A DNA stretch of 53,744 nucleotides, taken from a virus. The translations under genes were made by a program, and so were the position numbers. The notes beneath the pieces were generated by a model that was not told the DNA's origin, did not search any database, and saw nothing but the letters and a program-made list of their open reading frames with translations. This document shows, in pieces, positions 1 to 53,744 of the stretch (positions are counted from its first letter, which is position 1; every line of letters begins with the position of its first letter). The stretch is taken from IMG/VR virus record IMGVR_UViG_3300023174_000218, positions 1 through 53,744 of that record; one strand, given 5' to 3'.

Positions 1-806
1 ATAGGTGGACGTTTGTTTTCTGCTGCCCATGCTATGTCCAAAGCCTTATCAAAAATTTCTTTTGTAAACTCTGGATTATAAGATACAACAAATTCTTTAT
101 AATCTTGATTTGCTTTAAGTTCATAAATAAATACGATTTCTTTTGGTGCTACTTCCAAAAGGTTTTCTTCAACCATTAGATGGCATAGGTGCAGGTATAC
201 CTGACCCTGTAACTGATGCATTCTAAATGGAGCTTTGATTTGTTTCCAAGCCTGCTCTATATCTCCATTAGCTTGTTGAAGAATTGCAGGTGCCTCAAAA
301 CGTAAAGTTCCTGAACCAATAGATTTAATTTCAATAAGGCAGTCATCGCCTAATCCTTTGATCCAACCATCAGCATGACCACGCATCATATGCTTATCAC
401 TACGTAGCGGGACTTCTTTATATTCTGCCCAACCTACCTGCACATCTTTAGATAAAGCCCAACCAATACCAGTTTCATCTTGCCATTTACCATAGAGCAC
501 ACCCATTTCTGCAAACCATCTTTGCCATTTAGCATGAATAGTGTGGCCTTCTTCAAAGATAGATGCAAGACGAGCAGTAGTTTTATCACGGGTTTCTGTA
601 TAGTTACCAGTTACAGCGTGGTACTGCGCTAACGCACACCAATCTTCTTTAATAATATCGGATGGGTGAATATAACTCATGTCACGTTTGTCAAACGGCT
701 TAGACAAAACATACCGTTCTACTGCACCCATAAGACGAGTTTCTCTTTTACTTGTATTAAGAAATGCCTTCAAATCTTTACTGGCGATAGTCTTAGGTTT
801 TGCCAT
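1..806 (-). CDS. PD-(D/E)XK nuclease, Cas4/RecB-like (3' end cut by window)
   Basis: The reading frame opens with an ATG at 806 (M-A-K-P-K-T) and stays open to the left edge, so 268 codons are visible and the C-terminus is missing. The visible core has G-H-A-D-G-W at residues 143-148 and I-E-I-K-S at 158-162. This is the D...(E)xK arrangement of the PD-(D/E)XK superfamily, where Asp and Glu/Lys hold the catalytic metal. Members related to Cas4 and RecB act as exonucleases in recombination and repair. It follows the WhiB gene with a 14-bp overlap and lies downstream of recA and a resolvase-like gene, which fits a recombination role. The superfamily assignment is good; substrate and polarity cannot be told from sequence. 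Confidence 0.75.
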   Translation of the reverse strand, partial: MAKPKTIASKDLKAFLNTSKRETRLMGAVERYVLSKPFDKRDMSYIHPSDIIKEDWCALAQYHAVTGNYTETRDKTTARLASIFEEGHTIHAKWQRWFAEMGVLYGKWQDETGIGWALSKDVQVGWAEYKEVPLRSDKHMMRGHADGWIKGLGDDCLIEIKSIGSGTLRFEAPAILQQANGDIEQAWKQIKAPFRMHQLQGQVYLHLCHLMVEENLLEVAPKEIVFIYELKANQDYKEFVVSYNPEFTKEIFDKALDIAWAAENKRPP

Positions 807-1125
807 ACTTTCTGCCCTCTTTCTCCAACCACTCAGTAAGAGTGAGCCCCTGCTTCTCATACTTGCGTTGAGCTGCGTTACGTTCTCTGTGTGACATACC
901 ACCAAAGATTCCGTGTAGCTCATTATTAATTATAGCCTCCTTTAGACACTCTTGTCTAACCGGGCATTCTGGCTTGCCATCTGTACCCCAACAGATTGCT
1001 TTGGCCTTATCAGCTATAGGTTTATATAAAGCTTTATCTCGTGGTGGAAAAAATATCTCTGTATCTTCTCCCTGACATTTTGCTTCATATCGCCAAGTCC
1101 AGCTGGGGTCATCGCTGTAACGCAC
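793..1125 (-). CDS. WhiB-family iron-sulfur regulator, variant Cys spacing
   Basis: A 110-residue protein with the WhiB layout: C17, then C45, C54 and C60, then G-I-F-G-G at 72-76 and a basic S-H-R-E-R stretch. WhiB proteins bind a 4Fe-4S cluster through four cysteines and usually contact the primary sigma factor to alter transcription. The usual C-x2-C between the second and third cysteine is here C-x8-C, an insertion containing W-G-T-D-G-K-P. The C-x5-C that follows is normal. The start is a GTG at 1125 that overlaps the upstream stop (TAGTG) and has a GAGGTGA ribosome site. A second, canonical WhiB lies at 10579-10830. Family assignment is firm; the target promoters are unknown. Confidence 0.88.
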   Translation of the reverse strand: MRYSDDPSWTWRYEAKCQGEDTEIFFPPRDKALYKPIADKAKAICWGTDGKPECPVRQECLKEAIINNELHGIFGGMSHRERNAAQRKYEKQGLTLTEWLEKEGRKYGKT

Positions 1126-1442
1126 TAGTCACCTCTTATAGAATTACGTAATTCAAAAAAATCCTCCTCTAAAAGAACGACGTAATTCTCACCATCAAGG
1201 TGAAGCCCTAGAACCGGAGTACGGCTATCTAGTATTGCTTCCTTTGTAATTTTTTGAAGTACCTCTGACTTAATAGTCACTGACTTCTTTCCAGTCCACT
1301 TATGTTCTATTAAAAGATCGTCACTTCTGACGTCTCCTTTACGAGACCAAAATGCACCAGAGGCGGCACTGCGCTTACCACCTGCTATTTTTTCTAAACG
1401 TTTTTCATGCTTTAAAGATTGTTTCTGTCCTTCACTCTTCAT
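1125..1442 (-). CDS. Putative endonuclease / Holliday-junction-resolvase-like protein
   Basis: About 105 residues, starting at an ATG at 1442 that overlaps the end of recA; a TTG one codon upstream is also possible. After a lysine-rich N-terminus there is a G-G-K-R-S-A-A-S-G segment, then D-L-L-I-E-H-K-W, then Q-K-I-T-K-E-A, then a hydrophobic strand. This order (basic start, D...ExK core, K-containing helix) resembles small archaeal-type resolvases and other PD-(D/E)XK enzymes. The position just after recA supports a recombination role. The motif match is short, so the resolvase name is an inference; the protein could be any small phage nuclease of this fold. Confidence 0.55.
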   Translation of the reverse strand: MKSEGQKQSLKHEKRLEKIAGGKRSAASGAFWSRKGDVRSDDLLIEHKWTGKKSVTIKSEVLQKITKEAILDSRTPVLGLHLDGENYVVLLEEDFFELRNSIRGD

Positions 1443-2493
1443 CAATTGCTTCGATCATAAGAGCTGGCCCTGCCTTTAATGTGTCCATTACAGCACGGCT
1501 AATCTCATCTCTCAACTCGATCTCTTCTCTGAGAGAATCAATAAGAGCTTGTGCTCCTTGCCACTTACGTTCACCATAGTACATCCAACCACCACGACGA
1601 TCTACAATACCATTAAGAATAGATAATGCCACAATCTCTTTGCCGGTGTCAAATCCACCTGCATCAATTGCACCACCATCTGCAAAATAAAAGTCTAAAT
1701 ACGCTGTTTGCTGTGGTGGAAAGGTCTTGTTCTTAATAGTTCTAACGCGAATAGTCTGTCCAACACGACGCTTATCCTGTCCAGTGCCAACCTCAAGCCA
1801 GTCATCACGTTTGACTTCTGCTCGAATACTATAGGCATAGTCTTTTCCAAGACCACCTGGCGTGGTGCGTGGGTCTCCATGCATAACTCCAATTTTCATA
1901 CGATACTGATTAATCATAATTCCTAGTACTGGGCGCTCTGCCTCTACTAAATCGCGTTTTGTAGCTGAGGCTACTTTTCTAAAGAATTTGTTCGTGATGA
2001 GGGCTCCGCGTCCCACAGTGAATTCTTCCATGTGTTTTTCGTCTTCCGCTGAAGGAACGAGAGCGGGGAGAGAATCAACAACAACCATGTCAACAGCCTT
2101 ACTTTCCATAAATTGGATAACCGCATCAAATGCATCCTCCATACTATTAGTTTCTACAAGAATAACACGCTGAGTATCTACGCCACAAAGCTCTGCATAC
2201 TTTGCATCAAACGCTTCTGCAGCAATCCATACCGCAGTAAATTCAGGATTAAGTTTTTGGTTAGCACCAATAGTCTTAAGAGCTAATGCTGTCTTACCAT
2301 GTGAAGCTTCACCAACTAACTCTACCCAATGATTCATAGGCCAGCCACCACCAAGCACAACGTCAAGCGTTAGAGAACCGGTAGTAATACGCTCTGCTAG
2401 TCGAACTTTATCTGCAGTAACTACTGTTCCTGCACCAAGCTTCTTATTGATGTTTGCTACAACTTTAAGTGCTTCTGAATTTATAACGGACAT
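1432..2493 (-). CDS. recA: RecA-family recombinase
   Basis: A 353-residue RecA/UvsX-type ATPase. The Walker A motif G-E-A-S-H-G-K-T is at 61-68 and a Walker B strand (M-V-V-V-D-S) at about 136-141. A T-T-P-G-G-L-G-K-like segment, typical of the DNA-binding loop 2 region, follows near residue 215. The protein would form filaments on single-stranded DNA and drive strand exchange, supporting repair and recombination-dependent replication. Length matches bacterial RecA without its long acidic tail. It overlaps the zinc-ribbon gene upstream (TAATG) and the resolvase-like gene downstream, so the three are probably cotranslated. Confidence 0.95.
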   Translation of the reverse strand: MSVINSEALKVVANINKKLGAGTVVTADKVRLAERITTGSLTLDVVLGGGWPMNHWVELVGEASHGKTALALKTIGANQKLNPEFTAVWIAAEAFDAKYAELCGVDTQRVILVETNSMEDAFDAVIQFMESKAVDMVVVDSLPALVPSAEDEKHMEEFTVGRGALITNKFFRKVASATKRDLVEAERPVLGIMINQYRMKIGVMHGDPRTTPGGLGKDYAYSIRAEVKRDDWLEVGTGQDKRRVGQTIRVRTIKNKTFPPQQTAYLDFYFADGGAIDAGGFDTGKEIVALSILNGIVDRRGGWMYYGERKWQGAQALIDSLREEIELRDEISRAVMDTLKAGPALMIEAIDEE

Positions 2494-2882
2494 TACTCTA
2501 GTCTCCCTACGATTGTTGTTGGATTAAACCCGCCACTTTGTCCTACTTGTTTTGATGCTACTACTGGACCATTACCGGTACCAGTTCCAGATAATCCAGA
2601 ACCTTGTTGAACAATAGGATATCCACAGTCGTAACAACGCATGCGTCCACCGGCAGGAGTAGACATGTAATTTCCTGAATAGCATGCAGGACAACGATCA
2701 GCATTTCTTGCACTCTGTGCTTTAGTGACTAACTGATCTTGATTAGGATCATAACTTACCTGTGTATTTGGAGCACCAGGAGTTGCTTTATACACATTAC
2801 CGGTCGGAGGTGCCGTAGCCGGAGTAGGAGTACTATTTGGAGTACTACCTAATTTATTTGCCCACCAATTATTACTCATCAT
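2493..2882 (-). CDS. Zinc-ribbon protein with low-complexity N-terminus
   Basis: A 129-residue protein of unknown function. Residues 1-55 are rich in Pro, Thr, Asn and Ala, with a repeated S-T-P-N-S-T-P-T-P stretch, and are probably disordered. A zinc ribbon follows: C-P-A-C, then about a dozen residues, then C-Y-D-C-G-Y. The tail is Gly/Ser-rich. Ribbons of this type bind one zinc and mediate nucleic-acid or protein contact. It sits between an unknown gene and recA, and overlaps both. It is a real gene by context (coupled stop/start overlaps, no competing frame), but no specific role can be given. Confidence 0.7.
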   Translation of the reverse strand: MMSNNWWANKLGSTPNSTPTPATAPPTGNVYKATPGAPNTQVSYDPNQDQLVTKAQSARNADRCPACYSGNYMSTPAGGRMRCYDCGYPIVQQGSGLSGTGTGNGPVVASKQVGQSGGFNPTTIVGRLE

Positions 2883-3306
2883 CTACCGCCAATGACTTTA
2901 TCAGTCCTAGATTAAATAAAGTTGACACACAAGATACTGAAGAAGACAACGCAACAAGCCTAAACAGTCTAGTTAGTTGTTCTACATCTTGTACGCCAAG
3001 CTTTCCTAATTCATCATAGTCTTCCTCTTCATCCTCAATCATGTACGCTGAAGCAGCGATCTTGGATGTAATATCAGCATGAGAGTCTATAAAAGGAAGC
3101 AATGTTGCAAATTTTTCTAAACGTTTTTGACTTTCACGCTCTTCCATCTCTGCAACGTCATCAGAAATAGGAGGCAAACCCATAGCATATGCAATTTTTT
3201 CTGCAGGCATAAGCATAGTATCGTAAATAACTTGACGTATTAAAACAGGCAAGGGAAGATGTTTAATCTGACCACGTTTTGCCTTAGGTTTTTTATTCCA
3301 GAACAT
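2872..3306 (-). CDS. Hypothetical protein between DNA polymerase and recA
   Basis: A 144-residue protein that I do not recognise. It starts with a basic stretch (F-W-N-K-K-P-K-A-K-R), has a helical middle with M-E-E-R-E-S-Q-K-R, an acidic patch (E-D-E-E-E-D-Y-D-E) near residues 92-100, and a more hydrophobic C-terminal helix. No transmembrane segment or enzyme motif is evident. Its ATG overlaps the polymerase stop (TAATG), and its stop overlaps the next ATG, so it is translated with the replication genes and may be an accessory of the replisome. That last point is inference from position only. Confidence 0.65.
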   Translation of the reverse strand: MFWNKKPKAKRGQIKHLPLPVLIRQVIYDTMLMPAEKIAYAMGLPPISDDVAEMEERESQKRLEKFATLLPFIDSHADITSKIAASAYMIEDEEEDYDELGKLGVQDVEQLTRLFRLVALSSSVSCVSTLFNLGLIKSLAVDDE

Positions 3307-5282
3307 TATTTAGCTTCTCCCCAACGTTGCACGGTTTTTACATCTGCGATCATTGGGATATTAAGTGCTTTAATACCTTCCATGGCTTCACGAATAGCTG
3401 CTGCTGTTTCTTCAGCTAAATGATCTGGAGTAACAGTTACCAATTCATCGTGGATAGTCAAGATTAAACTTGACTCTGCCGGGATCAACTTATGTGCCCT
3501 AATCATAGCAAGCTTTATAAGATCTGCCGAAGATCCCTGAATTACCGTGTTAAACGCTTGACGCTCTGCCCTAGAGCGTTGCCACATAACATTTGATCGT
3601 AAGTCAGGGATATACCTACGACGGTTTAGATAAGTCAAAGCGTAGGGAACTGGGCCACGTCTACGGCTATCAGCAATAACTTGCTTTTTGTATTTAGCAA
3701 CTGATGGGAACTTAACCATAAAAGCATCCAATAGGTTGCGTGCTTCATTAACCGATACACCAATTGATTCAGCAATCTTATCTGGACCAACTCCGTACAT
3801 CATAGCTAACACAAGAGTCTTGGCAGCATCACGAGTTACTCCAACAGTATTTCCAATAGTAGTATAAATATCTACGCCTTCAAGATAAGAGGTACACATA
3901 ATTCTATCGCCACTAAATGAAGCAAGAACACGTGGCTCAATCTGAGAATAATCTGCTACAACAAGTTTACTGCCTTCAGGAGCAACAAACAGATTACGGA
4001 TAGCTTTACCGTTTAGTGTACGTGGGTTAGGAACGTTTTGTAAGTTAGGATTACGACTAGAGAATCGCCCGGTCTCTGCACCGTACTGGATAAAATCTGT
4101 GTGGATCTTACCATTAAGTAAAAGGCTTTTCTTAGCCACAGTCTTAGACTTACCAAGAAGTGTTCGCGTAATATCTCCACCCATGTAAGGAATAACGTAG
4201 GTTGTCAACAACTTATTAAGGTCTGAGTAGTTAAGCATTTCATCTACCAAAGCGTCTTTGCCAGCAAACATTTTTAATGCAGGCTCTGCAACAGAAAAGT
4301 CAGCAACTGTAGGGTCTGACCCAGCTTCAATACGTTTTTCTCCTGCGGGCGTAAGTAACTTTGGACGAAGACCTCTGCCACCCTCTGTTTTTTTAGAAAA
4401 TAAAATTCTTTGTTTTTCAGGTACGCTGTTAATATTAAATGCTTTACCAGCAAACTTATAGATGTTAGCCTTTGTAGTTTCTAGTTGAAGTTCTAGGTTA
4501 CCTTTAAGTTTCTCTAACTCATTGACATCAATGTCTGCGCCACGAAGTTCCATAGTACAAATTACTTCAAGAACATCCATCTCTAAATTAAACAATCCGC
4601 GAAGGTTATCTGTATCTAATTTATCAGCATACTTGTTCCAAAGTTTCCAGGTCCACTCAGCATCAAGACCGGCATAGGTTGCCACCTCATCAAAAGAATA
4701 TACCTCTACTTCTTTACCAACACCCTTAACCATGTGGTAACCAAACTCACGCTTTAAACAATCATCAAGACCAAGGTTAAGGCGATCTTGTGTGTTAATA
4801 ATAAATGCAGCATTAAGGGTACATGCATATGGCTGCGCCGGAAGTTTACCAAAATACTTAGTAACACTCTGTAGATCAAACTTTAAGTTGTGCCCGATCT
4901 TAACCTTGTCACTAAAGAACAAGGGTTTTAATGCTTTAAATACTTCACCCGGAGTTAATTGATCAGGTGCCTCAGTAAAAATCTTTGTGGCTTTACGTTC
5001 ATCTTTGCTGTAATCAGATGCACGAATAGGTAAGCCTTTAATAATACGATCTTGTGCAGAGGGAAGCAATGGATATTCTGTACGAATATAGTCACCATTT
5101 GGATGACCCATAGGAATAACATCCACACGGCCTTCAGTGGCCAGTGCGATCCAAGTGATTATATTTTGGCGAGGATCTCCCCGATGATCCCCTACAGTTT
5201 CCACGTCAAAAACAAAGGCATCTTGTTCACTGTAATAAAAAACAAGATCCTCTAATTTTTCTAGTGTGGTAATAATATTCAT
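3306..5282 (-). CDS. polA: DNA polymerase I (family A) with 3'-5' exonuclease domain
   Basis: The frame could open upstream at 5339, but the ATG at 5282 is preferred. It has a strong AGAGGAG ribosome site just upstream, and the extra 19 codons would cover a structured leader. The 658-residue product begins with a DnaQ-like exonuclease (F-D-V-E-T at 25-29, with H-N-L-K-F-D further on). The polymerase domain follows: motif A D-Y-S-Q-I-E near residue 444, motif B with K-T-L-V-L-A-M-M-Y-G, and motif C I-H-D-E-L near 611. There is no 5' nuclease domain, as is usual in phage family A enzymes. It copies the phage genome with the helicase, primase and SSB-like protein encoded nearby. Confidence 0.96.
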   Translation of the reverse strand: MNIITTLEKLEDLVFYYSEQDAFVFDVETVGDHRGDPRQNIITWIALATEGRVDVIPMGHPNGDYIRTEYPLLPSAQDRIIKGLPIRASDYSKDERKATKIFTEAPDQLTPGEVFKALKPLFFSDKVKIGHNLKFDLQSVTKYFGKLPAQPYACTLNAAFIINTQDRLNLGLDDCLKREFGYHMVKGVGKEVEVYSFDEVATYAGLDAEWTWKLWNKYADKLDTDNLRGLFNLEMDVLEVICTMELRGADIDVNELEKLKGNLELQLETTKANIYKFAGKAFNINSVPEKQRILFSKKTEGGRGLRPKLLTPAGEKRIEAGSDPTVADFSVAEPALKMFAGKDALVDEMLNYSDLNKLLTTYVIPYMGGDITRTLLGKSKTVAKKSLLLNGKIHTDFIQYGAETGRFSSRNPNLQNVPNPRTLNGKAIRNLFVAPEGSKLVVADYSQIEPRVLASFSGDRIMCTSYLEGVDIYTTIGNTVGVTRDAAKTLVLAMMYGVGPDKIAESIGVSVNEARNLLDAFMVKFPSVAKYKKQVIADSRRRGPVPYALTYLNRRRYIPDLRSNVMWQRSRAERQAFNTVIQGSSADLIKLAMIRAHKLIPAESSLILTIHDELVTVTPDHLAEETAAAIREAMEGIKALNIPMIADVKTVQRWGEAK

Positions 5283-5286
5283 TGCT

Positions 5287-5337
5287 CTCCTCTGATAGTA
5301 GAGGAGCCCGTGAGAAAGGAGGTAGACCGGGCCCCTC
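5287..5337 (-). promoter_or_regulatory. Leader of DNA polymerase gene with two competing hairpins
   Basis: The 71-nt leader between the SSB-like gene and polA holds two overlapping inverted repeats. In the mRNA, CTCCTCT (5306-5300) can pair with the ribosome site AGAGGAG (5293-5287) across a 6-nt loop, which would block translation. The same segment, as CGGGCTCCTC (5310-5301), can instead pair with GAGGGGCCCG (5337-5328) across a 17-nt loop, with one G-U pair, leaving the ribosome site free. The two folds are mutually exclusive. There is no U-tract, so this looks like translational control rather than a terminator. T4 DNA polymerase represses its own mRNA through a hairpin at its ribosome site, which is a precedent. 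Confidence 0.55.
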
Positions 5338-5353
5338 AAGTTAATGGGTATGA

Positions 5354-6058
5354 CTAATTGCTTGCTGCAATTTCACGAGCAATCTCTGCAAGTTCTGCCT
5401 TAGTGGACATGTGGAGAGAATCTTGTCCAAGAGGTTTCATTGTTTTGATTAACTCAGCAGCTGCAATAGGATCAATTTCCCATTCATCAGCAAGGTCACG
5501 TTCCTTTACAGGAACGATAGAGTAAGAAGTCTTGGTGCCTTGACCAGTCTTACTTACTGCCCAATATAAGTCAGGACGATTGAGTGGACCTGTCTTCGCA
5601 TTTGAAGCAAGCTTTTCAAGTTGACCGCATAGGCGAACTCCGACAATCATTAGTTGGAGTTGTGGGTCTTCATCAGAAAGGTTAAGAACAGTAAATGCAA
5701 ACTTTTGGTCTGGCTTACTACCCACAGCAATTAGTGGGTCACCTTCACCAATACTAATGAATGACTTTTTACCTGGACGATTAATCCAATGCTGCATAAA
5801 TACCATTGGTTCGTCCGAGATGAATTTAATGAGTTGAACATCTTCGTCAAAACGGAAATCCGTTGCGAAGGTTTTTGTTGATTTAGCTACAGCTTTCTTA
5901 GCTGCGCCCCAACCTGATTGAATAACAGATGAGTGTGAAGGAACTTCATTCTCATCTTCAGGTGTAAAGAGTTCTTCCAACTCTTCTTGGTTAGGTGTTG
6001 TTGTTGCATAAGAACCTACGTTTGGTAGATCTTTTTGTATTTTTAATGAAGCGCTCAT
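5354..6058 (-). CDS. Probable single-stranded-DNA-binding protein
   Basis: The start was set at the ATG at 6058 (M-S-A-S-L-K-I), which has a GAGAGGAAG ribosome site; an upstream start at 6097 lacks one and would cover the leader palindrome. The product has 234 residues: an acidic, probably flexible N-terminus (E-E-L-E-E-L-F-T-P-E-D-E), then a beta-rich middle containing F-R-F-D-E-D-V-Q-L-I-K-F and F-M-Q-H-W-I. I recall similar proteins annotated as ssDNA-binding in actinophages. The position directly before polA fits. No classic OB-fold signature is obvious and the C-terminus is not acidic as in most SSBs, so the function rests on context and recall. Confidence 0.6.
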   Translation of the reverse strand: MSASLKIQKDLPNVGSYATTTPNQEELEELFTPEDENEVPSHSSVIQSGWGAAKKAVAKSTKTFATDFRFDEDVQLIKFISDEPMVFMQHWINRPGKKSFISIGEGDPLIAVGSKPDQKFAFTVLNLSDEDPQLQLMIVGVRLCGQLEKLASNAKTGPLNRPDLYWAVSKTGQGTKTSYSIVPVKERDLADEWEIDPIAAAELIKTMKPLGQDSLHMSTKAELAEIAREIAASN

Positions 6059-6089
6059 GGCTTCCTCTCTTTTACTTGGCTGATAGCTG

Positions 6090-6103
6090 AGACCCAAGGG
6101 TCT
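6090..6103. promoter_or_regulatory. 14-bp palindrome in leader of SSB-like gene
   Basis: AGACCC-AA-GGGTCT is a perfect 6-bp inverted repeat with a 2-bp centre. It lies in the 58-bp gap between the MerR-like gene (ends 6117) and the SSB-like start (6058). In RNA it could form a tight hairpin about 30 nt upstream of the start codon; as DNA it has the two-fold symmetry of a dimeric regulator site. The neighbouring MerR-like gene makes an operator role conceivable, but nothing links the two directly. Confidence 0.3.
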
Positions 6104-6116
6104 TTACGCTAGGTGA

Positions 6117-6584
6117 TTAGTTAGTTTCTTGATCATGAATTACTTTCCAAGATTCTGCCAATTCAATTGACATATCTGGATAGCGATTCCAATCAATTCT
6201 CGGAGCCTCTAGGAGTCCACGAGAGTTGAAGATCTTAACAGTTGCCTCAATCATTGCTTTAGAATACATCCGCCATCCTGGCTTCTTTACTCCATTTACA
6301 ACGATTGACTTTAGGCGATAGGGTGCACGTGGTATATAACCTTTTCGTTCCCAAAGCCGTAGAGTAACTATCGGTCTTCCTAGTGCTTGGCACAATGACC
6401 CTGCACTATATAATTCTACCACGTTTCCGTTAGGTAGTTTTTTAACCTGTGGATTTGCATCCCAGGAACCTTCTTCTTTTGCCTTCTTTGGTTTAATATT
6501 TGGATCTACAGGGCGGCGTTTCTTCTTAGACCCTGGATAGAAATCATCTAGGCCGCTAAAGAATTTGTCTACCTGGTCTTCCAT
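6117..6584 (-). CDS. MerR-like helix-turn-helix DNA-binding protein
   Basis: A 155-residue protein. Residues 1-45 are basic (K-K-K-R-R-P near 20-25) and probably flexible. A winged-helix domain follows: L-Y-S-A-G-S-L-C-Q-A-L-G-R, then L-R-L-W-E-R-K-G-Y-I-P-R, then a wing ending in G-W-R-M-Y-S. The pattern sets up site, recognition helix with W-E-R-x-G, then R-x-Y, which is the MerR/excisionase-type fold. No effector domain is present, so it is more likely a DNA-binding accessory or small regulator than a sensor. AAGG precedes its ATG. It lies two bases after the preceding gene and upstream of the SSB-like and polymerase genes, which it might regulate. Confidence 0.72.
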   Translation of the reverse strand: MEDQVDKFFSGLDDFYPGSKKKRRPVDPNIKPKKAKEEGSWDANPQVKKLPNGNVVELYSAGSLCQALGRPIVTLRLWERKGYIPRAPYRLKSIVVNGVKKPGWRMYSKAMIEATVKIFNSRGLLEAPRIDWNRYPDMSIELAESWKVIHDQETN

Positions 6585-6586
6585 AT

Positions 6587-7021
6587 TTAAGCCTTGCTAG
6601 TAAGGAATGCGTACGACACTTTCTTTGGAAACATCTTATCTACTTCTTCTTCTGTGATAAGACCTTCATATAGACATGCCATTACTTCGTCTTCTTTAAG
6701 AACTGGAAGCATTGTATAGCAACGGTCATATAAATTTTTTTCTTTAAGAAGTTCTACAGCAATTTCTTCGTCTAATGATTGTGATACTTTGCGTTGGCGT
6801 TGTAAGGAAGTGAATCCGTCAACTTCGTGGGGAAGACGGAGCCACAAGTTTCCTTTTTCATCAGGCTCACCTATAGTATCAACTAGCTCTGACAAGTCTA
6901 CTTTGATTGAATCTCGTTGCTTACTCATGTCGTCAATACGACTACGTAGAGATATAAATTCTGAGACCTTTGGCATGAAACCTGGGTCTTGTGGATCTGG
7001 GCGTTCAATAACAGTTGGCAT
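6587..7021 (-). CDS. Hypothetical protein in replication region
   Basis: A 144-residue protein of unknown function with a strong ribosome site (AGGAGG five bases before ATG). The N-terminal half has a predicted helical, coiled-coil-like stretch (S-R-I-D-D-M-S-K-Q-R-D-S-I-K). It is followed by L-W-L-R-L-P-H-E-V, a strand-rich segment, and a helical C-terminus with E-E-V-D-K-M-F-P-K. No catalytic or metal-binding motif stands out. It begins a small block (this gene, MerR-like, SSB-like, polA) after the ribbon-helix-helix gene, and may be a replication or recombination accessory. Confidence 0.62.
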   Translation of the reverse strand: MPTVIERPDPQDPGFMPKVSEFISLRSRIDDMSKQRDSIKVDLSELVDTIGEPDEKGNLWLRLPHEVDGFTSLQRQRKVSQSLDEEIAVELLKEKNLYDRCYTMLPVLKEDEVMACLYEGLITEEEVDKMFPKKVSYAFLTSKA

Positions 7022-7054
7022 TTTTCCTCCTGTTATTATTCTATAGGGTAATCC

Positions 7055-7213
7055 TTAAGAATGCAAATCGCCAACATAGGCTTTGAGAGCTTCAATAATC
7101 ACGTCTGTAACGGTGCGCTCTTCAATGGCAGCCTTGTCTTTCACAGCAGTCCAGAGGTCGTTAGACACACGGATAGTGCGAGTTGGGGTCTTAGGTGCGT
7201 TAGGCATGCTCAT
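7055..7213 (-). CDS. Ribbon-helix-helix (Arc/CopG-like) protein, 52 aa
   Basis: A small gene between the helicase (ends 7217) and the next unknown gene. The product begins M-S-M-P-N-A-P-K-T, then R-T-I-R-V-S-N-D-L-W as the likely DNA-contacting beta strand. Two short helices follow (W-T-A-V-K-D-K-A-A and T-V-T-D-V-I-I-E-A-L-K-A-Y). This matches the ribbon-helix-helix fold, which binds operators as dimers. The start is ATG at 7213 or the in-frame ATG at 7207; both lie just after the helicase stop, suggesting coupling. It is probably a small transcriptional regulator of the phage. The targets are unknown. Confidence 0.75.
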   Translation of the reverse strand: MSMPNAPKTPTRTIRVSNDLWTAVKDKAAIEERTVTDVIIEALKAYVGDLHS

Positions 7214-7216
7214 ATT

Positions 7217-8758
7217 CTAAACCGAAACTGCTTCTAAGAAAGCCCTAAGTGTTCCTGCCGTAAGTGTTACACCACCCTCAGTATTTATACCTTCTCCATC
7301 AATAATTGCATTTGCTACAGCCATCTTCTGAACTAACATAGAGTGTTGTCGTTCTTCAATTGATCCGTCCATAATAAAGTCTTGGATTACGATTGAGGGC
7401 CAGGTACTGGATGCTCTTCTGATTCGTCCATTACGTTGAAGTGCGAGTCCGGCATTCCACGGAAGGTCGTAGTTAATAAGTAAATTAGCTTGCGGTAAAT
7501 CAACACCATAACCCCCAGCGTCAGAGCTAACCAAAATGCGTACTTCGGGATCCGTCTGGAATTTGATTTTTGATTCTTCTTTTTCTTTAGCATTCATTGC
7601 TCCTGTATACGGGGAGGACTTGTAATTAAGTTCATTACGAATCAAGTCAACCATGTGAACATAACTTGTAAATATAACAACTTTGTTTCCTTCATACTCA
7701 CCAAGAAAGTTATCAACATACTCTTTGAGTGCGGATAGCTTTGGTGTCTGCTTTAGTTTATCAAGCTTGCCCGCCTCTTGCAACTGTCCTGCGTAACCGG
7801 AGGTAGAAGATGACACACGCACTAGTTCATGGTGATCGCATAGCATACGAAGAGCAGTAAGCTTTGACATTACCTTGCCCTTGAGTGCGTCCATCACATC
7901 GTTGGAGTGCTCCCCAGCGTAGTGGCTGAACAGATCAAATGATGAGCCAAAAGATTCCATAGCATCATCTAAATCTTTTAATAGTTCTCTTGCAATCTCT
8001 TTATATAGAACAGCTCCGGCACGATCAAACTCTACTAAAATTGGCTCCGCAAAAATTGTATCGGGTAGGTAGGGTGCAACGTCTGCATCTGTCTGTCTCT
8101 TGCGTACTGTCGTGCCTGCAAGTGTTTTACTAAGGGTAGTTAAATTACGATAACGTTCTACTCCACCAAAACGATTACGTACAATAAAGGTTTGGTCAAA
8201 TAAATCAAAACGACCTAAGACTTTAGAATCTACAAATTGCATAATGCTGTAAAGCTCTTCCGGCTTACCATTCTCAATAGGAGTACCGGTTAGCGCAAAC
8301 TTGACTGGACTAGTTAATTTTTTAACGTGTTTTGATCGTTTTGATCTGAATGATTTAATTGCTGTTGCTTCGTCACAGACGACAAAGCCTCTTGCCAAAG
8401 ACTCAACATACTCCCAATCATTAACAACCTGCTCATAATTGAGGATGACGTAGTCGGCACCTTCTGCTGTGACATACTGTTCTGCTCTTTGAGACGGGGT
8501 TCCATCCACGACCACAGTACTTGAAGACTCACCGGTAAACTTCCTAATCTGATCTGCCCACTGATACTTCAATGAGGATAAACAGATAACTATACCAGGT
8601 TCTGTAATCTTTCCTTCATCTTTTAACTTTTCAATAGCAGCAATAGTTAAAACAGTTTTACCCAGGCCAAGGTCATAGGCCACAAGCATCTTCTTGCGGT
8701 CTACCATAGCCTCTACAGCATCTACCTGATAGGGTAAAAGTGTTCCAGTAAAACTCAT
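7217..8758 (-). CDS. SNF2-type DEAD/H-box helicase
   Basis: A 513-residue superfamily 2 ATPase. Motifs visible in order: L-L-P-Y-Q near 7-11 (Q/motif 0), Walker A D-L-G-L-G-K-T at 29-35, motif II D-E-A-T at 129-132, motif III L-T-G-T-P at 156-160, and motif VI Q-R-N-G-R-I-R-R near 450. The spacing and the L-G-L-G-K-T form are those of SNF2/RapA-like translocases. Such phage enzymes remodel DNA-protein complexes or assist replication fork restart and recombination. Its ATG overlaps the HNH stop (ATGA). Family assignment is firm; the particular role is inferred from its place in the replication cluster. Confidence 0.93.
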   Translation of the reverse strand: MSFTGTLLPYQVDAVEAMVDRKKMLVAYDLGLGKTVLTIAAIEKLKDEGKITEPGIVICLSSLKYQWADQIRKFTGESSSTVVVDGTPSQRAEQYVTAEGADYVILNYEQVVNDWEYVESLARGFVVCDEATAIKSFRSKRSKHVKKLTSPVKFALTGTPIENGKPEELYSIMQFVDSKVLGRFDLFDQTFIVRNRFGGVERYRNLTTLSKTLAGTTVRKRQTDADVAPYLPDTIFAEPILVEFDRAGAVLYKEIARELLKDLDDAMESFGSSFDLFSHYAGEHSNDVMDALKGKVMSKLTALRMLCDHHELVRVSSSTSGYAGQLQEAGKLDKLKQTPKLSALKEYVDNFLGEYEGNKVVIFTSYVHMVDLIRNELNYKSSPYTGAMNAKEKEESKIKFQTDPEVRILVSSDAGGYGVDLPQANLLINYDLPWNAGLALQRNGRIRRASSTWPSIVIQDFIMDGSIEERQHSMLVQKMAVANAIIDGEGINTEGGVTLTAGTLRAFLEAVSV

Positions 8759-9222
8759 GCAGATACCTCTTCAGTTAAAGTATTAGATAATCTTTTTACA
8801 GAGTTGCAAACCTTACAAGTGATAGAAATATCTTCGCCAGCATGGCGAGTACGTCGGTTACTTATGTGAGTTAAAGATTCAGCGCCAAATAGGGGGTGCC
8901 CATTTACACAAAATGTTGGGTCTAAGTTTAGTTTTCTTTTCTGAGTATTTTCTGCAATGGTTGCCTGTCTAAGGTGATCAGGATTACAACAGTTTCTTAC
9001 CATACAAAGGTGGTCTACAACTAGTCCGTCTACAATCTTTTCTTTTAATACAGACATAGTTAGGCGATGTACTAAATAGAGTGTGCCCTTAATATTAAAA
9101 CGACCATATCCGTCGTCAATTTTTCCAGTCCAAAGCCAACATGAATCAGTCTTGTTTACTTTATCCCAAAAATGTTCTGGTAATTCCTCAATAGAGTTAT
9201 AGTCTAAAGATGGTTTAGCCAT
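8755..9222 (-). CDS. HNH endonuclease (HNH_3-type, probably a homing enzyme)
   Basis: A 155-residue product from the ATG at 9222, about ten bases after a GGGG ribosome site; an ATG at 9231 is also possible. It has W-x-W near the start, then H-R-L-T-M, and the nuclease core V-V-D-H-L-C with R-N-C-C-N-P-D-H-L. This is the H...N...H metal finger seen in free-standing phage homing endonucleases. A C-terminal block with C-V-N-G-H and I-T-C-K-V-C may bind a second zinc. It sits between the small zinc protein and the helicase. Many such genes are selfish mobile elements rather than part of phage replication. Confidence 0.88.
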   Translation of the reverse strand: MAKPSLDYNSIEELPEHFWDKVNKTDSCWLWTGKIDDGYGRFNIKGTLYLVHRLTMSVLKEKIVDGLVVDHLCMVRNCCNPDHLRQATIAENTQKRKLNLDPTFCVNGHPLFGAESLTHISNRRTRHAGEDISITCKVCNSVKRLSNTLTEEVSA

Positions 9223-9373
9223 GTTGTACATTCCCCGTCTCTGTAGATGTTACTTTACGACTCATACACCTATTGCAATAGATGTAAGTGCTACCTGTAA
9301 ATGGACAACTAATACCTTCTCCGTAGGTATGGCCAGACCTATTACAACGCCACTGTTTAAATGCTTTAATCAT
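9215..9373 (-). CDS. Small zinc-binding protein, 52 aa
   Basis: A small gene coupled to the primase: its ATG overlaps the primase stop (ATGA). The product begins M-I-K-A-F-K-Q-W-R-C. Its cysteines are at 10 and 23 and in the pair Y-C-N-R-C (34, 37), a spacing that could hold one zinc ion in a ribbon fold. The end is basic and polar. Its stop overlaps the start of the HNH gene (ATGGCTAA), so primase, this protein and the nuclease would be translated in series. Tiny zinc ribbons are common near phage replication genes; the role is unknown. Confidence 0.65.
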   Translation of the reverse strand: MIKAFKQWRCNRSGHTYGEGISCPFTGSTYIYCNRCMSRKVTSTETGNVQHG

Positions 9374-10338
9374 AAAAATGCCATCTCCCCAAAGACAGAA
9401 TGTTTTGCCTTCTCTATACCCATTATAACTTGTTCTGCAGGCATATCGCCAATATCTTTATAATCTCCGTCGTACTTAAAAAAGAAACATTCAAGCCCCT
9501 CTTTCTTTGTACGAGCAAGCATGTCACGGGAAGCTTTCTCACCAGCAGGATCCATCTTTGGATTATCAAATGCAATAATGAGTTTATCTGCACGACGCAT
9601 TAGATCTACTTGATCCTGGCTGATAGATGCACCAAAAGTTGAGACACCACCTTCAATTTCCAATGACGATAGTTTTACTACGTCTAAAGGAGACTCAACT
9701 ATGATCATAGTGCCACTGCTCCAGACATCTAAACCAAATAAAGTTTTAGACTTTTGCACACCGGTAGGGCGATTACGAAAGTATCGGTTTACTTGACCCT
9801 TCTCTTGCCAACCCATAAGCTTATTGTTTTGTGGGTTACGAATAGGTGTGATCCAACCCTGTTGCTTAGTGTCCCACTTAACCGTATGCTTTGCACAAGC
9901 CTCTGCGGTTAGGTTTCTTGCATCTAATGCCCACTGTGGTGGCACATCAAATACAGCAAGTCTAGCTTCACTCATTTCAATTAAAGGTTGTACCGGAATG
10001 TAAGTGTTCTTAGCTTCTTCTAATTGTTTTGCTATGAGTTCAAAGTTAACCTCAATATTTTGACGTAACCAATCCTTGGCTGCTTCAAAATCAAGACGAC
10101 CCCACTGAGTTTCAAACTCGTTAATCTCTGCAACGAGAGTGAGCAGAGTGCCCCGGTATCCACACGAGAAGCAATGATGGACACCGGTCTCTACATTCAT
10201 TGACCATGAAGGACGAGAGTCTGGACGACCAGTACGCTCTAAGTGCATAGGACATAGACCAAGCAGTTCATCCCTGCGTTGATCGGTATCAATACCTAGC
10301 CTTAGTAGTACAGACTCTACATCGCCCTCACGATACAT
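9370..10338 (-). CDS. DnaG-type DNA primase
   Basis: A 322-residue primase. The zinc-binding domain has C29, H32, C56 and C59 (C-P-M-H ... C-F-S-C-G), the CHC2 layout that recognises template DNA. The TOPRIM domain starts near residue 210 with M-I-I-V-E-S-P-L-D-V (catalytic E215) and continues with L-I-I-A-F-D-N-P near 253-260, where the usual second Asp of DxD is not evident. The protein lacks the C-terminal helicase-interaction domain of bacterial DnaG, so any contact with the phage DnaB-like helicase must differ. It makes RNA primers for lagging-strand synthesis. It is followed with overlap by a small zinc protein. Confidence 0.92.
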   Translation of the reverse strand: MYREGDVESVLLRLGIDTDQRRDELLGLCPMHLERTGRPDSRPSWSMNVETGVHHCFSCGYRGTLLTLVAEINEFETQWGRLDFEAAKDWLRQNIEVNFELIAKQLEEAKNTYIPVQPLIEMSEARLAVFDVPPQWALDARNLTAEACAKHTVKWDTKQQGWITPIRNPQNNKLMGWQEKGQVNRYFRNRPTGVQKSKTLFGLDVWSSGTMIIVESPLDVVKLSSLEIEGGVSTFGASISQDQVDLMRRADKLIIAFDNPKMDPAGEKASRDMLARTKKEGLECFFFKYDGDYKDIGDMPAEQVIMGIEKAKHSVFGEMAFL

Positions 10339-10339
10339 G

Positions 10340-10558
10340 TTAGTCCTCTTCTGTATATTCTTCTTTAGGTCGATCAGCCATCATTATATAATCTTCTGGC
10401 ATGTCTGGCAAAGTTGGTGCGGTAGCTTTAGTACCACACTCTGCACATTCCATATCTAAGAAGTACATTGAAACTTCATAGTCTTGAAACATGGCTTTAA
10501 TATTCCAAAGCATTGAGCCACAAGGACAAACGTGAGTTGGTTCCCCACGCACGTCCAT
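10340..10558 (-). CDS. Small zinc-ribbon protein, 72 aa
   Basis: A 72-residue protein with two knuckles, V-C-P-C-G near residue 10 and M-E-C-A-E-C-G-T near 36-43, which together would form a zinc ribbon. The C-terminal 20 residues are acidic (K-E-E-Y-T-E-E-D). It lies one base before the primase start and after the WhiB gene. The family resembles phage-encoded ribbon proteins with no assigned function. The ATG at 10558 lacks a clear ribosome site, so the start is less certain than the frame. Confidence 0.62.
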   Translation of the reverse strand: MDVRGEPTHVCPCGSMLWNIKAMFQDYEVSMYFLDMECAECGTKATAPTLPDMPEDYIMMADRPKEEYTEED

Positions 10559-10578
10559 TGCATTTGTGTAATCTGGTT

Positions 10579-10830
10579 TTAAATCACTGATGTCTTTAAT
10601 AATCTTTTCCTTTCATGCGGTGTTGTTCCTGCCCAAATGCCCTCTAGATTTGGGATCTGTATTGCGTATTCAAAACACTCTTTTTTCATCCAGCAATCTC
10701 CACAAATTTTTTTAGCAACTTTTACTGCCGTATGATTTGTGTACTTCTCTGGAAAAAAAAGTTCTGGGTCTTCACCAGCACAAAGCTGAGTTCCGTTAAA
10801 AGGGTTTGATTGGAGTGCCAAAGGATCCAT
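10579..10830 (-). CDS. WhiB-family iron-sulfur regulator, canonical
   Basis: An 83-residue WhiB-like protein from the ATG at 10830; the frame is open further upstream but that part only overlaps the helicase gene. It has C17, C43-x2-C46 and C52, the four cysteines that ligate a 4Fe-4S cluster, followed by G-I-W-A-G at 64-68 and the basic H-E-R-K-R. This is textbook WhiB spacing, unlike the variant at 793-1125. Phage WhiB proteins can compete with or repress host WhiB regulators. The gene overlaps the 3' end of the helicase gene and is probably expressed early with it. Two WhiB genes in one phage segment strongly suggest an actinobacterial host. Confidence 0.9.
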   Translation of the reverse strand: MDPLALQSNPFNGTQLCAGEDPELFFPEKYTNHTAVKVAKKICGDCWMKKECFEYAIQIPNLEGIWAGTTPHERKRLLKTSVI

Positions 10831-12040
10831 ATTCTTCAAACCGCCCTTCTTCCCAGTCCCATAAAAGATCGCTAGTTGCTGGACCAGAGTTACGGCTTGC
10901 AACAATACGAAGTTCACGAGATGAATCATCTTCTTCATCTTGACGTTGCAAACCAAGAATCACATCAGAGTCTTGGAAAAACGAGGATGAATAACCAATC
11001 GCATCTGCAGATACCTGTCGCTTCTTCATCTTCCAAAGAAGAACTTGGGTGGACACCACAATTGGAATATTAGCTTTTTGTGCTAAACGTTTTAAGTTAC
11101 GAGTAATACTTGTCAAAGCTTGTGGAGTATTAGATTCTCCACTTGCCTCATCAACCATAAGATATACACCGTCAACAAAAACAATGTCTGGTTTAATTTT
11201 TTCAATCTTTGCAGCCAATCCAGTAACTGTCATTGCAGAAGTACTATCTGTAAGATAAAACTTTTGCATAGTTTCCATACGCTCTAAAGAAGCTTTATAT
11301 CTACGTTCTTCTTCTAAATTTAAATTTCCTCTTACTAGACGAGAGTGTGCAATCTTGGCACGCATAGCATCGTGACGATGTTGCTGTTCGATGTTGCTCA
11401 TCTCAAAAGATTGAAACATTGGGACATGTCCGTCTTCATGAACGTTAACTGCAATCTGCATTGCAAGCACAGACTTACCTGTTTTAGGCGGAGCAATGAT
11501 TGTAATAAGCTGACCATTTTGCAAACCAGCAGTTGCCTCATCAATAGTTCTAAATCCTGTGCGATAGCCAAGTAGGGCGCCATCACGAGTTTTAATATCT
11601 AAATATTCTTGATAACGTTTATCAGGATCTTTAGTCAAATCTAAATCGCTAGATTGAGAAACACCTTCATCATAAATAGTTGCAATTCCAGAACTCATCT
11701 CTGCAATAGCACCATCGTGGTTACCGGAAGCAATAAGCTCTGCAGCAGATTGAACTACTTCAATAGCTTTTTGACGTCTTCTATATTCAACTAATTGATC
11801 TACTAAATAGTCTAAGGAATCTTCTACAGCAAGCAAACGGTATGTAGGGAAGTTATCCTTAACAGTTACTGCGCTAGGGATCTCTTGGTAACGAGTCCAG
11901 TGAGTTCGGATAAATTTCCATACAGCACGGTTTTCATCAACAAAGAACCAACTATCGTCTACACCTTTTTCTAAGGCAGGGATAATTTCTCGAGTTCTTA
12001 CAACCCGAGATATTAATCTCTCTTCATTATCTGCTGCCAC
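10796..12040 (-). CDS. dnaB: Replicative DNA helicase, DnaB-like
   Basis: A 414-residue helicase starting at a GTG at 12040 within the end of the preceding gene. The N-terminal 120 residues are helical and match the DnaB N-domain. The RecA-like C-domain has Walker A A-P-P-K-T-G-K-S at 183-190, a Walker B strand P-D-I-V-F-V-D-G near 280, and S-F-E-M-S after the first strand, as in DnaB (H4 region). It would unwind DNA ahead of the polymerase as a hexamer, loaded by the DnaC-like ATPase encoded at 12742-13419. The helicase-loader-initiator clustering supports this function. Confidence 0.92.
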   Translation of the reverse strand: MAADNEERLISRVVRTREIIPALEKGVDDSWFFVDENRAVWKFIRTHWTRYQEIPSAVTVKDNFPTYRLLAVEDSLDYLVDQLVEYRRRQKAIEVVQSAAELIASGNHDGAIAEMSSGIATIYDEGVSQSSDLDLTKDPDKRYQEYLDIKTRDGALLGYRTGFRTIDEATAGLQNGQLITIIAPPKTGKSVLAMQIAVNVHEDGHVPMFQSFEMSNIEQQHRHDAMRAKIAHSRLVRGNLNLEEERRYKASLERMETMQKFYLTDSTSAMTVTGLAAKIEKIKPDIVFVDGVYLMVDEASGESNTPQALTSITRNLKRLAQKANIPIVVSTQVLLWKMKKRQVSADAIGYSSSFFQDSDVILGLQRQDEEDDSSRELRIVASRNSGPATSDLLWDWEEGRFEEYGSFGTPIKPF

Positions 12041-12443
12041 CGGCTGCCCCCATATCTAAATACCAATGCCCATAACGTAGCCCACGTTCGGGTATATCAA
12101 TAACATGCTTTAGCTCTGGTCTATATGGTAACTCTGCAACAAGATCCGCAGGTACCCTATAAGCTTTTGAATAATTAAAAGGATTAGTTCCAAGATTATC
12201 TAGATCTTCAAGAACCTCATCCATTTCTTTTTGAGTAAATCCGTACCCTACTAATTCTAATGTGTATGAGTAGGTTTCTGCAAATCGCCAAAATAAAGAA
12301 AGCGACTGTCTATTGTACGTAGTTTCTTCACCACTAACCGCCACACCAAATACCTTTTTAAAAGTGGGCCTGCGATCAAGAATGCAGTCCAAAGTAACCA
12401 CAACCCGCATAGGAGTTTCATTTGATATATCGCCCCCTTTCAC
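12027..12443 (-). CDS. Hypothetical protein between loader and helicase
   Basis: A 138-residue protein that I do not recognise. The longest frame opens at a GTG at 12443, two bases after the upstream stop; an ATG at 12410 (M-R-V-V-V-T-L-D) is a possible alternative start. It begins with alternating hydrophobic residues typical of a beta strand, followed by helical segments (Q-K-E-M-D-E-V-L-E-D-L) and a C-terminus rich in aromatic residues (Y-G-H-W-Y-L). No metal or nucleotide motif is evident. Its position inside the replisome operon suggests a replication accessory, but that is inference. Confidence 0.6.
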   Translation of the reverse strand: MKGGDISNETPMRVVVTLDCILDRRPTFKKVFGVAVSGEETTYNRQSLSLFWRFAETYSYTLELVGYGFTQKEMDEVLEDLDNLGTNPFNYSKAYRVPADLVAELPYRPELKHVIDIPERGLRYGHWYLDMGAAGGSR

Positions 12444-12445
12444 AG

Positions 12446-12745
12446 TTACAGTACTTCGATCTTGCCGTATTTCAATAGAAAGTTTCTAAACATAATTGGA
12501 TCTAAACTTGCCATCTCTGCTGCTAATGGGGGAGCCTTAGTAGATATTTCTACTGGATATACTCCAAAATTATTTTTCATACGTTCTGAAACATATCGAG
12601 TGTGCTTGCACATGCTGCGAGTGTTAAAGCCTTCGCAATTACAACGCAACTTTTTGTTATCTATATTAATCCAAACTTCATGAGGTCCAGAGTCAGACAA
12701 AAATAACTGCGTAACTTGCCATGTACTCATAGTAGTTTCCTTCAT
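12446..12745 (-). CDS. SWIM-type zinc finger protein, about 99 aa
   Basis: The start is placed at the ATG at 12745, which forms an ATGA overlap with the loader stop; an ATG at 12730 with a GAAGGA ribosome site is equally plausible. The protein has R-C-N-C, eight residues, then C-K-H (C-x-C-x8-C-x-H), the SWIM zinc-finger signature, preceded by W-I-N-I-D as a strand. SWIM domains bind DNA or protein and occur with SNF2 helicases, MULE transposases and recombination factors. A SNF2-type helicase is encoded 4 kb downstream. The remaining sequence is helical with no other motif. Confidence 0.68.
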   Translation of the reverse strand: MKETTMSTWQVTQLFLSDSGPHEVWINIDNKKLRCNCEGFNTRSMCKHTRYVSERMKNNFGVYPVEISTKAPPLAAEMASLDPIMFRNFLLKYGKIEVL

Positions 12746-13419
12746 GCTCGTCTGTCCCCCTGTGGCGCTTCTACTTCGATTGGTATAAATGCTTCCATAG
12801 CAAAGCTTCCCATAGGTGAACCATAAACACTTCCCCAATTTTCAAGAGGAACGTTTGTAGTTACAATCGTTGGAAGCCCTGCGTTAAATCTTGAACGTAG
12901 TAACGCATCAAATGTATTCTCTGCCCAACCTGATGCAGTTCTATATTCCTTACCGATATCATCTAGAACAAAAACTCTTACATTATTCATTCTATCCGAG
13001 TCACCATATATGCCGTCAAGTAGGTTTTGAGTAACATCATCTTCATCTGAAAACTGAGATTTCTGTAACCGCAAAAGCTTTGGATAGTCCATAAACCCGC
13101 CTATGCGGTTTGGGAGTCTTCCGGGAGTACCTAAGACGTCCCCTGAGATACCCCTAATAAGGCTCTGGAGGGCCGTAGAGGCCATAGTAGTCTTTCCGTG
13201 ACCAGGATTACCCACCAGCATAATTCCAAGCCCGCAGGAAGGCATTCCGGCCTTTTGGATAATCTCACCATTTACCACTCTAGCCACCCATTTCTTAACT
13301 GCATCAAGAGCGGGTGTGGAATCTAAATCCGAGAATTCTTTGCCAATGGTTTTCATTGGAAGGCCAGCCTGTACGATTTGTTTCCGGATGCTTGGGGCTT
13401 CTTTAGATAGATCGTACAT
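12742..13419 (-). CDS. DnaC/IstB-like helicase loader ATPase
   Basis: A 225-residue AAA+ ATPase. Walker A G-N-P-G-H-G-K-T lies at 70-77 and Walker B near 150 as V-F-V-L-D-D-I-G. Further on, the strand T-I-V-T-T-N-V-P provides the sensor 1 Asn, as in DnaC and IstB. The N-terminal 60 residues would contact the helicase. The enzyme loads the replicative helicase onto single-stranded DNA at the origin. It lies between the initiator (TAATG overlap) and the DnaB-like helicase genes, the classic initiator-loader-helicase order in phages. The DnaC-like assignment is good; the exact partner is inferred. Confidence 0.88.
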   Translation of the reverse strand: MYDLSKEAPSIRKQIVQAGLPMKTIGKEFSDLDSTPALDAVKKWVARVVNGEIIQKAGMPSCGLGIMLVGNPGHGKTTMASTALQSLIRGISGDVLGTPGRLPNRIGGFMDYPKLLRLQKSQFSDEDDVTQNLLDGIYGDSDRMNNVRVFVLDDIGKEYRTASGWAENTFDALLRSRFNAGLPTIVTTNVPLENWGSVYGSPMGSFAMEAFIPIEVEAPQGDRRA

Positions 13420-14336
13420 TATTCTCCCTCTAGTAGTCGCATCATTTTTTCTTGATGAGCTTTAAATTTATCTGTTGAATAAACTGGTTGCTCTGGTTTC
13501 TTAACAATTCTTTGGATTGTTGGGTAGTACGCAAAGAACCTCTGCCACAACGGCTTACCAAGCCCAGCTTCATGCAGGTTGCGAGGATCTGCAAAGAACA
13601 TACGCATGGCTTTTAAAATCTCGTAGCGTTGAGTACCTTCGCTAAGTTCTTTGTTGATCCAAGTAGATAGATACTTGCCGTTTACCTGGTGCGATGTATT
13701 TGGAGCAGATTTCTCAACTAGGTCATAGAATTCTGCAATCAAATCTGTGGTAGACCAAAGCTCCTCGGGAGTATTAATACGGTTACGGCTACTGCGTTGA
13801 GCCTTAACTGGTTTTTTGTACTTGGCATTAAGACGAGCCTGACGGTCATCAACTTTACCTATAATGCCAGCAATAGTTTCTTCTTCGCCACGCTTTGCTT
13901 TAGGGGTTTCTTCTTCCCCATCAAGATTCCAACTCATCTCATTCTCCTTAAGGGGCGCTTGCGCCCCCATAGTTAATAATCCGTTAGGATTATTAACTAT
14001 GTTTGTACTAGTAGATATATCACTAGTACTAGTAGTTATATAGTTGTCTATGTATAGGTGCCCTGAAAACGAGGGCACGGTAGAAAGCAGCTTTTTAGCC
14101 TCGTCTGTAAATTTTAGACGGGCAATCCACTGCCCGTTATTCTGTAAACGGACAGACTTAATGTATCTAAGATCCTTAAGTTCATTGATGGCAGCCTGAA
14201 GTACATCTCGACCTTCCGAGAATTCTTCACTCTTTTTTAAATCGTCAGCAGAAAACACCCGACCCTTTTCAGCAAAGTAATAAAAAAGTGATCTGGCCCG
14301 TAAAGATAATTTTGGGTTAACAATTGGTTTTAGCAT
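13419..14336 (-). CDS. Replication initiator with winged-helix N-terminus
   Basis: A 305-residue protein with a GGAGGG ribosome site. Residues 1-90 look like a winged helix (L-S-L-R-A-R-S-L-F-Y-Y-F, then a helix-turn-helix, then G-Q-W-I-A-R-L-K-F). Residues 95-140 are a Ser/Thr/Asn-rich linker. The C-terminal part is helical (L-I-A-E-F-Y-D-L-V, R-M-F-F-A-D-P, W-Q-R-F-F-A-Y-Y-P), as in phage replisome organisers. The linker-coding DNA carries hairpins and repeats that look like an origin, as in lambda O. It begins the replication operon, just upstream of the loader and helicase. Function is inferred from architecture and position. Confidence 0.72.
   Translation of the reverse strand: MLKPIVNPKLSLRARSLFYYFAEKGRVFSADDLKKSEEFSEGRDVLQAAINELKDLRYIKSVRLQNNGQWIARLKFTDEAKKLLSTVPSFSGHLYIDNYITTSTSDISTSTNIVNNPNGLLTMGAQAPLKENEMSWNLDGEEETPKAKRGEEETIAGIIGKVDDRQARLNAKYKKPVKAQRSSRNRINTPEELWSTTDLIAEFYDLVEKSAPNTSHQVNGKYLSTWINKELSEGTQRYEILKAMRMFFADPRNLHEAGLGKPLWQRFFAYYPTIQRIVKKPEQPVYSTDKFKAHQEKMMRLLEGE
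13952..14058. other. Candidate replication origin inside the initiator gene
   Basis: Three elements sit within about 100 bp of linker-coding sequence. First, GGGGCGC-TT-GCGCCCC (13952-13967) is a perfect GC-rich inverted repeat. Second, 13968-13982 and 13987-14001 form a perfect 15-bp inverted repeat around a 4-base loop (GTTA). Third, the 10-mer GTACTAGTAG occurs at 14005-14014 and 14026-14035, exactly 21 bp apart (two helical turns), with a further ACTAGTA at 14022-14028. The surrounding bases to 14058 are strongly AT-rich. Repeats plus an AT-rich unwinding region inside the initiator gene mirror the lambda O/ori arrangement. No functional evidence is available from sequence alone. Confidence 0.5.
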
Positions 14337-14359
14337 ATAACCCTCCCTCTATATCTATC

Positions 14360-14635
14360 TTACAGTCTATCCACCCTGTTTGGCAAACCGCGGGTTTGAC
14401 GTGGAGAGATCCCTGCTAGTACTTGTTCTGTAGCAAGCGATAGGGTAAGGCCTACAAACGTAGTTGCTAATGTATAAACTACTAGATATAATAATCGTGT
14501 ATTTAAATTAAGGCATGCAAGTAAACTAAGAACCAACGCTAATAGTCCTCGCCACTTTCCTAACGGTTTGATTAAACTTTCTACAGCTGTTAGAATACAT
14601 GCTGTAGCCAGTCCTGCGATAATTACTATGCCCAT
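14360..14635 (-). CDS. Small membrane protein, possible holin
   Basis: A 91-residue hydrophobic protein. Residues 1-22 (M-G-I-V-I-I-A-G-L-A-T-A-C-I-L), about 28-44 and about 47-70 look like three membrane-spanning helices. The C-terminus carries charged residues (S-P-R-Q-T-R-G-L-P-N-R). Size, three helices and a charged tail fit class I holins, which form the membrane lesions for lysis. The position at the boundary between tail fibre and replication genes is plausible for lysis, but no endolysin gene is adjacent, and small phage membrane proteins have many other roles. Confidence 0.5.
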   Translation of the reverse strand: MGIVIIAGLATACILTAVESLIKPLGKWRGLLALVLSLLACLNLNTRLLYLVVYTLATTFVGLTLSLATEQVLAGISPRQTRGLPNRVDRL

Positions 14636-14644
14636 AGATACATT

Positions 14645-16612
14645 CTATTCTCTAAATACAACTCTGTCAATATCGAAGGCTTGACCTGAGACATAGGTTG
14701 ATGGGCTAAAAGTAATATTTACAATTGCATATGCCGCACCTGTAATAGAACTGACTGGGAATGAGTTTCCAATATAAGCCCAACGTTCAGTATGAGTTAT
14801 GGTGGCAGTCTGTGTTCTAGCCGCAGTTGTTATAACTGTGTTATTAGCACCAGTTGCATCTTTAGAGTTTGTTGTTTTATTTCCAGTAAGATTGTCTTGA
14901 TAAACCACAATAACATTGTCATTAAGGTCATAGTAATTAACTACTAGTGAATAACTACCAAGTGAATCAGAGTTAACAGGTCTAATTGCAACTGAAGCAT
15001 AGTAACCAGCATCTGGTACTAAATAAACCTTTTCGGTTTTAATGCCAAAAGGTTTAGCAGAGCTAGAACCGGCAGTAGTAACACGACAGTATCCTTGTCC
15101 ATGAGTTAAGTTATCTGCAAATAATGTACCTTTTGCAATTCTTCTTGTTAAAGTTGAATTAACTGAAATCCAACCATTTAAATTATTTTCAAAAGAAGAA
15201 GATTTAATTTTTGCACCAGGCAGGTCTTGATACTCATCTAAAGCACTTCCTGTGTTAATACCCCAGTTAGAACCTATTGGCATAAAGTCAGATATAGTTG
15301 CATTTAAACGATTAATCTTTGTAGCATAATTAGCAAAATAACTGCTCTTTCCTCCACCAACACTTGGAATTTTAGCTGCCCAAATTGTTTTACCTGAGGT
15401 TAATGGATTAGGAATTGCAAAAGTAGATCCCAAAGTAGTATCAAGATATTGAGTTACTACACGTCCATACTCTGCATGAACACCGTCAATATGAAAATAA
15501 GTAGATGTTGATCCAACAGGGTTTGCTACCGAAATATTAAATGGTACAGTAGTTTGACCTGCTGTTAATTGAACAACAGTATGTATTCTTTTCCAATCCC
15601 CAGATTCTGCAAGAGTAATAGGAAAAGTATTAGTTCCAATAGTATAAGTAGTATGTGCTCTACGTACATATGCAGATATAATAAAATCTTCTCCGCCAAT
15701 AGCGGCTGAAGGAAGATGTGCAATACCGCTTAAAGAACCTGTAGAGATGTAAGTATTTTTACCAAAATAAAGTCCATACTTAGGTCCTAAACCACCATCT
15801 GAAGTTTCTCTAGAAAGTCCACCTGCGCCAACTGAAGTCCAGTCTGTAGTGTTAAGTTCAAATCCAGAGTTACTTACATAGTTATATACTTCTTTAGTTT
15901 CCCATTTACAATCTGCAGGGGCATAGTATTTTTGAGTTAAAGGGTCTGTAATTGTTACTCCGCCATCACCATCAAAAAATGGGTCTACTATAGTAGAGGC
16001 TTCTAACATGCCTCCATCTAACCAATAATTATCCCCAGCAACATTGTTTGTAAAATAAAAACTAACTTTAACTAAAGGGTTTCCGGCATCTTGTGAATAA
16101 GGTGGGGTAATAGCTGTAGCATAAACTTGAGTAGGGGTTGTTGTAGAAAGAGTAAATGAGTCACCATCTACAAAATACTGCGTAGTTGGATAATATTGTC
16201 CATCAGTATCAGAAAAAATAGAAGACTGTAATTGTTTAGAGGATTGATTAGAAAATTCAATTCTTACTTTAGCCGTTCTAGCAGCAGACCCCATAATATA
16301 AGCACTAGCAACAATTTGTTGTCCTGGCGCTATAGATACCCAATCAGAAATATATCCTGCTGTACCGTTAGCTGTTGAGGTTAATTTTCCTAGTTTTGTA
16401 CCATGAATTAATGCGGCTGTAGTTACGCTATCTTGGGTTAAAGTTCCATTTAAAGCATCCCAAGAAGATACTCCGTATTCCATTTCAGGATTAATAAAGT
16501 AATTTTCTTTTTCTCCTGCAACGTTAATATAAATTTTACGAGCATCTTCATACATGAGACTATGTTCTGCCTCAGCAAATTGAAGCATGTCAAAGTAAAT
16601 ATTATCAGCCAT
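14645..16612 (-). CDS. Tail fibre protein with three CBM-like modules
   Basis: A 655-residue protein with three repeats of a jelly-roll carbohydrate-binding type. Each opens with an N/S-x-x-F/M-E stretch before a W (I-N-P-E-M-E-Y-G-V-S-S-W near 40-51; S-N-S-G-F-E-L-N-T-T-D-W near 246-257; S-F-E-N-N-L-N-G-W near 470). The modules close with a strand such as W-L-D-G-G-M-L-E, H-I-D-G-V-H-A-E-Y or F-D-I-D-R-V-V-F. This is the CBM_4_9/CBM-like pattern seen in phage fibres and glycan-binding proteins, so it probably binds cell-surface polysaccharide. It is the last large gene of the tail region. The module assignment is by pattern; ligand unknown. Confidence 0.72.
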   Translation of the reverse strand: MADNIYFDMLQFAEAEHSLMYEDARKIYINVAGEKENYFINPEMEYGVSSWDALNGTLTQDSVTTAALIHGTKLGKLTSTANGTAGYISDWVSIAPGQQIVASAYIMGSAARTAKVRIEFSNQSSKQLQSSIFSDTDGQYYPTTQYFVDGDSFTLSTTTPTQVYATAITPPYSQDAGNPLVKVSFYFTNNVAGDNYWLDGGMLEASTIVDPFFDGDGGVTITDPLTQKYYAPADCKWETKEVYNYVSNSGFELNTTDWTSVGAGGLSRETSDGGLGPKYGLYFGKNTYISTGSLSGIAHLPSAAIGGEDFIISAYVRRAHTTYTIGTNTFPITLAESGDWKRIHTVVQLTAGQTTVPFNISVANPVGSTSTYFHIDGVHAEYGRVVTQYLDTTLGSTFAIPNPLTSGKTIWAAKIPSVGGGKSSYFANYATKINRLNATISDFMPIGSNWGINTGSALDEYQDLPGAKIKSSSFENNLNGWISVNSTLTRRIAKGTLFADNLTHGQGYCRVTTAGSSSAKPFGIKTEKVYLVPDAGYYASVAIRPVNSDSLGSYSLVVNYYDLNDNVIVVYQDNLTGNKTTNSKDATGANNTVITTAARTQTATITHTERWAYIGNSFPVSSITGAAYAIVNITFSPSTYVSGQAFDIDRVVFRE

Positions 16613-16839
16613 TAGTTATCTTCCAATGGAGTGGGATTTTCCCCATTAATTAAAATTGATAGTTCTTCTAAAGAAACAAATTTTTTGCTTTCTGCGTGAT
16701 AAGCACCACCAATAACAGCTAAGTTTTCATTAGTGTACTCAATACATGTTTTTTTAGTAACTGCTTCAGCAACTTCTTTAGAGTCACATATAATAATGTT
16801 TTCAACCATATTAGATTCATTTACTATAGCAAAGTTCAT
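16612..16839 (-). CDS. Small tail-region protein, 75 aa
   Basis: The protein begins M-N-F-A-I-V-N-E-S-N-M-V-E-N-I-I and has a middle I-E-Y-T-N-E-N-L-A-V-I-G-G-A-Y. It shares its layout (hydrophobic strand with V-x-N-x-I, then I/L-E-Y-T-x-E-N, then G-x-x-Y and a F near the end) with the 90-residue protein at 42042-42314 and, less clearly, with the 58-residue protein immediately upstream. Such small proteins often accompany phage fibre genes and may be fibre tips or assembly factors, but the function is unknown. Its stop overlaps the fibre start (TAATG). Confidence 0.7.
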   Translation of the reverse strand: MNFAIVNESNMVENIIICDSKEVAEAVTKKTCIEYTNENLAVIGGAYHAESKKFVSLEELSILINGENPTPLEDN

Positions 16840-17012
16840 TTATCTATCCTTTCGTAAAATTGATTTCCATCGTATTCTCCACCAATATAGGCAGGGCTAT
16901 TTTTTAAAGTCATTTGCACTAGTGTACACGAGTTATCTACGGTTTTTTTTTCAGTTTCCCAACAAAATCCAACAACTATTTTGTCTTTTAATACTGCATA
17001 CATTAAAGACAT
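16836..17012 (-). CDS. Small tail-region protein, 58 aa
   Basis: A gene between the glycine-rich fibre gene and the 75-residue gene. The product begins M-S-L-M-Y-A-V-L-K-D-K-I and ends I-G-G-E-Y-D-G-N-Q-F-Y. It starts three bases after the glycine-rich protein stop, and its own stop overlaps the next ATG (ATGA), so it belongs to the same coupled series. The strand-V-V-G-F start and the G-G-x-Y-x-G-x-x-F end resemble its neighbour at 16612-16839 and the protein at 42042-42314. No function can be assigned. Confidence 0.65.
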   Translation of the reverse strand: MSLMYAVLKDKIVVGFCWETEKKTVDNSCTLVQMTLKNSPAYIGGEYDGNQFYERIDK

Positions 17013-17015
17013 ATT

Positions 17016-17744
17016 TTAATAATAAATCCATAAACCGCCAGCGCCACCTGCACCGCCGCCACCTGCAGCGCCACCACTGGTATTGTTAGCCATTCCTCCA
17101 CCGCCTCCACCGCCACCACCAGATCCATATGTGCCCGCACCACCAGTACCTCCAGTAGCACCATAGTAACCACCCGCAGTACCTGCTGCACCACCTACTG
17201 GAGAACCAGAAGGAGTTACGGTAGGAGTTGTTCCACCTGCACCACCTGCACCATTAATACCACTAGAAAGAAGTCCTGCACTACCGCTACTTGCTGTCCC
17301 AGTAGCCAGCCCACCTGCGCCAGGGGTGCCAGGATAACTTCCAGTAGCTGCACCACCTGCTGCACCACCTGATGCACCTATACCGCCAAATGCAGATAAT
17401 CCTCCAGCAGAACCAGCGCCACCAGATCCGCTTGTACCTCCTGATCCGCCTGAACCACCTGCTCCAATAATGCAAGATGAACCTGCAAAAGCAATACCAA
17501 AAGCATATTGACCAGATGCTCCGCCGCCGCCGCCTGAGCCGCCGCTAGATGTGATGCCACCTGTGGTGTTTAATCCACTACCACCTCCGCCACCACCACC
17601 ACCACCAACAATTAGCGCATAAACAATATTTATTCCAGTAGGATAAGTTAGTCCACTTTGAGTTGAGGTAATAGTCTGTCTTAAACTTGGTTGAATTGCG
17701 GTAAAAGAAGCTGAGGAACTTTCTGGAAATACGTTAAGACCCAT
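17016..17744 (-). CDS. Glycine-rich tail adhesin-like protein
   Basis: A 242-residue paralog of the seven glycine-rich proteins at 42330-50208, but located 25 kb away beside other fibre genes. It has the common N-terminal beta segment (S-L-R-Q-T-I-T ... Y-P-T-G-I-N-I-V-Y-A-L-I-V-G-G-G-G), long Gly-rich runs with short hydrophobic interruptions, a conserved S-S-C-I-I-G-A-G-G, and the aromatic end L-W-I-Y-Y. Long glycine runs with hydrophobic caps recall the polyglycine-II bundles of T-even gp38 adhesins, whose loops contact receptors. That fold is inferred by analogy. It follows a 25-residue mini-gene by TAATG overlap. Confidence 0.75.
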   Translation of the reverse strand: MGLNVFPESSSASFTAIQPSLRQTITSTQSGLTYPTGINIVYALIVGGGGGGGGGSGLNTTGGITSSGGSGGGGGASGQYAFGIAFAGSSCIIGAGGSGGSGGTSGSGGAGSAGGLSAFGGIGASGGAAGGAATGSYPGTPGAGGLATGTASSGSAGLLSSGINGAGGAGGTTPTVTPSGSPVGGAAGTAGGYYGATGGTGGAGTYGSGGGGGGGGGMANNTSGGAAGGGGAGGAGGLWIYY

Positions 17745-17821
17745 TATGCAACCTCCAATTCTGTTGTTGATACTGTAGCCAAGGTTGTGGCTATGTTTGC
17801 TAGGTCTCTTGCTTTGGACAT
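17744..17821 (-). CDS. Very small ORF, 25 aa, SKARDLAN peptide
   Basis: A 26-codon frame starting M-S-K-A-R-D-L-A-N-I-A-T and ending E-L-E-V-A, with an AGAAGG ribosome site seven bases before the ATG and a TAATG overlap with the glycine-rich gene. S-K-A-R-D-L/I-A-N/D is a segment I recall from the beginning or middle of several phage fibre proteins, so this may be a fibre fragment, a leader peptide or a coupling ORF for the next gene. It is too short for statistics; ribosome site and coupling are the main support. Confidence 0.45.
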   Translation of the reverse strand: MSKARDLANIATTLATVSTTELEVA

Positions 17822-17847
17822 TAGTTACCTTCTCTCGTATTATTTGC

Positions 17848-18987
17848 TTATACTGCGGTTGAAAAAACGGTTAGTCCAGCATTAGCACTACTTAAACTTG
17901 TACTGCCAGTTACAAGAACCCAAATTCCATTACCGTACCCTAAAGATGAAATTTCCTCAACGCCTGGCGTTGTAGTTGGTGTAGCCGAAGCCGCACTTGG
18001 TATTGTTTCTATTTTTTCAATAGCAAAAGTATATCTATTGTTACTGCCAGTAGTAAATCTAGTATAAACATCTGTTGCACTGTATGTTAATAAAACTGTA
18101 AATGATTGCGAGCCATTAGCAACATTATCAAGTACATAATATTTAGAATTAACACTATCCCAAATAGGTAATATCCTATTAAGATTATTGTTGGTTGGAA
18201 ATGAACTTATTAAAAAAGAAGGAGGACTTTGTGACTCATAAGTTACTGTATCCCATTGTGTTGATACAGAAGCAGATGCTCTTCTTACGTTAGAACTTAG
18301 TGCATTAAACTTATCTGCGTGAGGCATATACCAAATATATCCACCATCTGAGGCTACATTGTACGAAGGAGCAAGAGTCCAACTAGTTCCATTTGTAGAG
18401 TAATAGGCTTGCTGATTAGCAACAGCATAATTGTGTGATGCTACTAGTACTGTTTGAGCAGTGTTTACGGCTATACTTTGAATATTATTTACTGGGCTAA
18501 GTCTTGCTGTCCAAGTAATTCCATCAGGTGATGTAGAAATTGCATTTACTGAACCACCAGCGTCACCATTTAAAACAAATAAATTTATTGACCCAGCGAC
18601 CCATATAATATCAAAAATACTACTTCCAGCAGTAATTTGGCTTGTTCTTGAAGTCCAACTACCACCTAAAGTTGTTGATGTATACAGATAACCAGTATTA
18701 CCGCCAACAACCCAAGTCGTACCATTAAAAGCAATTGCTCTTACTCTTTGATTAGCAGGAAAAATTATTTGGTAATTCCAAGTTTTTGCATCTGTGGAAT
18801 AACCAATAACGCCAGTACTAGTTCCAAAAATATAATAACCACCAAGATAATAAACTTTAGTTGAAGCAAAACCTGGGGTTTGGGCACTACGTGCTCCGCT
18901 TAGAGAGGCAAAAGAAGGAGTGCTATACCCAGTCCAAACTTTTGTTCCAGTACTAACAGTTGCTGCAGGAATTTGTTGTAATGCCAT
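17848..18987 (-). CDS. Tail fibre with BNR/Asp-box beta-propeller
   Basis: A 379-residue protein with repeated Asp-box-like turns: Y-S-T-D-A-K-T-W, T-S-T-T-L-G-G-S-W, S-T-S-P-D-G-I-T-W and Y-S-T-N-G-T-S-W, each followed by a strand. This S/T-x-D/N-G-x-x-W pattern marks sialidase-type (BNR) or YCF48-like propeller blades. The protein begins with short strands and ends with V-F-S-T-A-V. In phage tails, such propellers bind or sometimes cleave surface glycans. I see no sialidase catalytic Arg triad, so binding is more likely than hydrolysis. It lies between two structural genes of the fibre region. Confidence 0.75.
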   Translation of the reverse strand: MALQQIPAATVSTGTKVWTGYSTPSFASLSGARSAQTPGFASTKVYYLGGYYIFGTSTGVIGYSTDAKTWNYQIIFPANQRVRAIAFNGTTWVVGGNTGYLYTSTTLGGSWTSRTSQITAGSSIFDIIWVAGSINLFVLNGDAGGSVNAISTSPDGITWTARLSPVNNIQSIAVNTAQTVLVASHNYAVANQQAYYSTNGTSWTLAPSYNVASDGGYIWYMPHADKFNALSSNVRRASASVSTQWDTVTYESQSPPSFLISSFPTNNNLNRILPIWDSVNSKYYVLDNVANGSQSFTVLLTYSATDVYTRFTTGSNNRYTFAIEKIETIPSAASATPTTTPGVEEISSLGYGNGIWVLVTGSTSLSSANAGLTVFSTAV

Positions 18988-19304
18988 TACGCTATCTCCA
19001 CTCCTGAGATGTGAAAGTTAATTGTTGTTGCTGATGCTCCACCAGTAATGGTGTTAGTTGTTGCTAATACTTGCTTAAGGTCAATATAAACCGTTGAGTT
19101 AGCAGAAATAGCAGTGGTTGTATGTAATGCCACCTGTCCTGCTGATGGACCCATAGCCAATGTAAATGTACCAGCAGAGGCTGCTGTATTAGTTACTGCT
19201 ATATTGCTTACTACTGTAGTAGTTGAAGCAGGAACTGTATATAATATAGTTGTTGTAGTTGTTGTTGCTGCTCCCCTAAAGAGAGCCTTAGTTGTTGTAG
19301 CCAT
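18987..19304 (-). CDS. Small virion/tail-associated beta protein
   Basis: A 105-residue Thr/Ala/Val-rich protein. It starts M-A-T-T-T-K-A-L-F-R-G-A-A and alternates hydrophobic and polar residues in strand-like blocks (I-L-Y-T-V-P-A-S-T-T-T-V-V-S-N-I, F-T-L-A-M-G, V-Y-I-D-L). That pattern suggests an Ig-like or jelly-roll sandwich. It overlaps the propeller gene (TAATG) and follows the 124-residue fibre gene. Related short proteins occur in phage tail regions as receptor-site or fibre tip domains, but the function is not established. I see no charged or catalytic cluster. Confidence 0.65.
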   Translation of the reverse strand: MATTTKALFRGAATTTTTTILYTVPASTTTVVSNIAVTNTAASAGTFTLAMGPSAGQVALHTTTAISANSTVYIDLKQVLATTNTITGGASATTINFHISGVEIA

Positions 19305-19323
19305 TAGTTACTACCTTTCGTTG

Positions 19324-19698
19324 TTAGAGTGCGCCCATAAGGAGCAGTGTTAGTTCGTCTATTACGCTCCCTGGACCACCTGCTGCGGTTAGGTTAATAT
19401 CACCTGATGCAGTTACTGTTCCAGTTAAAGTTGGGGCTGTTAAAGTTTTGTTAGTAAGAGTTTGTGTACCTGTTGAGGTAACATCACCTGTTCCATTAGC
19501 AGTCCATGCTGATCCATTGTAGGTCTCAAGGGAATTTGTACCAGTAAGGTAAGAAACCATTCCAGCAGCCAAAACTCCTGAAAGAGCTGTGGTGCGTGCA
19601 GAAGCATCGGCAAAAACCATAACTGTCTGATTCATTAAATAAGAATTGACGTTTGCAGCAGTAAGAATCTCACCACTATTAAATATCTTATATGCCAT
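19324..19698 (-). CDS. Minor tail / fibre protein, 124 aa
   Basis: Starts M-A-Y-K-I-F-N-S-G-E-I-L-T-A-A-N-V-N-S-Y-L-M-N-Q, the common phage minor-tail opening (E-x-L-T-A-A-x-V-N-x-Y-L-M-x-Q). It continues with V-F-A-D-A-S-A-R-T-T-A and a L-E-T-Y-N-G-S-A-W motif as in many fibre attachment domains. The second half is Thr/Ala/Gly-rich with T-G-T-Q-T-L-T-N-K-T-L-T-A-P, typical of trimeric fibre shafts. It has an AAGGA ribosome site. It probably joins fibres to the baseplate. Confidence 0.78.
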   Translation of the reverse strand: MAYKIFNSGEILTAANVNSYLMNQTVMVFADASARTTALSGVLAAGMVSYLTGTNSLETYNGSAWTANGTGDVTSTGTQTLTNKTLTAPTLTGTVTASGDINLTAAGGPGSVIDELTLLLMGAL

Positions 19699-19710
19699 TG
19701 ATTTTCCTTA

Positions 19711-21018
19711 CTATGATAACGTTGAGGTATTGAGTATACCGTAAGATGAGCTGTCGAGAATGAATATATCGTTAAAAACATTAATATTAATTTTGGCAAA
19801 AACAGCCCCTAAGGGAGATAGTTTTCCATTTCTTCCTGAGTCTGAAGCCGTAGTAAATTCTTTAAAAGCAGTGGTAGTAGTTAATCTAGGGCCTTCAGCA
19901 GTAGTACCCAAAGAATTACCAAATTGATCATACCAAGTGATGGTAGCAGTAATTATTTTAGAGGTTGTATCGTGTCGTGCCCAGCCACTAAATAAATAAC
20001 GGGTATTTTCTTTAACAGGTATACTGTTGTTTTTTATATCAAGTCCTGAAGCAGGCAGAGACATTGCTAATGCAATTATATCTGTGCTATTTACTTTGCC
20101 TAACCCTAGATTTTTTGCTGGATAGCTGGTATCAACAAAGGGTGTAGGGGCAGACATACCCTCAATGGTGTAAGTTGATCGGGTAAGAGTACCAGCAGAA
20201 ACTCCCCAACGCCCTACAGATTCTTCAAAAGAAGAGTCATTATAGTCTAACATCATATTGTGACCTAAAGAATAATTAGCATTCCAGTGAGTTAATGCAG
20301 TAGTATAAGTTTCTAATCCTAAAGAAGTTCCCTTATATGAATTAATAATATTGCCTGTAGCAGCAATAGATCGGTTGTAGATATCTCCTAAAGCAGCTTC
20401 ATACTTAAACCCTAAACTTGTACCTTTATACTCTAATAGAGAACTGGGAGTATAAAAAGAATCCCATGAGTTTAACAATAGTTTTCCTTGTACTCTCATG
20501 TAGTCGTACATAAAAGAAAAAACGCCTAGGGTAGTTACTAAACTATTATCTCCATAGTTTGAAAAATCTTCTCCAACATTGTTATCAGAGTTAAGCCAGG
20601 TTTTAGGTAACCAATTACTAATTTTAAGTAAAGAGTTTTTATTTCCAATTAAAATTGCATATGAACTGCCACAAAATATCCAAGAACTTCCATTAAATAA
20701 CCAAATAGAATAAGAAACTTCTAAGTCTTCTCTATCAGTAGAAACATCTGTATAAAAGGTACCAATACTAGAGTATGAGCCGCCATCAAGAAAGGTTCCT
20801 TTAGCAGGGTCATCTAAAGTACCTGTATAACTTTTAACCAAAACCCAATGCGTAGGTGATGGGTCTGTAGGGTCTGCTGTAATTGGATCCCAATTAATTG
20901 AAATTGTTTTATAGTCACTTGATGTAGCAACGATATTAGATTGATAGTAAACGCTTACTACGGATGTTACACCGTAACGAATTCCAGAACCATATCGTTT
21001 AGTACCATATTTTGCCAT
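19711..21018 (-). CDS. Baseplate/tail protein in gpI position
   Basis: A 435-residue protein directly downstream of the baseplate J gene, where P2-like phages carry gpI. Residues 15-130 look like a fibronectin-III-type domain (I-S-I-N-W-D-P-I, W-V-L-V-K-S-Y, then V-S-Y-S-I-W-L-F-N). The middle has K-I-S-N-W-L-P-K-T-W and a helical F-M-Y-D-Y-M-R-V-Q-G-K-L-L-L, as in gpI-like proteins that link the fibre to the baseplate wedge. The C-terminal third resembles a carbohydrate-binding jelly roll (F-E-E-S-V-G-R-W, Y-L-F-S-G-W-A-R-H). The assignment is from position and general layout. Confidence 0.65.
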   Translation of the reverse strand: MAKYGTKRYGSGIRYGVTSVVSVYYQSNIVATSSDYKTISINWDPITADPTDPSPTHWVLVKSYTGTLDDPAKGTFLDGGSYSSIGTFYTDVSTDREDLEVSYSIWLFNGSSWIFCGSSYAILIGNKNSLLKISNWLPKTWLNSDNNVGEDFSNYGDNSLVTTLGVFSFMYDYMRVQGKLLLNSWDSFYTPSSLLEYKGTSLGFKYEAALGDIYNRSIAATGNIINSYKGTSLGLETYTTALTHWNANYSLGHNMMLDYNDSSFEESVGRWGVSAGTLTRSTYTIEGMSAPTPFVDTSYPAKNLGLGKVNSTDIIALAMSLPASGLDIKNNSIPVKENTRYLFSGWARHDTTSKIITATITWYDQFGNSLGTTAEGPRLTTTTAFKEFTTASDSGRNGKLSPLGAVFAKININVFNDIFILDSSSYGILNTSTLS

Positions 21019-21021
21019 TTA

Positions 21022-22770
21022 TTATATACCGCCAGTAATTGTAGTGACTAAACTACTAGCAAGAAGGTATGGAATTTCATTTGCAGCAAGCGTAATTGTG
21101 CCAACAGATCCAGAACCATTTTTAGATAGTTGAGTTACTGTTGCTGAAACTACACCTTCAACATTTTGAATAGCTGAAGTAATTGTAGATAAAGGAATTG
21201 TTTTACCAAAGGTATTTTGATCATAATAAAATAAACCGGTTTCACCAAGCATAGCTTGATAAATAGCCAGTTTTATATCTGAATTTTTATACGCAGGGTC
21301 TGCAGTTATTGTTGCTGAAATGTAAATAGGCACATATGTTGGGGGAAGAACAGTTACTGTTGTTCCAGCTAAAATTTTATCGTCCATATATGTTTGAACA
21401 GCATATGCAAGATTAGTCCAAGAAGATGTGGGAGTTAAAGAAATTGCTAATCCACCATTTACATATGTAGCAGTTAAAGTACTAGCAACAGTAAACGTTG
21501 AGGTTGAAGGAACTGCTGTAATAACTGCTCCCTGTAAATTATAAGCAATTGGATTGATACCTGAAATATTTAAAGTATTGCCAATAGCAAATCCATGGTC
21601 TACATCTGTAGCAAAAGTTACGGTTGTTCCTGTAGTAGCAATACCAATAATATTTGCTTGAGGGTATCCCGTAGCTGCTTGTCCATCATTCATTGGTTGG
21701 ACATAAAGGTTTACACTTGTATACACACTTGATGAGGCATTAGATTTTCCTACACCTTCTGCAAGATTTGCTAGATAAGCATAGTCTTTTAAAGTTACAG
21801 CTCTACGACGTGTAAGAACAGCAGCTTTAATTTTATTTTTAATGTCTTTTGTTGAGTCTCCGTCAGCCCCACCAGTTGCCGGAGCACTGTTAGATACAGT
21901 AAAGTAAGTAGTTACTTGTGGATCTAGATTTCCAGGAAAAAAAGTAATTTCTGTAATAGATAGGGATTTAATATTTCCTGCAGCACCAACACTAGTTTTA
22001 TAGGTTGCACTAATTAACTGCCCACTAGGTGGAATAGAACCATTAATTCCGTCACCAAACTGGATATTAACAGACCCATCTTCATTAGGTGTTGTTGTAA
22101 AAACTTTACTTGTAGGACCGGCTTCAAGAATATTATCTATATACGTCCAGTTACCAAATGCAACTCCTTGTCCTACATAAACCGTAATAGATGGATTTAC
22201 AACTCCTAGGTCTGTTATATTAAAACTTTGATTTGCTGTTCCATCAGATGAACCTATGTTTGCAGGTAGAGCTACGTTATAGGTACTATCAATTAAGTCA
22301 GGTTTATCAGTGTTTACAGTTTTTCCCTCTTGACATAAAAGAGTAATTGCTGCGCCAGGAGCTACTGCTGTAGCTGCTGTAGTTGTTTCAAAGTATACTT
22401 CTGAATAAATACCAAAAGAAAGTGGGGCCATTACCTGAGTACCGATAGGAATATCAATTGTATTAGAACTAACATTAGTAAACGTTACATATACGGAAGC
22501 CGGTGTAGGACCAGAAATATTATAATCATACAACTTAGCAAAAGATAAAAGAGTACTGCGTTGAATAGCAGTATCAATAGTAGTTTCATTTGCAATACGG
22601 TCTAAATAATGGGACATAATATCTCCCATATAGGCAAACGTTTCTACCAATACGTGCCCTAGATCTGAATAATCTGTTGGGTCCCAGGTTGTATTAGTGC
22701 GCTCTTTAATTAAGGCAATCAAATCTGCTTTTAACGCAGCAAAGTCTCTAGATGTATAGTCAATTTGCAT
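21022..22770 (-). CDS. Baseplate wedge protein J-like (T4 gp6 / P2 gpJ)
   Basis: A 582-residue protein with the gpJ opening: Y-T-S-R-D-F-A-A-L-K-A-D-L, then D-L-G-H-V-L-V-E-T-F-A-Y-M-G-D, then R-S-T-L-L-S-F-A-K-L. The C-terminal region has the typical D-I-K-L-A-I-Y-Q-A-M. It forms the inner ring of the contractile baseplate with gp25. About residues 370-450 carry a beta module (V-T-F-A-T-D-V-D-H-G-F-A-I-G-N, then L-N-I-S-G-I) that resembles modules in the sheath, the connector and the protein at 45010-46185; it appears inserted between gpJ domains. Confidence 0.92.
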   Translation of the reverse strand: MQIDYTSRDFAALKADLIALIKERTNTTWDPTDYSDLGHVLVETFAYMGDIMSHYLDRIANETTIDTAIQRSTLLSFAKLYDYNISGPTPASVYVTFTNVSSNTIDIPIGTQVMAPLSFGIYSEVYFETTTAATAVAPGAAITLLCQEGKTVNTDKPDLIDSTYNVALPANIGSSDGTANQSFNITDLGVVNPSITVYVGQGVAFGNWTYIDNILEAGPTSKVFTTTPNEDGSVNIQFGDGINGSIPPSGQLISATYKTSVGAAGNIKSLSITEITFFPGNLDPQVTTYFTVSNSAPATGGADGDSTKDIKNKIKAAVLTRRRAVTLKDYAYLANLAEGVGKSNASSSVYTSVNLYVQPMNDGQAATGYPQANIIGIATTGTTVTFATDVDHGFAIGNTLNISGINPIAYNLQGAVITAVPSTSTFTVASTLTATYVNGGLAISLTPTSSWTNLAYAVQTYMDDKILAGTTVTVLPPTYVPIYISATITADPAYKNSDIKLAIYQAMLGETGLFYYDQNTFGKTIPLSTITSAIQNVEGVVSATVTQLSKNGSGSVGTITLAANEIPYLLASSLVTTITGGI

Positions 22771-22772
22771 GA

Positions 22773-23162
22773 TTACCTCGTCATTATTCCGTCATAGTTA
22801 ATTGTGCCAGTGTTAATTGTTAGAGAAGTAAGTGTATCATCTGGCAGCTTTAAAGACACAATTACATTTTCCGTACCGTTAAAATTTTCTCCAGCAAACT
22901 CTACTGCGGTCACGCTAACTTCTGGGATCCAGGCTGCAATTGCTTCTGAGATAGCAAGCGGAATAGCAATTCGGGCATCGCTGTCATTTTCAAACAAGGA
23001 CCTGCTCCAATCAACTCCATAAGTAGGAAGCATTGGGCGTTGCCCTACATTGTAGGACAAAAGAGTTAAAACACGATCTAAATAAATTTTAGTAGCCGAT
23101 GAGGTAGATTCAACTACTCCAAAAGGACTAATAATATAAGGAAAACTTAAAGCTTGATTCAT
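22773..23162 (-). CDS. Baseplate wedge protein gp25-like
   Basis: A 129-residue protein from the ATG at 23162, which has an AGGAG ribosome site and an ATGA overlap with the spike gene; an ATG at 23180 has no ribosome site. It has the gp25/GpW features: hydrophobic start with F-P-Y-I-I-S-P-F-G-V, R-V-L-T-L-L-S-Y-N-V-G-Q-R-P near 30-45, then Y-G-V-D-W-S-R-S-L-F-E. The R-P-M-x-P-x-Y-G stretch is the EPR-like core motif. In T4-type baseplates gp25 joins the sheath to the wedge and is conserved in contractile injection systems. The neighbouring gpJ and spike genes confirm it. Confidence 0.9.
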   Translation of the reverse strand: MNQALSFPYIISPFGVVESTSSATKIYLDRVLTLLSYNVGQRPMLPTYGVDWSRSLFENDSDARIAIPLAISEAIAAWIPEVSVTAVEFAGENFNGTENVIVSLKLPDDTLTSLTINTGTINYDGIMTR

Positions 23163-23755
23163 GACTGTACTCCTATCCATACTGGATAATCAGGATCTCC
23201 TGCGATAAACATAACCCAAACTAATTGATTTATTGCCGGAACAGTTCGGTGAAAAGTATGTTCTGGCGTTTTAAGACTAGTAGAAGAGCTAGTAGTTCCA
23301 GGAGCACTAATACCACTAGCAGAAGTATATGTGCTAGTTTCTTGTGTGTCTGTTGTAGCGGTAGGAGATGCCCCAACAATGCCCTTAGTTACCATAGTTT
23401 TAGTAGTTGTATGTGGATGGTTTAATTGTCCCCCACCACTTTTAGCAACAACAGTCAAGGCAGGAACTGTACCTCCGCCAGTACCTCCTACAACTCCTGT
23501 TGAAGTAGTAGTTAGTAAAGCTGCAATCTGTGCAGCAGTATGCGGTTGATGATCTGGATGGTAAGATGAATCTGTTATTGGTAAACAAGCTTGAGCCCAG
23601 TTATGAGACTCAACTCCAGTAGGTCCATAAACTAAAATTTGTATTCTATTTTTCTTTAATGGGTCTGCAACACTAGTAACTTTTCCAGAGTATAGTCCAT
23701 AAAAACGAGGACGACCTTGAGGGTCCATCATATATTCAGTATCATATTGAGTCAT
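23159..23755 (-). CDS. Baseplate spike protein, gp5/gpV-like OB-fold
   Basis: A 198-residue protein with the OB-fold of the tail spike: F-Y-G-L-Y-S-G-K-V-T-S-V-A-D-P, then R-I-Q-I-L-V-Y-G-P-T-G, and near the end V-W-V-M-F-I-A-G-D-P-D-Y-P-V-W-I-G. These are the strand motifs of gp5 N-terminal and P2 gpV/VgrG OB domains. The middle (about 80-165) is a Thr/Ser/Gly-rich stretch, probably flexible, in place of the lysozyme domain found in T4 gp5. A separate needle tip is not evident. It sits between the split hub and gp25 genes as expected. Confidence 0.85.
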   Translation of the reverse strand: MTQYDTEYMMDPQGRPRFYGLYSGKVTSVADPLKKNRIQILVYGPTGVESHNWAQACLPITDSSYHPDHQPHTAAQIAALLTTTSTGVVGGTGGGTVPALTVVAKSGGGQLNHPHTTTKTMVTKGIVGASPTATTDTQETSTYTSASGISAPGTTSSSTSLKTPEHTFHRTVPAINQLVWVMFIAGDPDYPVWIGVQS

Positions 23756-24366
23756 CGCAAAACCTTTCCACTACTAGTAGCAGACCATTGTACAGTTTTT
23801 TTAATTCCACCGATATTTGGTGCACCGTTTTTAAAGGCTGTACTGCCAGCAACCAATGGTACAGAGGTTTGAGATTTATTTTGAATAGCTGTCTTAGCAA
23901 AAATTCCATAACTTGGGTTAATAGAAGAAGCATTAGGGGATATAGTATATTCACTAAGTTTAGATTTTGAAGAAGTTAAAGACTGACCAGCAAAATCACT
24001 TTGAACATCTCTAGTATCAGATCTAGTCCTAGCTTTAGGGTCCACATCTCCAATAATGTCAGTTCCTACCTCAATATTTAATATGTAATTTGCTACACGT
24101 CCGCCAAAGACATGCTCTACGGAAAGAACTGTCCAATATCCAGACATGCCATTAGGCAACCCATCAAGATATATTGGGTCATATGGCCGAAGAGTTGCAT
24201 GTCCAACTATAGATACTTTTGCTCTATGCTGATATCTATTAGCGTTATTAAAAGATTGAGCAATCTGTTTAGAATTTGTTAAGTCTTTAATAACTTCATG
24301 TGGATGATGTTTTTTAAATATTGCTGGTTGGGTACCATTAGATTTATTAGATGAAAAATTACTCAT
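23752..24366 (-). CDS. Tail hub C-terminal part (gpD/gp27-like), separate gene
   Basis: A 204-residue protein. Residues 15-115 contain A-K-V-S-I-V-G-H-A-T-L-R-P-Y-D-P-I-Y-L and Y-W-T-V-L-S-V-E-H, which match the C-terminal beta domain of phage hub proteins (late control D, T4 gp27). The N-terminal hub domains are in the preceding gene at 24366-25232, whose stop overlaps this ATG (TAATG). The last 70 residues are Ser/Asn/Gly-rich. So the hub appears to be encoded by two coupled genes that would assemble together. No frameshift signal was seen; each has its own start. Confidence 0.65.
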   Translation of the reverse strand: MSNFSSNKSNGTQPAIFKKHHPHEVIKDLTNSKQIAQSFNNANRYQHRAKVSIVGHATLRPYDPIYLDGLPNGMSGYWTVLSVEHVFGGRVANYILNIEVGTDIIGDVDPKARTRSDTRDVQSDFAGQSLTSSKSKLSEYTISPNASSINPSYGIFAKTAIQNKSQTSVPLVAGSTAFKNGAPNIGGIKKTVQWSATSSGKVLR

Positions 24367-25232
24367 TATTTAGCCAACTTTTTAGCAAAGTACGTTTTGT
24401 TTGGGATAACTACTCCTGGATTACCTTTTTTAGGTGCAACATGTGGATGAGTAGTCTTTACTACAGAGGCTGTTTTATTATTAACTCCGCTAACAACCCT
24501 GTCTATACGCAGTCCCATCTCAGGTGCTTGATCAGAAATAATAGGTTCAAACGCTATAATTGTTCCAGTCATACGTAATTCACGTGGCACAACCCCACCA
24601 ACCTCATCATCAATGTAATCAAAGTAGGGTGCAGACATTTTTTTACTTTGATAAATTTTATCTTTTGATACAAACGTTAAAGTTGTATTTTCTACTAAAA
24701 GGGCAAAACCATTTTGTTTGGCCAAACTTCTGCACAACTGCCAATCACTTTGTCCTGATTGAGTTATCTGGTCACGTACTCTAGGGTCTCTTTGAGTAAC
24801 AGCTTGCATACTATGTTTTTTAGCAATCTTACTTATGACTTGATCAGAGGTTGTATTTTTGTATACTTTTTGATCAGTATTTTTTAAAACCCAAGACGCA
24901 CCTACGCATACAATATCCATATTTCCACCCTGCCAAGAATTGTTTTGACGAACGTGGTGAATATATCCATACCAAGTTGAATTAAGTTTTCCTGAACGAT
25001 ATGTAAAAACTACAGGATCTCCTGATAGTAAAGCCTCCTTTTTAGTTGCAGGCTTACCTTTATAATGCAGTACAAGACGGTCATGTTCTTCAGGATCTTG
25101 GTGCAATTCAGCACCAACTAAAATAAGATCCATGTCAGAAGCTTTTGGAAATGTGGCCGTAAAATCGCTATCTTTTGCATTAGAGTTCCATACAAAATTT
25201 TTATGGGCAGGGCTATTTTGATCAATTGCCAT
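24366..25232 (-). CDS. Tail hub protein gpD/gp27-like, N-terminal part
   Basis: A 288-residue protein with the hub-type pattern: F-T-A-T-F-P-K-A-S-D-M-D-L-I-L-V near 23-38, then D-P-V-V-F-T-Y-R-S-G and W-Y-G-Y-I-H-H-V near 72-93, then V-C-V-G-A-S-W-V-L-K and a helical S-D-W-Q-L-C-R-S-L-A-K-Q-N-G-F. The last segment (W-x-L-C-x-x-L-A-x-x-x-G-F) is the signature of the gpD/gp27 domain that forms the hub ring around the spike. The protein is shorter than full hub proteins and is complemented by the next gene. LysM and spike genes on either side agree. Confidence 0.85.
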   Translation of the reverse strand: MAIDQNSPAHKNFVWNSNAKDSDFTATFPKASDMDLILVGAELHQDPEEHDRLVLHYKGKPATKKEALLSGDPVVFTYRSGKLNSTWYGYIHHVRQNNSWQGGNMDIVCVGASWVLKNTDQKVYKNTTSDQVISKIAKKHSMQAVTQRDPRVRDQITQSGQSDWQLCRSLAKQNGFALLVENTTLTFVSKDKIYQSKKMSAPYFDYIDDEVGGVVPRELRMTGTIIAFEPIISDQAPEMGLRIDRVVSGVNNKTASVVKTTHPHVAPKKGNPGVVIPNKTYFAKKLAK

Positions 25233-25503
25233 ACGGAATCCTTAAAATAGTTCCTTCTTCAATATCAAATGGGTCGTCAATTTCAGGATTAATCTCCATA
25301 ATTTCCCACCAATATTTTGCTCCTACCCCAAAAACTTCTGATAACCTAGAAAGGTTGTCTCCATTTTTCCAAGTATAGGATATGTAATTAAGTGTTCTGC
25401 TATCTGGAAAACGTCTAAATACAGAGATGACATAATCACCTGTGTATTTATCAGGGGTTTGAGTTAAAGGTCCCTCGTAATATCTTGATACTCTTTCTAT
25501 CAT
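25222..25503 (-). CDS. LysM-domain tail protein
   Basis: A 93-residue protein. The C-terminal half is a LysM-like domain: Y-T-W-K-N-G-D-N-L-S-R-L-S-E-V-F, Y-W-W-E-I-M-E-I-N-P-E-I-D-D-P, and I-E-E-G-T-I-L-R-I-P. In contractile tails the LysM protein (P2 gpX, T4 gp53-like) helps hold the hub and wedge together rather than acting on murein. It overlaps both neighbours: the CIS-tube-like gene upstream and the hub gene downstream. In many contractile systems the CIS-tube and LysM domains are one polypeptide; here they are separate. Confidence 0.88.
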   Translation of the reverse strand: MIERVSRYYEGPLTQTPDKYTGDYVISVFRRFPDSRTLNYISYTWKNGDNLSRLSEVFGVGAKYWWEIMEINPEIDDPFDIEEGTILRIPYGN

Positions 25504-27206
25504 CCTGGTGCCTTTTCTGTGCTAATTATATTAGATTTAATAACTCCTGCTTTAACACCTTCTCCAAGACCAGTAGCAGTCCATAAGGCAGGGTAACGAA
25601 CAAAAGTAATACTTACAGTACTAAGCATTGGAATCATGTTTAAATCAAACATCACATGGTTTACATTAAGACTTGCTACTGAACCAAAGTACTTTAAGTT
25701 TTTGTTTAACTGAAGCCAACAAGGTGTGGCAGTAGTAAATCCAAAATCTGCTGAAGCACCGTTGTATTCTTTATCAAATAACAAAGGTTTGTTTAATGGG
25801 TCTCCATTTAAAACTCTATACAAAAATTCAAGATCATACTCCGTACCGCGATTTAAAATGCCTTCTTTTTCATAGTCTTTTAATGTTCTACCATATAACA
25901 TGTCTTGAGAAACTTTAGGATTTGACATGCGTAAGTATTTTAAATCAGGAATTCTATTTAAGTATAGTTCAAAAGTTACGTTAGAGTTACCTACAAGCAA
26001 TGTAGCAGGATCTTTTGCACCTAAAGTCCAGTCTACAGAGTTATTAGACGAACTAGAATAACTAAAAGTAGTGGGATTATACATAAATCTAAAACCCCAT
26101 TGATTTGATGAGTTTGAAATTATGTCTGTAGTTGCTTTTAATTTTTCTGGGTCTCTATTTAAAGCTTTAGCGCCATTTACATCTTGATAAATTAAACCAC
26201 GTTCTATTGTTTTTTCAGGAAAAATGGCAAGGTCTTTAAACTTATCACTATCTTCATACTCTGCTTTTTGTCCCATAGACGTTCTAGATTTGTTATCGTA
26301 TGGAGGAGGATTATACCTATAGGCGCCTTTTGGTACATAAGTAGGGACGTCTTTATAAGTAATGTCGGTATTAACTGTAGACGATATAGATTTATAAGTT
26401 ATATACTTAGAAGCAACTTGTGCATTCCATTTATCTATGTTTGCTTTACTAGAAAGATCTTTAAGTAAATTAGGTGTATCTAAAGCTTTACAATCTTCTC
26501 CATTTAAACCACAAGTCCATATTTCATCATAATTTTTAGTTTTACGATGCACTATAAAATACCAAGTTTTATTATCTGTTGCAGATATATCATATTTTTT
26601 AATAGTTAATTCAGCATTAGAAGTAGTTGATGTTGAAATCCCTGATAATTGTGGACAAGCTTTAATTGCTGTTATAGGAAATGTAGGAGGTTTTTTTGCA
26701 GTACTCCAAATAATGTTTGGTGCATCATTAGTAGTGTTGTCAACATTTCTCCAATTTATTTGTACATTAGATAAGTTAGAAGAAGCAGTGCTTTTCCAAC
26801 CTATAGTAAATGTTGGAGTATAAGATACTGCACCGGTTGTTGCTCCGCCTTTACGGGTAAAAGCAATCTTAGTATGGCTTTTACCACTAACTGATTCGTC
26901 AACAAATTTACCTATATTAACAAAGGCAGCTCCTTCACCGGATGTAAATTTTAAGTCAAATCCAGCCGGACCATTATTAGTTGAAGGAACTATAGTTCCC
27001 TCAAGCGGATAGGCTTTTCTCCAAGTTGTAAAACTTGCATTTTCAGTTTCATAAACATCAATTAAATAATATACTTTATATATTGTATTAGTAGTTATAG
27101 AGTCAAATTTAAGTTCTTCTTTTTTTAATAGTTCACTTACTGAAAGATCAAGTGTACCTTCATCAATATAACGTCTAACATCTGCATAATAGTATTTAGT
27201 AGGCAT
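25500..27206 (-). CDS. Tail protein with CIS-tube-like C-terminal domain
   Basis: A 568-residue protein between the tape measure and LysM genes. The first 330 residues are beta-rich and not recognised (E-G-T-I-V-P-S, W-K-A-... segments). The C-terminal 230 residues contain F-M-Y-N-P-T-T-F-S-Y-S, then V-T-F-E-L-Y-L-N-R-I-P-D, then D-L-E-F-L-Y-R-V-L-N-G-D-P and S-L-N-V-N-H-V-M-F-D-L-N-M-I-P-M. This is the pattern of the tail protein that in eCIS and phages is fused to LysM. The large N-terminal extension is unusual and could form a peripheral part of the baseplate. Its ATG overlaps the tape measure stop. Confidence 0.65.
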   Translation of the reverse strand: MPTKYYYADVRRYIDEGTLDLSVSELLKKEELKFDSITTNTIYKVYYLIDVYETENASFTTWRKAYPLEGTIVPSTNNGPAGFDLKFTSGEGAAFVNIGKFVDESVSGKSHTKIAFTRKGGATTGAVSYTPTFTIGWKSTASSNLSNVQINWRNVDNTTNDAPNIIWSTAKKPPTFPITAIKACPQLSGISTSTTSNAELTIKKYDISATDNKTWYFIVHRKTKNYDEIWTCGLNGEDCKALDTPNLLKDLSSKANIDKWNAQVASKYITYKSISSTVNTDITYKDVPTYVPKGAYRYNPPPYDNKSRTSMGQKAEYEDSDKFKDLAIFPEKTIERGLIYQDVNGAKALNRDPEKLKATTDIISNSSNQWGFRFMYNPTTFSYSSSSNNSVDWTLGAKDPATLLVGNSNVTFELYLNRIPDLKYLRMSNPKVSQDMLYGRTLKDYEKEGILNRGTEYDLEFLYRVLNGDPLNKPLLFDKEYNGASADFGFTTATPCWLQLNKNLKYFGSVASLNVNHVMFDLNMIPMLSTVSITFVRYPALWTATGLGEGVKAGVIKSNIISTEKAPG

Positions 27207-29527
27207 TATAAAGCACTTCCAATCTTCTTAAGAACATCGCTTTCACTAAGTTTTTTACCAATCATTTTAACAAGACGATCAGTTTCTTGTACACTTCCTT
27301 GAGCAATGTGTACCTTCATTTGTAAGTTAACAACAACGTTTTTAGAATTAGACCCACTATAAGCAGTTCCAATATTCATTCCCCCAGCTGGTCCACCAAG
27401 ATCTTCATTAAATCCGGAGCTAGTTAAAGAAGAACTTAAAGTTGGACTTGAAAGAGAAGTAAGAGAACTACTTGACATTGGTCCTTTTCTTAAACCAGAA
27501 GTAGTTTTTTTAGCCACAGACATAAGCTGTCCAGAGATTGCTCTAGGACCTGCAACAGATGAAGCAGTTAAATTTCCTCCAGTAGGTGCTGCCGGTGCTC
27601 CATTTAGATAAGGTGCCGGATTTATTTTAACACCCTTCTCATTGAGAAGTTCAAAGTGAAGGTGTGGGCCAGTAGAGTTACCTGCTCCAGGGGCTCCAGG
27701 TTTACCGCCAGACTTACCAACAACTTGTCCTGGAGAAACTTTTTGTCCTCTAGAAACATTGATTTGAGATAAGTGACCATAACGAGAAGCGGTACCATCT
27801 TCGTGTTTTACTTCAACCCAGTTTCCATAACCATTAGCATCGTTACCAATAGTACTAATAGCACCTGCTTCAACAGCAGTTAAAGGACTACCTACTGGTA
27901 TACCAAAGTCAATGCCATGGTGGTTTGAAGAAATACCTGGATGTTTAGAATTATCTCTTGGACCAAATCCAGAAGTTATAACTGCACCCTTTGGTACAGG
28001 GCTAACCATTGGTGTTGGAACCGAACTTCCACCAGGTCCACCAATTCCTAAGTTACCGTGATCATGTGGACCACCAGTAGCAAAACCAAGAAGACCACCA
28101 GCAGCAGCACCAATAGCAGCTCCTTGTGGACCAAAAAACATTCCAATTCCAGCACCCATACCGCCATATTTTGCAGCATTACCTGCACGTGAGCGCATAC
28201 TTCCTCTAGTACTTCCGCTTTGAATTGCACTTCCCGCAAGTCCTACCCCAGTTGCAACTAACCCACCTTTTAAAAATTTTCCACTCAGACCAACACCACC
28301 TCCGCCACCACCACCGCCAAGCAACCTAGTTAATACTCCAAATTGCACAAGACCTGAAATAGCCCCACTTATCGCACTGCCAAATCCGGCAAGAAGTCCT
28401 CCCATGTTTCCCGCATTAGGAAGGGTTTGTAAAATTCCTTTAAGAGTCATAAGGCCATCATTAACTGGACCAAGAGTATCTGCCATAGTACTGTAGGCGT
28501 CATTAAGCGCAGCAGTAGTGCGAAGTGATGCATCATATCCTCCAACTAAACCTTGTTCAGTTGCAGCAAGTTTTCTATTTTCACTTGAATTAAATCTAAA
28601 ATTAGCACGAAGAGGAGAGCTTTGATCTACACCCATTGCATTAAGAATCTTATTAGGATCTTTCATTTGCGATGCTGTAAGAGGTTTTCCATTAGAAGCA
28701 CGTGCAAGAATACCGGATTGGATCATCTGCATTAGCTGAGGATCGCCACCAGTAATTTGTTGAATGGTTGCGTAACCCTTACTGCCAGGGTTTAATACAA
28801 GAGCTGCTTGTTCTTTTGTGATCCTTTGACCACGATACAAGAAACTATATACGTCATTAATAATTGTGTTAGGTGGTTTTAAATTACCTTGAGTATCACG
28901 AATTTGAATACCAGCACGTAAAAAATTCATGCCGTTCATTCCCGCCATACTTGCGGCAGCCATCTCGTTACTCATACCAGACATGGCGCTTAATCCGCCA
29001 ATTTGTGACATGATATTTTTAGAACTTATTGAACTAGCTGTGTAACCACCTTGATACATTAAGTTCATTGCAGCCATGGTTGGACCCATAGCACTTGTTG
29101 CTCCGCCACCTACTTGTGCATTAGCTTGCATAATTGCTTGGCGTGAAGACATGCCACTAAGACCTGCGTAAGTATCTGCACCCAGGCGTTGCTTAACTGC
29201 ATCCATAGTATTAGGTGCGGCTTTCATATATGTGCCAGCACCAAATGCTGCTAAGCCAAGACCCATCCCAACTTTTTCAGCACGTGTAAATGAACCAAGA
29301 CCAAGACGTCCGGCGCCTGGTCTGCCTGCTGCAGCTTTTCCTGTAGCAGCTTCGGTTTCTTTAATACCTTTAGACCAGGTATCAACCATTTCGTCTACAA
29401 GTTTTTTAGCCTCTTTGAGATACTTAATAAACTCTTTAGGCATTCCTTCAAAATCAACTTGATCAGAGATAGGTGAAAAAGAGGTGGACTCAGCATCCGA
29501 TGGTGGGAACATACTTTGAGTTGCCAT
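27206..29527 (-). CDS. Tape measure protein with M23 peptidase domain
   Basis: A 773-residue protein. The N-terminal and middle parts are Gly/Ala/Met-rich with helical and transmembrane-like stretches (G-M-G-L-G-L-A-A-F-G-A-G; A-A-I-G-A-A-A-G-G-L-L-G), as in tape measure proteins. Residues about 510-640 form an M23 endopeptidase: S-G-F-G-P-R, then H-H-G-I-D-F-G (HxxxD zinc site), then G-P-H-L-H-F (HxH). It would fix tail length and cut peptidoglycan during DNA entry. All three metal-binding motifs are intact. The length suggests a relatively short tail compared with giant phages. It is flanked by the assembly chaperone and CIS-tube genes. Confidence 0.93.
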   Translation of the reverse strand: MATQSMFPPSDAESTSFSPISDQVDFEGMPKEFIKYLKEAKKLVDEMVDTWSKGIKETEAATGKAAAGRPGAGRLGLGSFTRAEKVGMGLGLAAFGAGTYMKAAPNTMDAVKQRLGADTYAGLSGMSSRQAIMQANAQVGGGATSAMGPTMAAMNLMYQGGYTASSISSKNIMSQIGGLSAMSGMSNEMAAASMAGMNGMNFLRAGIQIRDTQGNLKPPNTIINDVYSFLYRGQRITKEQAALVLNPGSKGYATIQQITGGDPQLMQMIQSGILARASNGKPLTASQMKDPNKILNAMGVDQSSPLRANFRFNSSENRKLAATEQGLVGGYDASLRTTAALNDAYSTMADTLGPVNDGLMTLKGILQTLPNAGNMGGLLAGFGSAISGAISGLVQFGVLTRLLGGGGGGGGVGLSGKFLKGGLVATGVGLAGSAIQSGSTRGSMRSRAGNAAKYGGMGAGIGMFFGPQGAAIGAAAGGLLGFATGGPHDHGNLGIGGPGGSSVPTPMVSPVPKGAVITSGFGPRDNSKHPGISSNHHGIDFGIPVGSPLTAVEAGAISTIGNDANGYGNWVEVKHEDGTASRYGHLSQINVSRGQKVSPGQVVGKSGGKPGAPGAGNSTGPHLHFELLNEKGVKINPAPYLNGAPAAPTGGNLTASSVAGPRAISGQLMSVAKKTTSGLRKGPMSSSSLTSLSSPTLSSSLTSSGFNEDLGGPAGGMNIGTAYSGSNSKNVVVNLQMKVHIAQGSVQETDRLVKMIGKKLSESDVLKKIGSAL

Positions 29528-29532
29528 TTACA

Positions 29533-29655
29533 TCACCGCCTTATTCTAGCCGTAGCTCTATCTAACCAATTTATACGTTCTCTCATACTGAGGTTACGTA
29601 CTTCATTTAGTGTCCACCCCGGATAATTCTGGACTATTAAATCCTGCATATCCAT
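29533..29655 (-). CDS. Probable frameshifted extension of tail assembly protein
   Basis: A 40-residue frame (M-D-M-Q-D-L-I-V-Q-N-Y, then P-G-W-T-L-N-E-V-R-N-L and R-I-N-W-L-D-R) between the gp26-like gene and the tape measure. No ribosome site precedes its ATG. The same frame stays open upstream to 29694 and overlaps the end of the gp26-like gene (stop 29678-29680), in the +1 frame relative to it. Overlapping assembly-protein frames joined by ribosomal slippage are classic at this place. The peptide resembles the short Trp-containing second frame found there in contractile phages. The slip site is not identified; independent start remains possible. Confidence 0.6.
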   Translation of the reverse strand: MDMQDLIVQNYPGWTLNEVRNLSMRERINWLDRATARIRR

Positions 29656-29677
29656 GAGTAGTTCGTAGTCAATCTCG

Positions 29678-30511
29678 TTAGCGAAACAATTCCGCTAAAG
29701 TTAGCGGAAGCGGTACCTCCGTGCCGCAAGACTGACATGGGATTTTTATTTCACTGAGTTGTGGGCCTGGGTTGCGGTTTGTAATTTCCTGAAGAATGTC
29801 TCTACGGTCTTTCAGGCTTAGTTTTCGAACATCGTCTAAACTAAGTACTGTCTTTCCATTGATAGATTCAATACAGTTTTTCAGAAGAATTGTATCTAAT
29901 TCTGCTGAAGTTTTGTTGGTAGATGTAACAATAGCTTTTTGGGTACTTCCAGTAGGAAGTGTTACTACTACGTCTCCAACCTTACACTTAACATTAAAGG
30001 TATGCTCCCCGTCAAATTTCTTAAGAGGAACGTCTTTAGATAAGTCTATTTCAAAAACTTGCTCTACGTTACAGCTAGGGCATTCTCCAGGTCCTAATTT
30101 AATATCAGATCCAAAAGTAGCTTTTCTAATTGCTAGTAGTAATAGTTCACGATCACCGGCATAGAGAGCATCTAGTGTCTCTTTGTCAGCAAGTTCGTCA
30201 CCAATCTTTACTGTGGCTCGTTCTAAGATTGTTAAAAGAGCTTTTCCAGGATCAGTAACCTTAGATAAAAGTTCTTCATCTAACCCATTAAGTTCTCTAA
30301 TTTCTGCTGTAGAAATTAAACCTAAAAATGGATCCATTAATCCGCCCAATAGTTCAACTGTAGTATCAGGTGGGGGCGTAGTAGTAACTTTTACATTACT
30401 ACTAGCCACCACCGGATCAGGTGAAGCCATTGCCTTAGACGCTAGTTCATTTGCTAAAGCTGGGTTATTTGCCGCATTTATGCTCGTATTAGTAGTCATT
30501 TTATTTTCCAT
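29678..30511 (-). CDS. Tail/baseplate assembly protein, T4 gp26-like
   Basis: A 277-residue protein upstream of the tape measure. The first 60 residues are Asn/Ala/Thr/Pro-rich and flexible. The core has I-R-E-L-N-G-L-D-E-E-L-L, then G-D-R-E-L-L-L-L-A-I-R-K, then E-C-P-S-C-N and a second C-Q-S-C-G-T near the end. This order (helical domain, L-L-L-A-I-R, then CxxC pairs) is that of the T4-type baseplate hub assembly family (gp26/gp51) and tail chaperones. The two CxxC pairs probably bind zinc. Its 3' end may be extended by a +1 frameshift into 29533-29694. Confidence 0.75.
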   Translation of the reverse strand: MENKMTTNTSINAANNPALANELASKAMASPDPVVASSNVKVTTTPPPDTTVELLGGLMDPFLGLISTAEIRELNGLDEELLSKVTDPGKALLTILERATVKIGDELADKETLDALYAGDRELLLLAIRKATFGSDIKLGPGECPSCNVEQVFEIDLSKDVPLKKFDGEHTFNVKCKVGDVVVTLPTGSTQKAIVTSTNKTSAELDTILLKNCIESINGKTVLSLDDVRKLSLKDRRDILQEITNRNPGPQLSEIKIPCQSCGTEVPLPLTLAELFR

Positions 30512-30524
30512 TTCTTTTAATTAA

Positions 30525-31151
30525 TTAGTTACCGGCTCTAGTACGTTCAGGTGCAGAATTAGAAGCCTCGTAACCTGTTGCATAAGATACATCCCAACCT
30601 TCATGCACTAGAGACATTTCTTCTACCATAAGGGTATTAGCTCCTGCATCTAGATTGCTATAGGATAGGGATGAGATCCAAGCATTGTATACCTTAAAAC
30701 GAAGTGATGTGTGTTGCTTAAGATCAACATCTGCTTGTGTACCACCTGTGCCACCAGTACTTGCCTGAGGATTTGGATGGCTTAAAACTTGGATATCAAG
30801 GTCACAACGGAATCCGGCACCAACACCAGTTGTATAGCTAGGAGTTAGAACTGAAAACAGACGCTTCATCCATTTTGCATTTGAATCTTGTCCCAACATT
30901 ACTCCTTTAGAAAGAGTGATTGGGCTGAATGCTGATTGACCAGGGATTTGGTGAACGTTAGTATTATATCCACCTTCACGATAGGCAATAGGCTCAGTTG
31001 TTACATTAAGGCCAGATAGAGAAACAAACCCCATCTTTGCTGGCTTTGATGTATCTTTCCATTCATCTGTTGGTATAAACGATACTAAGAACTTAAAATT
31101 ACGGACTGGATCCGTCATTAAAGTACTTAATGTATTATTAGTTGCTGGCAT
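30525..31151 (-). CDS. Tail tube protein, T4 gp19-like
   Basis: A 208-residue protein with a GGAGA ribosome site. It opens with D-P-V-R-N-F-K-F-L-V-S-F near 13-24, then S-L-S-G-L-N-V-T-T-E-P-I near 43-54, then Y-N-T-N-V-H-Q-I-P-G and W-M-K-R-L-F. The N-F-x-F-x-V start and the S-L-S-G-L motif are typical of the gp19 tube family found in phages and contractile injection systems. The tube is the inner hollow cylinder that passes DNA. It lies between sheath and assembly-protein genes. Confidence 0.94.
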   Translation of the reverse strand: MPATNNTLSTLMTDPVRNFKFLVSFIPTDEWKDTSKPAKMGFVSLSGLNVTTEPIAYREGGYNTNVHQIPGQSAFSPITLSKGVMLGQDSNAKWMKRLFSVLTPSYTTGVGAGFRCDLDIQVLSHPNPQASTGGTGGTQADVDLKQHTSLRFKVYNAWISSLSYSNLDAGANTLMVEEMSLVHEGWDVSYATGYEASNSAPERTRAGN

Positions 31152-31166
31152 TTTTATTTATCTCCT

Positions 31167-32951
31167 TTACGCTGATGCGTTTCCGGTTAGTTGTCCAAGC
31201 TTAATGACAACAAACTCTGCTGGGTACTCAAGAGCTACACCTATTTCAATATTAACTTTACCTTGTTGAATATCGCTAAAGCTAGTTGTAGTATCGTCGC
31301 ACTTTACGTAAAATGCTTGAGCTGGATTTGTTCCACGTAGTCCACCTGATTGCCAGTAAGCAAGAAGGAAGCTACTTAAAGATGTGCGAATTTGAGACCA
31401 TAGACGTGAGTCATTGTTCTCAAAAAGAGCAAACGATGTTAGATCATTAATAGACTTCTCAATGTAGATTAAAGAACGTCGGATATTGATATAACGGTTG
31501 TTTGGAGTATTATCAAGAGTGCGGCCACCCATGATAACAATACCTGCGCCAGGAACCTGACGGATAGCATTAATTGGATCAACTGATGTATTGATAGCAT
31601 CAAGTTCAGCATTAGTAAACAAGTGCTCAGTAGATACAGCAAGAGCCATAACATTCTGAAGACCTGCTGGAGTCTTGGCTGGACCACGAGATGCATCAGT
31701 AGCAATGTACTGGCCAACAACACCGGCGCCAGGAGCTTGTAGGCGAGTTACGCCAATCCCCTTATTCACATCTGGAATGCTGTACCAAGGGTAGTAAGCT
31801 GCTGCAATATTTCCTGAAGTAACTCCAGAAAAAATAGCGTAAGTTGCACTTACTTGAGTTTGTGCAGCAGTTGCTGATAGTCCAGCAGGAGTATCAAAAA
31901 CTGCAAAACAATCATTGCGACTAGCTGCATAAGCAACTGCGTCACCATGAATTTGTGCTGTAAGAGTACTTGTTGCAGCATATGGAGCATCTGGTGCGTA
32001 AATAACTAGAGGGTTAAGTACGGAATCAAATGTTGACCATGCTCCTGCATAATCAGAACGACCAAGAGATGCACCATCTGATCCTCCAGCAAATCCAATA
32101 AAACCAGTAGTAATTGCTGGAGTTTTTGTATTATCTAAACCTACGCTGCTAATAGTAATTACTGAAGTAGGATTAGAGTTAACAATAGAAAGAACAAAGT
32201 TTCTATCTGTAGATGCCATGCTTAAATCTGAATAAGATTCAATTAAGGTTGTAGATGAGTTGCCATTAACAGTAGTTGTCTGATATACCTCAAGACCAAA
32301 ACGGCTAGCAGAACCAGAAGCAACAATTTTAACTGAATAGTTACCGGACCAAGATCCAGCGCTAGCAGCATTAATTGTAAATACTGGGTTAGAAGGTACG
32401 GTTACTACTACTGTAGCTGTTGCAGAAGCACCGGTTACGGCAGTTCCTGTAGCAGCACTTGTAACAGTAAATTGTGAACCTGAACGAGTAGCAATAGTTG
32501 CATTAGTTAGGTTAAAAGCTGTTGTTGAAAGTCCAGTAATAGATACTGTTTGTCCAACAGCAAATGTGTTAGTAGCTGTGTATGTAATTGTTCCAGAAGC
32601 TGCAGAGGCTGCAGTTACTGTAGCAGTAGTAGTGGTAGTAGTTCCAGTACCATCGTTAACAATCAAGGATCCTGTTCCAGGACCTGATCCGATAACACGC
32701 TTTACATATAGATTGCGGCCACCATTAGCAAAAAAGTTATAGGCAGCCCAAGTTGTTGGGTATAAGTCATTTAATCCACCAAAAGTCTTAACAAAATCTG
32801 TCCAAGTACTTACTAGAACAGGTGCTAATGTAGGACCTTGTGGAAGAGCTCCAGCAAATGCTCCGACAGCGTTTGCAGTGTTTGCAGGCTGCACAGCTTG
32901 AGGAAGAGCTACTTCCTGGATATAGACTCCGGGACGGGCAAGATTTGCCAT
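31167..32951 (-). CDS. Tail sheath protein with inserted Ig-like module
   Basis: A 594-residue sheath protein with an AAGGAG ribosome site. It begins A-R-P-G-V-Y-I-Q-E-V, the conserved sheath start, with F-V-K-T-F-G-G and N-L-Y-V-K-R-V in the N-domain. The C-domain has A-P-G-A-G-V-V-G and N-R-Y-I-N-I-R-R-S-L-I-Y-I-E-K-S-I near 470-490, the polymerisation core. Residues about 110-190 are a Thr-rich module (T-I-T-Y-T-A-T-N-T-F-A-V-G-Q-T-V, then S-I-T-G-L) absent from minimal sheaths, probably displayed outside the tail. The same module type recurs in three other virion proteins of this window. Confidence 0.94.
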   Translation of the reverse strand: MANLARPGVYIQEVALPQAVQPANTANAVGAFAGALPQGPTLAPVLVSTWTDFVKTFGGLNDLYPTTWAAYNFFANGGRNLYVKRVIGSGPGTGSLIVNDGTGTTTTTTATVTAASAASGTITYTATNTFAVGQTVSITGLSTTAFNLTNATIATRSGSQFTVTSAATGTAVTGASATATVVVTVPSNPVFTINAASAGSWSGNYSVKIVASGSASRFGLEVYQTTTVNGNSSTTLIESYSDLSMASTDRNFVLSIVNSNPTSVITISSVGLDNTKTPAITTGFIGFAGGSDGASLGRSDYAGAWSTFDSVLNPLVIYAPDAPYAATSTLTAQIHGDAVAYAASRNDCFAVFDTPAGLSATAAQTQVSATYAIFSGVTSGNIAAAYYPWYSIPDVNKGIGVTRLQAPGAGVVGQYIATDASRGPAKTPAGLQNVMALAVSTEHLFTNAELDAINTSVDPINAIRQVPGAGIVIMGGRTLDNTPNNRYINIRRSLIYIEKSINDLTSFALFENNDSRLWSQIRTSLSSFLLAYWQSGGLRGTNPAQAFYVKCDDTTTSFSDIQQGKVNIEIGVALEYPAEFVVIKLGQLTGNASA

Positions 32952-32984
32952 TCGGGGTTTCTCCTTTAGGGTTAGGTTGTTTTC

Positions 32985-33614
32985 TTAATGAGACGGAATT
33001 GTTTGCCAAATAGTTGCGTTAAGGGTAGTTTGGTACCCTAGTGATGTATTGACATCGGTTACAGTATAAACTGCGCTGAGTTGATCAGGGAACAGTTCTG
33101 CACTGATTCGAATATTGTAGACATTACTAAATAAACGTTTACCGCCTTCAGTAGTATCTCTTTTTGAGAACCCCAACATATCCAAACGACGGTTTGTTCC
33201 GTCTTGAGGAATGGGTAGTTGCCCAAATCTAAATGGTAGTCTACCAGGTGCAAACAACTTAGACATAATCTGACGATCATGACGAGGTTGGCGGGACCAT
33301 GTGGAGACTTGGTAGATAAGATCTACCGGGATAGGAAAGTTAACTGGTTGGTTTATAGAGCTATCTTGTTTAAGATTAGGTGTCATGTCCTCAGGTGTAT
33401 AAGTCAGATCTACTATGCCTCTATGGGCACGCTCTATATCCTCACGAACACCTACTAAGTCTAAAGTGATGTAAGGATAGCTCTGTTGACGAATATCTTT
33501 ATCTGGCTGTCCATAGTAGACAGCAACAGGGCGTGCAGCATTTCCGCTGTCTGAAACAGTGATGCCTTGAAGCAAGGTCTTTAGGGCTTCATCTTCATTA
33601 ATAATAAATGGCAT
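32985..33614 (-). CDS. Tail terminator/completion protein
   Basis: A 209-residue protein just upstream of the sheath gene. It has E-A-L-K-T-L-L-Q-G-I near the start, Y-P-Y-I-T-L-D-L-V-G-V near 45-55, then P-V-D-L-I-Y-Q-V-S-T-W-S-R near 95-107 and a long strand-rich end. This outline (Y-P-x-I-x-L, I-Y-Q-V-x-x-W) is that of the tail terminator family that caps the tube and connects to the neck. Position between neck-type genes and sheath agrees. There is no unique motif, so the precise homolog cannot be named. Confidence 0.65.
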   Translation of the reverse strand: MPFIINEDEALKTLLQGITVSDSGNAARPVAVYYGQPDKDIRQQSYPYITLDLVGVREDIERAHRGIVDLTYTPEDMTPNLKQDSSINQPVNFPIPVDLIYQVSTWSRQPRHDRQIMSKLFAPGRLPFRFGQLPIPQDGTNRRLDMLGFSKRDTTEGGKRLFSNVYNIRISAELFPDQLSAVYTVTDVNTSLGYQTTLNATIWQTIPSH

Positions 33615-33883
33615 TAGTTAGCCCCCAACATAAAAGTTCTTAAAGCAGGTGCAGGTTGGGTATCTTGAGTTCCATACTCTAAAGCATGGATAATATCCTT
33701 ATAGTTTCTTGGATGTGAAATTGCATGGTTTTTACCATCATATGTAATATTAAGATTATTTACAACTTCTGATGGCCAGCCGTATGAAGAAGCATGGTTT
33801 TGAAGTTGTTTTGTGCGAACTTTTACCGCTTGTTTCTCTGCAGCAATGATTAGGGAATCAAAAGTTTTTTTGAAGTTACCCAC
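33614..33883 (-). CDS. Neck/tail completion protein, HK97 gp10-like
   Basis: About 89 residues from a GTG at 33883 (V-G-N-F-K-K-T-F-D-S-L); this start overlaps the upstream 53-residue gene by only 8 bases, whereas a longer frame from 33946 would overlap it by 71. It has A-A-E-K-Q-A-V-K-V-R-T near 10-20 and a C-terminal A-L-E-Y-G-T-Q-D-T-Q-P-A-P-A-L-R, where (L)EYGT-x-x-x-x-P-x-P is the HK97 gp10 signature found in neck proteins that close the head or join it to the tail. It overlaps the terminator gene. The start is uncertain. Confidence 0.65.
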   Translation of the reverse strand: MGNFKKTFDSLIIAAEKQAVKVRTKQLQNHASSYGWPSEVVNNLNITYDGKNHAISHPRNYKDIIHALEYGTQDTQPAPALRTFMLGAN

Positions 33884-34037
33884 GGTTACGGAGCCATTTC
33901 GATAGCAAAAACCCCGCAGCAAAACCAACAACGATTTTCTTACCACCGTTTTGGTTAAGGCTGGCTAAGCCACGAACAAACTCCTGTTTATCGGCATCAG
34001 TCTCTTCACGAACAAGCCGAGTAGCTAAATTAATCAT
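33876..34037 (-). CDS. Small single-span membrane or structural protein, 53 aa
   Basis: A small gene with an excellent ribosome site (GGAGG five bases before ATG). The product begins M-I-N-L-A-T-R-L-V-R-E-E-T-D and has I-V-V-G-F-A-A-G-F-L-L near residues 36-46 followed by basic K-W-L-R-N-R-G. It could be a single membrane helix or a hydrophobic packing helix. It lies between the HNH gene and the neck protein, whose start overlaps its end. Function unknown. The strong ribosome site is the main evidence that it is translated. Confidence 0.65.
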   Translation of the reverse strand: MINLATRLVREETDADKQEFVRGLASLNQNGGKKIVVGFAAGFLLSKWLRNRG

Positions 34038-34119
34038 AATTCCTCCATAGGAAGATGCAGGGTGTTACAAGCAGGGTTCCGGATTACTCCGGCGTCAATA
34101 ACAATCATAAAGCAAAAAT

Positions 34120-34482
34120 TTAATAATTTATGGCTAAAGGCTCAGTATTATAAGAATCGCGGTTTTGGTAGGTTTTTAGCCTGTGACAGTTTGCACAAAG
34201 GGTTTGAAGATTTGCCAAACTATTGTTTGAACGATCCCCGTCTATATGGTCTACGTCTAACTGCATTCTATGCTCTGGTACAAACCCACATCGTTCACAA
34301 GTATCTTTTTTGTAAGCTACCCAAGGCCTACCTTTATTCACTCGAATACCTACTGTACATCTCCAACCAAATGAGCCTGTTATATTTCCTCGCCGTTTAA
34401 CACTAATAGGGCCACAATTTGAGCACAGAGCTGTTCTAAGCTCCGGGTCAATGTTTGATAGACGATGTATATGTTTTCCCAT
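34120..34482 (-). CDS. HNH endonuclease after late terminator
   Basis: A 120-residue protein from the ATG at 34482 (M-G-K-H-I-H-R-L), with only a short AGG before the start; the longer frame upstream crosses the terminator and is rejected. It has two Cys pairs: C-S-N-C-G near residue 22 and C-E-R-C-G-F near 70, then D-V-D-H-I-D-G-D-R-S-N-N and L-C-A-N-C-H. That is the HNH ββα-metal fold with zinc knuckles. Probably a homing nuclease inserted between the head-neck and tail operons. The region to its left (34038-34119) shows nothing. Confidence 0.85.
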   Translation of the reverse strand: MGKHIHRLSNIDPELRTALCSNCGPISVKRRGNITGSFGWRCTVGIRVNKGRPWVAYKKDTCERCGFVPEHRMQLDVDHIDGDRSNNSLANLQTLCANCHRLKTYQNRDSYNTEPLAINY

Positions 34483-34498
34483 ACCTATATCATAAACG

Positions 34499-34522
34499 AA
34501 AAAACCCCCTGCGGAGGGGGTT
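34499..34522 (-). terminator. Strong Rho-independent terminator
   Basis: On the minus strand AACCCCCT-CCGC-AGGGGGTT is followed by a T-run. The 8-bp stem has a 4-base loop and the T-run follows on the same strand, so it ends transcripts from the lysine-rich genes upstream (34529-35253). It separates that group from the HNH and tail genes. The opposite orientation lacks a good T-run. Confidence 0.85.
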
Positions 34523-34528
34523 AAATCG

Positions 34529-34753
34529 TTACTTCTTTTTAATTTTCTTGGCCAGAGCCTTGTCCATCTTAACGTCTTCTTTAGCTGATGGCTTCTTCTT
34601 ATCCATCTTCTTATCAGCCGCTTCAAACTTTTTCTTTTGAGCAGGTGTCATGCCTTTTTTTGCTTTGGCATCTTGCTTCTTATCAGCAGACTTTGACATA
34701 GGCTTCTTGCCTGACATCTTGCCCTTCATTCCACATCCACAGGTAGCGCACAT
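34529..34753 (-). CDS. Lysine-rich basic protein with Cys knuckle, 74 aa
   Basis: A 74-residue protein beginning M-C-A-T-C-G-C-G, followed by an almost pure basic, low-complexity tail (26 Lys against 8 acidic residues, including K-K-M-D-K-K-K and K-K-I-K-K-K). It resembles DNA-condensing or internal head proteins, and the C-x2-C-x-C could bind metal. It is the last gene before a strong terminator and starts by TAATG overlap with the Cys-rich EF-hand-like gene. I know of no family for it. Composition bias makes frame support weaker, but the start context and coupling are clear. Confidence 0.65.
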   Translation of the reverse strand: MCATCGCGMKGKMSGKKPMSKSADKKQDAKAKKGMTPAQKKKFEAADKKMDKKKPSAKEDVKMDKALAKKIKKK

Positions 34754-34926
34754 TATTTTTTCTTCTTTCGTAGGGCCGCAAAATCAGAACCTTCTAGTTT
34801 GCCGTCTTTATCTACGTCAAGCTTCTTCTGCTTTGGGGACAGTTTCTTATTAGTCTTCTTAGCGCCCTTCTTGCAAGCGCCTTTACATCCCGGCTTTGAA
34901 CAGCCGCATCCACATGACTTACACAT
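34753..34926 (-). CDS. Cys-rich, EF-hand-like small basic protein, 57 aa
   Basis: A small gene between its lysine-rich neighbours. The N-terminus has six cysteines in 18 residues (M-C-K-S-C-G-C-G-C-S, then G-C-K-G-A-C), which suggests metal binding or a disulfide knot. The C-terminal half contains L-D-V-D-K-D-G-K-L-E-G-S-D-F, the 12-residue loop of an EF-hand or dockerin-type calcium site (D-x-D-x-D-G-x-L-x-x-x-D). The rest is lysine-rich. It is coupled to its neighbours by TAATG overlaps on both sides. The combined layout is not one I recognise. Confidence 0.65.
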   Translation of the reverse strand: MCKSCGCGCSKPGCKGACKKGAKKTNKKLSPKQKKLDVDKDGKLEGSDFAALRKKKK

Positions 34927-35132
34927 TATTTTTTACCTTTCGTATGGGGGTTTTTCTTATGCCATTCTTTAGTTGCCTTGACGCCCTCTTTAACAGTCTT
35001 GGCTCCAGCTTTTTTAGTCAGGTTAATCTTATCCCATTTAGGATCATTCTTACCTGCATGGTCGACTATAACATCGCCCTTTTTATTCTTCTTAACCTCG
35101 TGGACCTTGCCACTAACCTTTAGTTTTGCCAC
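34926..35132 (-). CDS. Lysine-rich small protein, 68 aa
   Basis: A 68-residue protein starting at a GTG (M-A-K-L-K-V-S-G-K-V-H-E-V) with 21 Lys and 7 acidic residues. A short strand-like segment (K-G-D-V-I-V-D-H-A-G-K) is followed by a basic tail that ends H-T-K-G-K-K. It overlaps the upstream 46-residue gene by 20 bases and the downstream Cys-rich gene by TAATG. It could be a nucleic-acid-binding protein packed with the genome; this is inference from charge and neighbourhood only. Confidence 0.6.
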   Translation of the reverse strand: MAKLKVSGKVHEVKKNKKGDVIVDHAGKNDPKWDKINLTKKAGAKTVKEGVKATKEWHKKNPHTKGKK

Positions 35133-35253
35133 TTTTTTTCTTCACTTTCGTTGGTAGTTTTTTACCTTTAGGTGTATGTTCTTCCCACTTTTCGGCCATT
35201 TTAGGATCATTAGCATACATCCATTTACGTTGAGATTGAGATTTAAAAGGCAT
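35113..35253 (-). CDS. Small basic phage protein, 46 aa
   Basis: The product begins M-P-F-K-S-Q-S-Q-R-K-W-M-Y-A-N-D-P-K-M-A, a start shared by a common family of tiny phage proteins (M-P-F-K-S-x-A/S-Q-x-x-x-M-Y-A-x-x-P), and continues with a basic tail (K-V-K-K-K-S-G-K-T-K-G). It is coupled by TAATG to the neck gene. The family is recalled from phages of many hosts, where it has no firm function. It opens the lysine-rich group. Confidence 0.7.
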   Translation of the reverse strand: MPFKSQSQRKWMYANDPKMAEKWEEHTPKGKKLPTKVKKKSGKTKG

Positions 35254-35834
35254 TATAGTGAGCTTTCATCAAAGGCAGTGTAACCAGCGTAGCGCTGGAA
35301 CTGCGAGTCATTGACCAGTTCTTCGGCGTTAACTTGCTCACAGGATATCTGTAACAAGGTGTACTTATTTTTAATAATACCATGTGGTGAGACCTGTGTA
35401 GGTGAGAATACTTCATTTCTGAAGACAATTCGATCACGTAGATATGCGTCTGGGTTTATCTCTACGGTTGAAAGTTCACGACGGTTAGCCGCATTTCCAC
35501 CATAAAAATTTAAGTGGTTTTCAACAACGTCAACATTAATTGTAACGGTTAAAAGATCTGTGTTATAGAAACCACGGTCGTTCTGTACTGTAGCGCCCTG
35601 TTCTAAATGGGCATTAACTACTGGAATAGTAAAAGGGTTAAGCCATTTACGGCCTCCACCAATAACGGATGAACCCACATCATAAATAGGGTCTACTGCA
35701 GTATTTACTGGATCAAAAATCCACCAGTCTATAAATGTACCGACAGTTTGCACAAGCTCAACGCTTGTACCAGATACGTTTGATCCACGTTCATAGGATA
35801 TATTAAAACGTCCTTCACGTTGATCCCCACGCAT
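35253..35834 (-). CDS. Neck/head-completion-type virion protein
   Basis: 193 residues from the ATG at 35834, which has a GGAG ribosome site and follows the previous stop by two bases; an upstream start at 35867 would overlap that gene. It begins M-R-G-D-Q-R-E-G-R-F-N-I-S-Y. It has W-W-I-F-D-P-V near 37, N-P-F-T-I-P-V-V-N-A-H near 68, and a strand-rich second half (D-L-L-T-V-T-I-N-V-D-V-V). I recall similar proteins in neck or head-tail positions of actinophages. No precise motif fixes its role. Confidence 0.55.
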   Translation of the reverse strand: MRGDQREGRFNISYERGSNVSGTSVELVQTVGTFIDWWIFDPVNTAVDPIYDVGSSVIGGGRKWLNPFTIPVVNAHLEQGATVQNDRGFYNTDLLTVTINVDVVENHLNFYGGNAANRRELSTVEINPDAYLRDRIVFRNEVFSPTQVSPHGIIKNKYTLLQISCEQVNAEELVNDSQFQRYAGYTAFDESSL

Positions 35835-35836
35835 AC

Positions 35837-36085
35837 CTACTCCGTATCTTCGGTGTATTCGCCCCATTTACCTATAGGACATTTTGCTGAATCTAATTTA
35901 GTTTTTGCTGCCATAATACAGCCGCACTTTAAACATGTTTTAGTTATCTTTTGAAAAAACGGACAAGTTACACAAAGTGTATATCTAGCTTCTGCTTCTT
36001 CTTTAGGAATCTTTTGACTATTAATCTTTAATAAATCTAAAGGTGTAACGCCATTTCTAGCTTTATACTCTTCCCAAGGATTCAT
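35837..36085 (-). CDS. Zinc-binding small phage protein, 82 aa
   Basis: The C-terminal half has C-V-T-C-P-F-F, then T-C-L-K-C-G-C-I-M-A-A-K-T, and A-K-C-P-I-G-K-W. This array (C-x2-C ... C-x2-C-x-C ... C-P-x-G-K-W) is a widespread small virion-module protein of T4-like and cyanophage genomes that binds zinc. The N-terminal half is charged and helical. It lies in the head-neck region. The family is recognisable but its function is not known. Confidence 0.72.
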   Translation of the reverse strand: MNPWEEYKARNGVTPLDLLKINSQKIPKEEAEARYTLCVTCPFFQKITKTCLKCGCIMAAKTKLDSAKCPIGKWGEYTEDTE

Positions 36086-36108
36086 AATGCCCCACCCCTT
36101 TAAAAAGT

Positions 36109-36372
36109 TTAGTTACCAGCAGCCTTAGCACGTGCAACAAGTACATCTTCATAACGGGTAAATTTTCCTGTGCTTGGATTGTATTGATCGCCAGGCAAAA
36201 TTCTATCTGTATTAAAACCTAAATCAACAAAAACCGGGTTGCTTTTAAAAGCAGCAAGGGTTGCCTCATCTACGGCCATAACCTGTACTACCTCTGTATC
36301 CACAACAAGAGCGACCTTTGGCAGGTCATCACGTACTGGATCAATTTGCTGATTGTTTGAACTAGTAGCCAT
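36109..36372 (-). CDS. Small virion-region protein, 87 aa (paralog of 38001-38336)
   Basis: From the ATG at 36372, with AGGAG six bases upstream; an ATG at 36378 is too close to the ribosome site. The core P-K-V-A-L-V-V-D-T-E-V-V-Q-V-M, then N-P-V-F-V-D-L, and D-Q-Y-N-P-S-T-G-K-F match the core of the 111-residue protein at 38001-38336 (I-A-F-V-L-D-D-E-V-V-E-I-M, then S-N-P-T-I-I-Q-V, then Y-K-Y-K-D-N-K-F). This family occurs in T4-like cyanophages as virion-associated proteins of unknown role. Here two copies flank the dUTPase-like pair. Confidence 0.7.
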   Translation of the reverse strand: MATSSNNQQIDPVRDDLPKVALVVDTEVVQVMAVDEATLAAFKSNPVFVDLGFNTDRILPGDQYNPSTGKFTRYEDVLVARAKAAGN

Positions 36373-36402
36373 TAACATCTCCTAAAATTAATTTACCAAC
36401 TT

Positions 36403-36445
36403 CCTATAGTATACAGGAAACTTGTATAAGTAGGACCTATAGTAT
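36403..36445. repeat. Pair of ATACTATAGG direct repeats in a leader
   Basis: On the minus strand ATACTATAGG occurs at 36445-36436 and 36412-36403, 33 bases apart, in the 72-base gap between the dUTPase-like gene and the small virion gene. The second copy is centred in a partial inverted repeat (TTCCT ... AGGAA) with a TATACT core that could serve as a -10 element; no clear -35 is seen. They may be promoter or operator sites, but no common partner was found elsewhere. Confidence 0.3.
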
Positions 36446-37233
36446 TAAAGATACCGTTTTTTAGTACGGTAAAACCTTTTATAGGATCCACCCACTTGCT
36501 TATTGCCAGGCCCATATCCATCTTTTTCATACTGTTCTGTCAGCAGTTTTTGACTTACCTTGAACTCATCAGATGGCTTAGTAATTACCTTTGAAGACCA
36601 GTCATCCCTTTTAAATGGGGTAATTTGAGCTATGGGAGTCCCGGCAGGTAAAACCCCACTAAAAGTGTTCTTTACAAAAAATGGAAAATTTATAGGCCTA
36701 AAATAAGAGTCTGTATCTACAACACCACTAAGCGTATAAAAAGGGAGGTAAGGTGCATTAGCTGGATGGCTAATTAAAGTGCTGTAGCCTGCCGGAGTTT
36801 TAATAACGTAGGGGTTTATCCACTTATAGGCAAAAACGCAGTATTCAGAAGAAAAGGGCATGGTACCAATTTGTTCTATAGGGTGCATACTCACAGGTTT
36901 ATATTCAGGATTAAATGACCCTGATATGGTGTGGTGACCTTTTTCTTCATCATACTTAAATTCATAATCTTTAGATGTAACAATATAGTAACCTAAAGTT
37001 AAAACATCTAATACTGGGATACAACGCTTTATTGTAAATTCTTCATGCTTATGAGAATGATTTGGGTGGTTTATAGATACTCTATTGTCAATTTTTTTAT
37101 ACCATTCCGGTATATTATCAATACTTTTAACTACATTAACAGGAGAACTTTTTAAGTCAGCATCAGTAAGTAGAAACTCTATCGTCTTTTCTTTTGATGG
37201 TGAGCTACTTACTTTGTGCTTATTCTTGAACAT
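36445..37233 (-). CDS. dUTPase-like-fold virion-region protein, copy 2
   Basis: 262 residues from the ATG at 37233 (M-F-K-N-K-H-K), with AGGA upstream; a longer frame would overlap the previous gene. It is a clear paralog of the 254-residue protein upstream: both have I-P-x-W-(W/Y)-K near the start, then a C-x-P-(F/V)-L-D-(A/V)-L strand, a P-x-G-(Y/W)-S-(T/V)-L stretch, L-S-G-V-V-D-T-D, and L-P-A-G-T-P-I-A-Q-I-T. The last two resemble motif 3 and the closing I-x-x-G-x-x-x-A-Q-L strand of dUTPase/dCTP deaminase (beta-clip) folds. Function unknown; see the paired entry. Confidence 0.7.
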   Translation of the reverse strand: MFKNKHKVSSSPSKEKTIEFLLTDADLKSSPVNVVKSIDNIPEWYKKIDNRVSINHPNHSHKHEEFTIKRCIPVLDVLTLGYYIVTSKDYEFKYDEEKGHHTISGSFNPEYKPVSMHPIEQIGTMPFSSEYCVFAYKWINPYVIKTPAGYSTLISHPANAPYLPFYTLSGVVDTDSYFRPINFPFFVKNTFSGVLPAGTPIAQITPFKRDDWSSKVITKPSDEFKVSQKLLTEQYEKDGYGPGNKQVGGSYKRFYRTKKRYL

Positions 37234-37984
37234 CTGTATCCTTTTTATATTTTTTAGGTACCCAAAGCTTAGATCGGTAATAACCAAACTGTACAGCCCT
37301 AGCTTTTTCAGCAATAAATTTTTCTTTAGGACCAAATACTCTAGATGTAGCTACCCATTCTTGTCTGTTTATTGGTATTAATTGTGCAAAGGGTGTGCCT
37401 TTTTCAATAATACCGGTCCAACCTTCTTTAAGAAAAAATGGAATATTTCCATTAGGAACAAATCTATCACTATCTACTATGCCGGATAAAGTTGTAAAAG
37501 GTAGTTGTGCTTGATTTAAAGGGTGTGTAACAAGTACACTCCAACCTTTAGGCACTTTCCATCCCCATTTACCATTCCATACCATGTGGTTGTGGGCGTG
37601 TCCTGCAGGCCTTGGAATAGTATACCCAATAGCACCTTTTCTTTCTGAAATCAACTGCCAATCAGTATTGCTATGTATATACTCTTCTTTAGAGTTTTTA
37701 TCTAAATATTTATATTCGATCTCTACCCCATCATTTTTAATAATTTCAATGTCAGCCCATGTAGTAAGAAAGTAACCTGAGTTAAGAGCATCAAGAAATG
37801 GCATACAAATTTTCATTCCAGCAGTTTTTAATTCTGGCTTATCTATATCTAAGTAACCAGTTTCTTTATTAATAAATGATTCCCCTTCTTTCCACCAATT
37901 AGGCAAAATAGATGCTGCTGGAATAGGGGTATTAATTGGCAACGTAAAATTTGGGTCTAATACAAATTCTATTTTTTTATACAT
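37220..37984 (-). CDS. dUTPase-like-fold virion-region protein, copy 1
   Basis: A 254-residue protein with an AGGAG ribosome site. It begins M-Y-K-K-I-E-F-V-L-D-P and has A-S-I-L-P-N-W-W-K near 24-32, C-M-P-F-L-D-A-L-N-S-G-Y-F near 60-72, P-R-P-A-G-H-A-H-N-H near 125, then V-P-K-G-W-S-V-L-V-T-H-P, L-S-G-I-V-D-S-D and I-E-K-G-T-P-F-A-Q-L-I-P. The order (P-x-G, then G-(V/I)-(V/I)-D-x-D, then I-x-x-G-x-x-x-A-Q-L) copies the dUTPase superfamily, though the usual first motif is not evident, so enzyme activity is doubtful. A structural virion role is possible. It is encoded next to its paralog. Confidence 0.7.
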   Translation of the reverse strand: MYKKIEFVLDPNFTLPINTPIPAASILPNWWKEGESFINKETGYLDIDKPELKTAGMKICMPFLDALNSGYFLTTWADIEIIKNDGVEIEYKYLDKNSKEEYIHSNTDWQLISERKGAIGYTIPRPAGHAHNHMVWNGKWGWKVPKGWSVLVTHPLNQAQLPFTTLSGIVDSDRFVPNGNIPFFLKEGWTGIIEKGTPFAQLIPINRQEWVATSRVFGPKEKFIAEKARAVQFGYYRSKLWVPKKYKKDTDVQE

Positions 37985-38000
37985 TATGCTCTCCTAAAGA

Positions 38001-38336
38001 TTATTCTACAAATTTATTATCTTTATACTTGTAACCAACTTTTACCTTAGTAAGGTCTAATACTTGAATAATTGTTGGGTTACTTAATAAAATAGCGGCT
38101 AAATTTTCTTGACAATGCATAATTTCTACTACTTCATCGTCTAGTACAAAAGCAATATGTTTGGTTATTGAAGATGTGTCTGGCAATAAATTCTGCTGAA
38201 TAATAGTTTTCATTTGGAGATCTTTATACCAATGAAAATGAAACCCTAATTTATGAGGTAAAGATTTTATAAAGTTTTTTTTCTTACTTTTTTTATATTC
38301 CTTAAGTTCTTTTTTGTACCGATTATTGTTTGCCAT
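38001..38336 (-). CDS. Virion-region protein, 111 aa (paralog of 36109-36372)
   Basis: The first 40 residues are basic and then include K-L-G-F-H-F-H-W-Y-K. The core I-A-F-V-L-D-D-E-V-V-E-I-M-H and the C-terminal K-V-G-Y-K-Y-K-D-N-K-F match the paralog at 36109-36372. GGGG lies six bases before the ATG. As in its paralog, the conserved part looks like a small beta domain with an acidic turn. The role is unknown, but duplication on both sides of the dUTPase-like pair suggests a shared cassette. Confidence 0.65.
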   Translation of the reverse strand: MANNNRYKKELKEYKKSKKKNFIKSLPHKLGFHFHWYKDLQMKTIIQQNLLPDTSSITKHIAFVLDDEVVEIMHCQENLAAILLSNPTIIQVLDLTKVKVGYKYKDNKFVE

Positions 38337-38344
38337 TTTTACCC

Positions 38345-39523
38345 CTAGACTGTTACAAAGTTTACTTCATAACTAGAAAATGTAGTTCCTTGATTATAGT
38401 TTGCTGGTGCAAGAATCATACCATGAGTTGTAGTAGGTGTATAACCGGTAGCTGTATATGTCTGATCGGTGCCAATTTGGCTACCAAATCCTGAGGCTGA
38501 ATAGGCTCTTACTGTTATTTCTCCAGTATTTCCTTTAATTATTGTTTTAAGCCCAACAACTAAAGAAGAAAGAGTAAATGTTACTGCAGTGGTAATAGTT
38601 CCTGCTATAGATTTAAGAACGTTTACGGTATAGCTGTAGGAATAATTATAGTTGAAAGTATAGGCGTCATTACTTCCAGTAGCACAGGTATAAGAATAAG
38701 AATTACTTCCAGTAACACAAGTGTAAGTGTAAGAATTATCTCCGGTAACACAAGGGTAAGAGGAAGAATTATCTCCAGTAGCACAGCTGTAATAATAATA
38801 AGTTGTATATGAGTATGGAGTACAACGATATGCGTTGTAACCTTTTACACAGGTATAAGCAATGTAATAGCCTCCGTATACCTGCGAGTAACAAGTGCCG
38901 TAATTAGCGTTTCCACCAGTACAATAGTTTCCAGAGGAAGGATATGATCCAAGACATGATCCATAGTTAGTATTTCCAGCCGTATAGCAGGTGCCCCAGT
39001 TAGCATTGCCTGCAACAAAACAAGTGCCATAGTTAGCATTTCCAGCCGCATAGCAAGTACCGTAGTTAGTGCTAGCTGGAACATATTGAGTATCATAACT
39101 CTCAGTTGCATTAGTTGCTGTAGCCCACCAGTTATTACTATCTGTCACCCAGAAAGTAGCACCAACACCATTAGTTACGTTATCTTGAAGTATAGTGACA
39201 TCTGTAGCACCAAAGTCAATAGTAGCAATTGGATATGTGCTAGCAGCAGAGTTAGCTGTAGCTTTATTATCTATAATTCCCCAAGCCCCACGAATATTGT
39301 TCCAAGTATTAATTCCATCAGGAGAGCCTAAAGAAGTTGCGCTTGTAGTTCTTTGAAAACTATCTAGGAATATAGCTAAAAACCATTTCTTCCATACTCC
39401 GCCAACTTTAACCCAACCAGAAAGTACATTTCTCCAACTAGATGCTCCACCAGAAGTTACTTTTACAAGTATAGTTTTAGCAGCACGGTTCCAAGACCCA
39501 TCTACTTTAATTTGTGCTGGCAT
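38345..39523 (-). CDS. LamG-like fibre protein interrupted by an 11-residue Cys ladder
   Basis: 392 residues from the ATG at 39523, which overlaps the upstream stop (TAATG). Residues 1-50 contain a S-G-W-V-K-V-G-G-V-W tail-attachment-like motif. Residues 52-140 begin a jelly-roll domain (L-D-S-F-Q-R-T-T-S-A-T-S-L-G, then W-G-I-I-D-N-K-A) that seems to resume at about 290-392 (S-L-V-V-G-L-K-T, then V-R-A-Y-S-A-S-G-F-G). Between them residues 151-285 hold twelve cysteines: 157, 168, 179, 190, 201, then 211, 225, 234, then 247, 258, 269, 280. Two runs are exactly 11 residues apart, with Tyr, Gly, Asn around each. It is likely a receptor-binding fibre; the repeat fold is unknown. Confidence 0.75.
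   Translation of the reverse strand: MPAQIKVDGSWNRAAKTILVKVTSGGASSWRNVLSGWVKVGGVWKKWFLAIFLDSFQRTTSATSLGSPDGINTWNNIRGAWGIIDNKATANSAASTYPIATIDFGATDVTILQDNVTNGVGATFWVTDSNNWWATATNATESYDTQYVPASTNYGTCYAAGNANYGTCFVAGNANWGTCYTAGNTNYGSCLGSYPSSGNYCTGGNANYGTCYSQVYGGYYIAYTCVKGYNAYRCTPYSYTTYYYYSCATGDNSSSYPCVTGDNSYTYTCVTGSNSYSYTCATGSNDAYTFNYNYSYSYTVNVLKSIAGTITTAVTFTLSSLVVGLKTIIKGNTGEITVRAYSASGFGSQIGTDQTYTATGYTPTTTHGMILAPANYNQGTTFSSYEVNFVTV
38669..39073 (-). repeat. Coding 33-bp repeats (11-residue Cys ladder)
   Basis: This stretch encodes residues 151-285 of the LamG-like protein. Codon blocks of 33 bp repeat, first as N-A/T-N-Y/W-G-T/S-C-Y/F-x-A-G (four regular copies and partial ones), later as C-A/V-T-G-D/S-N-S-x-S/T-Y-x (four copies). 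The repeats are imperfect at DNA level, so they appear old enough to have drifted or are selected at protein level. Confidence 0.8.
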
Positions 39524-40455
39524 TACACGTACACCAACCAAATATCTCCATCAAGATATCCTGAGGTACTAGATGGTGCTGCGGTGTTTAAATAAATATT
39601 TCTTACTACGCCAGATGATGTACTAGCGGATGTAACTGCAGCGTTAGATGTAGCTAGGTAAGTAGTTGGGGTTACCCATGTAGCAGTTGTACCATTGCTT
39701 GTTAAAACGGTTCCAGAGGCTCCTAGAGCAAGTCTAGATACGGCTCCAGCTCCTGACCCAAGAATTAGATCTCCGGCCGTTGTAACGGTCGCTAAAGGGA
39801 TTTTAGAGGTATCTGTAGGCACACCCCAAGCAATAGATCCTGCACTTACAATAAGTGACTGACCATTAGACCCAATACCTAAACGACCAACAGTTGCTGA
39901 ACCTGAACCAATAATTAAATCGCCAGCGGTTGTAACGGTAGATAGTGGAATCTTAGCTGCGGCTGATGTTGTAGCTGTACCAATATTGGTAGTAATAGTT
40001 GAGTACTCTGAACTACCTACATAGAGAACGTTGCTAGATCCAACCTTAGGTAATCCTGCTGAATCTAAGTTAAAGTTAAGTGTGTTTGCAGATGAGTATG
40101 CTTCAATAAGGTTAAGGCTAGATGATCCAGCACGAAGAGTTAATCCTTTATTTGTAGTGGTAGTGATTGTGCTTCCACCCGCAGTTGATGCGTATGGCGC
40201 ACCTGTAACACCAGAAACAAGTCCTGCCTCAATATTAGCAAGACGGTCATATACAGTTCCCCAAAGAGTACCCTGAGAAAAAGATCCGGACCATGTTGAT
40301 ACCAGAGGGTTTTGGGATGTAGCAGCGCTACCTATTACTTCTTCAATCTTTTTAACTTCTTCTTGAAGGGAGTTAACGTTATCAGCAATAATTGTGTTGA
40401 CAAGATCCTGCTGGGCGGTGTAGTTTCTTACGCTATTGGGATATACGGCTGGCAT
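39523..40455 (-). CDS. Tail fibre protein with internal repeats
   Basis: A 310-residue protein with a GGAG ribosome site. The first 45 residues are helical (Q-D-L-V-N-T-I-I-A-D-N-V-N-S-L-Q-E-E-V-K) and would trimerise. Two tandem repeats of about 45 residues follow near 165-255, each with K-I-P-L-S/A-T-V-T-T-A-G-D-L-I and a G-S-G-x-x-x-V-x-R-L stretch. The end, D-G-D-I-W-L-V-Y, is a common fibre tip ending. This is the usual layout of short trimeric phage fibres. It starts the fibre series that runs into the Cys-ladder protein. Confidence 0.78.
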   Translation of the reverse strand: MPAVYPNSVRNYTAQQDLVNTIIADNVNSLQEEVKKIEEVIGSAATSQNPLVSTWSGSFSQGTLWGTVYDRLANIEAGLVSGVTGAPYASTAGGSTITTTTNKGLTLRAGSSSLNLIEAYSSANTLNFNLDSAGLPKVGSSNVLYVGSSEYSTITTNIGTATTSAAAKIPLSTVTTAGDLIIGSGSATVGRLGIGSNGQSLIVSAGSIAWGVPTDTSKIPLATVTTAGDLILGSGAGAVSRLALGASGTVLTSNGTTATWVTPTTYLATSNAAVTSASTSSGVVRNIYLNTAAPSSTSGYLDGDIWLVYV

Positions 40456-40499
40456 AGGACTCCTTAGTTATGCCCCTACTATAGCAGGAGGGCTATATA

Positions 40500-41057
40500 T
40501 TAGGAAGGGTTTATACGTTTAAAATTATCTATAATGGCAGCAGTATAGTTGCTTGGAATGTCCATAGTAAGTAATTTAGAAAATATAGCTTTTGACTCTT
40601 CTGATCTTCCTATCCACCAACCAGAAACAGCTTTTTCAAACTCTAAGGCAAATCTTCCTGGGTAACCTACAGCAACAGGTAGAGCAGGCTGCTCAACTTT
40701 AGAAAGACCCATAACAGCCCAAGTATAGGCATTATGCCATTCCGCCTTTTGTTCATAATATTGAGCCATAATAAAATAGGCTTCAGGGCGATCAGGGTTA
40801 ACTATCAATGCTTGGCGCCAACAATTAAGTACCGTATGCTCTCTATTATTTTGATTAGAAAAACAAACCGCCATTTTTAATAGGGAAGCATATGCCAGAT
40901 CATTGTGGGTATCCACTCCGTACTCAGCAGTCCTTAAATAAAAGGTTATTGCAGAAGCCGCCTGCTTTAATTCTTCGTACTTCATTGCTACCCTAAAGTT
41001 TAACTCCGGGTTAAAAGGGTCCTTAGACAGGTCTACTATCAACTCTTCAATTCTCAT
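40500..41057 (-). CDS. TPR-like helical repeat protein
   Basis: A 185-residue protein with tandem helix pairs of TPR type: F-N-P-E-L-N-F-R-V-A-M-K-Y-E near 17-30, A-Y-A-S-L-L-K-M-A-V near 54-64, and P-D-R-P-E-A-Y-F-I-M-A-Q-Y-Y-E near 86-102. The later sequence W-H-N-A-Y-T-W-A-V-M-G-L is also typical. Such modules accompany phage and bacterial glycosyltransferases or glycan-handling enzymes as scaffolds. It overlaps the propeller-fold gene upstream, so the two probably act together. A glycan-modifying role is inference from that coupling. Confidence 0.7.
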   Translation of the reverse strand: MRIEELIVDLSKDPFNPELNFRVAMKYEELKQAASAITFYLRTAEYGVDTHNDLAYASLLKMAVCFSNQNNREHTVLNCWRQALIVNPDRPEAYFIMAQYYEQKAEWHNAYTWAVMGLSKVEQPALPVAVGYPGRFALEFEKAVSGWWIGRSEESKAIFSKLLTMDIPSNYTAAIIDNFKRINPS

Positions 41058-42036
41058 AATTAAGAGCCTCCACGATTAATTCATCTACCAGTATTCCAGG
41101 GGTACGAAGAATAAAAGCGCAGTTATCGCTGACGCTAAAGCTTAGGAGTATATCCCCATCAAGCTTTGCCGCTCCAACGCAGAATTCAATTCGAGCATCT
41201 AAGAAAGAGAAGGGTTTAGATAAACCCACTAAATCTATATTGTTATCCCAGACACATAATCTATGACGATAGATACCGTCTTTTTGCATTAAGTAATTTT
41301 TAAATAGATCTACTTCATGGGTGATTGAGATGTAACCGTCACCCCATCTGACAAGTTGAGACCCCCCACGTTGATCTTTGTTTGGTCTGATACCTTGCTT
41401 GAGGGACACTTGTTTGGTAGTTTTGATTTCTGGGATGTATTGCACAACTTCCACAGGAGAAGCCCACTTAATAAAATTATAAGGCCTATCAGCAATAGGC
41501 ATCCAGTTTTTTTCACAGTATGAGGTATCAGGTTCTGGAGTCGGGATACGATCACGGTTAACCTCTTTAACAGTCCAAGTTTCTTTATCAATATCTATCT
41601 GGGTAAGTTCCATACGACCTTGACCACTAGTTGTGGTATCACGCCGCACCCCTATAATGTAATACTTATTATCCCATTGAACAAGGCGAGCATCTTCTAA
41701 ACCAACAAACTCCCAGATAGGAGTGTGTAGATTTAACATTTCTACCCTTGCGTGGTTAATTACTTCAAGGTTTTTATCTAACCTTACTAAGTAGTTTTCA
41801 GTAATTAAACGTTGATCTTTTTCAGGGTGTAGGTATGCCAAAGGTCCCCACGGGGATGGGAAAAGCTGCTTGTTCTCAGAATGATAAAGCGTGTAGTTAG
41901 TAGCTCTGACATTAACTAAGATATCTCCGTCATTATCTATGTAGATAGATGGATTCATCAGAGCTATCAGATCATGCGAAAAAACTAAAGGAGCTAACTT
42001 ACCACCACCCTGTACCGATTTTTGCACCAGATTCAT
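41047..42036 (-). CDS. GH130-like five-bladed propeller protein
   Basis: A 329-residue protein. Motifs in order: M-N-P-S-I-Y-I-D-N-D-G-D-I-L-V-N-V-R near 27-44, then E-N-Y-L-V-R-L-D, then F-V-G-L-E-D-A-R-L near 110-118, E-K-N-W-M-P-I near 174-180, and D-A-R-I-E-F-C-V-G near 280-288. N-P-S, G-L-E-D-A/P-R and E-K-N-W resemble glycosidase/phosphorylase family 130 and its relatives. If active, it would break or make beta-mannosyl-type linkages; the general acid Asp cannot be confirmed by eye. A tail-associated glycan depolymerase or a modifier of host surface sugars is plausible. It is coupled to a TPR gene. Confidence 0.68.
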   Translation of the reverse strand: MNLVQKSVQGGGKLAPLVFSHDLIALMNPSIYIDNDGDILVNVRATNYTLYHSENKQLFPSPWGPLAYLHPEKDQRLITENYLVRLDKNLEVINHARVEMLNLHTPIWEFVGLEDARLVQWDNKYYIIGVRRDTTTSGQGRMELTQIDIDKETWTVKEVNRDRIPTPEPDTSYCEKNWMPIADRPYNFIKWASPVEVVQYIPEIKTTKQVSLKQGIRPNKDQRGGSQLVRWGDGYISITHEVDLFKNYLMQKDGIYRHRLCVWDNNIDLVGLSKPFSFLDARIEFCVGAAKLDGDILLSFSVSDNCAFILRTPGILVDELIVEALNYEN

Positions 42037-42041
42037 AGTGA

Positions 42042-42314
42042 TTATTCTACAGTATTACGAAGCGCTTCAATCTCTTCTTCAGTTAATCCTGCTGCGATAA
42101 GTTTTTGTCTTGCTTCTTCTGCTGGGTTAACCTCTACAGGTTCAGGAGCAGTAAAGCGCCCTGTCTCTGCATCGTAAGTCCAACCAATACCCGCTGGATT
42201 TTCAGGGGTATACTCAATTAATTCTGCGCCCATAACTCTAGCCGCATCTTCTTTATCATCAGCAACAATTACATTGCTGACTGTGTTTCCACCCATTACT
42301 GCATATGTAGCCAT
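42042..42314 (-). CDS. Small fibre-region protein, 90 aa
   Basis: Begins M-A-T-Y-A-V-M-G-G-N-T-V-S-N-V-I-V-A-D-D and includes L-I-E-Y-T-P-E-N-P-A-G-I-G-W-T-Y-D. It is of the same type as the small proteins at 16612-16839 and 16836-17012. The acidic helical C-terminus (E-E-A-R-Q-K-L-I-A-A-G-L-T-E-E-E-I) is specific to this copy. A GGAAAT start context precedes the ATG. Located between glycine-rich and propeller genes, it may be a fibre-assembly or tip factor; role unknown. Confidence 0.68.
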   Translation of the reverse strand: MATYAVMGGNTVSNVIVADDKEDAARVMGAELIEYTPENPAGIGWTYDAETGRFTAPEPVEVNPAEEARQKLIAAGLTEEEIEALRNTVE

Positions 42315-42329
42315 ATTTATTTCCTTTTC

Positions 42330-43193
42330 TTAGTAGTAAATATAAACAACGCCGTTACCGCCTGAACCAGCAGTACCACCAGTAGGACAAGCACCACCAC
42401 CGCCTCCACCAGTTCCACCATTTCCTGCTGTAGCGCCCGAAGCGTTAGAACCTGCTCCCGTATATCCTGCGCCACCGCCACCAGCACCAAAAGATGTGCC
42501 AGTACCAGTTGAACCTGTACCACCTGCGCCACCATTGCCTGTACCACCTGCACCACCAGTTGCAATACCTACTGTTGACAATGAACCACCGCCACCGCCA
42601 ATTAGCCCTGCTCCACCTGCTCCCGCAGATTGATTTCCTGTGGTTCCAATATTTCCACCACCGCCGCCACCTGAAACACCAGCACCGCCAATATTAGGAG
42701 TTCCACCATTTACTGCGTTTGCACCATTTCCTGCATAACCAATGGTACCTATTGGAGCACCTGTATAAGAAACACCTCCAGCAGAACCACCACCAGTTGA
42801 CCCACCCCCACCACCGCCACCAATTCCTACTGACCCGCTAGCACCGCTTGAACCTTGTCCACCTGCTCCACCGCCACCAATAACCATTCCATAAACACTT
42901 GAACCGCCAACGGTTGAACCACCGAAAGTATTACCTCCTGTTCCGCCAGCACCAACGGTTACGGAAGTTGAAACATAAGTCCAACCAGCAGAATAACCAC
43001 CTGCTCCACCACCGCCTGCACCTGTTGTTGCAGAACCGCCACCGCCACCGCCGCCAATTACAATTGCATACACTCTTTGAATACCAGTTGGGATTGTTAC
43101 AGGAAAAGTTCCAGGCGTAGAAAATGTCTGTCGTAACTGCAACCCATAGGGGGTATCACTAAACTGTGAATTGTTATATATTGAGACGCTCAT
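42330..43193 (-). CDS. Glycine-rich adhesin-like protein 1 (subfamily A)
   Basis: A 287-residue member of the glycine-rich family. The N-terminal beta part reads Y-G-L-Q-L-R-Q-T-F-S-T-P-G-T-F, then I-P-T-G-I-Q-R-V-Y-A-I-V-I-G-G-G-G. A Gly-rich body follows with hydrophobic breaks such as S-A-G-W-T-Y-V-S-T-S-V-T-V and S-Y-T-G-A-P, and the end is G-N-G-V-V-Y-I-Y-Y. Copies at 46714 and 47539 share the N-terminal, W-T-Y-V-S-N and Y-T-G-A-P motifs (subfamily A). It probably forms a polyglycine-type bundle exposed at the tail. Confidence 0.75.
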   Translation of the reverse strand: MSVSIYNNSQFSDTPYGLQLRQTFSTPGTFPVTIPTGIQRVYAIVIGGGGGGGSATTGAGGGGAGGYSAGWTYVSTSVTVGAGGTGGNTFGGSTVGGSSVYGMVIGGGGAGGQGSSGASGSVGIGGGGGGGSTGGGSAGGVSYTGAPIGTIGYAGNGANAVNGGTPNIGGAGVSGGGGGGNIGTTGNQSAGAGGAGLIGGGGGSLSTVGIATGGAGGTGNGGAGGTGSTGTGTSFGAGGGGAGYTGAGSNASGATAGNGGTGGGGGGACPTGGTAGSGGNGVVYIYY

Positions 43194-43217
43194 ATAGACT
43201 CCTTATTAGTTATTGTA

Positions 43218-44081
43218 TTAGTAAAAAAGGTAAAGTATTCCTGCGCCACCGTTGCCAATTGCGTTGTTAGGATTACCACCACCACCGCCACCGCCAAGAC
43301 CACCAGCGCCACCAGCGCCGCCGCCTGCACCGTTACCTGCTATTCCAGCACCACCACCACCTGCGCCACCAGAGTTACCTGTGCCACCAGTAGTTACCGC
43401 GCCTGTTAAAATGTTTATTCCATTGCCGCCATTACCACCTAATTTAGTTCCTGAAGTGTAAACAGCAGCACCACCACCACCTGCTAAGCCATTACCGCCG
43501 TTACCGCCATTGTGGTTTCCAGTACTAGCAGAATTGCTACCGCCTGCGCCGCCAGAAATACCATCTCCACCTGCTCCACCGTTTGAACCTGATGTTGAAA
43601 TAGCCCTTCCACCACCGCCACCTGAACCAGAACCTGCTTTTGATGTTGTAACTCCAATAGACCCACCTGGTATGCCCCAATAATTAGTTGCACCTAGTCC
43701 ATCAGTACCACCACCACCACCAAGTATTCCATTATTACCACCACCACCGCCAGGGCCTGCAATTACATTTCCATAGCGCGTATAACCTCCAGAAGTTCCA
43801 ACAACACAACTAGAAGTTGCGATAGTCCAACCCCAAGCAATACCACCTGCACCGCCTGCAGAATAACCACCAGCACCACCACCACCAACAGCAATTGCAT
43901 AAACAAATGTAATTCCACTAGGAATTGTGACTGATGTAGTTCCAGCGTTGATTGTTTGTTGTAGTTGTAATCCATGCGGCAAAATAAAATGGCTAAACCC
44001 ATTAGCAGGAGCAGTATTAGCTGAAGGATTCCAACTAGACACTTGAGTGGCTGCTTTATTTCTTATGTATAAGTTTTTCAT
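43218..44081 (-). CDS. Glycine-rich adhesin-like protein 2 (subfamily B)
   Basis: A 287-residue paralog with a GGAGA ribosome site. It begins with charged residues and T-Q-V-S-S-W-N-P. It continues with G-L-Q-L-Q-Q-T-I-N-A-G-T-T and I-P-S-G-I-T-F-V-Y-A-I-A-V. Then come G-G-I-A-W-G-W-T-I-A-T-S-S-C-V-V-G and R-Y-G-N-V-I-A-G-P, and later G-N-G-I-N-I-L-T-G-A-V-T-T-G. It ends G-A-G-I-L-Y-L-F-Y. These motifs (Q-V-S-S-W, A-T-S-S-C-I-V, R-Y-G-N, I-N-I-L-T-G) define subfamily B. One conserved Cys is present per copy. Confidence 0.75.
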   Translation of the reverse strand: MKNLYIRNKAATQVSSWNPSANTAPANGFSHFILPHGLQLQQTINAGTTSVTIPSGITFVYAIAVGGGGAGGYSAGGAGGIAWGWTIATSSCVVGTSGGYTRYGNVIAGPGGGGGNNGILGGGGGTDGLGATNYWGIPGGSIGVTTSKAGSGSGGGGGRAISTSGSNGGAGGDGISGGAGGSNSASTGNHNGGNGGNGLAGGGGAAVYTSGTKLGGNGGNGINILTGAVTTGGTGNSGGAGGGGAGIAGNGAGGGAGGAGGLGGGGGGGNPNNAIGNGGAGILYLFY

Positions 44082-44090
44082 AACTATCTC

Positions 44091-44999
44091 CTAGTAAAAC
44101 AAATAAAGAATACCTGCGCCACCTGCGCCTGCAGTACCTGAACCTGAGCCACCGCCTCCACCGCCAAGTCCACCAGCACCACCAGTAGTTCCTGATGCCG
44201 CAGTTCCATTACCAGCAATACCACCACCACCACCACCTGCGCCGTTTGTACCAGTTCCTGTTGAACCTGCACCGCCAGTTGTAATTGCGCCAGTAAGAAT
44301 GTTTATTCCGTTGCCGCCAGTTCCGCCAGTACGAGTACCAGTACCTGCTTCAACAAGTCCTCCACCACCACCTGCTAAACCATTACCACCATTGCCGCCA
44401 GTATTTGTTTGAGAACCTGTTGCTCGTGATGAACCACCGCCACCGCCTGAGATTCCATTACCACCATTACCGCCAGTAATTGTTGTAGAACTTCCAAAAC
44501 CACCACCTGCACCAGAACCTGAGCCACCAGTTGTTGTTGTTGAAGTACCAGCAACACCGCCTGGTATTCCATAATAATTAGTTGCGCCAGCACCAATTGT
44601 TGAATAACCGCCGCCACCTGCTGAACCTAAAATTCCATTACTTTGTGCATTACCGCCACCGCCAGCGATTATGTTTCCATAACGAGTATAACCGCCATTA
44701 CCTGTACTAAAACCAGTACCACCAGCACCAACAATGCAACTAGAAGTTGCAATAGTCCAACCCCAAGCGACTCCACCTGCCCCACCTTGATTAGCACCAC
44801 CACCACCAACTGCAATTGCGTAAACAAAAGTTATACCTGCTGGAATTGATACAGAGGTTGTACCAGCGTTGATTGTTTGCTGTAATTGAAGGCCATAAGG
44901 TAAAATAAATGAAGTTAATCCATTAGGAGTGGCATTATCGTTTTGATTCCAGGTAGAAACCTGAGAACCAACTTCACCTCTAGGTAGATATTGATGCAT
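44091..44999 (-). CDS. Glycine-rich adhesin-like protein 3 (subfamily B)
   Basis: A 302-residue subfamily B paralog with R-G-E-V-G-S-Q-V-S-T-W near the start, the I-P-A-G-I-T-F-V-Y-A-I-A-V strand, A-T-S-S-C-I-V-G-A-G-G, R-Y-G-N-I-I-A-G-G and I-N-I-L-T-G-A-I-T-T-G. It ends G-A-G-I-L-Y-L-F-Y, nearly the same as its left neighbour. Very high similarity of the N-terminal and C-terminal segments to copy 2 suggests recent duplication. The Gly-rich middle differs in length and in hydrophobic residues, the part expected to vary if it contacts receptors. Confidence 0.75.
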   Translation of the reverse strand: MHQYLPRGEVGSQVSTWNQNDNATPNGLTSFILPYGLQLQQTINAGTTSVSIPAGITFVYAIAVGGGGANQGGAGGVAWGWTIATSSCIVGAGGTGFSTGNGGYTRYGNIIAGGGGNAQSNGILGSAGGGGYSTIGAGATNYYGIPGGVAGTSTTTTGGSGSGAGGGFGSSTTITGGNGGNGISGGGGGSSRATGSQTNTGGNGGNGLAGGGGGLVEAGTGTRTGGTGGNGINILTGAITTGGAGSTGTGTNGAGGGGGGIAGNGTAASGTTGGAGGLGGGGGGSGSGTAGAGGAGILYLFY

Positions 45000-45009
45000 T
45001 ACCTACCCC

Positions 45010-46185
45010 TTAGATTATACGGTTAACGTATCCTGAGATTGCAATAGCGTTAGCTTGAGAAGCATATGCATAGATTGCAGAATAGTTTGTAGAAGCATTA
45101 GGAGACAAAATTAAACCTGGATTTATAAGAGTCAAACCAGAGTTTCCAGGAATTGTAATAGTCATTTCCTGTGATGGAGTTGCTAATGCCTGTGGGAATG
45201 TAGATGCGGCACCAAATGTCTGAGGTCCGCCTACTATTAAAGATAGAACAACCGCTGAGTTTGTTAAGTTAGTTGCGTATAACCAGACCTCATCAAGACC
45301 ACCACCAGTATTGTTATGTATAAATGTACCAATAGCAGGAAGTGCTGATGCGGTACCTGTCTGTGCTGAAAGAATTGTTGTGAGAGTTGATGGAACAGAT
45401 ACTGTAAATCCAAATGCATATGTTGTTGATGTTGGGGCGGCTAAAGTTGATACAGAGAGAATTGGTGTTGAACCAACGTTATAACCTGTAGTAGTTAAAC
45501 CAGATACACCTACTAATTGAGTTGCGGCAAATATTTGGGCGTTAGTAGAGTACACATAAGAGTATAAAGCGTTATAAGAGGTTGCTGTACCTGACTGAGA
45601 GGTGAGTGCAATAGCAGATGTGCTAAATGGAACTGATGCGGTAAAGGTAGTAGATGATGGGACGGTTACAATTGTAATGTTTGCTAAGTTAGCAAGTGCT
45701 GAGTTAGTTCCTGATAGACCCGTAATAGTGACGGTCTGACCAACAAGAAAACCGTGAGCCGCAGATGTTGTGTATGTAACTGTGTTTGTGTTACCAGTTA
45801 ATGCTGCTGCGGTTACAGTTGCAGTTGTATTTGATACCGCTACCGTTGCTGTACCACCTGATGTGTAAGATTGTGAAGCAACTGCGCTGGTTACAGTGAA
45901 AGAAGAGCCTGTAGCAGATGTAATAATTGCGTTAGTTAAGTTGGCGTTAGTAAAACCAACAATACCTGTAATAGTAACAACTTGACCAGCAGTAAATGTA
46001 TTAGTTGCTGTATAGGTAATTACAGAACCAGTAGTTGTTGCGTTGGTAATTGTTGCAGTAATAGCTGTACCAACTGGCGCCTGAACGTTAGCAACTGTAC
46101 CAGTGGCTAAAAGAGTAGGAGTAGTAACAAGGGTGGGGAAAGAGTTAGATTGCCCTGATAAAATTACCTTGCTATATGTTGCCAT
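45010..46185 (-). CDS. Virion protein with two Ig-like modules
   Basis: A 391-residue Thr/Ser/Ala-rich protein. Residues about 40-115 and 120-190 are two tandem modules (V-I-T-Y-T-A-T-N-T-F-T-A-G-Q-V-V-T-I, and T-V-T-Y-T-T-S-A-A-H-G-F-L-V-G-Q), each closing with S-S-F/T-T-F-x-V/A strands. The C-terminal 190 residues are a separate beta-rich domain (Y-A-F-G-F-T-V-S-V-P; E-V-W-L-Y-A-T-N-L-T-N; M-T-I-T-I-P-G-N-S-G-L), related in style to virion surface proteins. It sits inside the glycine-rich array and starts with M-A-T-Y-S-K-V-I-L-S-G. It may decorate the head or fibre; unknown. Confidence 0.65.
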   Translation of the reverse strand: MATYSKVILSGQSNSFPTLVTTPTLLATGTVANVQAPVGTAITATITNATTTGSVITYTATNTFTAGQVVTITGIVGFTNANLTNAIITSATGSSFTVTSAVASQSYTSGGTATVAVSNTTATVTAAALTGNTNTVTYTTSAAHGFLVGQTVTITGLSGTNSALANLANITIVTVPSSTTFTASVPFSTSAIALTSQSGTATSYNALYSYVYSTNAQIFAATQLVGVSGLTTTGYNVGSTPILSVSTLAAPTSTTYAFGFTVSVPSTLTTILSAQTGTASALPAIGTFIHNNTGGGLDEVWLYATNLTNSAVVLSLIVGGPQTFGAASTFPQALATPSQEMTITIPGNSGLTLINPGLILSPNASTNYSAIYAYASQANAIAISGYVNRII

Positions 46186-46223
46186 TTATATTCTCCTTAA
46201 TTATAGATTTTATTGTAACAGTT

Positions 46224-46682
46224 TTAAAAGATTTGACTCGCTAAGACTATTTGATCTCCATCGCCTTTTGTTAAATTACCAACAGAATCAATGCCACTAA
46301 GGGCAGTTCCTGTGGGGTTTCTCCATTCAATTAACCTACCAGTTTGGCCAGTTAGCCCCTGAACTGCAAATCCAACTGATCCGCTAGTTGTTGGGTAAAC
46401 AACTTGGCTAGTTCCAAAACCAGTTCCCTGAACTCCCTGTATACCCTGGATACCAAAGCCACCAGTCAATCCCTGTGTTCCTTGAGGACCAGCACCACCG
46501 CCAGCGCCTGTAAATCCCTGTAAACCAATTGTACCCTGTAATCCTTGATTACCTTGAACTCCCTGAACAGATACAGAACCAACAGATTGCCAAACGGAGC
46601 CAGTCCAAAGCCACGTAAGACCACTATATGTATATGTGGTTACGTTTGGGGTTAACCCTGATGTTGGAAAAGTAATTGGCAT
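46224..46682 (-). CDS. Collagen-like fibre protein, short
   Basis: 152 residues. The first 40 form a beta start (T-Y-T-Y-S-G-L-T-W-L-W-T-G-S-V-W-Q-S). Residues 42-92 are Gly-x-y repeats of the G-x-Q type (G-V-Q-G-N-Q-G-L-Q-G-T-I-G-L-Q-G, later G-I-Q-G-I-Q-G-V-Q-G) with a short Gly-rich break. The C-terminus is V-Q-G-L-T-G-Q-T-G-R-L-I-E-W, a common fibre tip start. Gly-x-y with little Pro but much Gln, as in other phage collagens, would make a triple-helical stalk. It may be an adaptor for an adjacent glycine-rich protein. Confidence 0.8.
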   Translation of the reverse strand: MPITFPTSGLTPNVTTYTYSGLTWLWTGSVWQSVGSVSVQGVQGNQGLQGTIGLQGFTGAGGGAGPQGTQGLTGGFGIQGIQGVQGTGFGTSQVVYPTTSGSVGFAVQGLTGQTGRLIEWRNPTGTALSGIDSVGNLTKGDGDQIVLASQIF

Positions 46683-46713
46683 TTAAAACTCCTTAAATCT
46701 ATTATACATTTGA

Positions 46714-47529
46714 TTAGTAATAAAGAAGTACTACTCCATTACCTCCATCACCACCTCTACCATTTGTTGCTGCACCGCCTCCTCCACCTCCGCCTGCACC
46801 GCCAGTACCGCCATTAATACCAAAACCTGGTGAACCTGCGCCTAAAAATCCAGCACCTCCACCTCCACCACCTGGATTATTAGTGCTACCAATTCCTCCA
46901 GAATAAAAGTCTCCAGTACCGCCTACTCCACCAGTTCCTGTTGTTCCTCCTCCTCCGCCACCTCCACAAATTAAACCTCTACCCCCCGTAAAACCAGTTC
47001 CAAAATTATTTGTGCCCCCTCCTCCGCCTGTTGATACACCGTCTCCGCCATTGTTAAATCCATTTCCAGCCCCAGAAGCATAACTAATTCCACTAGCACT
47101 AGCGGAAGGTGCGCCAGTATAAGAAATAGTTGAGTTTTGATTTGTTGGGGTTGCGACTCCTGCAGCGCCTCCACCGTTTCCAGTAATCAAACTTCCTCCT
47201 CCACCACCAGCCATCACCATTCCGTAAATTGATGAACCACCAACAGCACCAGTACCAACAACCGCTGTGCCAATACCACCAGCGCCTACTATTACTGTAT
47301 TTGAAACATAAGTCCAGCCTTGTGAGTATCCACCAGCTCCACCGCCTCCAGTTCCTACAGTAGTAGAAGAACCCCCTGCACCACCGCCACCAATTACGAT
47401 TGCATAAACTCTTTTAATATGAGATGGAATTGTTACAGATGAAGTTCCAGGGGTAGAAAATGTCTGTTGCAATTTAAGCCCCAAAGGAGTATCACTATAC
47501 TGTGGACTTTGATTAATATCACTACTCAT
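46714..47529 (-). CDS. Glycine-rich adhesin-like protein 4 (subfamily A)
   Basis: A 271-residue subfamily A paralog. It has Y-S-D-T-P-L-G-L-K-L-Q-Q-T-F near the start, I-P-S-H-I-K-R-V-Y-A-I-V-I-G, Q-G-W-T-Y-V-S-N-T-V-I-V, G-M-V-M-A-G-G-G-G and S-Y-T-G-A-P. It ends G-V-V-L-L-Y-Y. The N-terminus matches copies 1 and 5. The Gly-rich body has several hydrophobic interruptions that differ from copy to copy. No transmembrane or enzymatic motif is present. Confidence 0.75.
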   Translation of the reverse strand: MSSDINQSPQYSDTPLGLKLQQTFSTPGTSSVTIPSHIKRVYAIVIGGGGAGGSSTTVGTGGGGAGGYSQGWTYVSNTVIVGAGGIGTAVVGTGAVGGSSIYGMVMAGGGGGSLITGNGGGAAGVATPTNQNSTISYTGAPSASASGISYASGAGNGFNNGGDGVSTGGGGGTNNFGTGFTGGRGLICGGGGGGGTTGTGGVGGTGDFYSGGIGSTNNPGGGGGGAGFLGAGSPGFGINGGTGGAGGGGGGGAATNGRGGDGGNGVVLLYY

Positions 47530-47538
47530 TATTACTCC

Positions 47539-48375
47539 TTAATACCATAGAAAAACAGCGCCATTTCCTCCAGAACCTGCTAAGCCTAATGTTGAGGCAC
47601 CACCGCCACCGCCTCCGCCTAAACCACCATTACCACCATTATTTGCTATTGCATTAGCCCCAGCAGAAAGATAACCAGCACCACCACCACCACCACCAAA
47701 ACCAAAACCTGTTCCTGATGAACCTGTGCCACCTGCAAAGAAATCGCCAGTACCACCAGCACCGCCTGTGCCTGTACCTGCTGTTCCTGCTGCTCCGCCT
47801 CCGCCTGTGATTAGACCACGACCTGAAGCAAATGCAGTTACAGTTCCAGTTACTGTTGCTGAACCAGCACCGCCTCCGCCTGAAACACCGCCAACGCTAG
47901 GGCCACCAAGAGAACCGCCACCTGCATAACCAACTGAACCACTTGTAGCCGCTGGCGCACCAGTATAAGAAATTGTTGAAGTAGCAGTTGTTGAAGGAGT
48001 TGCGCCTGAACCTGCTCCTGCCTGTTGTCCGTTTGTTGAACCAGCACCACCACCAGCCATCACCATTCCGTAAATTGATGAACCACCATTAGCACCAGCA
48101 GCCGCAGTTGAAGTTCCAGCACCACCAGTTCCAACAGTTACTGTGTTTGAAACATAAGTCCAACCTTGTGAGTATCCTCCTGCTCCACCGCCTCCACCGC
48201 CACCAGTTGCCTGTGATGAACCTGCTCCACCACCACCAATTACTACAGCCCATACACGGTTAATTCCTGCAGGAATAGTAACTGGAAATGTTCCAGGAGT
48301 AGAAAAAGTTTGTTGTAGCTTTAAATTGTACGGCGAATCAACAAATGATGAATTCTTATAAATGTCTATGCTCAT
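47539..48375 (-). CDS. Glycine-rich adhesin-like protein 5 (subfamily A)
   Basis: A 278-residue subfamily A paralog starting M-S-I-D-I-Y-K-N-S-S-F, with N-L-K-L-Q-Q-T-F-S-T-P-G-T-F, I-P-A-G-I-N-R-V-W-A-V-V-I-G, G-W-T-Y-V-S-N-T-V-T-V and the end A-V-F-L-W-Y. It lacks cysteine, unlike subfamily B. Its centre has A-F-A-S-G-R-G-L-I-T-G-G, a break that is also found as R-G-L-I-C-G-G in copy 4. It lies next to copy 4, and both start in the same way, indicating duplication. Confidence 0.75.
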   Translation of the reverse strand: MSIDIYKNSSFVDSPYNLKLQQTFSTPGTFPVTIPAGINRVWAVVIGGGGAGSSQATGGGGGGGAGGYSQGWTYVSNTVTVGTGGAGTSTAAAGANGGSSIYGMVMAGGGAGSTNGQQAGAGSGATPSTTATSTISYTGAPAATSGSVGYAGGGSLGGPSVGGVSGGGGAGSATVTGTVTAFASGRGLITGGGGAAGTAGTGTGGAGGTGDFFAGGTGSSGTGFGFGGGGGGAGYLSAGANAIANNGGNGGLGGGGGGGASTLGLAGSGGNGAVFLWY

Positions 48376-48384
48376 AGTTGTCTC

Positions 48385-49299
48385 CTAGTAAAAAAGATAA
48401 ATCAATCCTGCGCCGCCATTAGCACCCGAACCACCGCCACCGCCACCAAGTCCGCCAGCACCACCAACTGTTCCTGATGCAGCATTTCCATTACCTGCCA
48501 CTCCTGCACCGCCACCGCCACCGCCGTTTGCGTTTGTTCCAACAGACCCAGTACCACCACGCAAAGGTGCCCCCGTTAAAATGTTTATTCCTGATCCGCC
48601 GTTACCACCAGTACGAAAACCAGTTGAGGTAATTGCTCTCCCTCCACCTCCACCTGCTAAACCTGAACCACCATTACCACCAGTTTCAATTCCTGTTCCT
48701 GTAGTAGCAAGACCGCCACCGCCACCTGAAATACCATTTCCGCCATTACCGCCAGGAATACCAGGAGTAAATGAATAACCCCCTCCTCCTCCTCCACAAC
48801 CAACATTTCCGTTACCAGGCGTTCCTGAAGCACTATTAAAGCCACCAGTTCCCGCAACAATTCCCCAATAATTTGTTCCACCTGCTTGCGGATTTATTCC
48901 AAGTTGTCCACCTGCTCCGCCACCTCCCAATATTCCAGTAGCGGTACTTGGAAGAGCGCCACCGCCAGCAATAACGTTTCCGTAACGTGTATGACCACCT
49001 CCTGAAACACCAGAAGCACCTCCAGCACCAACAATGCAAGATGAAGTTGCAATAGTCCAGCCCCAAGCAATTCCACCTGCACCGCCGCCTGCCGCAGAAC
49101 CACCACCGCCACCGCCAACTGCAATGGCGTAAACCCAGTTAATACCATTTGGTATTATTACTGTTCCAGTAGATAATAAAGTTTGGCGCAATTGCAAACC
49201 ATAAGGAGTAATAGTAGAACCAGTAATAACAAAATTGGATGACGGAAACCAACTTGATACTTGTGAGGATACTTCGCCTTGTTTTAAATGTTTATTCAT
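48385..49299 (-). CDS. Glycine-rich adhesin-like protein 6 (subfamily B)
   Basis: A 304-residue subfamily B paralog. It begins M-N-K-H-L-K-Q-G-E-V-S-S-Q-V-S-S-W and contains P-Y-G-L-Q-L-R-Q-T-L, I-P-N-G-I-N-W-V-Y-A-I-A-V, A-T-S-S-C-I-V-G-A-G-G, H-T-R-Y-G-N-V-I-A-G-G and I-N-I-L-T-G-A-P. It ends G-A-G-L-I-Y-L-F-Y. It carries the N-terminal segment shared with copies 2, 3 and 7 and has an additional cysteine within a G-C-G-G-G-G run. The hydrophobic breaks differ from those of copies 2 and 3. Confidence 0.75.
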   Translation of the reverse strand: MNKHLKQGEVSSQVSSWFPSSNFVITGSTITPYGLQLRQTLLSTGTVIIPNGINWVYAIAVGGGGGGSAAGGGAGGIAWGWTIATSSCIVGAGGASGVSGGGHTRYGNVIAGGGALPSTATGILGGGGAGGQLGINPQAGGTNYWGIVAGTGGFNSASGTPGNGNVGCGGGGGGYSFTPGIPGGNGGNGISGGGGGLATTGTGIETGGNGGSGLAGGGGGRAITSTGFRTGGNGGSGINILTGAPLRGGTGSVGTNANGGGGGGAGVAGNGNAASGTVGGAGGLGGGGGGSGANGGAGLIYLFY

Positions 49300-49305
49300 A
49301 ATTTA

Positions 49306-50208
49306 TCACCAGTACAGGTAGATGATTCCTGCGCCACCTGAGCCTAGTGCTGAACCTGAACCACCACCACCGCCACCACCAAGTCCGCCTGCACCGCCAG
49401 TAGTTCCTGAAGCATTTGAACCATTACCAGCGATACCGCCACCGCCACCACCTGCACCATTTGTTCCTGTTCCTGATGTACCTGTGCCACCAGTTGTAAT
49501 AGCACCTGTTAATATATTAATACCGTTACCACCATTGCCACCAATGCGAGTACCACTATTAATTGTTGCTGAACCTCCACCACCACCTGCTAAACCATTG
49601 CCACCGTTACCACCTGTGTTAGTTCCTGAACCTGCTCCCTGAGAGCCACCACCGCCACCACCTGAAATACCTGAACCCCCGTTAATCCCTGCAACCCCGT
49701 TAGTTGCTGAATTGTTACCGCCACCAGCACCCGAACCTGAGCCGCCTATATTTGCTGCGCCTCCTGGTATTCCCCAGTAATTGGTTGAACCAGTACCGTT
49801 TGTTCCACCACTACCTCCACCCCCAAGAACCCCATTGAGGTTTCCACCGCCTGCGCCACCACCAGCAATTACATTTCCATAACGTGTGTAGCCACCTGTA
49901 CCATTGACAGCACCTGCACCAACTACGCAAGTGGGAGTTGCTAAAGTAAATCCCCAAGCAACGCCCCCAGCACCGCCACCAGCGCCAAATGCTCCTGATG
50001 CACCACCACTACCACCGCCACCAACTACAATGGCATAAACAAATGTAATTCCATCAGGAATAGAAACTGTTCCAGTTGAAGTAATTGTTTTTCGCAAAGT
50101 TAATCCATATGGATTTACTAACGATGTATAAGTAGATGTATTAGATGCGGTTGGGTTCCAAGAACTTACTTGACTTCCCGACTCTCCACGTTTAATCGGG
50201 TTGGCCAT
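49306..50208 (-). CDS. Glycine-rich adhesin-like protein 7 (subfamily B)
   Basis: A 300-residue subfamily B paralog next to the long collagen-like fibre. It begins M-A-N-P-I-K-R-G-E-S-G-S-Q-V-S-S-W-N-P, then G-L-T-L-R-K-T-I-T-S-T-G-T-V, I-P-D-G-I-T-F-V-Y-A-I-V-V, A-T-P-T-C-V-V-G-A-G, R-Y-G-N-V-I-A-G-G and I-N-I-L-T-G-A-I-T-T-G, and ends G-I-I-Y-L-Y-W. Its ATG overlaps the collagen gene stop (TAATG), so it would be translated with it. That coupling suggests the adhesin may sit at the tip of that fibre. Confidence 0.75.
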   Translation of the reverse strand: MANPIKRGESGSQVSSWNPTASNTSTYTSLVNPYGLTLRKTITSTGTVSIPDGITFVYAIVVGGGGSGGASGAFGAGGGAGGVAWGFTLATPTCVVGAGAVNGTGGYTRYGNVIAGGGAGGGNLNGVLGGGGSGGTNGTGSTNYWGIPGGAANIGGSGSGAGGGNNSATNGVAGINGGSGISGGGGGGSQGAGSGTNTGGNGGNGLAGGGGGSATINSGTRIGGNGGNGINILTGAITTGGTGTSGTGTNGAGGGGGGIAGNGSNASGTTGGAGGLGGGGGGGSGSALGSGGAGIIYLYW

Positions 50209-51686
50209 TAACTAAACACCTGCCCTGATATAACACCTTGGTCTGTATCATAAGTTGCTGCTGTAGAAATTGAAGCGCCCTGAATTCCTTGTAATCCTAC
50301 TGGACCTTGTAAACCTTGATAATTTCCGTAAGCCTCAAACCACTCAACACCATCATATACATAAGTTCTACCATCATTAGTATTAACCCAAACCTGACCA
50401 TTATATGGTGGAGTTGGTTGTACAGAGTTAACATTGAATACGCCTTGAACACCTTGTAAACCAGTAGTTCCTTGTAATCCTTGAATTCCCTGAGTGCCTT
50501 GAACTCCCTGTATTCCATTTATTCCTTGAGTACCTTGTGTTCCTTGTATGCCTTGAAGACCCTGAACACCCTGAATACCCTGTGTGCCTTGTGGTCCTTG
50601 TAAGCCCTGTACTCCTTGTATTGAAATTCCTTGGATACCTTGAGTGCCTTGTGCACCGGTAGTTCCTTGGATACCTACAGCAGTGGTAACTAAAATTATA
50701 TTGGAGTTATTACCAAATCCAGTTAGCCCAGTTCCTACAGCAGTAACATAAGTTACTGGAATTTGAACATAATCATTATTTCCAGGGTTAACGTCACCAC
50801 TAACTTTAAAGTGCTGAAGGTTATTTGAATTATTTGCATCTTGAATAAATACATTGTCATTAACCTGTAAAAGGTCTAAAAACATATCTATATCTACGTT
50901 AAGTTGTGTTAAATGATTAATATAAAGAACAGTAGAATTAATTTGAGTACCGTTGTTATATCTTAAATAGCCGTTAGTTGGTTGTGAATTAGATGTGCTA
51001 TTTGCATCTATCTTGTACTCAAAATAACTAGAAGAAACACCGCTTGCACCAGTAATGCCCTGAATACCTTGACTACCAGTTGTTCCTTGAACTCCTTGCA
51101 AACCTTGAGCTCCCTGAATACCGGTAGTTCCTTGGTTTCCATTTACACCTTGTGTGCCTTGCACACCTTGTATTCCCTGAATACCTTGTGTGCCTTGTGG
51201 TCCCTGAACACCTTGTGTACCTACTACTCCTTGTAAACCTGTATAGCCTTGAATACCAGTAGTTCCTTGAGCACCTTGAGTTCCTTGTAAACCTTGAGTG
51301 CCCTGAGTACCTTGTGTACCTTGTGTACCTGTTATTCCTTGTACTCCTTGAGTTCCCAGTAAACCTTGAGTACCCTGTACTCCTTGTGTGCCCTGAACTC
51401 CTTGAGATCCTGTTATGCCCTGTCTTCCTTGCAGACCTTGTAAACCTTGAGTACCTTGTGTTCCTTGTAACTGTGCATAACCAAAGCCTTGAATACCTAA
51501 TATTCCTTGTGTACCTTGAAGTCCTTGAATACCTTGTGGACCAGCTGAACCAATATTAGTAATATCTGGTGAAAGAGGGTCAGGAATAAGATCAGACTCT
51601 ATATATGTAATACCCGGAGCTACATCCGTAATAATAATTAATTCAGTACATAATACACATGTACCGCAACTATCTATACAGCTCAT
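50208..51686 (-). CDS. Long collagen-like tail fibre with Cys-rich N-terminus
   Basis: A 492-residue protein. The N-terminus has four cysteines in the first 13 residues (C-I-D-S-C-G-T-C-V-L-C), which could crosslink a trimer. Gly-x-y repeats run from about 48 to 220 (G-I-Q-G-L-Q-G-T-Q-G, G-V-Q-G-T-Q-G-V-Q-G), then a beta domain at about 221-335 (Y-F-E-Y-K-I-D-A-N-S, then L-Q-H-F-K-V-S-G-D-V). A second collagen block follows to about 430 before a tip with G-Q-V-W-V-N-T-N-D-G-R-T-Y-V. Pro-poor, Gln-rich collagens of this kind form thin phage fibres. It overlaps the connector gene. Confidence 0.88.
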   Translation of the reverse strand: MSCIDSCGTCVLCTELIIITDVAPGITYIESDLIPDPLSPDITNIGSAGPQGIQGLQGTQGILGIQGFGYAQLQGTQGTQGLQGLQGRQGITGSQGVQGTQGVQGTQGLLGTQGVQGITGTQGTQGTQGTQGLQGTQGAQGTTGIQGYTGLQGVVGTQGVQGPQGTQGIQGIQGVQGTQGVNGNQGTTGIQGAQGLQGVQGTTGSQGIQGITGASGVSSSYFEYKIDANSTSNSQPTNGYLRYNNGTQINSTVLYINHLTQLNVDIDMFLDLLQVNDNVFIQDANNSNNLQHFKVSGDVNPGNNDYVQIPVTYVTAVGTGLTGFGNNSNIILVTTAVGIQGTTGAQGTQGIQGISIQGVQGLQGPQGTQGIQGVQGLQGIQGTQGTQGINGIQGVQGTQGIQGLQGTTGLQGVQGVFNVNSVQPTPPYNGQVWVNTNDGRTYVYDGVEWFEAYGNYQGLQGPVGLQGIQGASISTAATYDTDQGVISGQVFS

Positions 51687-53236
51687 TAGAACGGTCCTAT
51701 AGGGTTACTAACTTCTGAGTGTGTAAATACCTTGCCGTAAAGATATGTTTTTACTTTATTACTATTTGAAGTTAGCTGTAGATCGTAGTAGGCAACGTTT
51801 GGAAGGTTTGCTGTAACTGACCCTGGAAGAGTCATTGTTAAAGTGTCTACTATACCTCCTACTGTAGATGCACTCTTTGTTATAGTAAATGTTCCAAGAA
51901 TTACTGGACCAACTCTGCTTGCTGGAATAGATGGGGAAAGACGAATTTGGGCAAGTGGTGTGTAAGAGGTAAGGTCCATGGAGAATCTAATAACTTCAAT
52001 AAAGTCATCCCCAGAGTAAAGTGAAAGATCCTTTGAGATAACTGGAGCACTTGGAGAAATATCGCCATAGTTTGGGAGCGATAGTGAAACTCTTTGTGGA
52101 AGAGATGCATCGTCAATTTCTTGAGGACGATATACAGGAATGTAACGATTACTCATACGGCTAATACGGCGAAGAGTCATTACTTCAATACGATAAAGAC
52201 CTACACCAAGCATAACGCAAAGTTCTCTATATTGTTCTTTACGTGTTTGAACCATCTCTGTAAGCTGGCGATAACGTTCAGAACGTGGTATAGAAACTCC
52301 GTCTGGAGAAATAATATCAATATCAAATGCTGAGTCGTTAGCTAAGGTATAAAGAGCCATAGTTGAAGCTAGAAGAATTACTGGGTATTCTTCAATACCG
52401 GGCAATCTATTTAAAGTAGTAAGGGAGCTCCCATTAGTATCTGATTCATTACGGCTATGTTCTAAGAAAGCATTGTTAATATAATAGTAAATTTCAGAAT
52501 CTGTAAAATAACGGTAGGCTGTACCGGAGATAGTAATTACCGCATTGTTTGTTGGGGCCACTGCCAAGGTTAAAATACCTATGCCTTCTTCTATAACTGT
52601 TGTAGAAGAGACGTTAAAGGTTGCAGATAGACCTGAAGCCACTGCTGAGGCGCCAGTTACTGCGACACCAGTGACAGCATTGGTTACTGTAAAAGATGTT
52701 GTAGTTCTAGAGGCTACTATCACACCAGTTAAATTAAACGGGGATGAATACGTACCTGTTGCAGTTGAAGTTGCTCCGGTAACAGTAGAGGTAACTGTAA
52801 AGCTAGTTCCGGCATTTACTGCCAAAATAGTCTTTGTACCATTAAAACCAGTTGTGGTAGAACCAGATATGGTAATTGTTTGGCCTGCTGAAAGACCTGT
52901 TGTTGAAGTTGTTGAATAAGTTACAACAGAGCCAGAACCCGCAATAGCGGTTATAGAAATAGAGTTAGTTAATCCAGTAATATTTACAGTTTGTCCAGCG
53001 GTTAAAGAGTTGCTAGAAGTATAGGTAACAGTTCCTGAAGTAGCTGAGGCAGCTGTTACTGTAGATGTAGATGTTGGGACAGCCACTGTAATAACTAGGC
53101 TACTGCCTAGAACTGGAGCTTGACTGAGTTGAAATCTAGTTGTTAATCCATCGCCTGTATAAGTGTCTACAAAAGAACGTGGGGTATCGCCAATTTCGGA
53201 CCGCAATCTACTTGCGAGTTCTGATAAGGTGGCCAC
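51686..53236 (-). CDS. Head-tail connector protein with inserted Ig-like modules
   Basis: A 516-residue protein from a GTG with GGAGG upstream. It begins L-S-E-L-A-S-R-L-R-S-E-I-G-D-T-P-R-S-F, a start typical of head-tail connector/adaptor proteins, and T-G-D-G-L-T-T-R-F-Q-L-S. Residues about 55-215 are an insertion of Thr/Ser-rich beta modules (T-V-T-Y-T-S-S-N-S-L-T-A-G-Q-T-V-N-I-T-G-L and two more). After it the connector resumes (T-D-S-E-I-Y-Y-Y-I-N-N-A-F-L-E, helices with M-A-L-Y-T-L-A-N-D). The C-terminal 200 residues are beta-rich. The insertion resembles modules in the sheath, gpJ and 45010-46185. Confidence 0.72.
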   Translation of the reverse strand: MATLSELASRLRSEIGDTPRSFVDTYTGDGLTTRFQLSQAPVLGSSLVITVAVPTSTSTVTAASATSGTVTYTSSNSLTAGQTVNITGLTNSISITAIAGSGSVVTYSTTSTTGLSAGQTITISGSTTTGFNGTKTILAVNAGTSFTVTSTVTGATSTATGTYSSPFNLTGVIVASRTTTSFTVTNAVTGVAVTGASAVASGLSATFNVSSTTVIEEGIGILTLAVAPTNNAVITISGTAYRYFTDSEIYYYINNAFLEHSRNESDTNGSSLTTLNRLPGIEEYPVILLASTMALYTLANDSAFDIDIISPDGVSIPRSERYRQLTEMVQTRKEQYRELCVMLGVGLYRIEVMTLRRISRMSNRYIPVYRPQEIDDASLPQRVSLSLPNYGDISPSAPVISKDLSLYSGDDFIEVIRFSMDLTSYTPLAQIRLSPSIPASRVGPVILGTFTITKSASTVGGIVDTLTMTLPGSVTANLPNVAYYDLQLTSNSNKVKTYLYGKVFTHSEVSNPIGPF

Positions 53237-53294
53237 GGATCCTCCAGGTAAATGTTATATTAATTATCTATCAAAAATTATAATAAATCTGCAT

Positions 53295-53337
53295 AAAAAA
53301 GGCCTCACTCCTACAGGAGGGCGGTTGTAGGAGTGAG
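53295..53337 (-). terminator. Strong Rho-independent terminator
   Basis: CTCACTCCTAC and GTAGGAGTGAG (53304-53314 and 53327-53337) form a perfect 11-bp stem with a 12-base loop, followed on the minus strand by six T. It lies right after the small gene at 53358-53720 and ends that transcript. The 60 bases on to the connector start contain a TATAAT (minus 53282-53277) that could be a promoter -10, but no -35 match was found. Confidence 0.88.
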
Positions 53338-53357
53338 ACTATTAGACCTTGTACGGT

Positions 53358-53720
53358 TTACAAACGGTCGTACAAGTAACCTTTTTCTTTTAGGTGATTT
53401 GCTACAACCTGTGAAACTTTGTACTTCTTGCCCGCTTGGAAAGAGTAGTGGTTGCCTGCTCCTATTGTCATCATTTCAAGGTCTTCTGCAACACGTACGA
53501 CAACTGAGTCGTCTGCGAGGCTTACGCCGAGATCTTCAACCTCATCAATTACAGTTGGTACAGAAGTTGTAAGATCTACAATCTCTGTAGCATCACGGTA
53601 ATCTTTTGCCGCTGTTGCCATAGACATTTCGCCAGCACGAGCTGCGAGAGCTTCTGCATTGGCCTTAATTTGTTCTTCTCTTTGACGTCCTGTGACGTCA
53701 GTAACTTTTGCTTTTGCCAC
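53358..53720 (-). CDS. Small late-region protein, 120 aa
   Basis: Begins at a GTG with an AGGAG ribosome site and reads M-A-K-A-K-V-T-D-V-T-G. An N-terminal helix (R-Q-R-E-E-Q-I-K-A-N-A-E-A-L-A-A-R-A) and a strand-rich end (Y-S-F-Q-A-G-K-K-Y-K-V-S-Q-V-V-A-N-H-L) are seen. Its position at the right edge, before a terminator and ahead of connector genes, suggests a capsid-region or head decoration gene. I recall proteins with this end (F-x-x-G-x-x-Y-x-V-x-x-x-V-A-x-H-L) near phage capsid genes. No precise function. Confidence 0.6.
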   Translation of the reverse strand: MAKAKVTDVTGRQREEQIKANAEALAARAGEMSMATAAKDYRDATEIVDLTTSVPTVIDEVEDLGVSLADDSVVVRVAEDLEMMTIGAGNHYSFQAGKKYKVSQVVANHLKEKGYLYDRL

Positions 53721-53744
53721 GATGTGTATTCTCCTGTTAGATAG

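What the first reader, a model, noticed from the sequence alone, without database searches (positions are those of the whole stretch)
38669..39073. Strict 11-residue cysteine ladder inside a fibre domain
Residues 151-285 hold twelve cysteines, five at exact 11-residue steps (157, 168, 179, 190, 201) and four more at 11-residue steps (247, 258, 269, 280), with Tyr/Gly/Asn around each. The two halves use different consensus blocks but the same period. The block seems to interrupt a LamG-like jelly roll. I know of no family with this layout; it could be a disulfide- or metal-stabilised solenoid on the tail.
Basis: partly seen in the sequence, partly recalled or inferred. Interest (0 to 1): 0.8.

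Follow-up and report, generated by a model that had tools for sequence, protein, structure and literature searches.

The report
Cysteine-stapled hairpin on phage tail lectin
A tail protein of an uncultured virus of bacteria carries a very long, fast-evolving hairpin whose cysteines are placed in mirror image so that they can be stapled together rung by rung, and dozens of unannotated relatives do the same with different spacings, much like the giant antigen-binding loops of cow antibodies.

Summary
The insert sits at a hairpin turn of a concanavalin-type jelly roll (AlphaFold2 pLDDT 90-98). AF2 predicts flanking strands 131-148 and 289-306, whose ends also sum to 437. About 60 distinct unannotated relatives were found in viral contigs. 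Nearly all carry a Cys-rich insert at the same turn, with spacings of 5, 7, 8, 11, 12 or 13; one group has a bare 10-residue turn. Across clusters the gaps are palindromic (Fisher 3e-12), every insert cluster has an even Cys number (33/33), and close relatives gain or lose rungs on both arms together. This fits nested disulfide rungs across a long beta-hairpin, not a solenoid or metal repeat. Pfam, PHROGs, isolate phages and GTDB genomes show nothing. The ladder itself is unresolved by AF2; disulfides are inferred. Likely role: rigid, hypervariable receptor-probing arm on a lectin-like tail protein, analogous to bovine ultralong CDR-H3.

The parts
38345..39523 (-). Whole gene, 392 aa, ATG start (the ORF tool lists 398 aa from TTG at 39541)
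   Evidence: ATG overlaps the stop of the upstream fibre gene 39523-40455
39374..39523 (-). Residues 1-50: short beta module (QIKVxGSWN...GWVKVxGVWKKWF), probable virion-attachment part
   Evidence: 41% identical module at the start of Gly-rich proteins in L013/L014 and of several family members; AF2 pLDDT 56-80
39074..39373 (-). Residues 51-150: N-terminal half of the jelly roll, with motif GATFWVTDSNNWW
   Evidence: AF2 pLDDT mostly 85-98; profile hits in about 60 distinct ORFs
39080..39133 (-). Residues 131-148: predicted strand at the N-side base of the hairpin
   Evidence: AF2/DSSP E131-148
38669..39073 (-). Residues 151-285: cysteine ladder (the finding)
   Evidence: 12 Cys, mirror sums 435-437
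38891..39073 (-). N arm, residues 151-211: Cys 157,168,179,190,201,211; block YGTCxxxGNxN
38852..38890 (-). Tip, residues 212-224: YSQVYGGYYIAYT, conserved turn
   Evidence: nearly the same tip in distant relative L027 (CYAFIYGSYYIAYGC) at the exact middle of its insert
38669..38851 (-). C arm, residues 225-285: Cys 225,234,247,258,269,280; block YxYTCxTGxN
38606..38659 (-). Residues 289-306: predicted strand at the C-side base of the hairpin; 131+306 = 148+289 = 437
   Evidence: AF2/DSSP E289-306
38348..38668 (-). Residues 286-392: C-terminal half of the jelly roll
   Evidence: AF2 pLDDT 92-98 except the last residues; C-flank profile

Best explanation
The protein is a minor tail (fibre/baseplate-associated) protein whose lectin-type jelly roll carries, at one hairpin turn, a greatly lengthened two-stranded beta-hairpin. 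Its two arms are cross-linked by six nested cystine rungs (157-280, 168-269, 179-258, 190-247, 201-234, 211-225) and end in a Tyr-rich turn (YGGYY). The rungs probably form by oxidation after the virion leaves the reducing cell. They would make an otherwise floppy, hydrophobic-core-free ribbon stiff and protease-resistant, so that the jelly roll holds out a rigid arm whose sequence can change freely while the scaffold stays fixed; the arm probably touches the host receptor. Shown: the mirror layout, the site of insertion, the jelly-roll fold prediction, even Cys parity, paired rung gain and loss, faster change of the insert than of the flanks. Inferred: actual disulfides, ribbon geometry, oxidation after lysis, receptor contact.
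For: Mirror sums 437,437,437,437,435,436 in the window. Same family, same insertion point, other spacings that are still palindromic: L022 12,12,11,20,11,12,12; L025 7,7,6,5,7,5,16,5,7,5,5,7,7; L023 with an irregular 5 mirrored on the other arm. Gap-permutation test over 17 clusters, leaving out four whose arms carry the same motif: Fisher 2.8e-12, 1.4e-8 after trimming the ends, direct-order control 0.009. Even Cys number in 47 of 48 distinct complete inserts, the exception (L101) being no real insert; 33/33 clusters. Paired indels: L024 versus L028 differ by 14 and 7 residues on the N arm and by 14 and 7 on the C arm, two and one Cys each time; the window versus L001 has one extra Cys on each arm. 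Bare 10-residue turn at the same place in L066/L117/L138. AF2: flanking strands 131-148 and 289-306, ends summing to 437. Foldseek: actinophage central fibre gp20 and minor tail proteins across about 350 columns, then legume lectins and SPRY. Flanks 80-89% against insert 55% identity between the window and its nearest relatives.
Against: AF2 gives pLDDT below 50 for residues 152-285, so the hairpin itself is not modelled. The strand match rests on DSSP ranges, not on coordinates. Four of 17 clusters (L021, L161, L069, L149) show no mirror pattern by my statistic, and some inserts contain self-contained Cys motifs (CPSGGTLxGxxC, CACG...CCC) that could pair locally. The window alone reaches only p 0.04 in the gap-permutation test because most of its gaps are equal. 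Virion proteins are made in a reducing cytoplasm and no thioredoxin was found in the window. Receptor binding is by analogy.
Confidence: 0.68

Rival explanations
1. The block is a single-chain solenoid of 11-residue turns, with Cys stacked along the axis and paired between neighbouring turns.
For: Strict 11-residue period in each half of the window protein; total Cys even, so sequential pairs are possible.
Against: Relatives at the same site have periods 5, 7, 8, 12 and 13. Gaps are mirror-symmetric, not merely repetitive. The nearest relatives have five Cys per arm, which leaves one per arm unpaired unless the turn joins them. Rungs are gained and lost on both arms together. Flanking strands pair in the register of the mirror.
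Confidence: 0.1
2. The cysteines bind metal (Fe-S or Zn), within one chain or on the axis of a trimer.
For: Regularly spaced Cys near Tyr and Asn; metal sites are known in phage tail spikes (own knowledge).
Against: 17 of 34 clusters have an odd half-count, so Cys numbers such as 10, 14, 18, 22, 30, 34 and 42 do not fit four-Cys sites. No regular His. The two-per-level mirror layout fits pairs.
Confidence: 0.06
3. The hairpin is right but is only a rigid spacer or trimer clamp (including inter-chain disulfides), not a receptor-contact arm.
For: Regular repeats and variable length look like a stalk; no binding partner is known.
Against: The insert changes much faster than the flanks; the tip is conserved between distant members, which suggests a function at the tip; lectin-like surface domains of phage Douge's tail, the closest solved fold, bind host glycans (PMC13033339).
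Confidence: 0.25
4. Low-complexity, fast-evolving and disordered sequence in which Cys regularity comes from recent repeat slippage.
For: AF2 pLDDT below 50; Gly/Asn/Ser/Tyr/Thr-rich.
Against: Even Cys numbers, mirror layout, different blocks on the two arms, paired indels; no other copy of the DNA in the window.
Confidence: 0.06

Closest known systems
Bovine ultralong CDR-H3 antibodies (stalk and knob)
   Same: A beta-sandwich domain carries one greatly lengthened hairpin loop with a fixed scaffold, variable length and sequence, almost always paired Cys, and in one case fully nested pairs [1-6, 2-5, 3-4] (PMC6440498); even a CP(D)G motif recalls the CPSGG motif of some members here.
   Different: Unrelated fold and organism; cow knobs are globular with mixed pairing and 4-8 Cys, here up to 42 Cys in a long regular ladder; no somatic mechanism.
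Theta-defensin cyclic cystine ladder
   Same: Parallel disulfide rungs across two antiparallel strands (own knowledge; titles).
   Different: 18-residue cyclic peptides with rungs two residues apart; here rungs are 5-13 residues apart on an open hairpin inserted in a domain.
Actinophage central fibre / minor tail proteins (Douge gp20, PDB 8zdp; Arthrobacter GurgleFerb, Rhodococcus ReqiPepy6)
   Same: Best structural matches of the model over about 350 columns; glycan-binding tail domains.
   Different: 7-10% identity, PDB E-value only 2.6e-3; no Cys-ladder insert known to me.
Tentaclins and other DGR-diversified C-type lectins
   Same: Phage lectin-type domain with a variable beta-hairpin on its surface (PMC10743442).
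   Different: C-lectin fold, diversified by a reverse transcriptase; no reverse transcriptase in 12 contigs carrying ladder members and no template copy of the insert in the window.
Unnamed proteins of uncultured Caudovirales phages (UniProt A0A6J5KM36, A0A6J7WYT9 and others)
   Same: 19-27% identical, structure E-values to 7.5e-26: very probably the same family.
   Different: All annotated 'uncharacterized'; no description of the ladder.

Membership tests
Jelly-roll tail family defined here (FWVTDxxNWW family) | N-flank profile match (DxFxR...GxWxI...GAxFWVTDxNNWW) | tested here: met
   window E 2e-35; relatives to E 1e-11 (the window is one of the 14 seed sequences)
Jelly-roll tail family defined here (FWVTDxxNWW family) | Insert at the same hairpin turn | tested here: met
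   bare turn in L066/L117/L138
Jelly-roll tail family defined here (FWVTDxxNWW family) | Mirror-symmetric, even-numbered Cys in the insert | tested here: met
   not all relatives meet the mirror criterion
Concanavalin-like lectin/LamG superfamily | Jelly-roll (beta-sandwich) fold | tested here: met
   AF2 pLDDT 90-98 and Foldseek to legume lectins/SPRY/phage central fibre, E 2.6e-3 to 0.2: fold-level only
Concanavalin-like lectin/LamG superfamily | Recognisable sequence (Pfam LamG, lectin models) | tested here: not met
   no Pfam hit for 8 members, no PDB sequence hit
Concanavalin-like lectin/LamG superfamily | Glycan binding | not testable with these tools
   needs binding assay
Cystine-ladder hairpin | Disulfides between facing Cys of two antiparallel strands | tested here: inconclusive
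   inferred from mirror layout, parity, paired indels and strand register; no structure of the ladder
   rungs change in pairs on two arms; mirror rather than direct symmetry
DGR-diversified receptor-binding proteins | Reverse transcriptase and template repeat nearby | tested here: not met
   no RVT_1 in 12 contigs; no second copy of the insert in the window; records are fragments

The most novel reading that the evidence does not exclude
Tailed phages of uncultured bacteria possess a widespread, undescribed receptor-binding architecture: a lectin-like scaffold displaying an ultralong, disulfide-zippered hairpin whose length, period and sequence diversify rapidly by paired addition and loss of rungs, a phage counterpart of bovine ultralong CDR-H3 loops, and oxidised only after release from the cell.
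Probability: 0.4. Interest if true: 0.87.

Novelty: new variant of a known kind. Interest (0 to 1): 0.74.

Why it matters
The proteins of this phage are poor in cysteine (0.5%), so a tail domain family with up to 42 apparently paired Cys is unusual. If the arms are zippered as inferred, this is a natural system of very long, rigid, freely mutable hairpins on a fixed scaffold. It gives a direct test of how disulfide-rich virion parts mature outside the cell, a source of sequences for designing stapled hairpins, and a description for a large group of 'uncharacterized' proteins in phage metagenome data. It also shows that mirror symmetry and parity of Cys can point to a fold that AlphaFold2 leaves unresolved.

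Tried and rejected
Pfam, PHROGs and PDB sequence searches of the protein and of the flanks: nothing. First AF2 run with five close relatives: pLDDT 30, useless. Ladder-only DNA patterns found the nearest relatives and chance hits only: L006, L011, L015, L016, L017 rejected after translation. tblastn in isolate phages with six queries and in plasmids with one: none. GTDB genomes: none. Aromatic opposite glycine across the mirror register: 19 of 195 pairs against 4-14 at shifted registers, suggestive but too weak to use. A chain-counting statistic for nested pairs lacked power for near-uniform periods. Clusters L029, L103, L121 and L105 were excluded from the final palindrome test because both arms carry the same motif or a direct repeat. 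Using separate N and C fragments for the deep alignment misaligned them. No literature on such a ladder in phage tails was found in five searches.

Full report
OBSERVATION. The gene at 38345-39523 (minus strand, ATG, 392 aa) holds 12 Cys, all in residues 151-285 = 38669-39073, at 157,168,179,190,201,211,225,234,247,258,269,280. Cys makes up 8.9% of the block and 0.51% of the window's other proteins (p 9e-12); seven 11-residue gaps never arose in 200,000 random placements.

THE MIRROR. Reading Cys from both ends gives sums 437, 437, 437, 437, 435, 436. The five nearest relatives (L001-L004, L010/L012; 71-73% identical) have ten Cys, five per arm, with sums of about 416-420. Against them the window has one extra Cys in each arm: arm spans 44 to 54 residues on the N side and 48 to 55 on the C side. 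Flanks are 80-89% identical where the insert is 55%, so the ladder is the variable part.

A FAMILY. Nearly all carry a Cys-rich insert at the same place, between the strand after FWVTDxNNWW and the strand YxVxxxKSxxGT. Spacings differ: 5 (L060), 7 (L025), 8 (L023, L032), 11 (window), 12 (L022), 13 on one arm and 12 on the other (L125, 34 Cys). L161 has 42 Cys. L066, L117 and L138 have only a ten-residue turn there (YSLSDGVYLS), and L059 has a Tyr-rich insert without Cys. So the site is a hairpin turn of the parent domain.

TESTS OF NESTED PAIRING. (a) Palindromy of gap lists, tested by permuting each protein's own gaps: 11 of 17 clusters at p 0.05 or below, Fisher 2.8e-12; after removing the outermost gap on each side 1.4e-8; the control for direct-order symmetry 0.009 (first version with 21 clusters). 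L022 is a perfect palindrome, L025 deviates by one residue. (b) Parity: 47 of 48 distinct complete inserts have an even Cys number; the exception, L101, has one Cys and no real insert; by cluster 33 of 33, and half of all clusters have an odd half-count. Even totals that are not multiples of four speak for disulfide pairs between arms and against four-Cys metal sites or pairs kept within each arm. (c) Paired change: L024 and L028 differ by blocks of 14 and 7 residues on the N arm and again 14 and 7 on the C arm, two and one Cys each. (d) Tip: the window tip GTCYSQVYGGYYIAYTC recurs as GTCYAFIYGSYYIAYGC in the middle of L027, whose flanks are only 36% identical and whose ladder is quite different. 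Clusters may share ancestry, and the search was seeded with one motif, so the combined p-values overstate the independent evidence.

STRUCTURE. With five close sequences AF2 failed. With 31 family members it modelled the jelly roll at pLDDT 90-98 and left residues 152-285 below 50. The strands that lead into and out of the ladder are 131-148 and 289-306: their outer and inner ends both sum to 437, the same number as the Cys mirror. This rests on DSSP ranges; I had no coordinates. Foldseek against PDB: mycobacteriophage Douge central fibre gp20 first (E 2.6e-3, probability 1.00), then legume lectins and SPRY domains. Against BFVD: six uncharacterised proteins of uncultured Caudovirales phages (to E 7.5e-26), then actinophage minor tail or fibre proteins. 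In Douge, lectin-like surface domains including parts of the central fibre bind host glycans (PMC13033339).

CONTEXT. The window is a fragment of a contractile-tailed phage: sheath (31167-32951), T4 gp19-like tube (30525-31151), baseplate J-like protein (21022-22770), hub (24366-25232), an M23-peptidase tail protein (27206-29527), with a run of fibre-like genes (39523-53236) including Gly-rich and collagen-repeat proteins. The ladder gene directly follows a fibre-like gene (39523-40455), and the order is conserved in L003. No family member was found in isolate phages or GTDB genomes, so the host is unknown. No reverse transcriptase was found in 12 contigs, which argues against a diversity-generating retroelement.

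HOW IT WORKS. Shown: a fixed jelly roll, a variable insert at one hairpin turn, mirror-placed Cys in even number. Inferred: the arms run antiparallel as a ribbon, facing Cys oxidise to cystine rungs once outside the cell, rungs replace the missing hydrophobic core, and the tip and faces of the arm contact the host. A single 11-residue step is odd, so neighbouring rungs would lie on alternate faces unless bulges intervene; this is not resolved here.

COMPARISON. It works like the stalk of bovine ultralong CDR-H3 (PMC6440498) and like a stretched theta-defensin cystine ladder, but is related to neither. Among phages the nearest concept is the variable hairpin of tentaclins (PMC10743442), a different fold with a different source of diversity. 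The jelly roll is a known kind of domain; the zippered hypervariable arm appears undescribed in the papers I could search.

Noticed in passing
L066:8875-10968 (reverse-complement coordinates), also L117, L138: Family members without an insert continue after the jelly roll into long poly-proline runs separating several Cys-rich modules, another unusual design of phage tail protein.
   Followed up: no
L161:8911-10221: Insert with 42 Cys in which the N arm repeats CC every 9/11 residues and the C arm repeats C at 6,5,6,3; both arms have four Cys per 20 residues although the patterns differ.
   Followed up: partly
L105, L113, L103, L088, L029-L031: Some inserts contain self-contained motifs (CACGNxxADxMxCCC twice in direct order; YxCPSGGTLxGxTC at both ends), perhaps small local disulfide knobs on the hairpin.
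   Followed up: partly
L145:3396-4325 and 4775-5710: Two neighbouring family genes in tandem with different Cys-rich inserts.
   Followed up: no
window 45010-46185: Fibre-region protein with a match to the ubiquitin E1 FCCH domain (PF16190, E 7.6e-10), likely a beta-barrel repeat rather than ubiquitin chemistry.
   Followed up: no
window 40500-42036: TPR protein and a 329-aa protein that reads like a beta-propeller glycosidase/phosphorylase (my reading, no Pfam hit), sitting among tail fibre genes and conserved in L003; may modify or sense glycans.
   Followed up: no
window 36445-37984: Two adjacent, similar-looking proteins, one a weak DUF6065 match (E 9e-5), next to the ladder gene and conserved in L003.
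   Followed up: no
G008 (contig of L125) 84847-85397 and G011 (contig of L053) 12327-12572: Thioredoxin-like genes on two contigs whose ladders have 34 and 20 Cys; none in the window.
   Followed up: no
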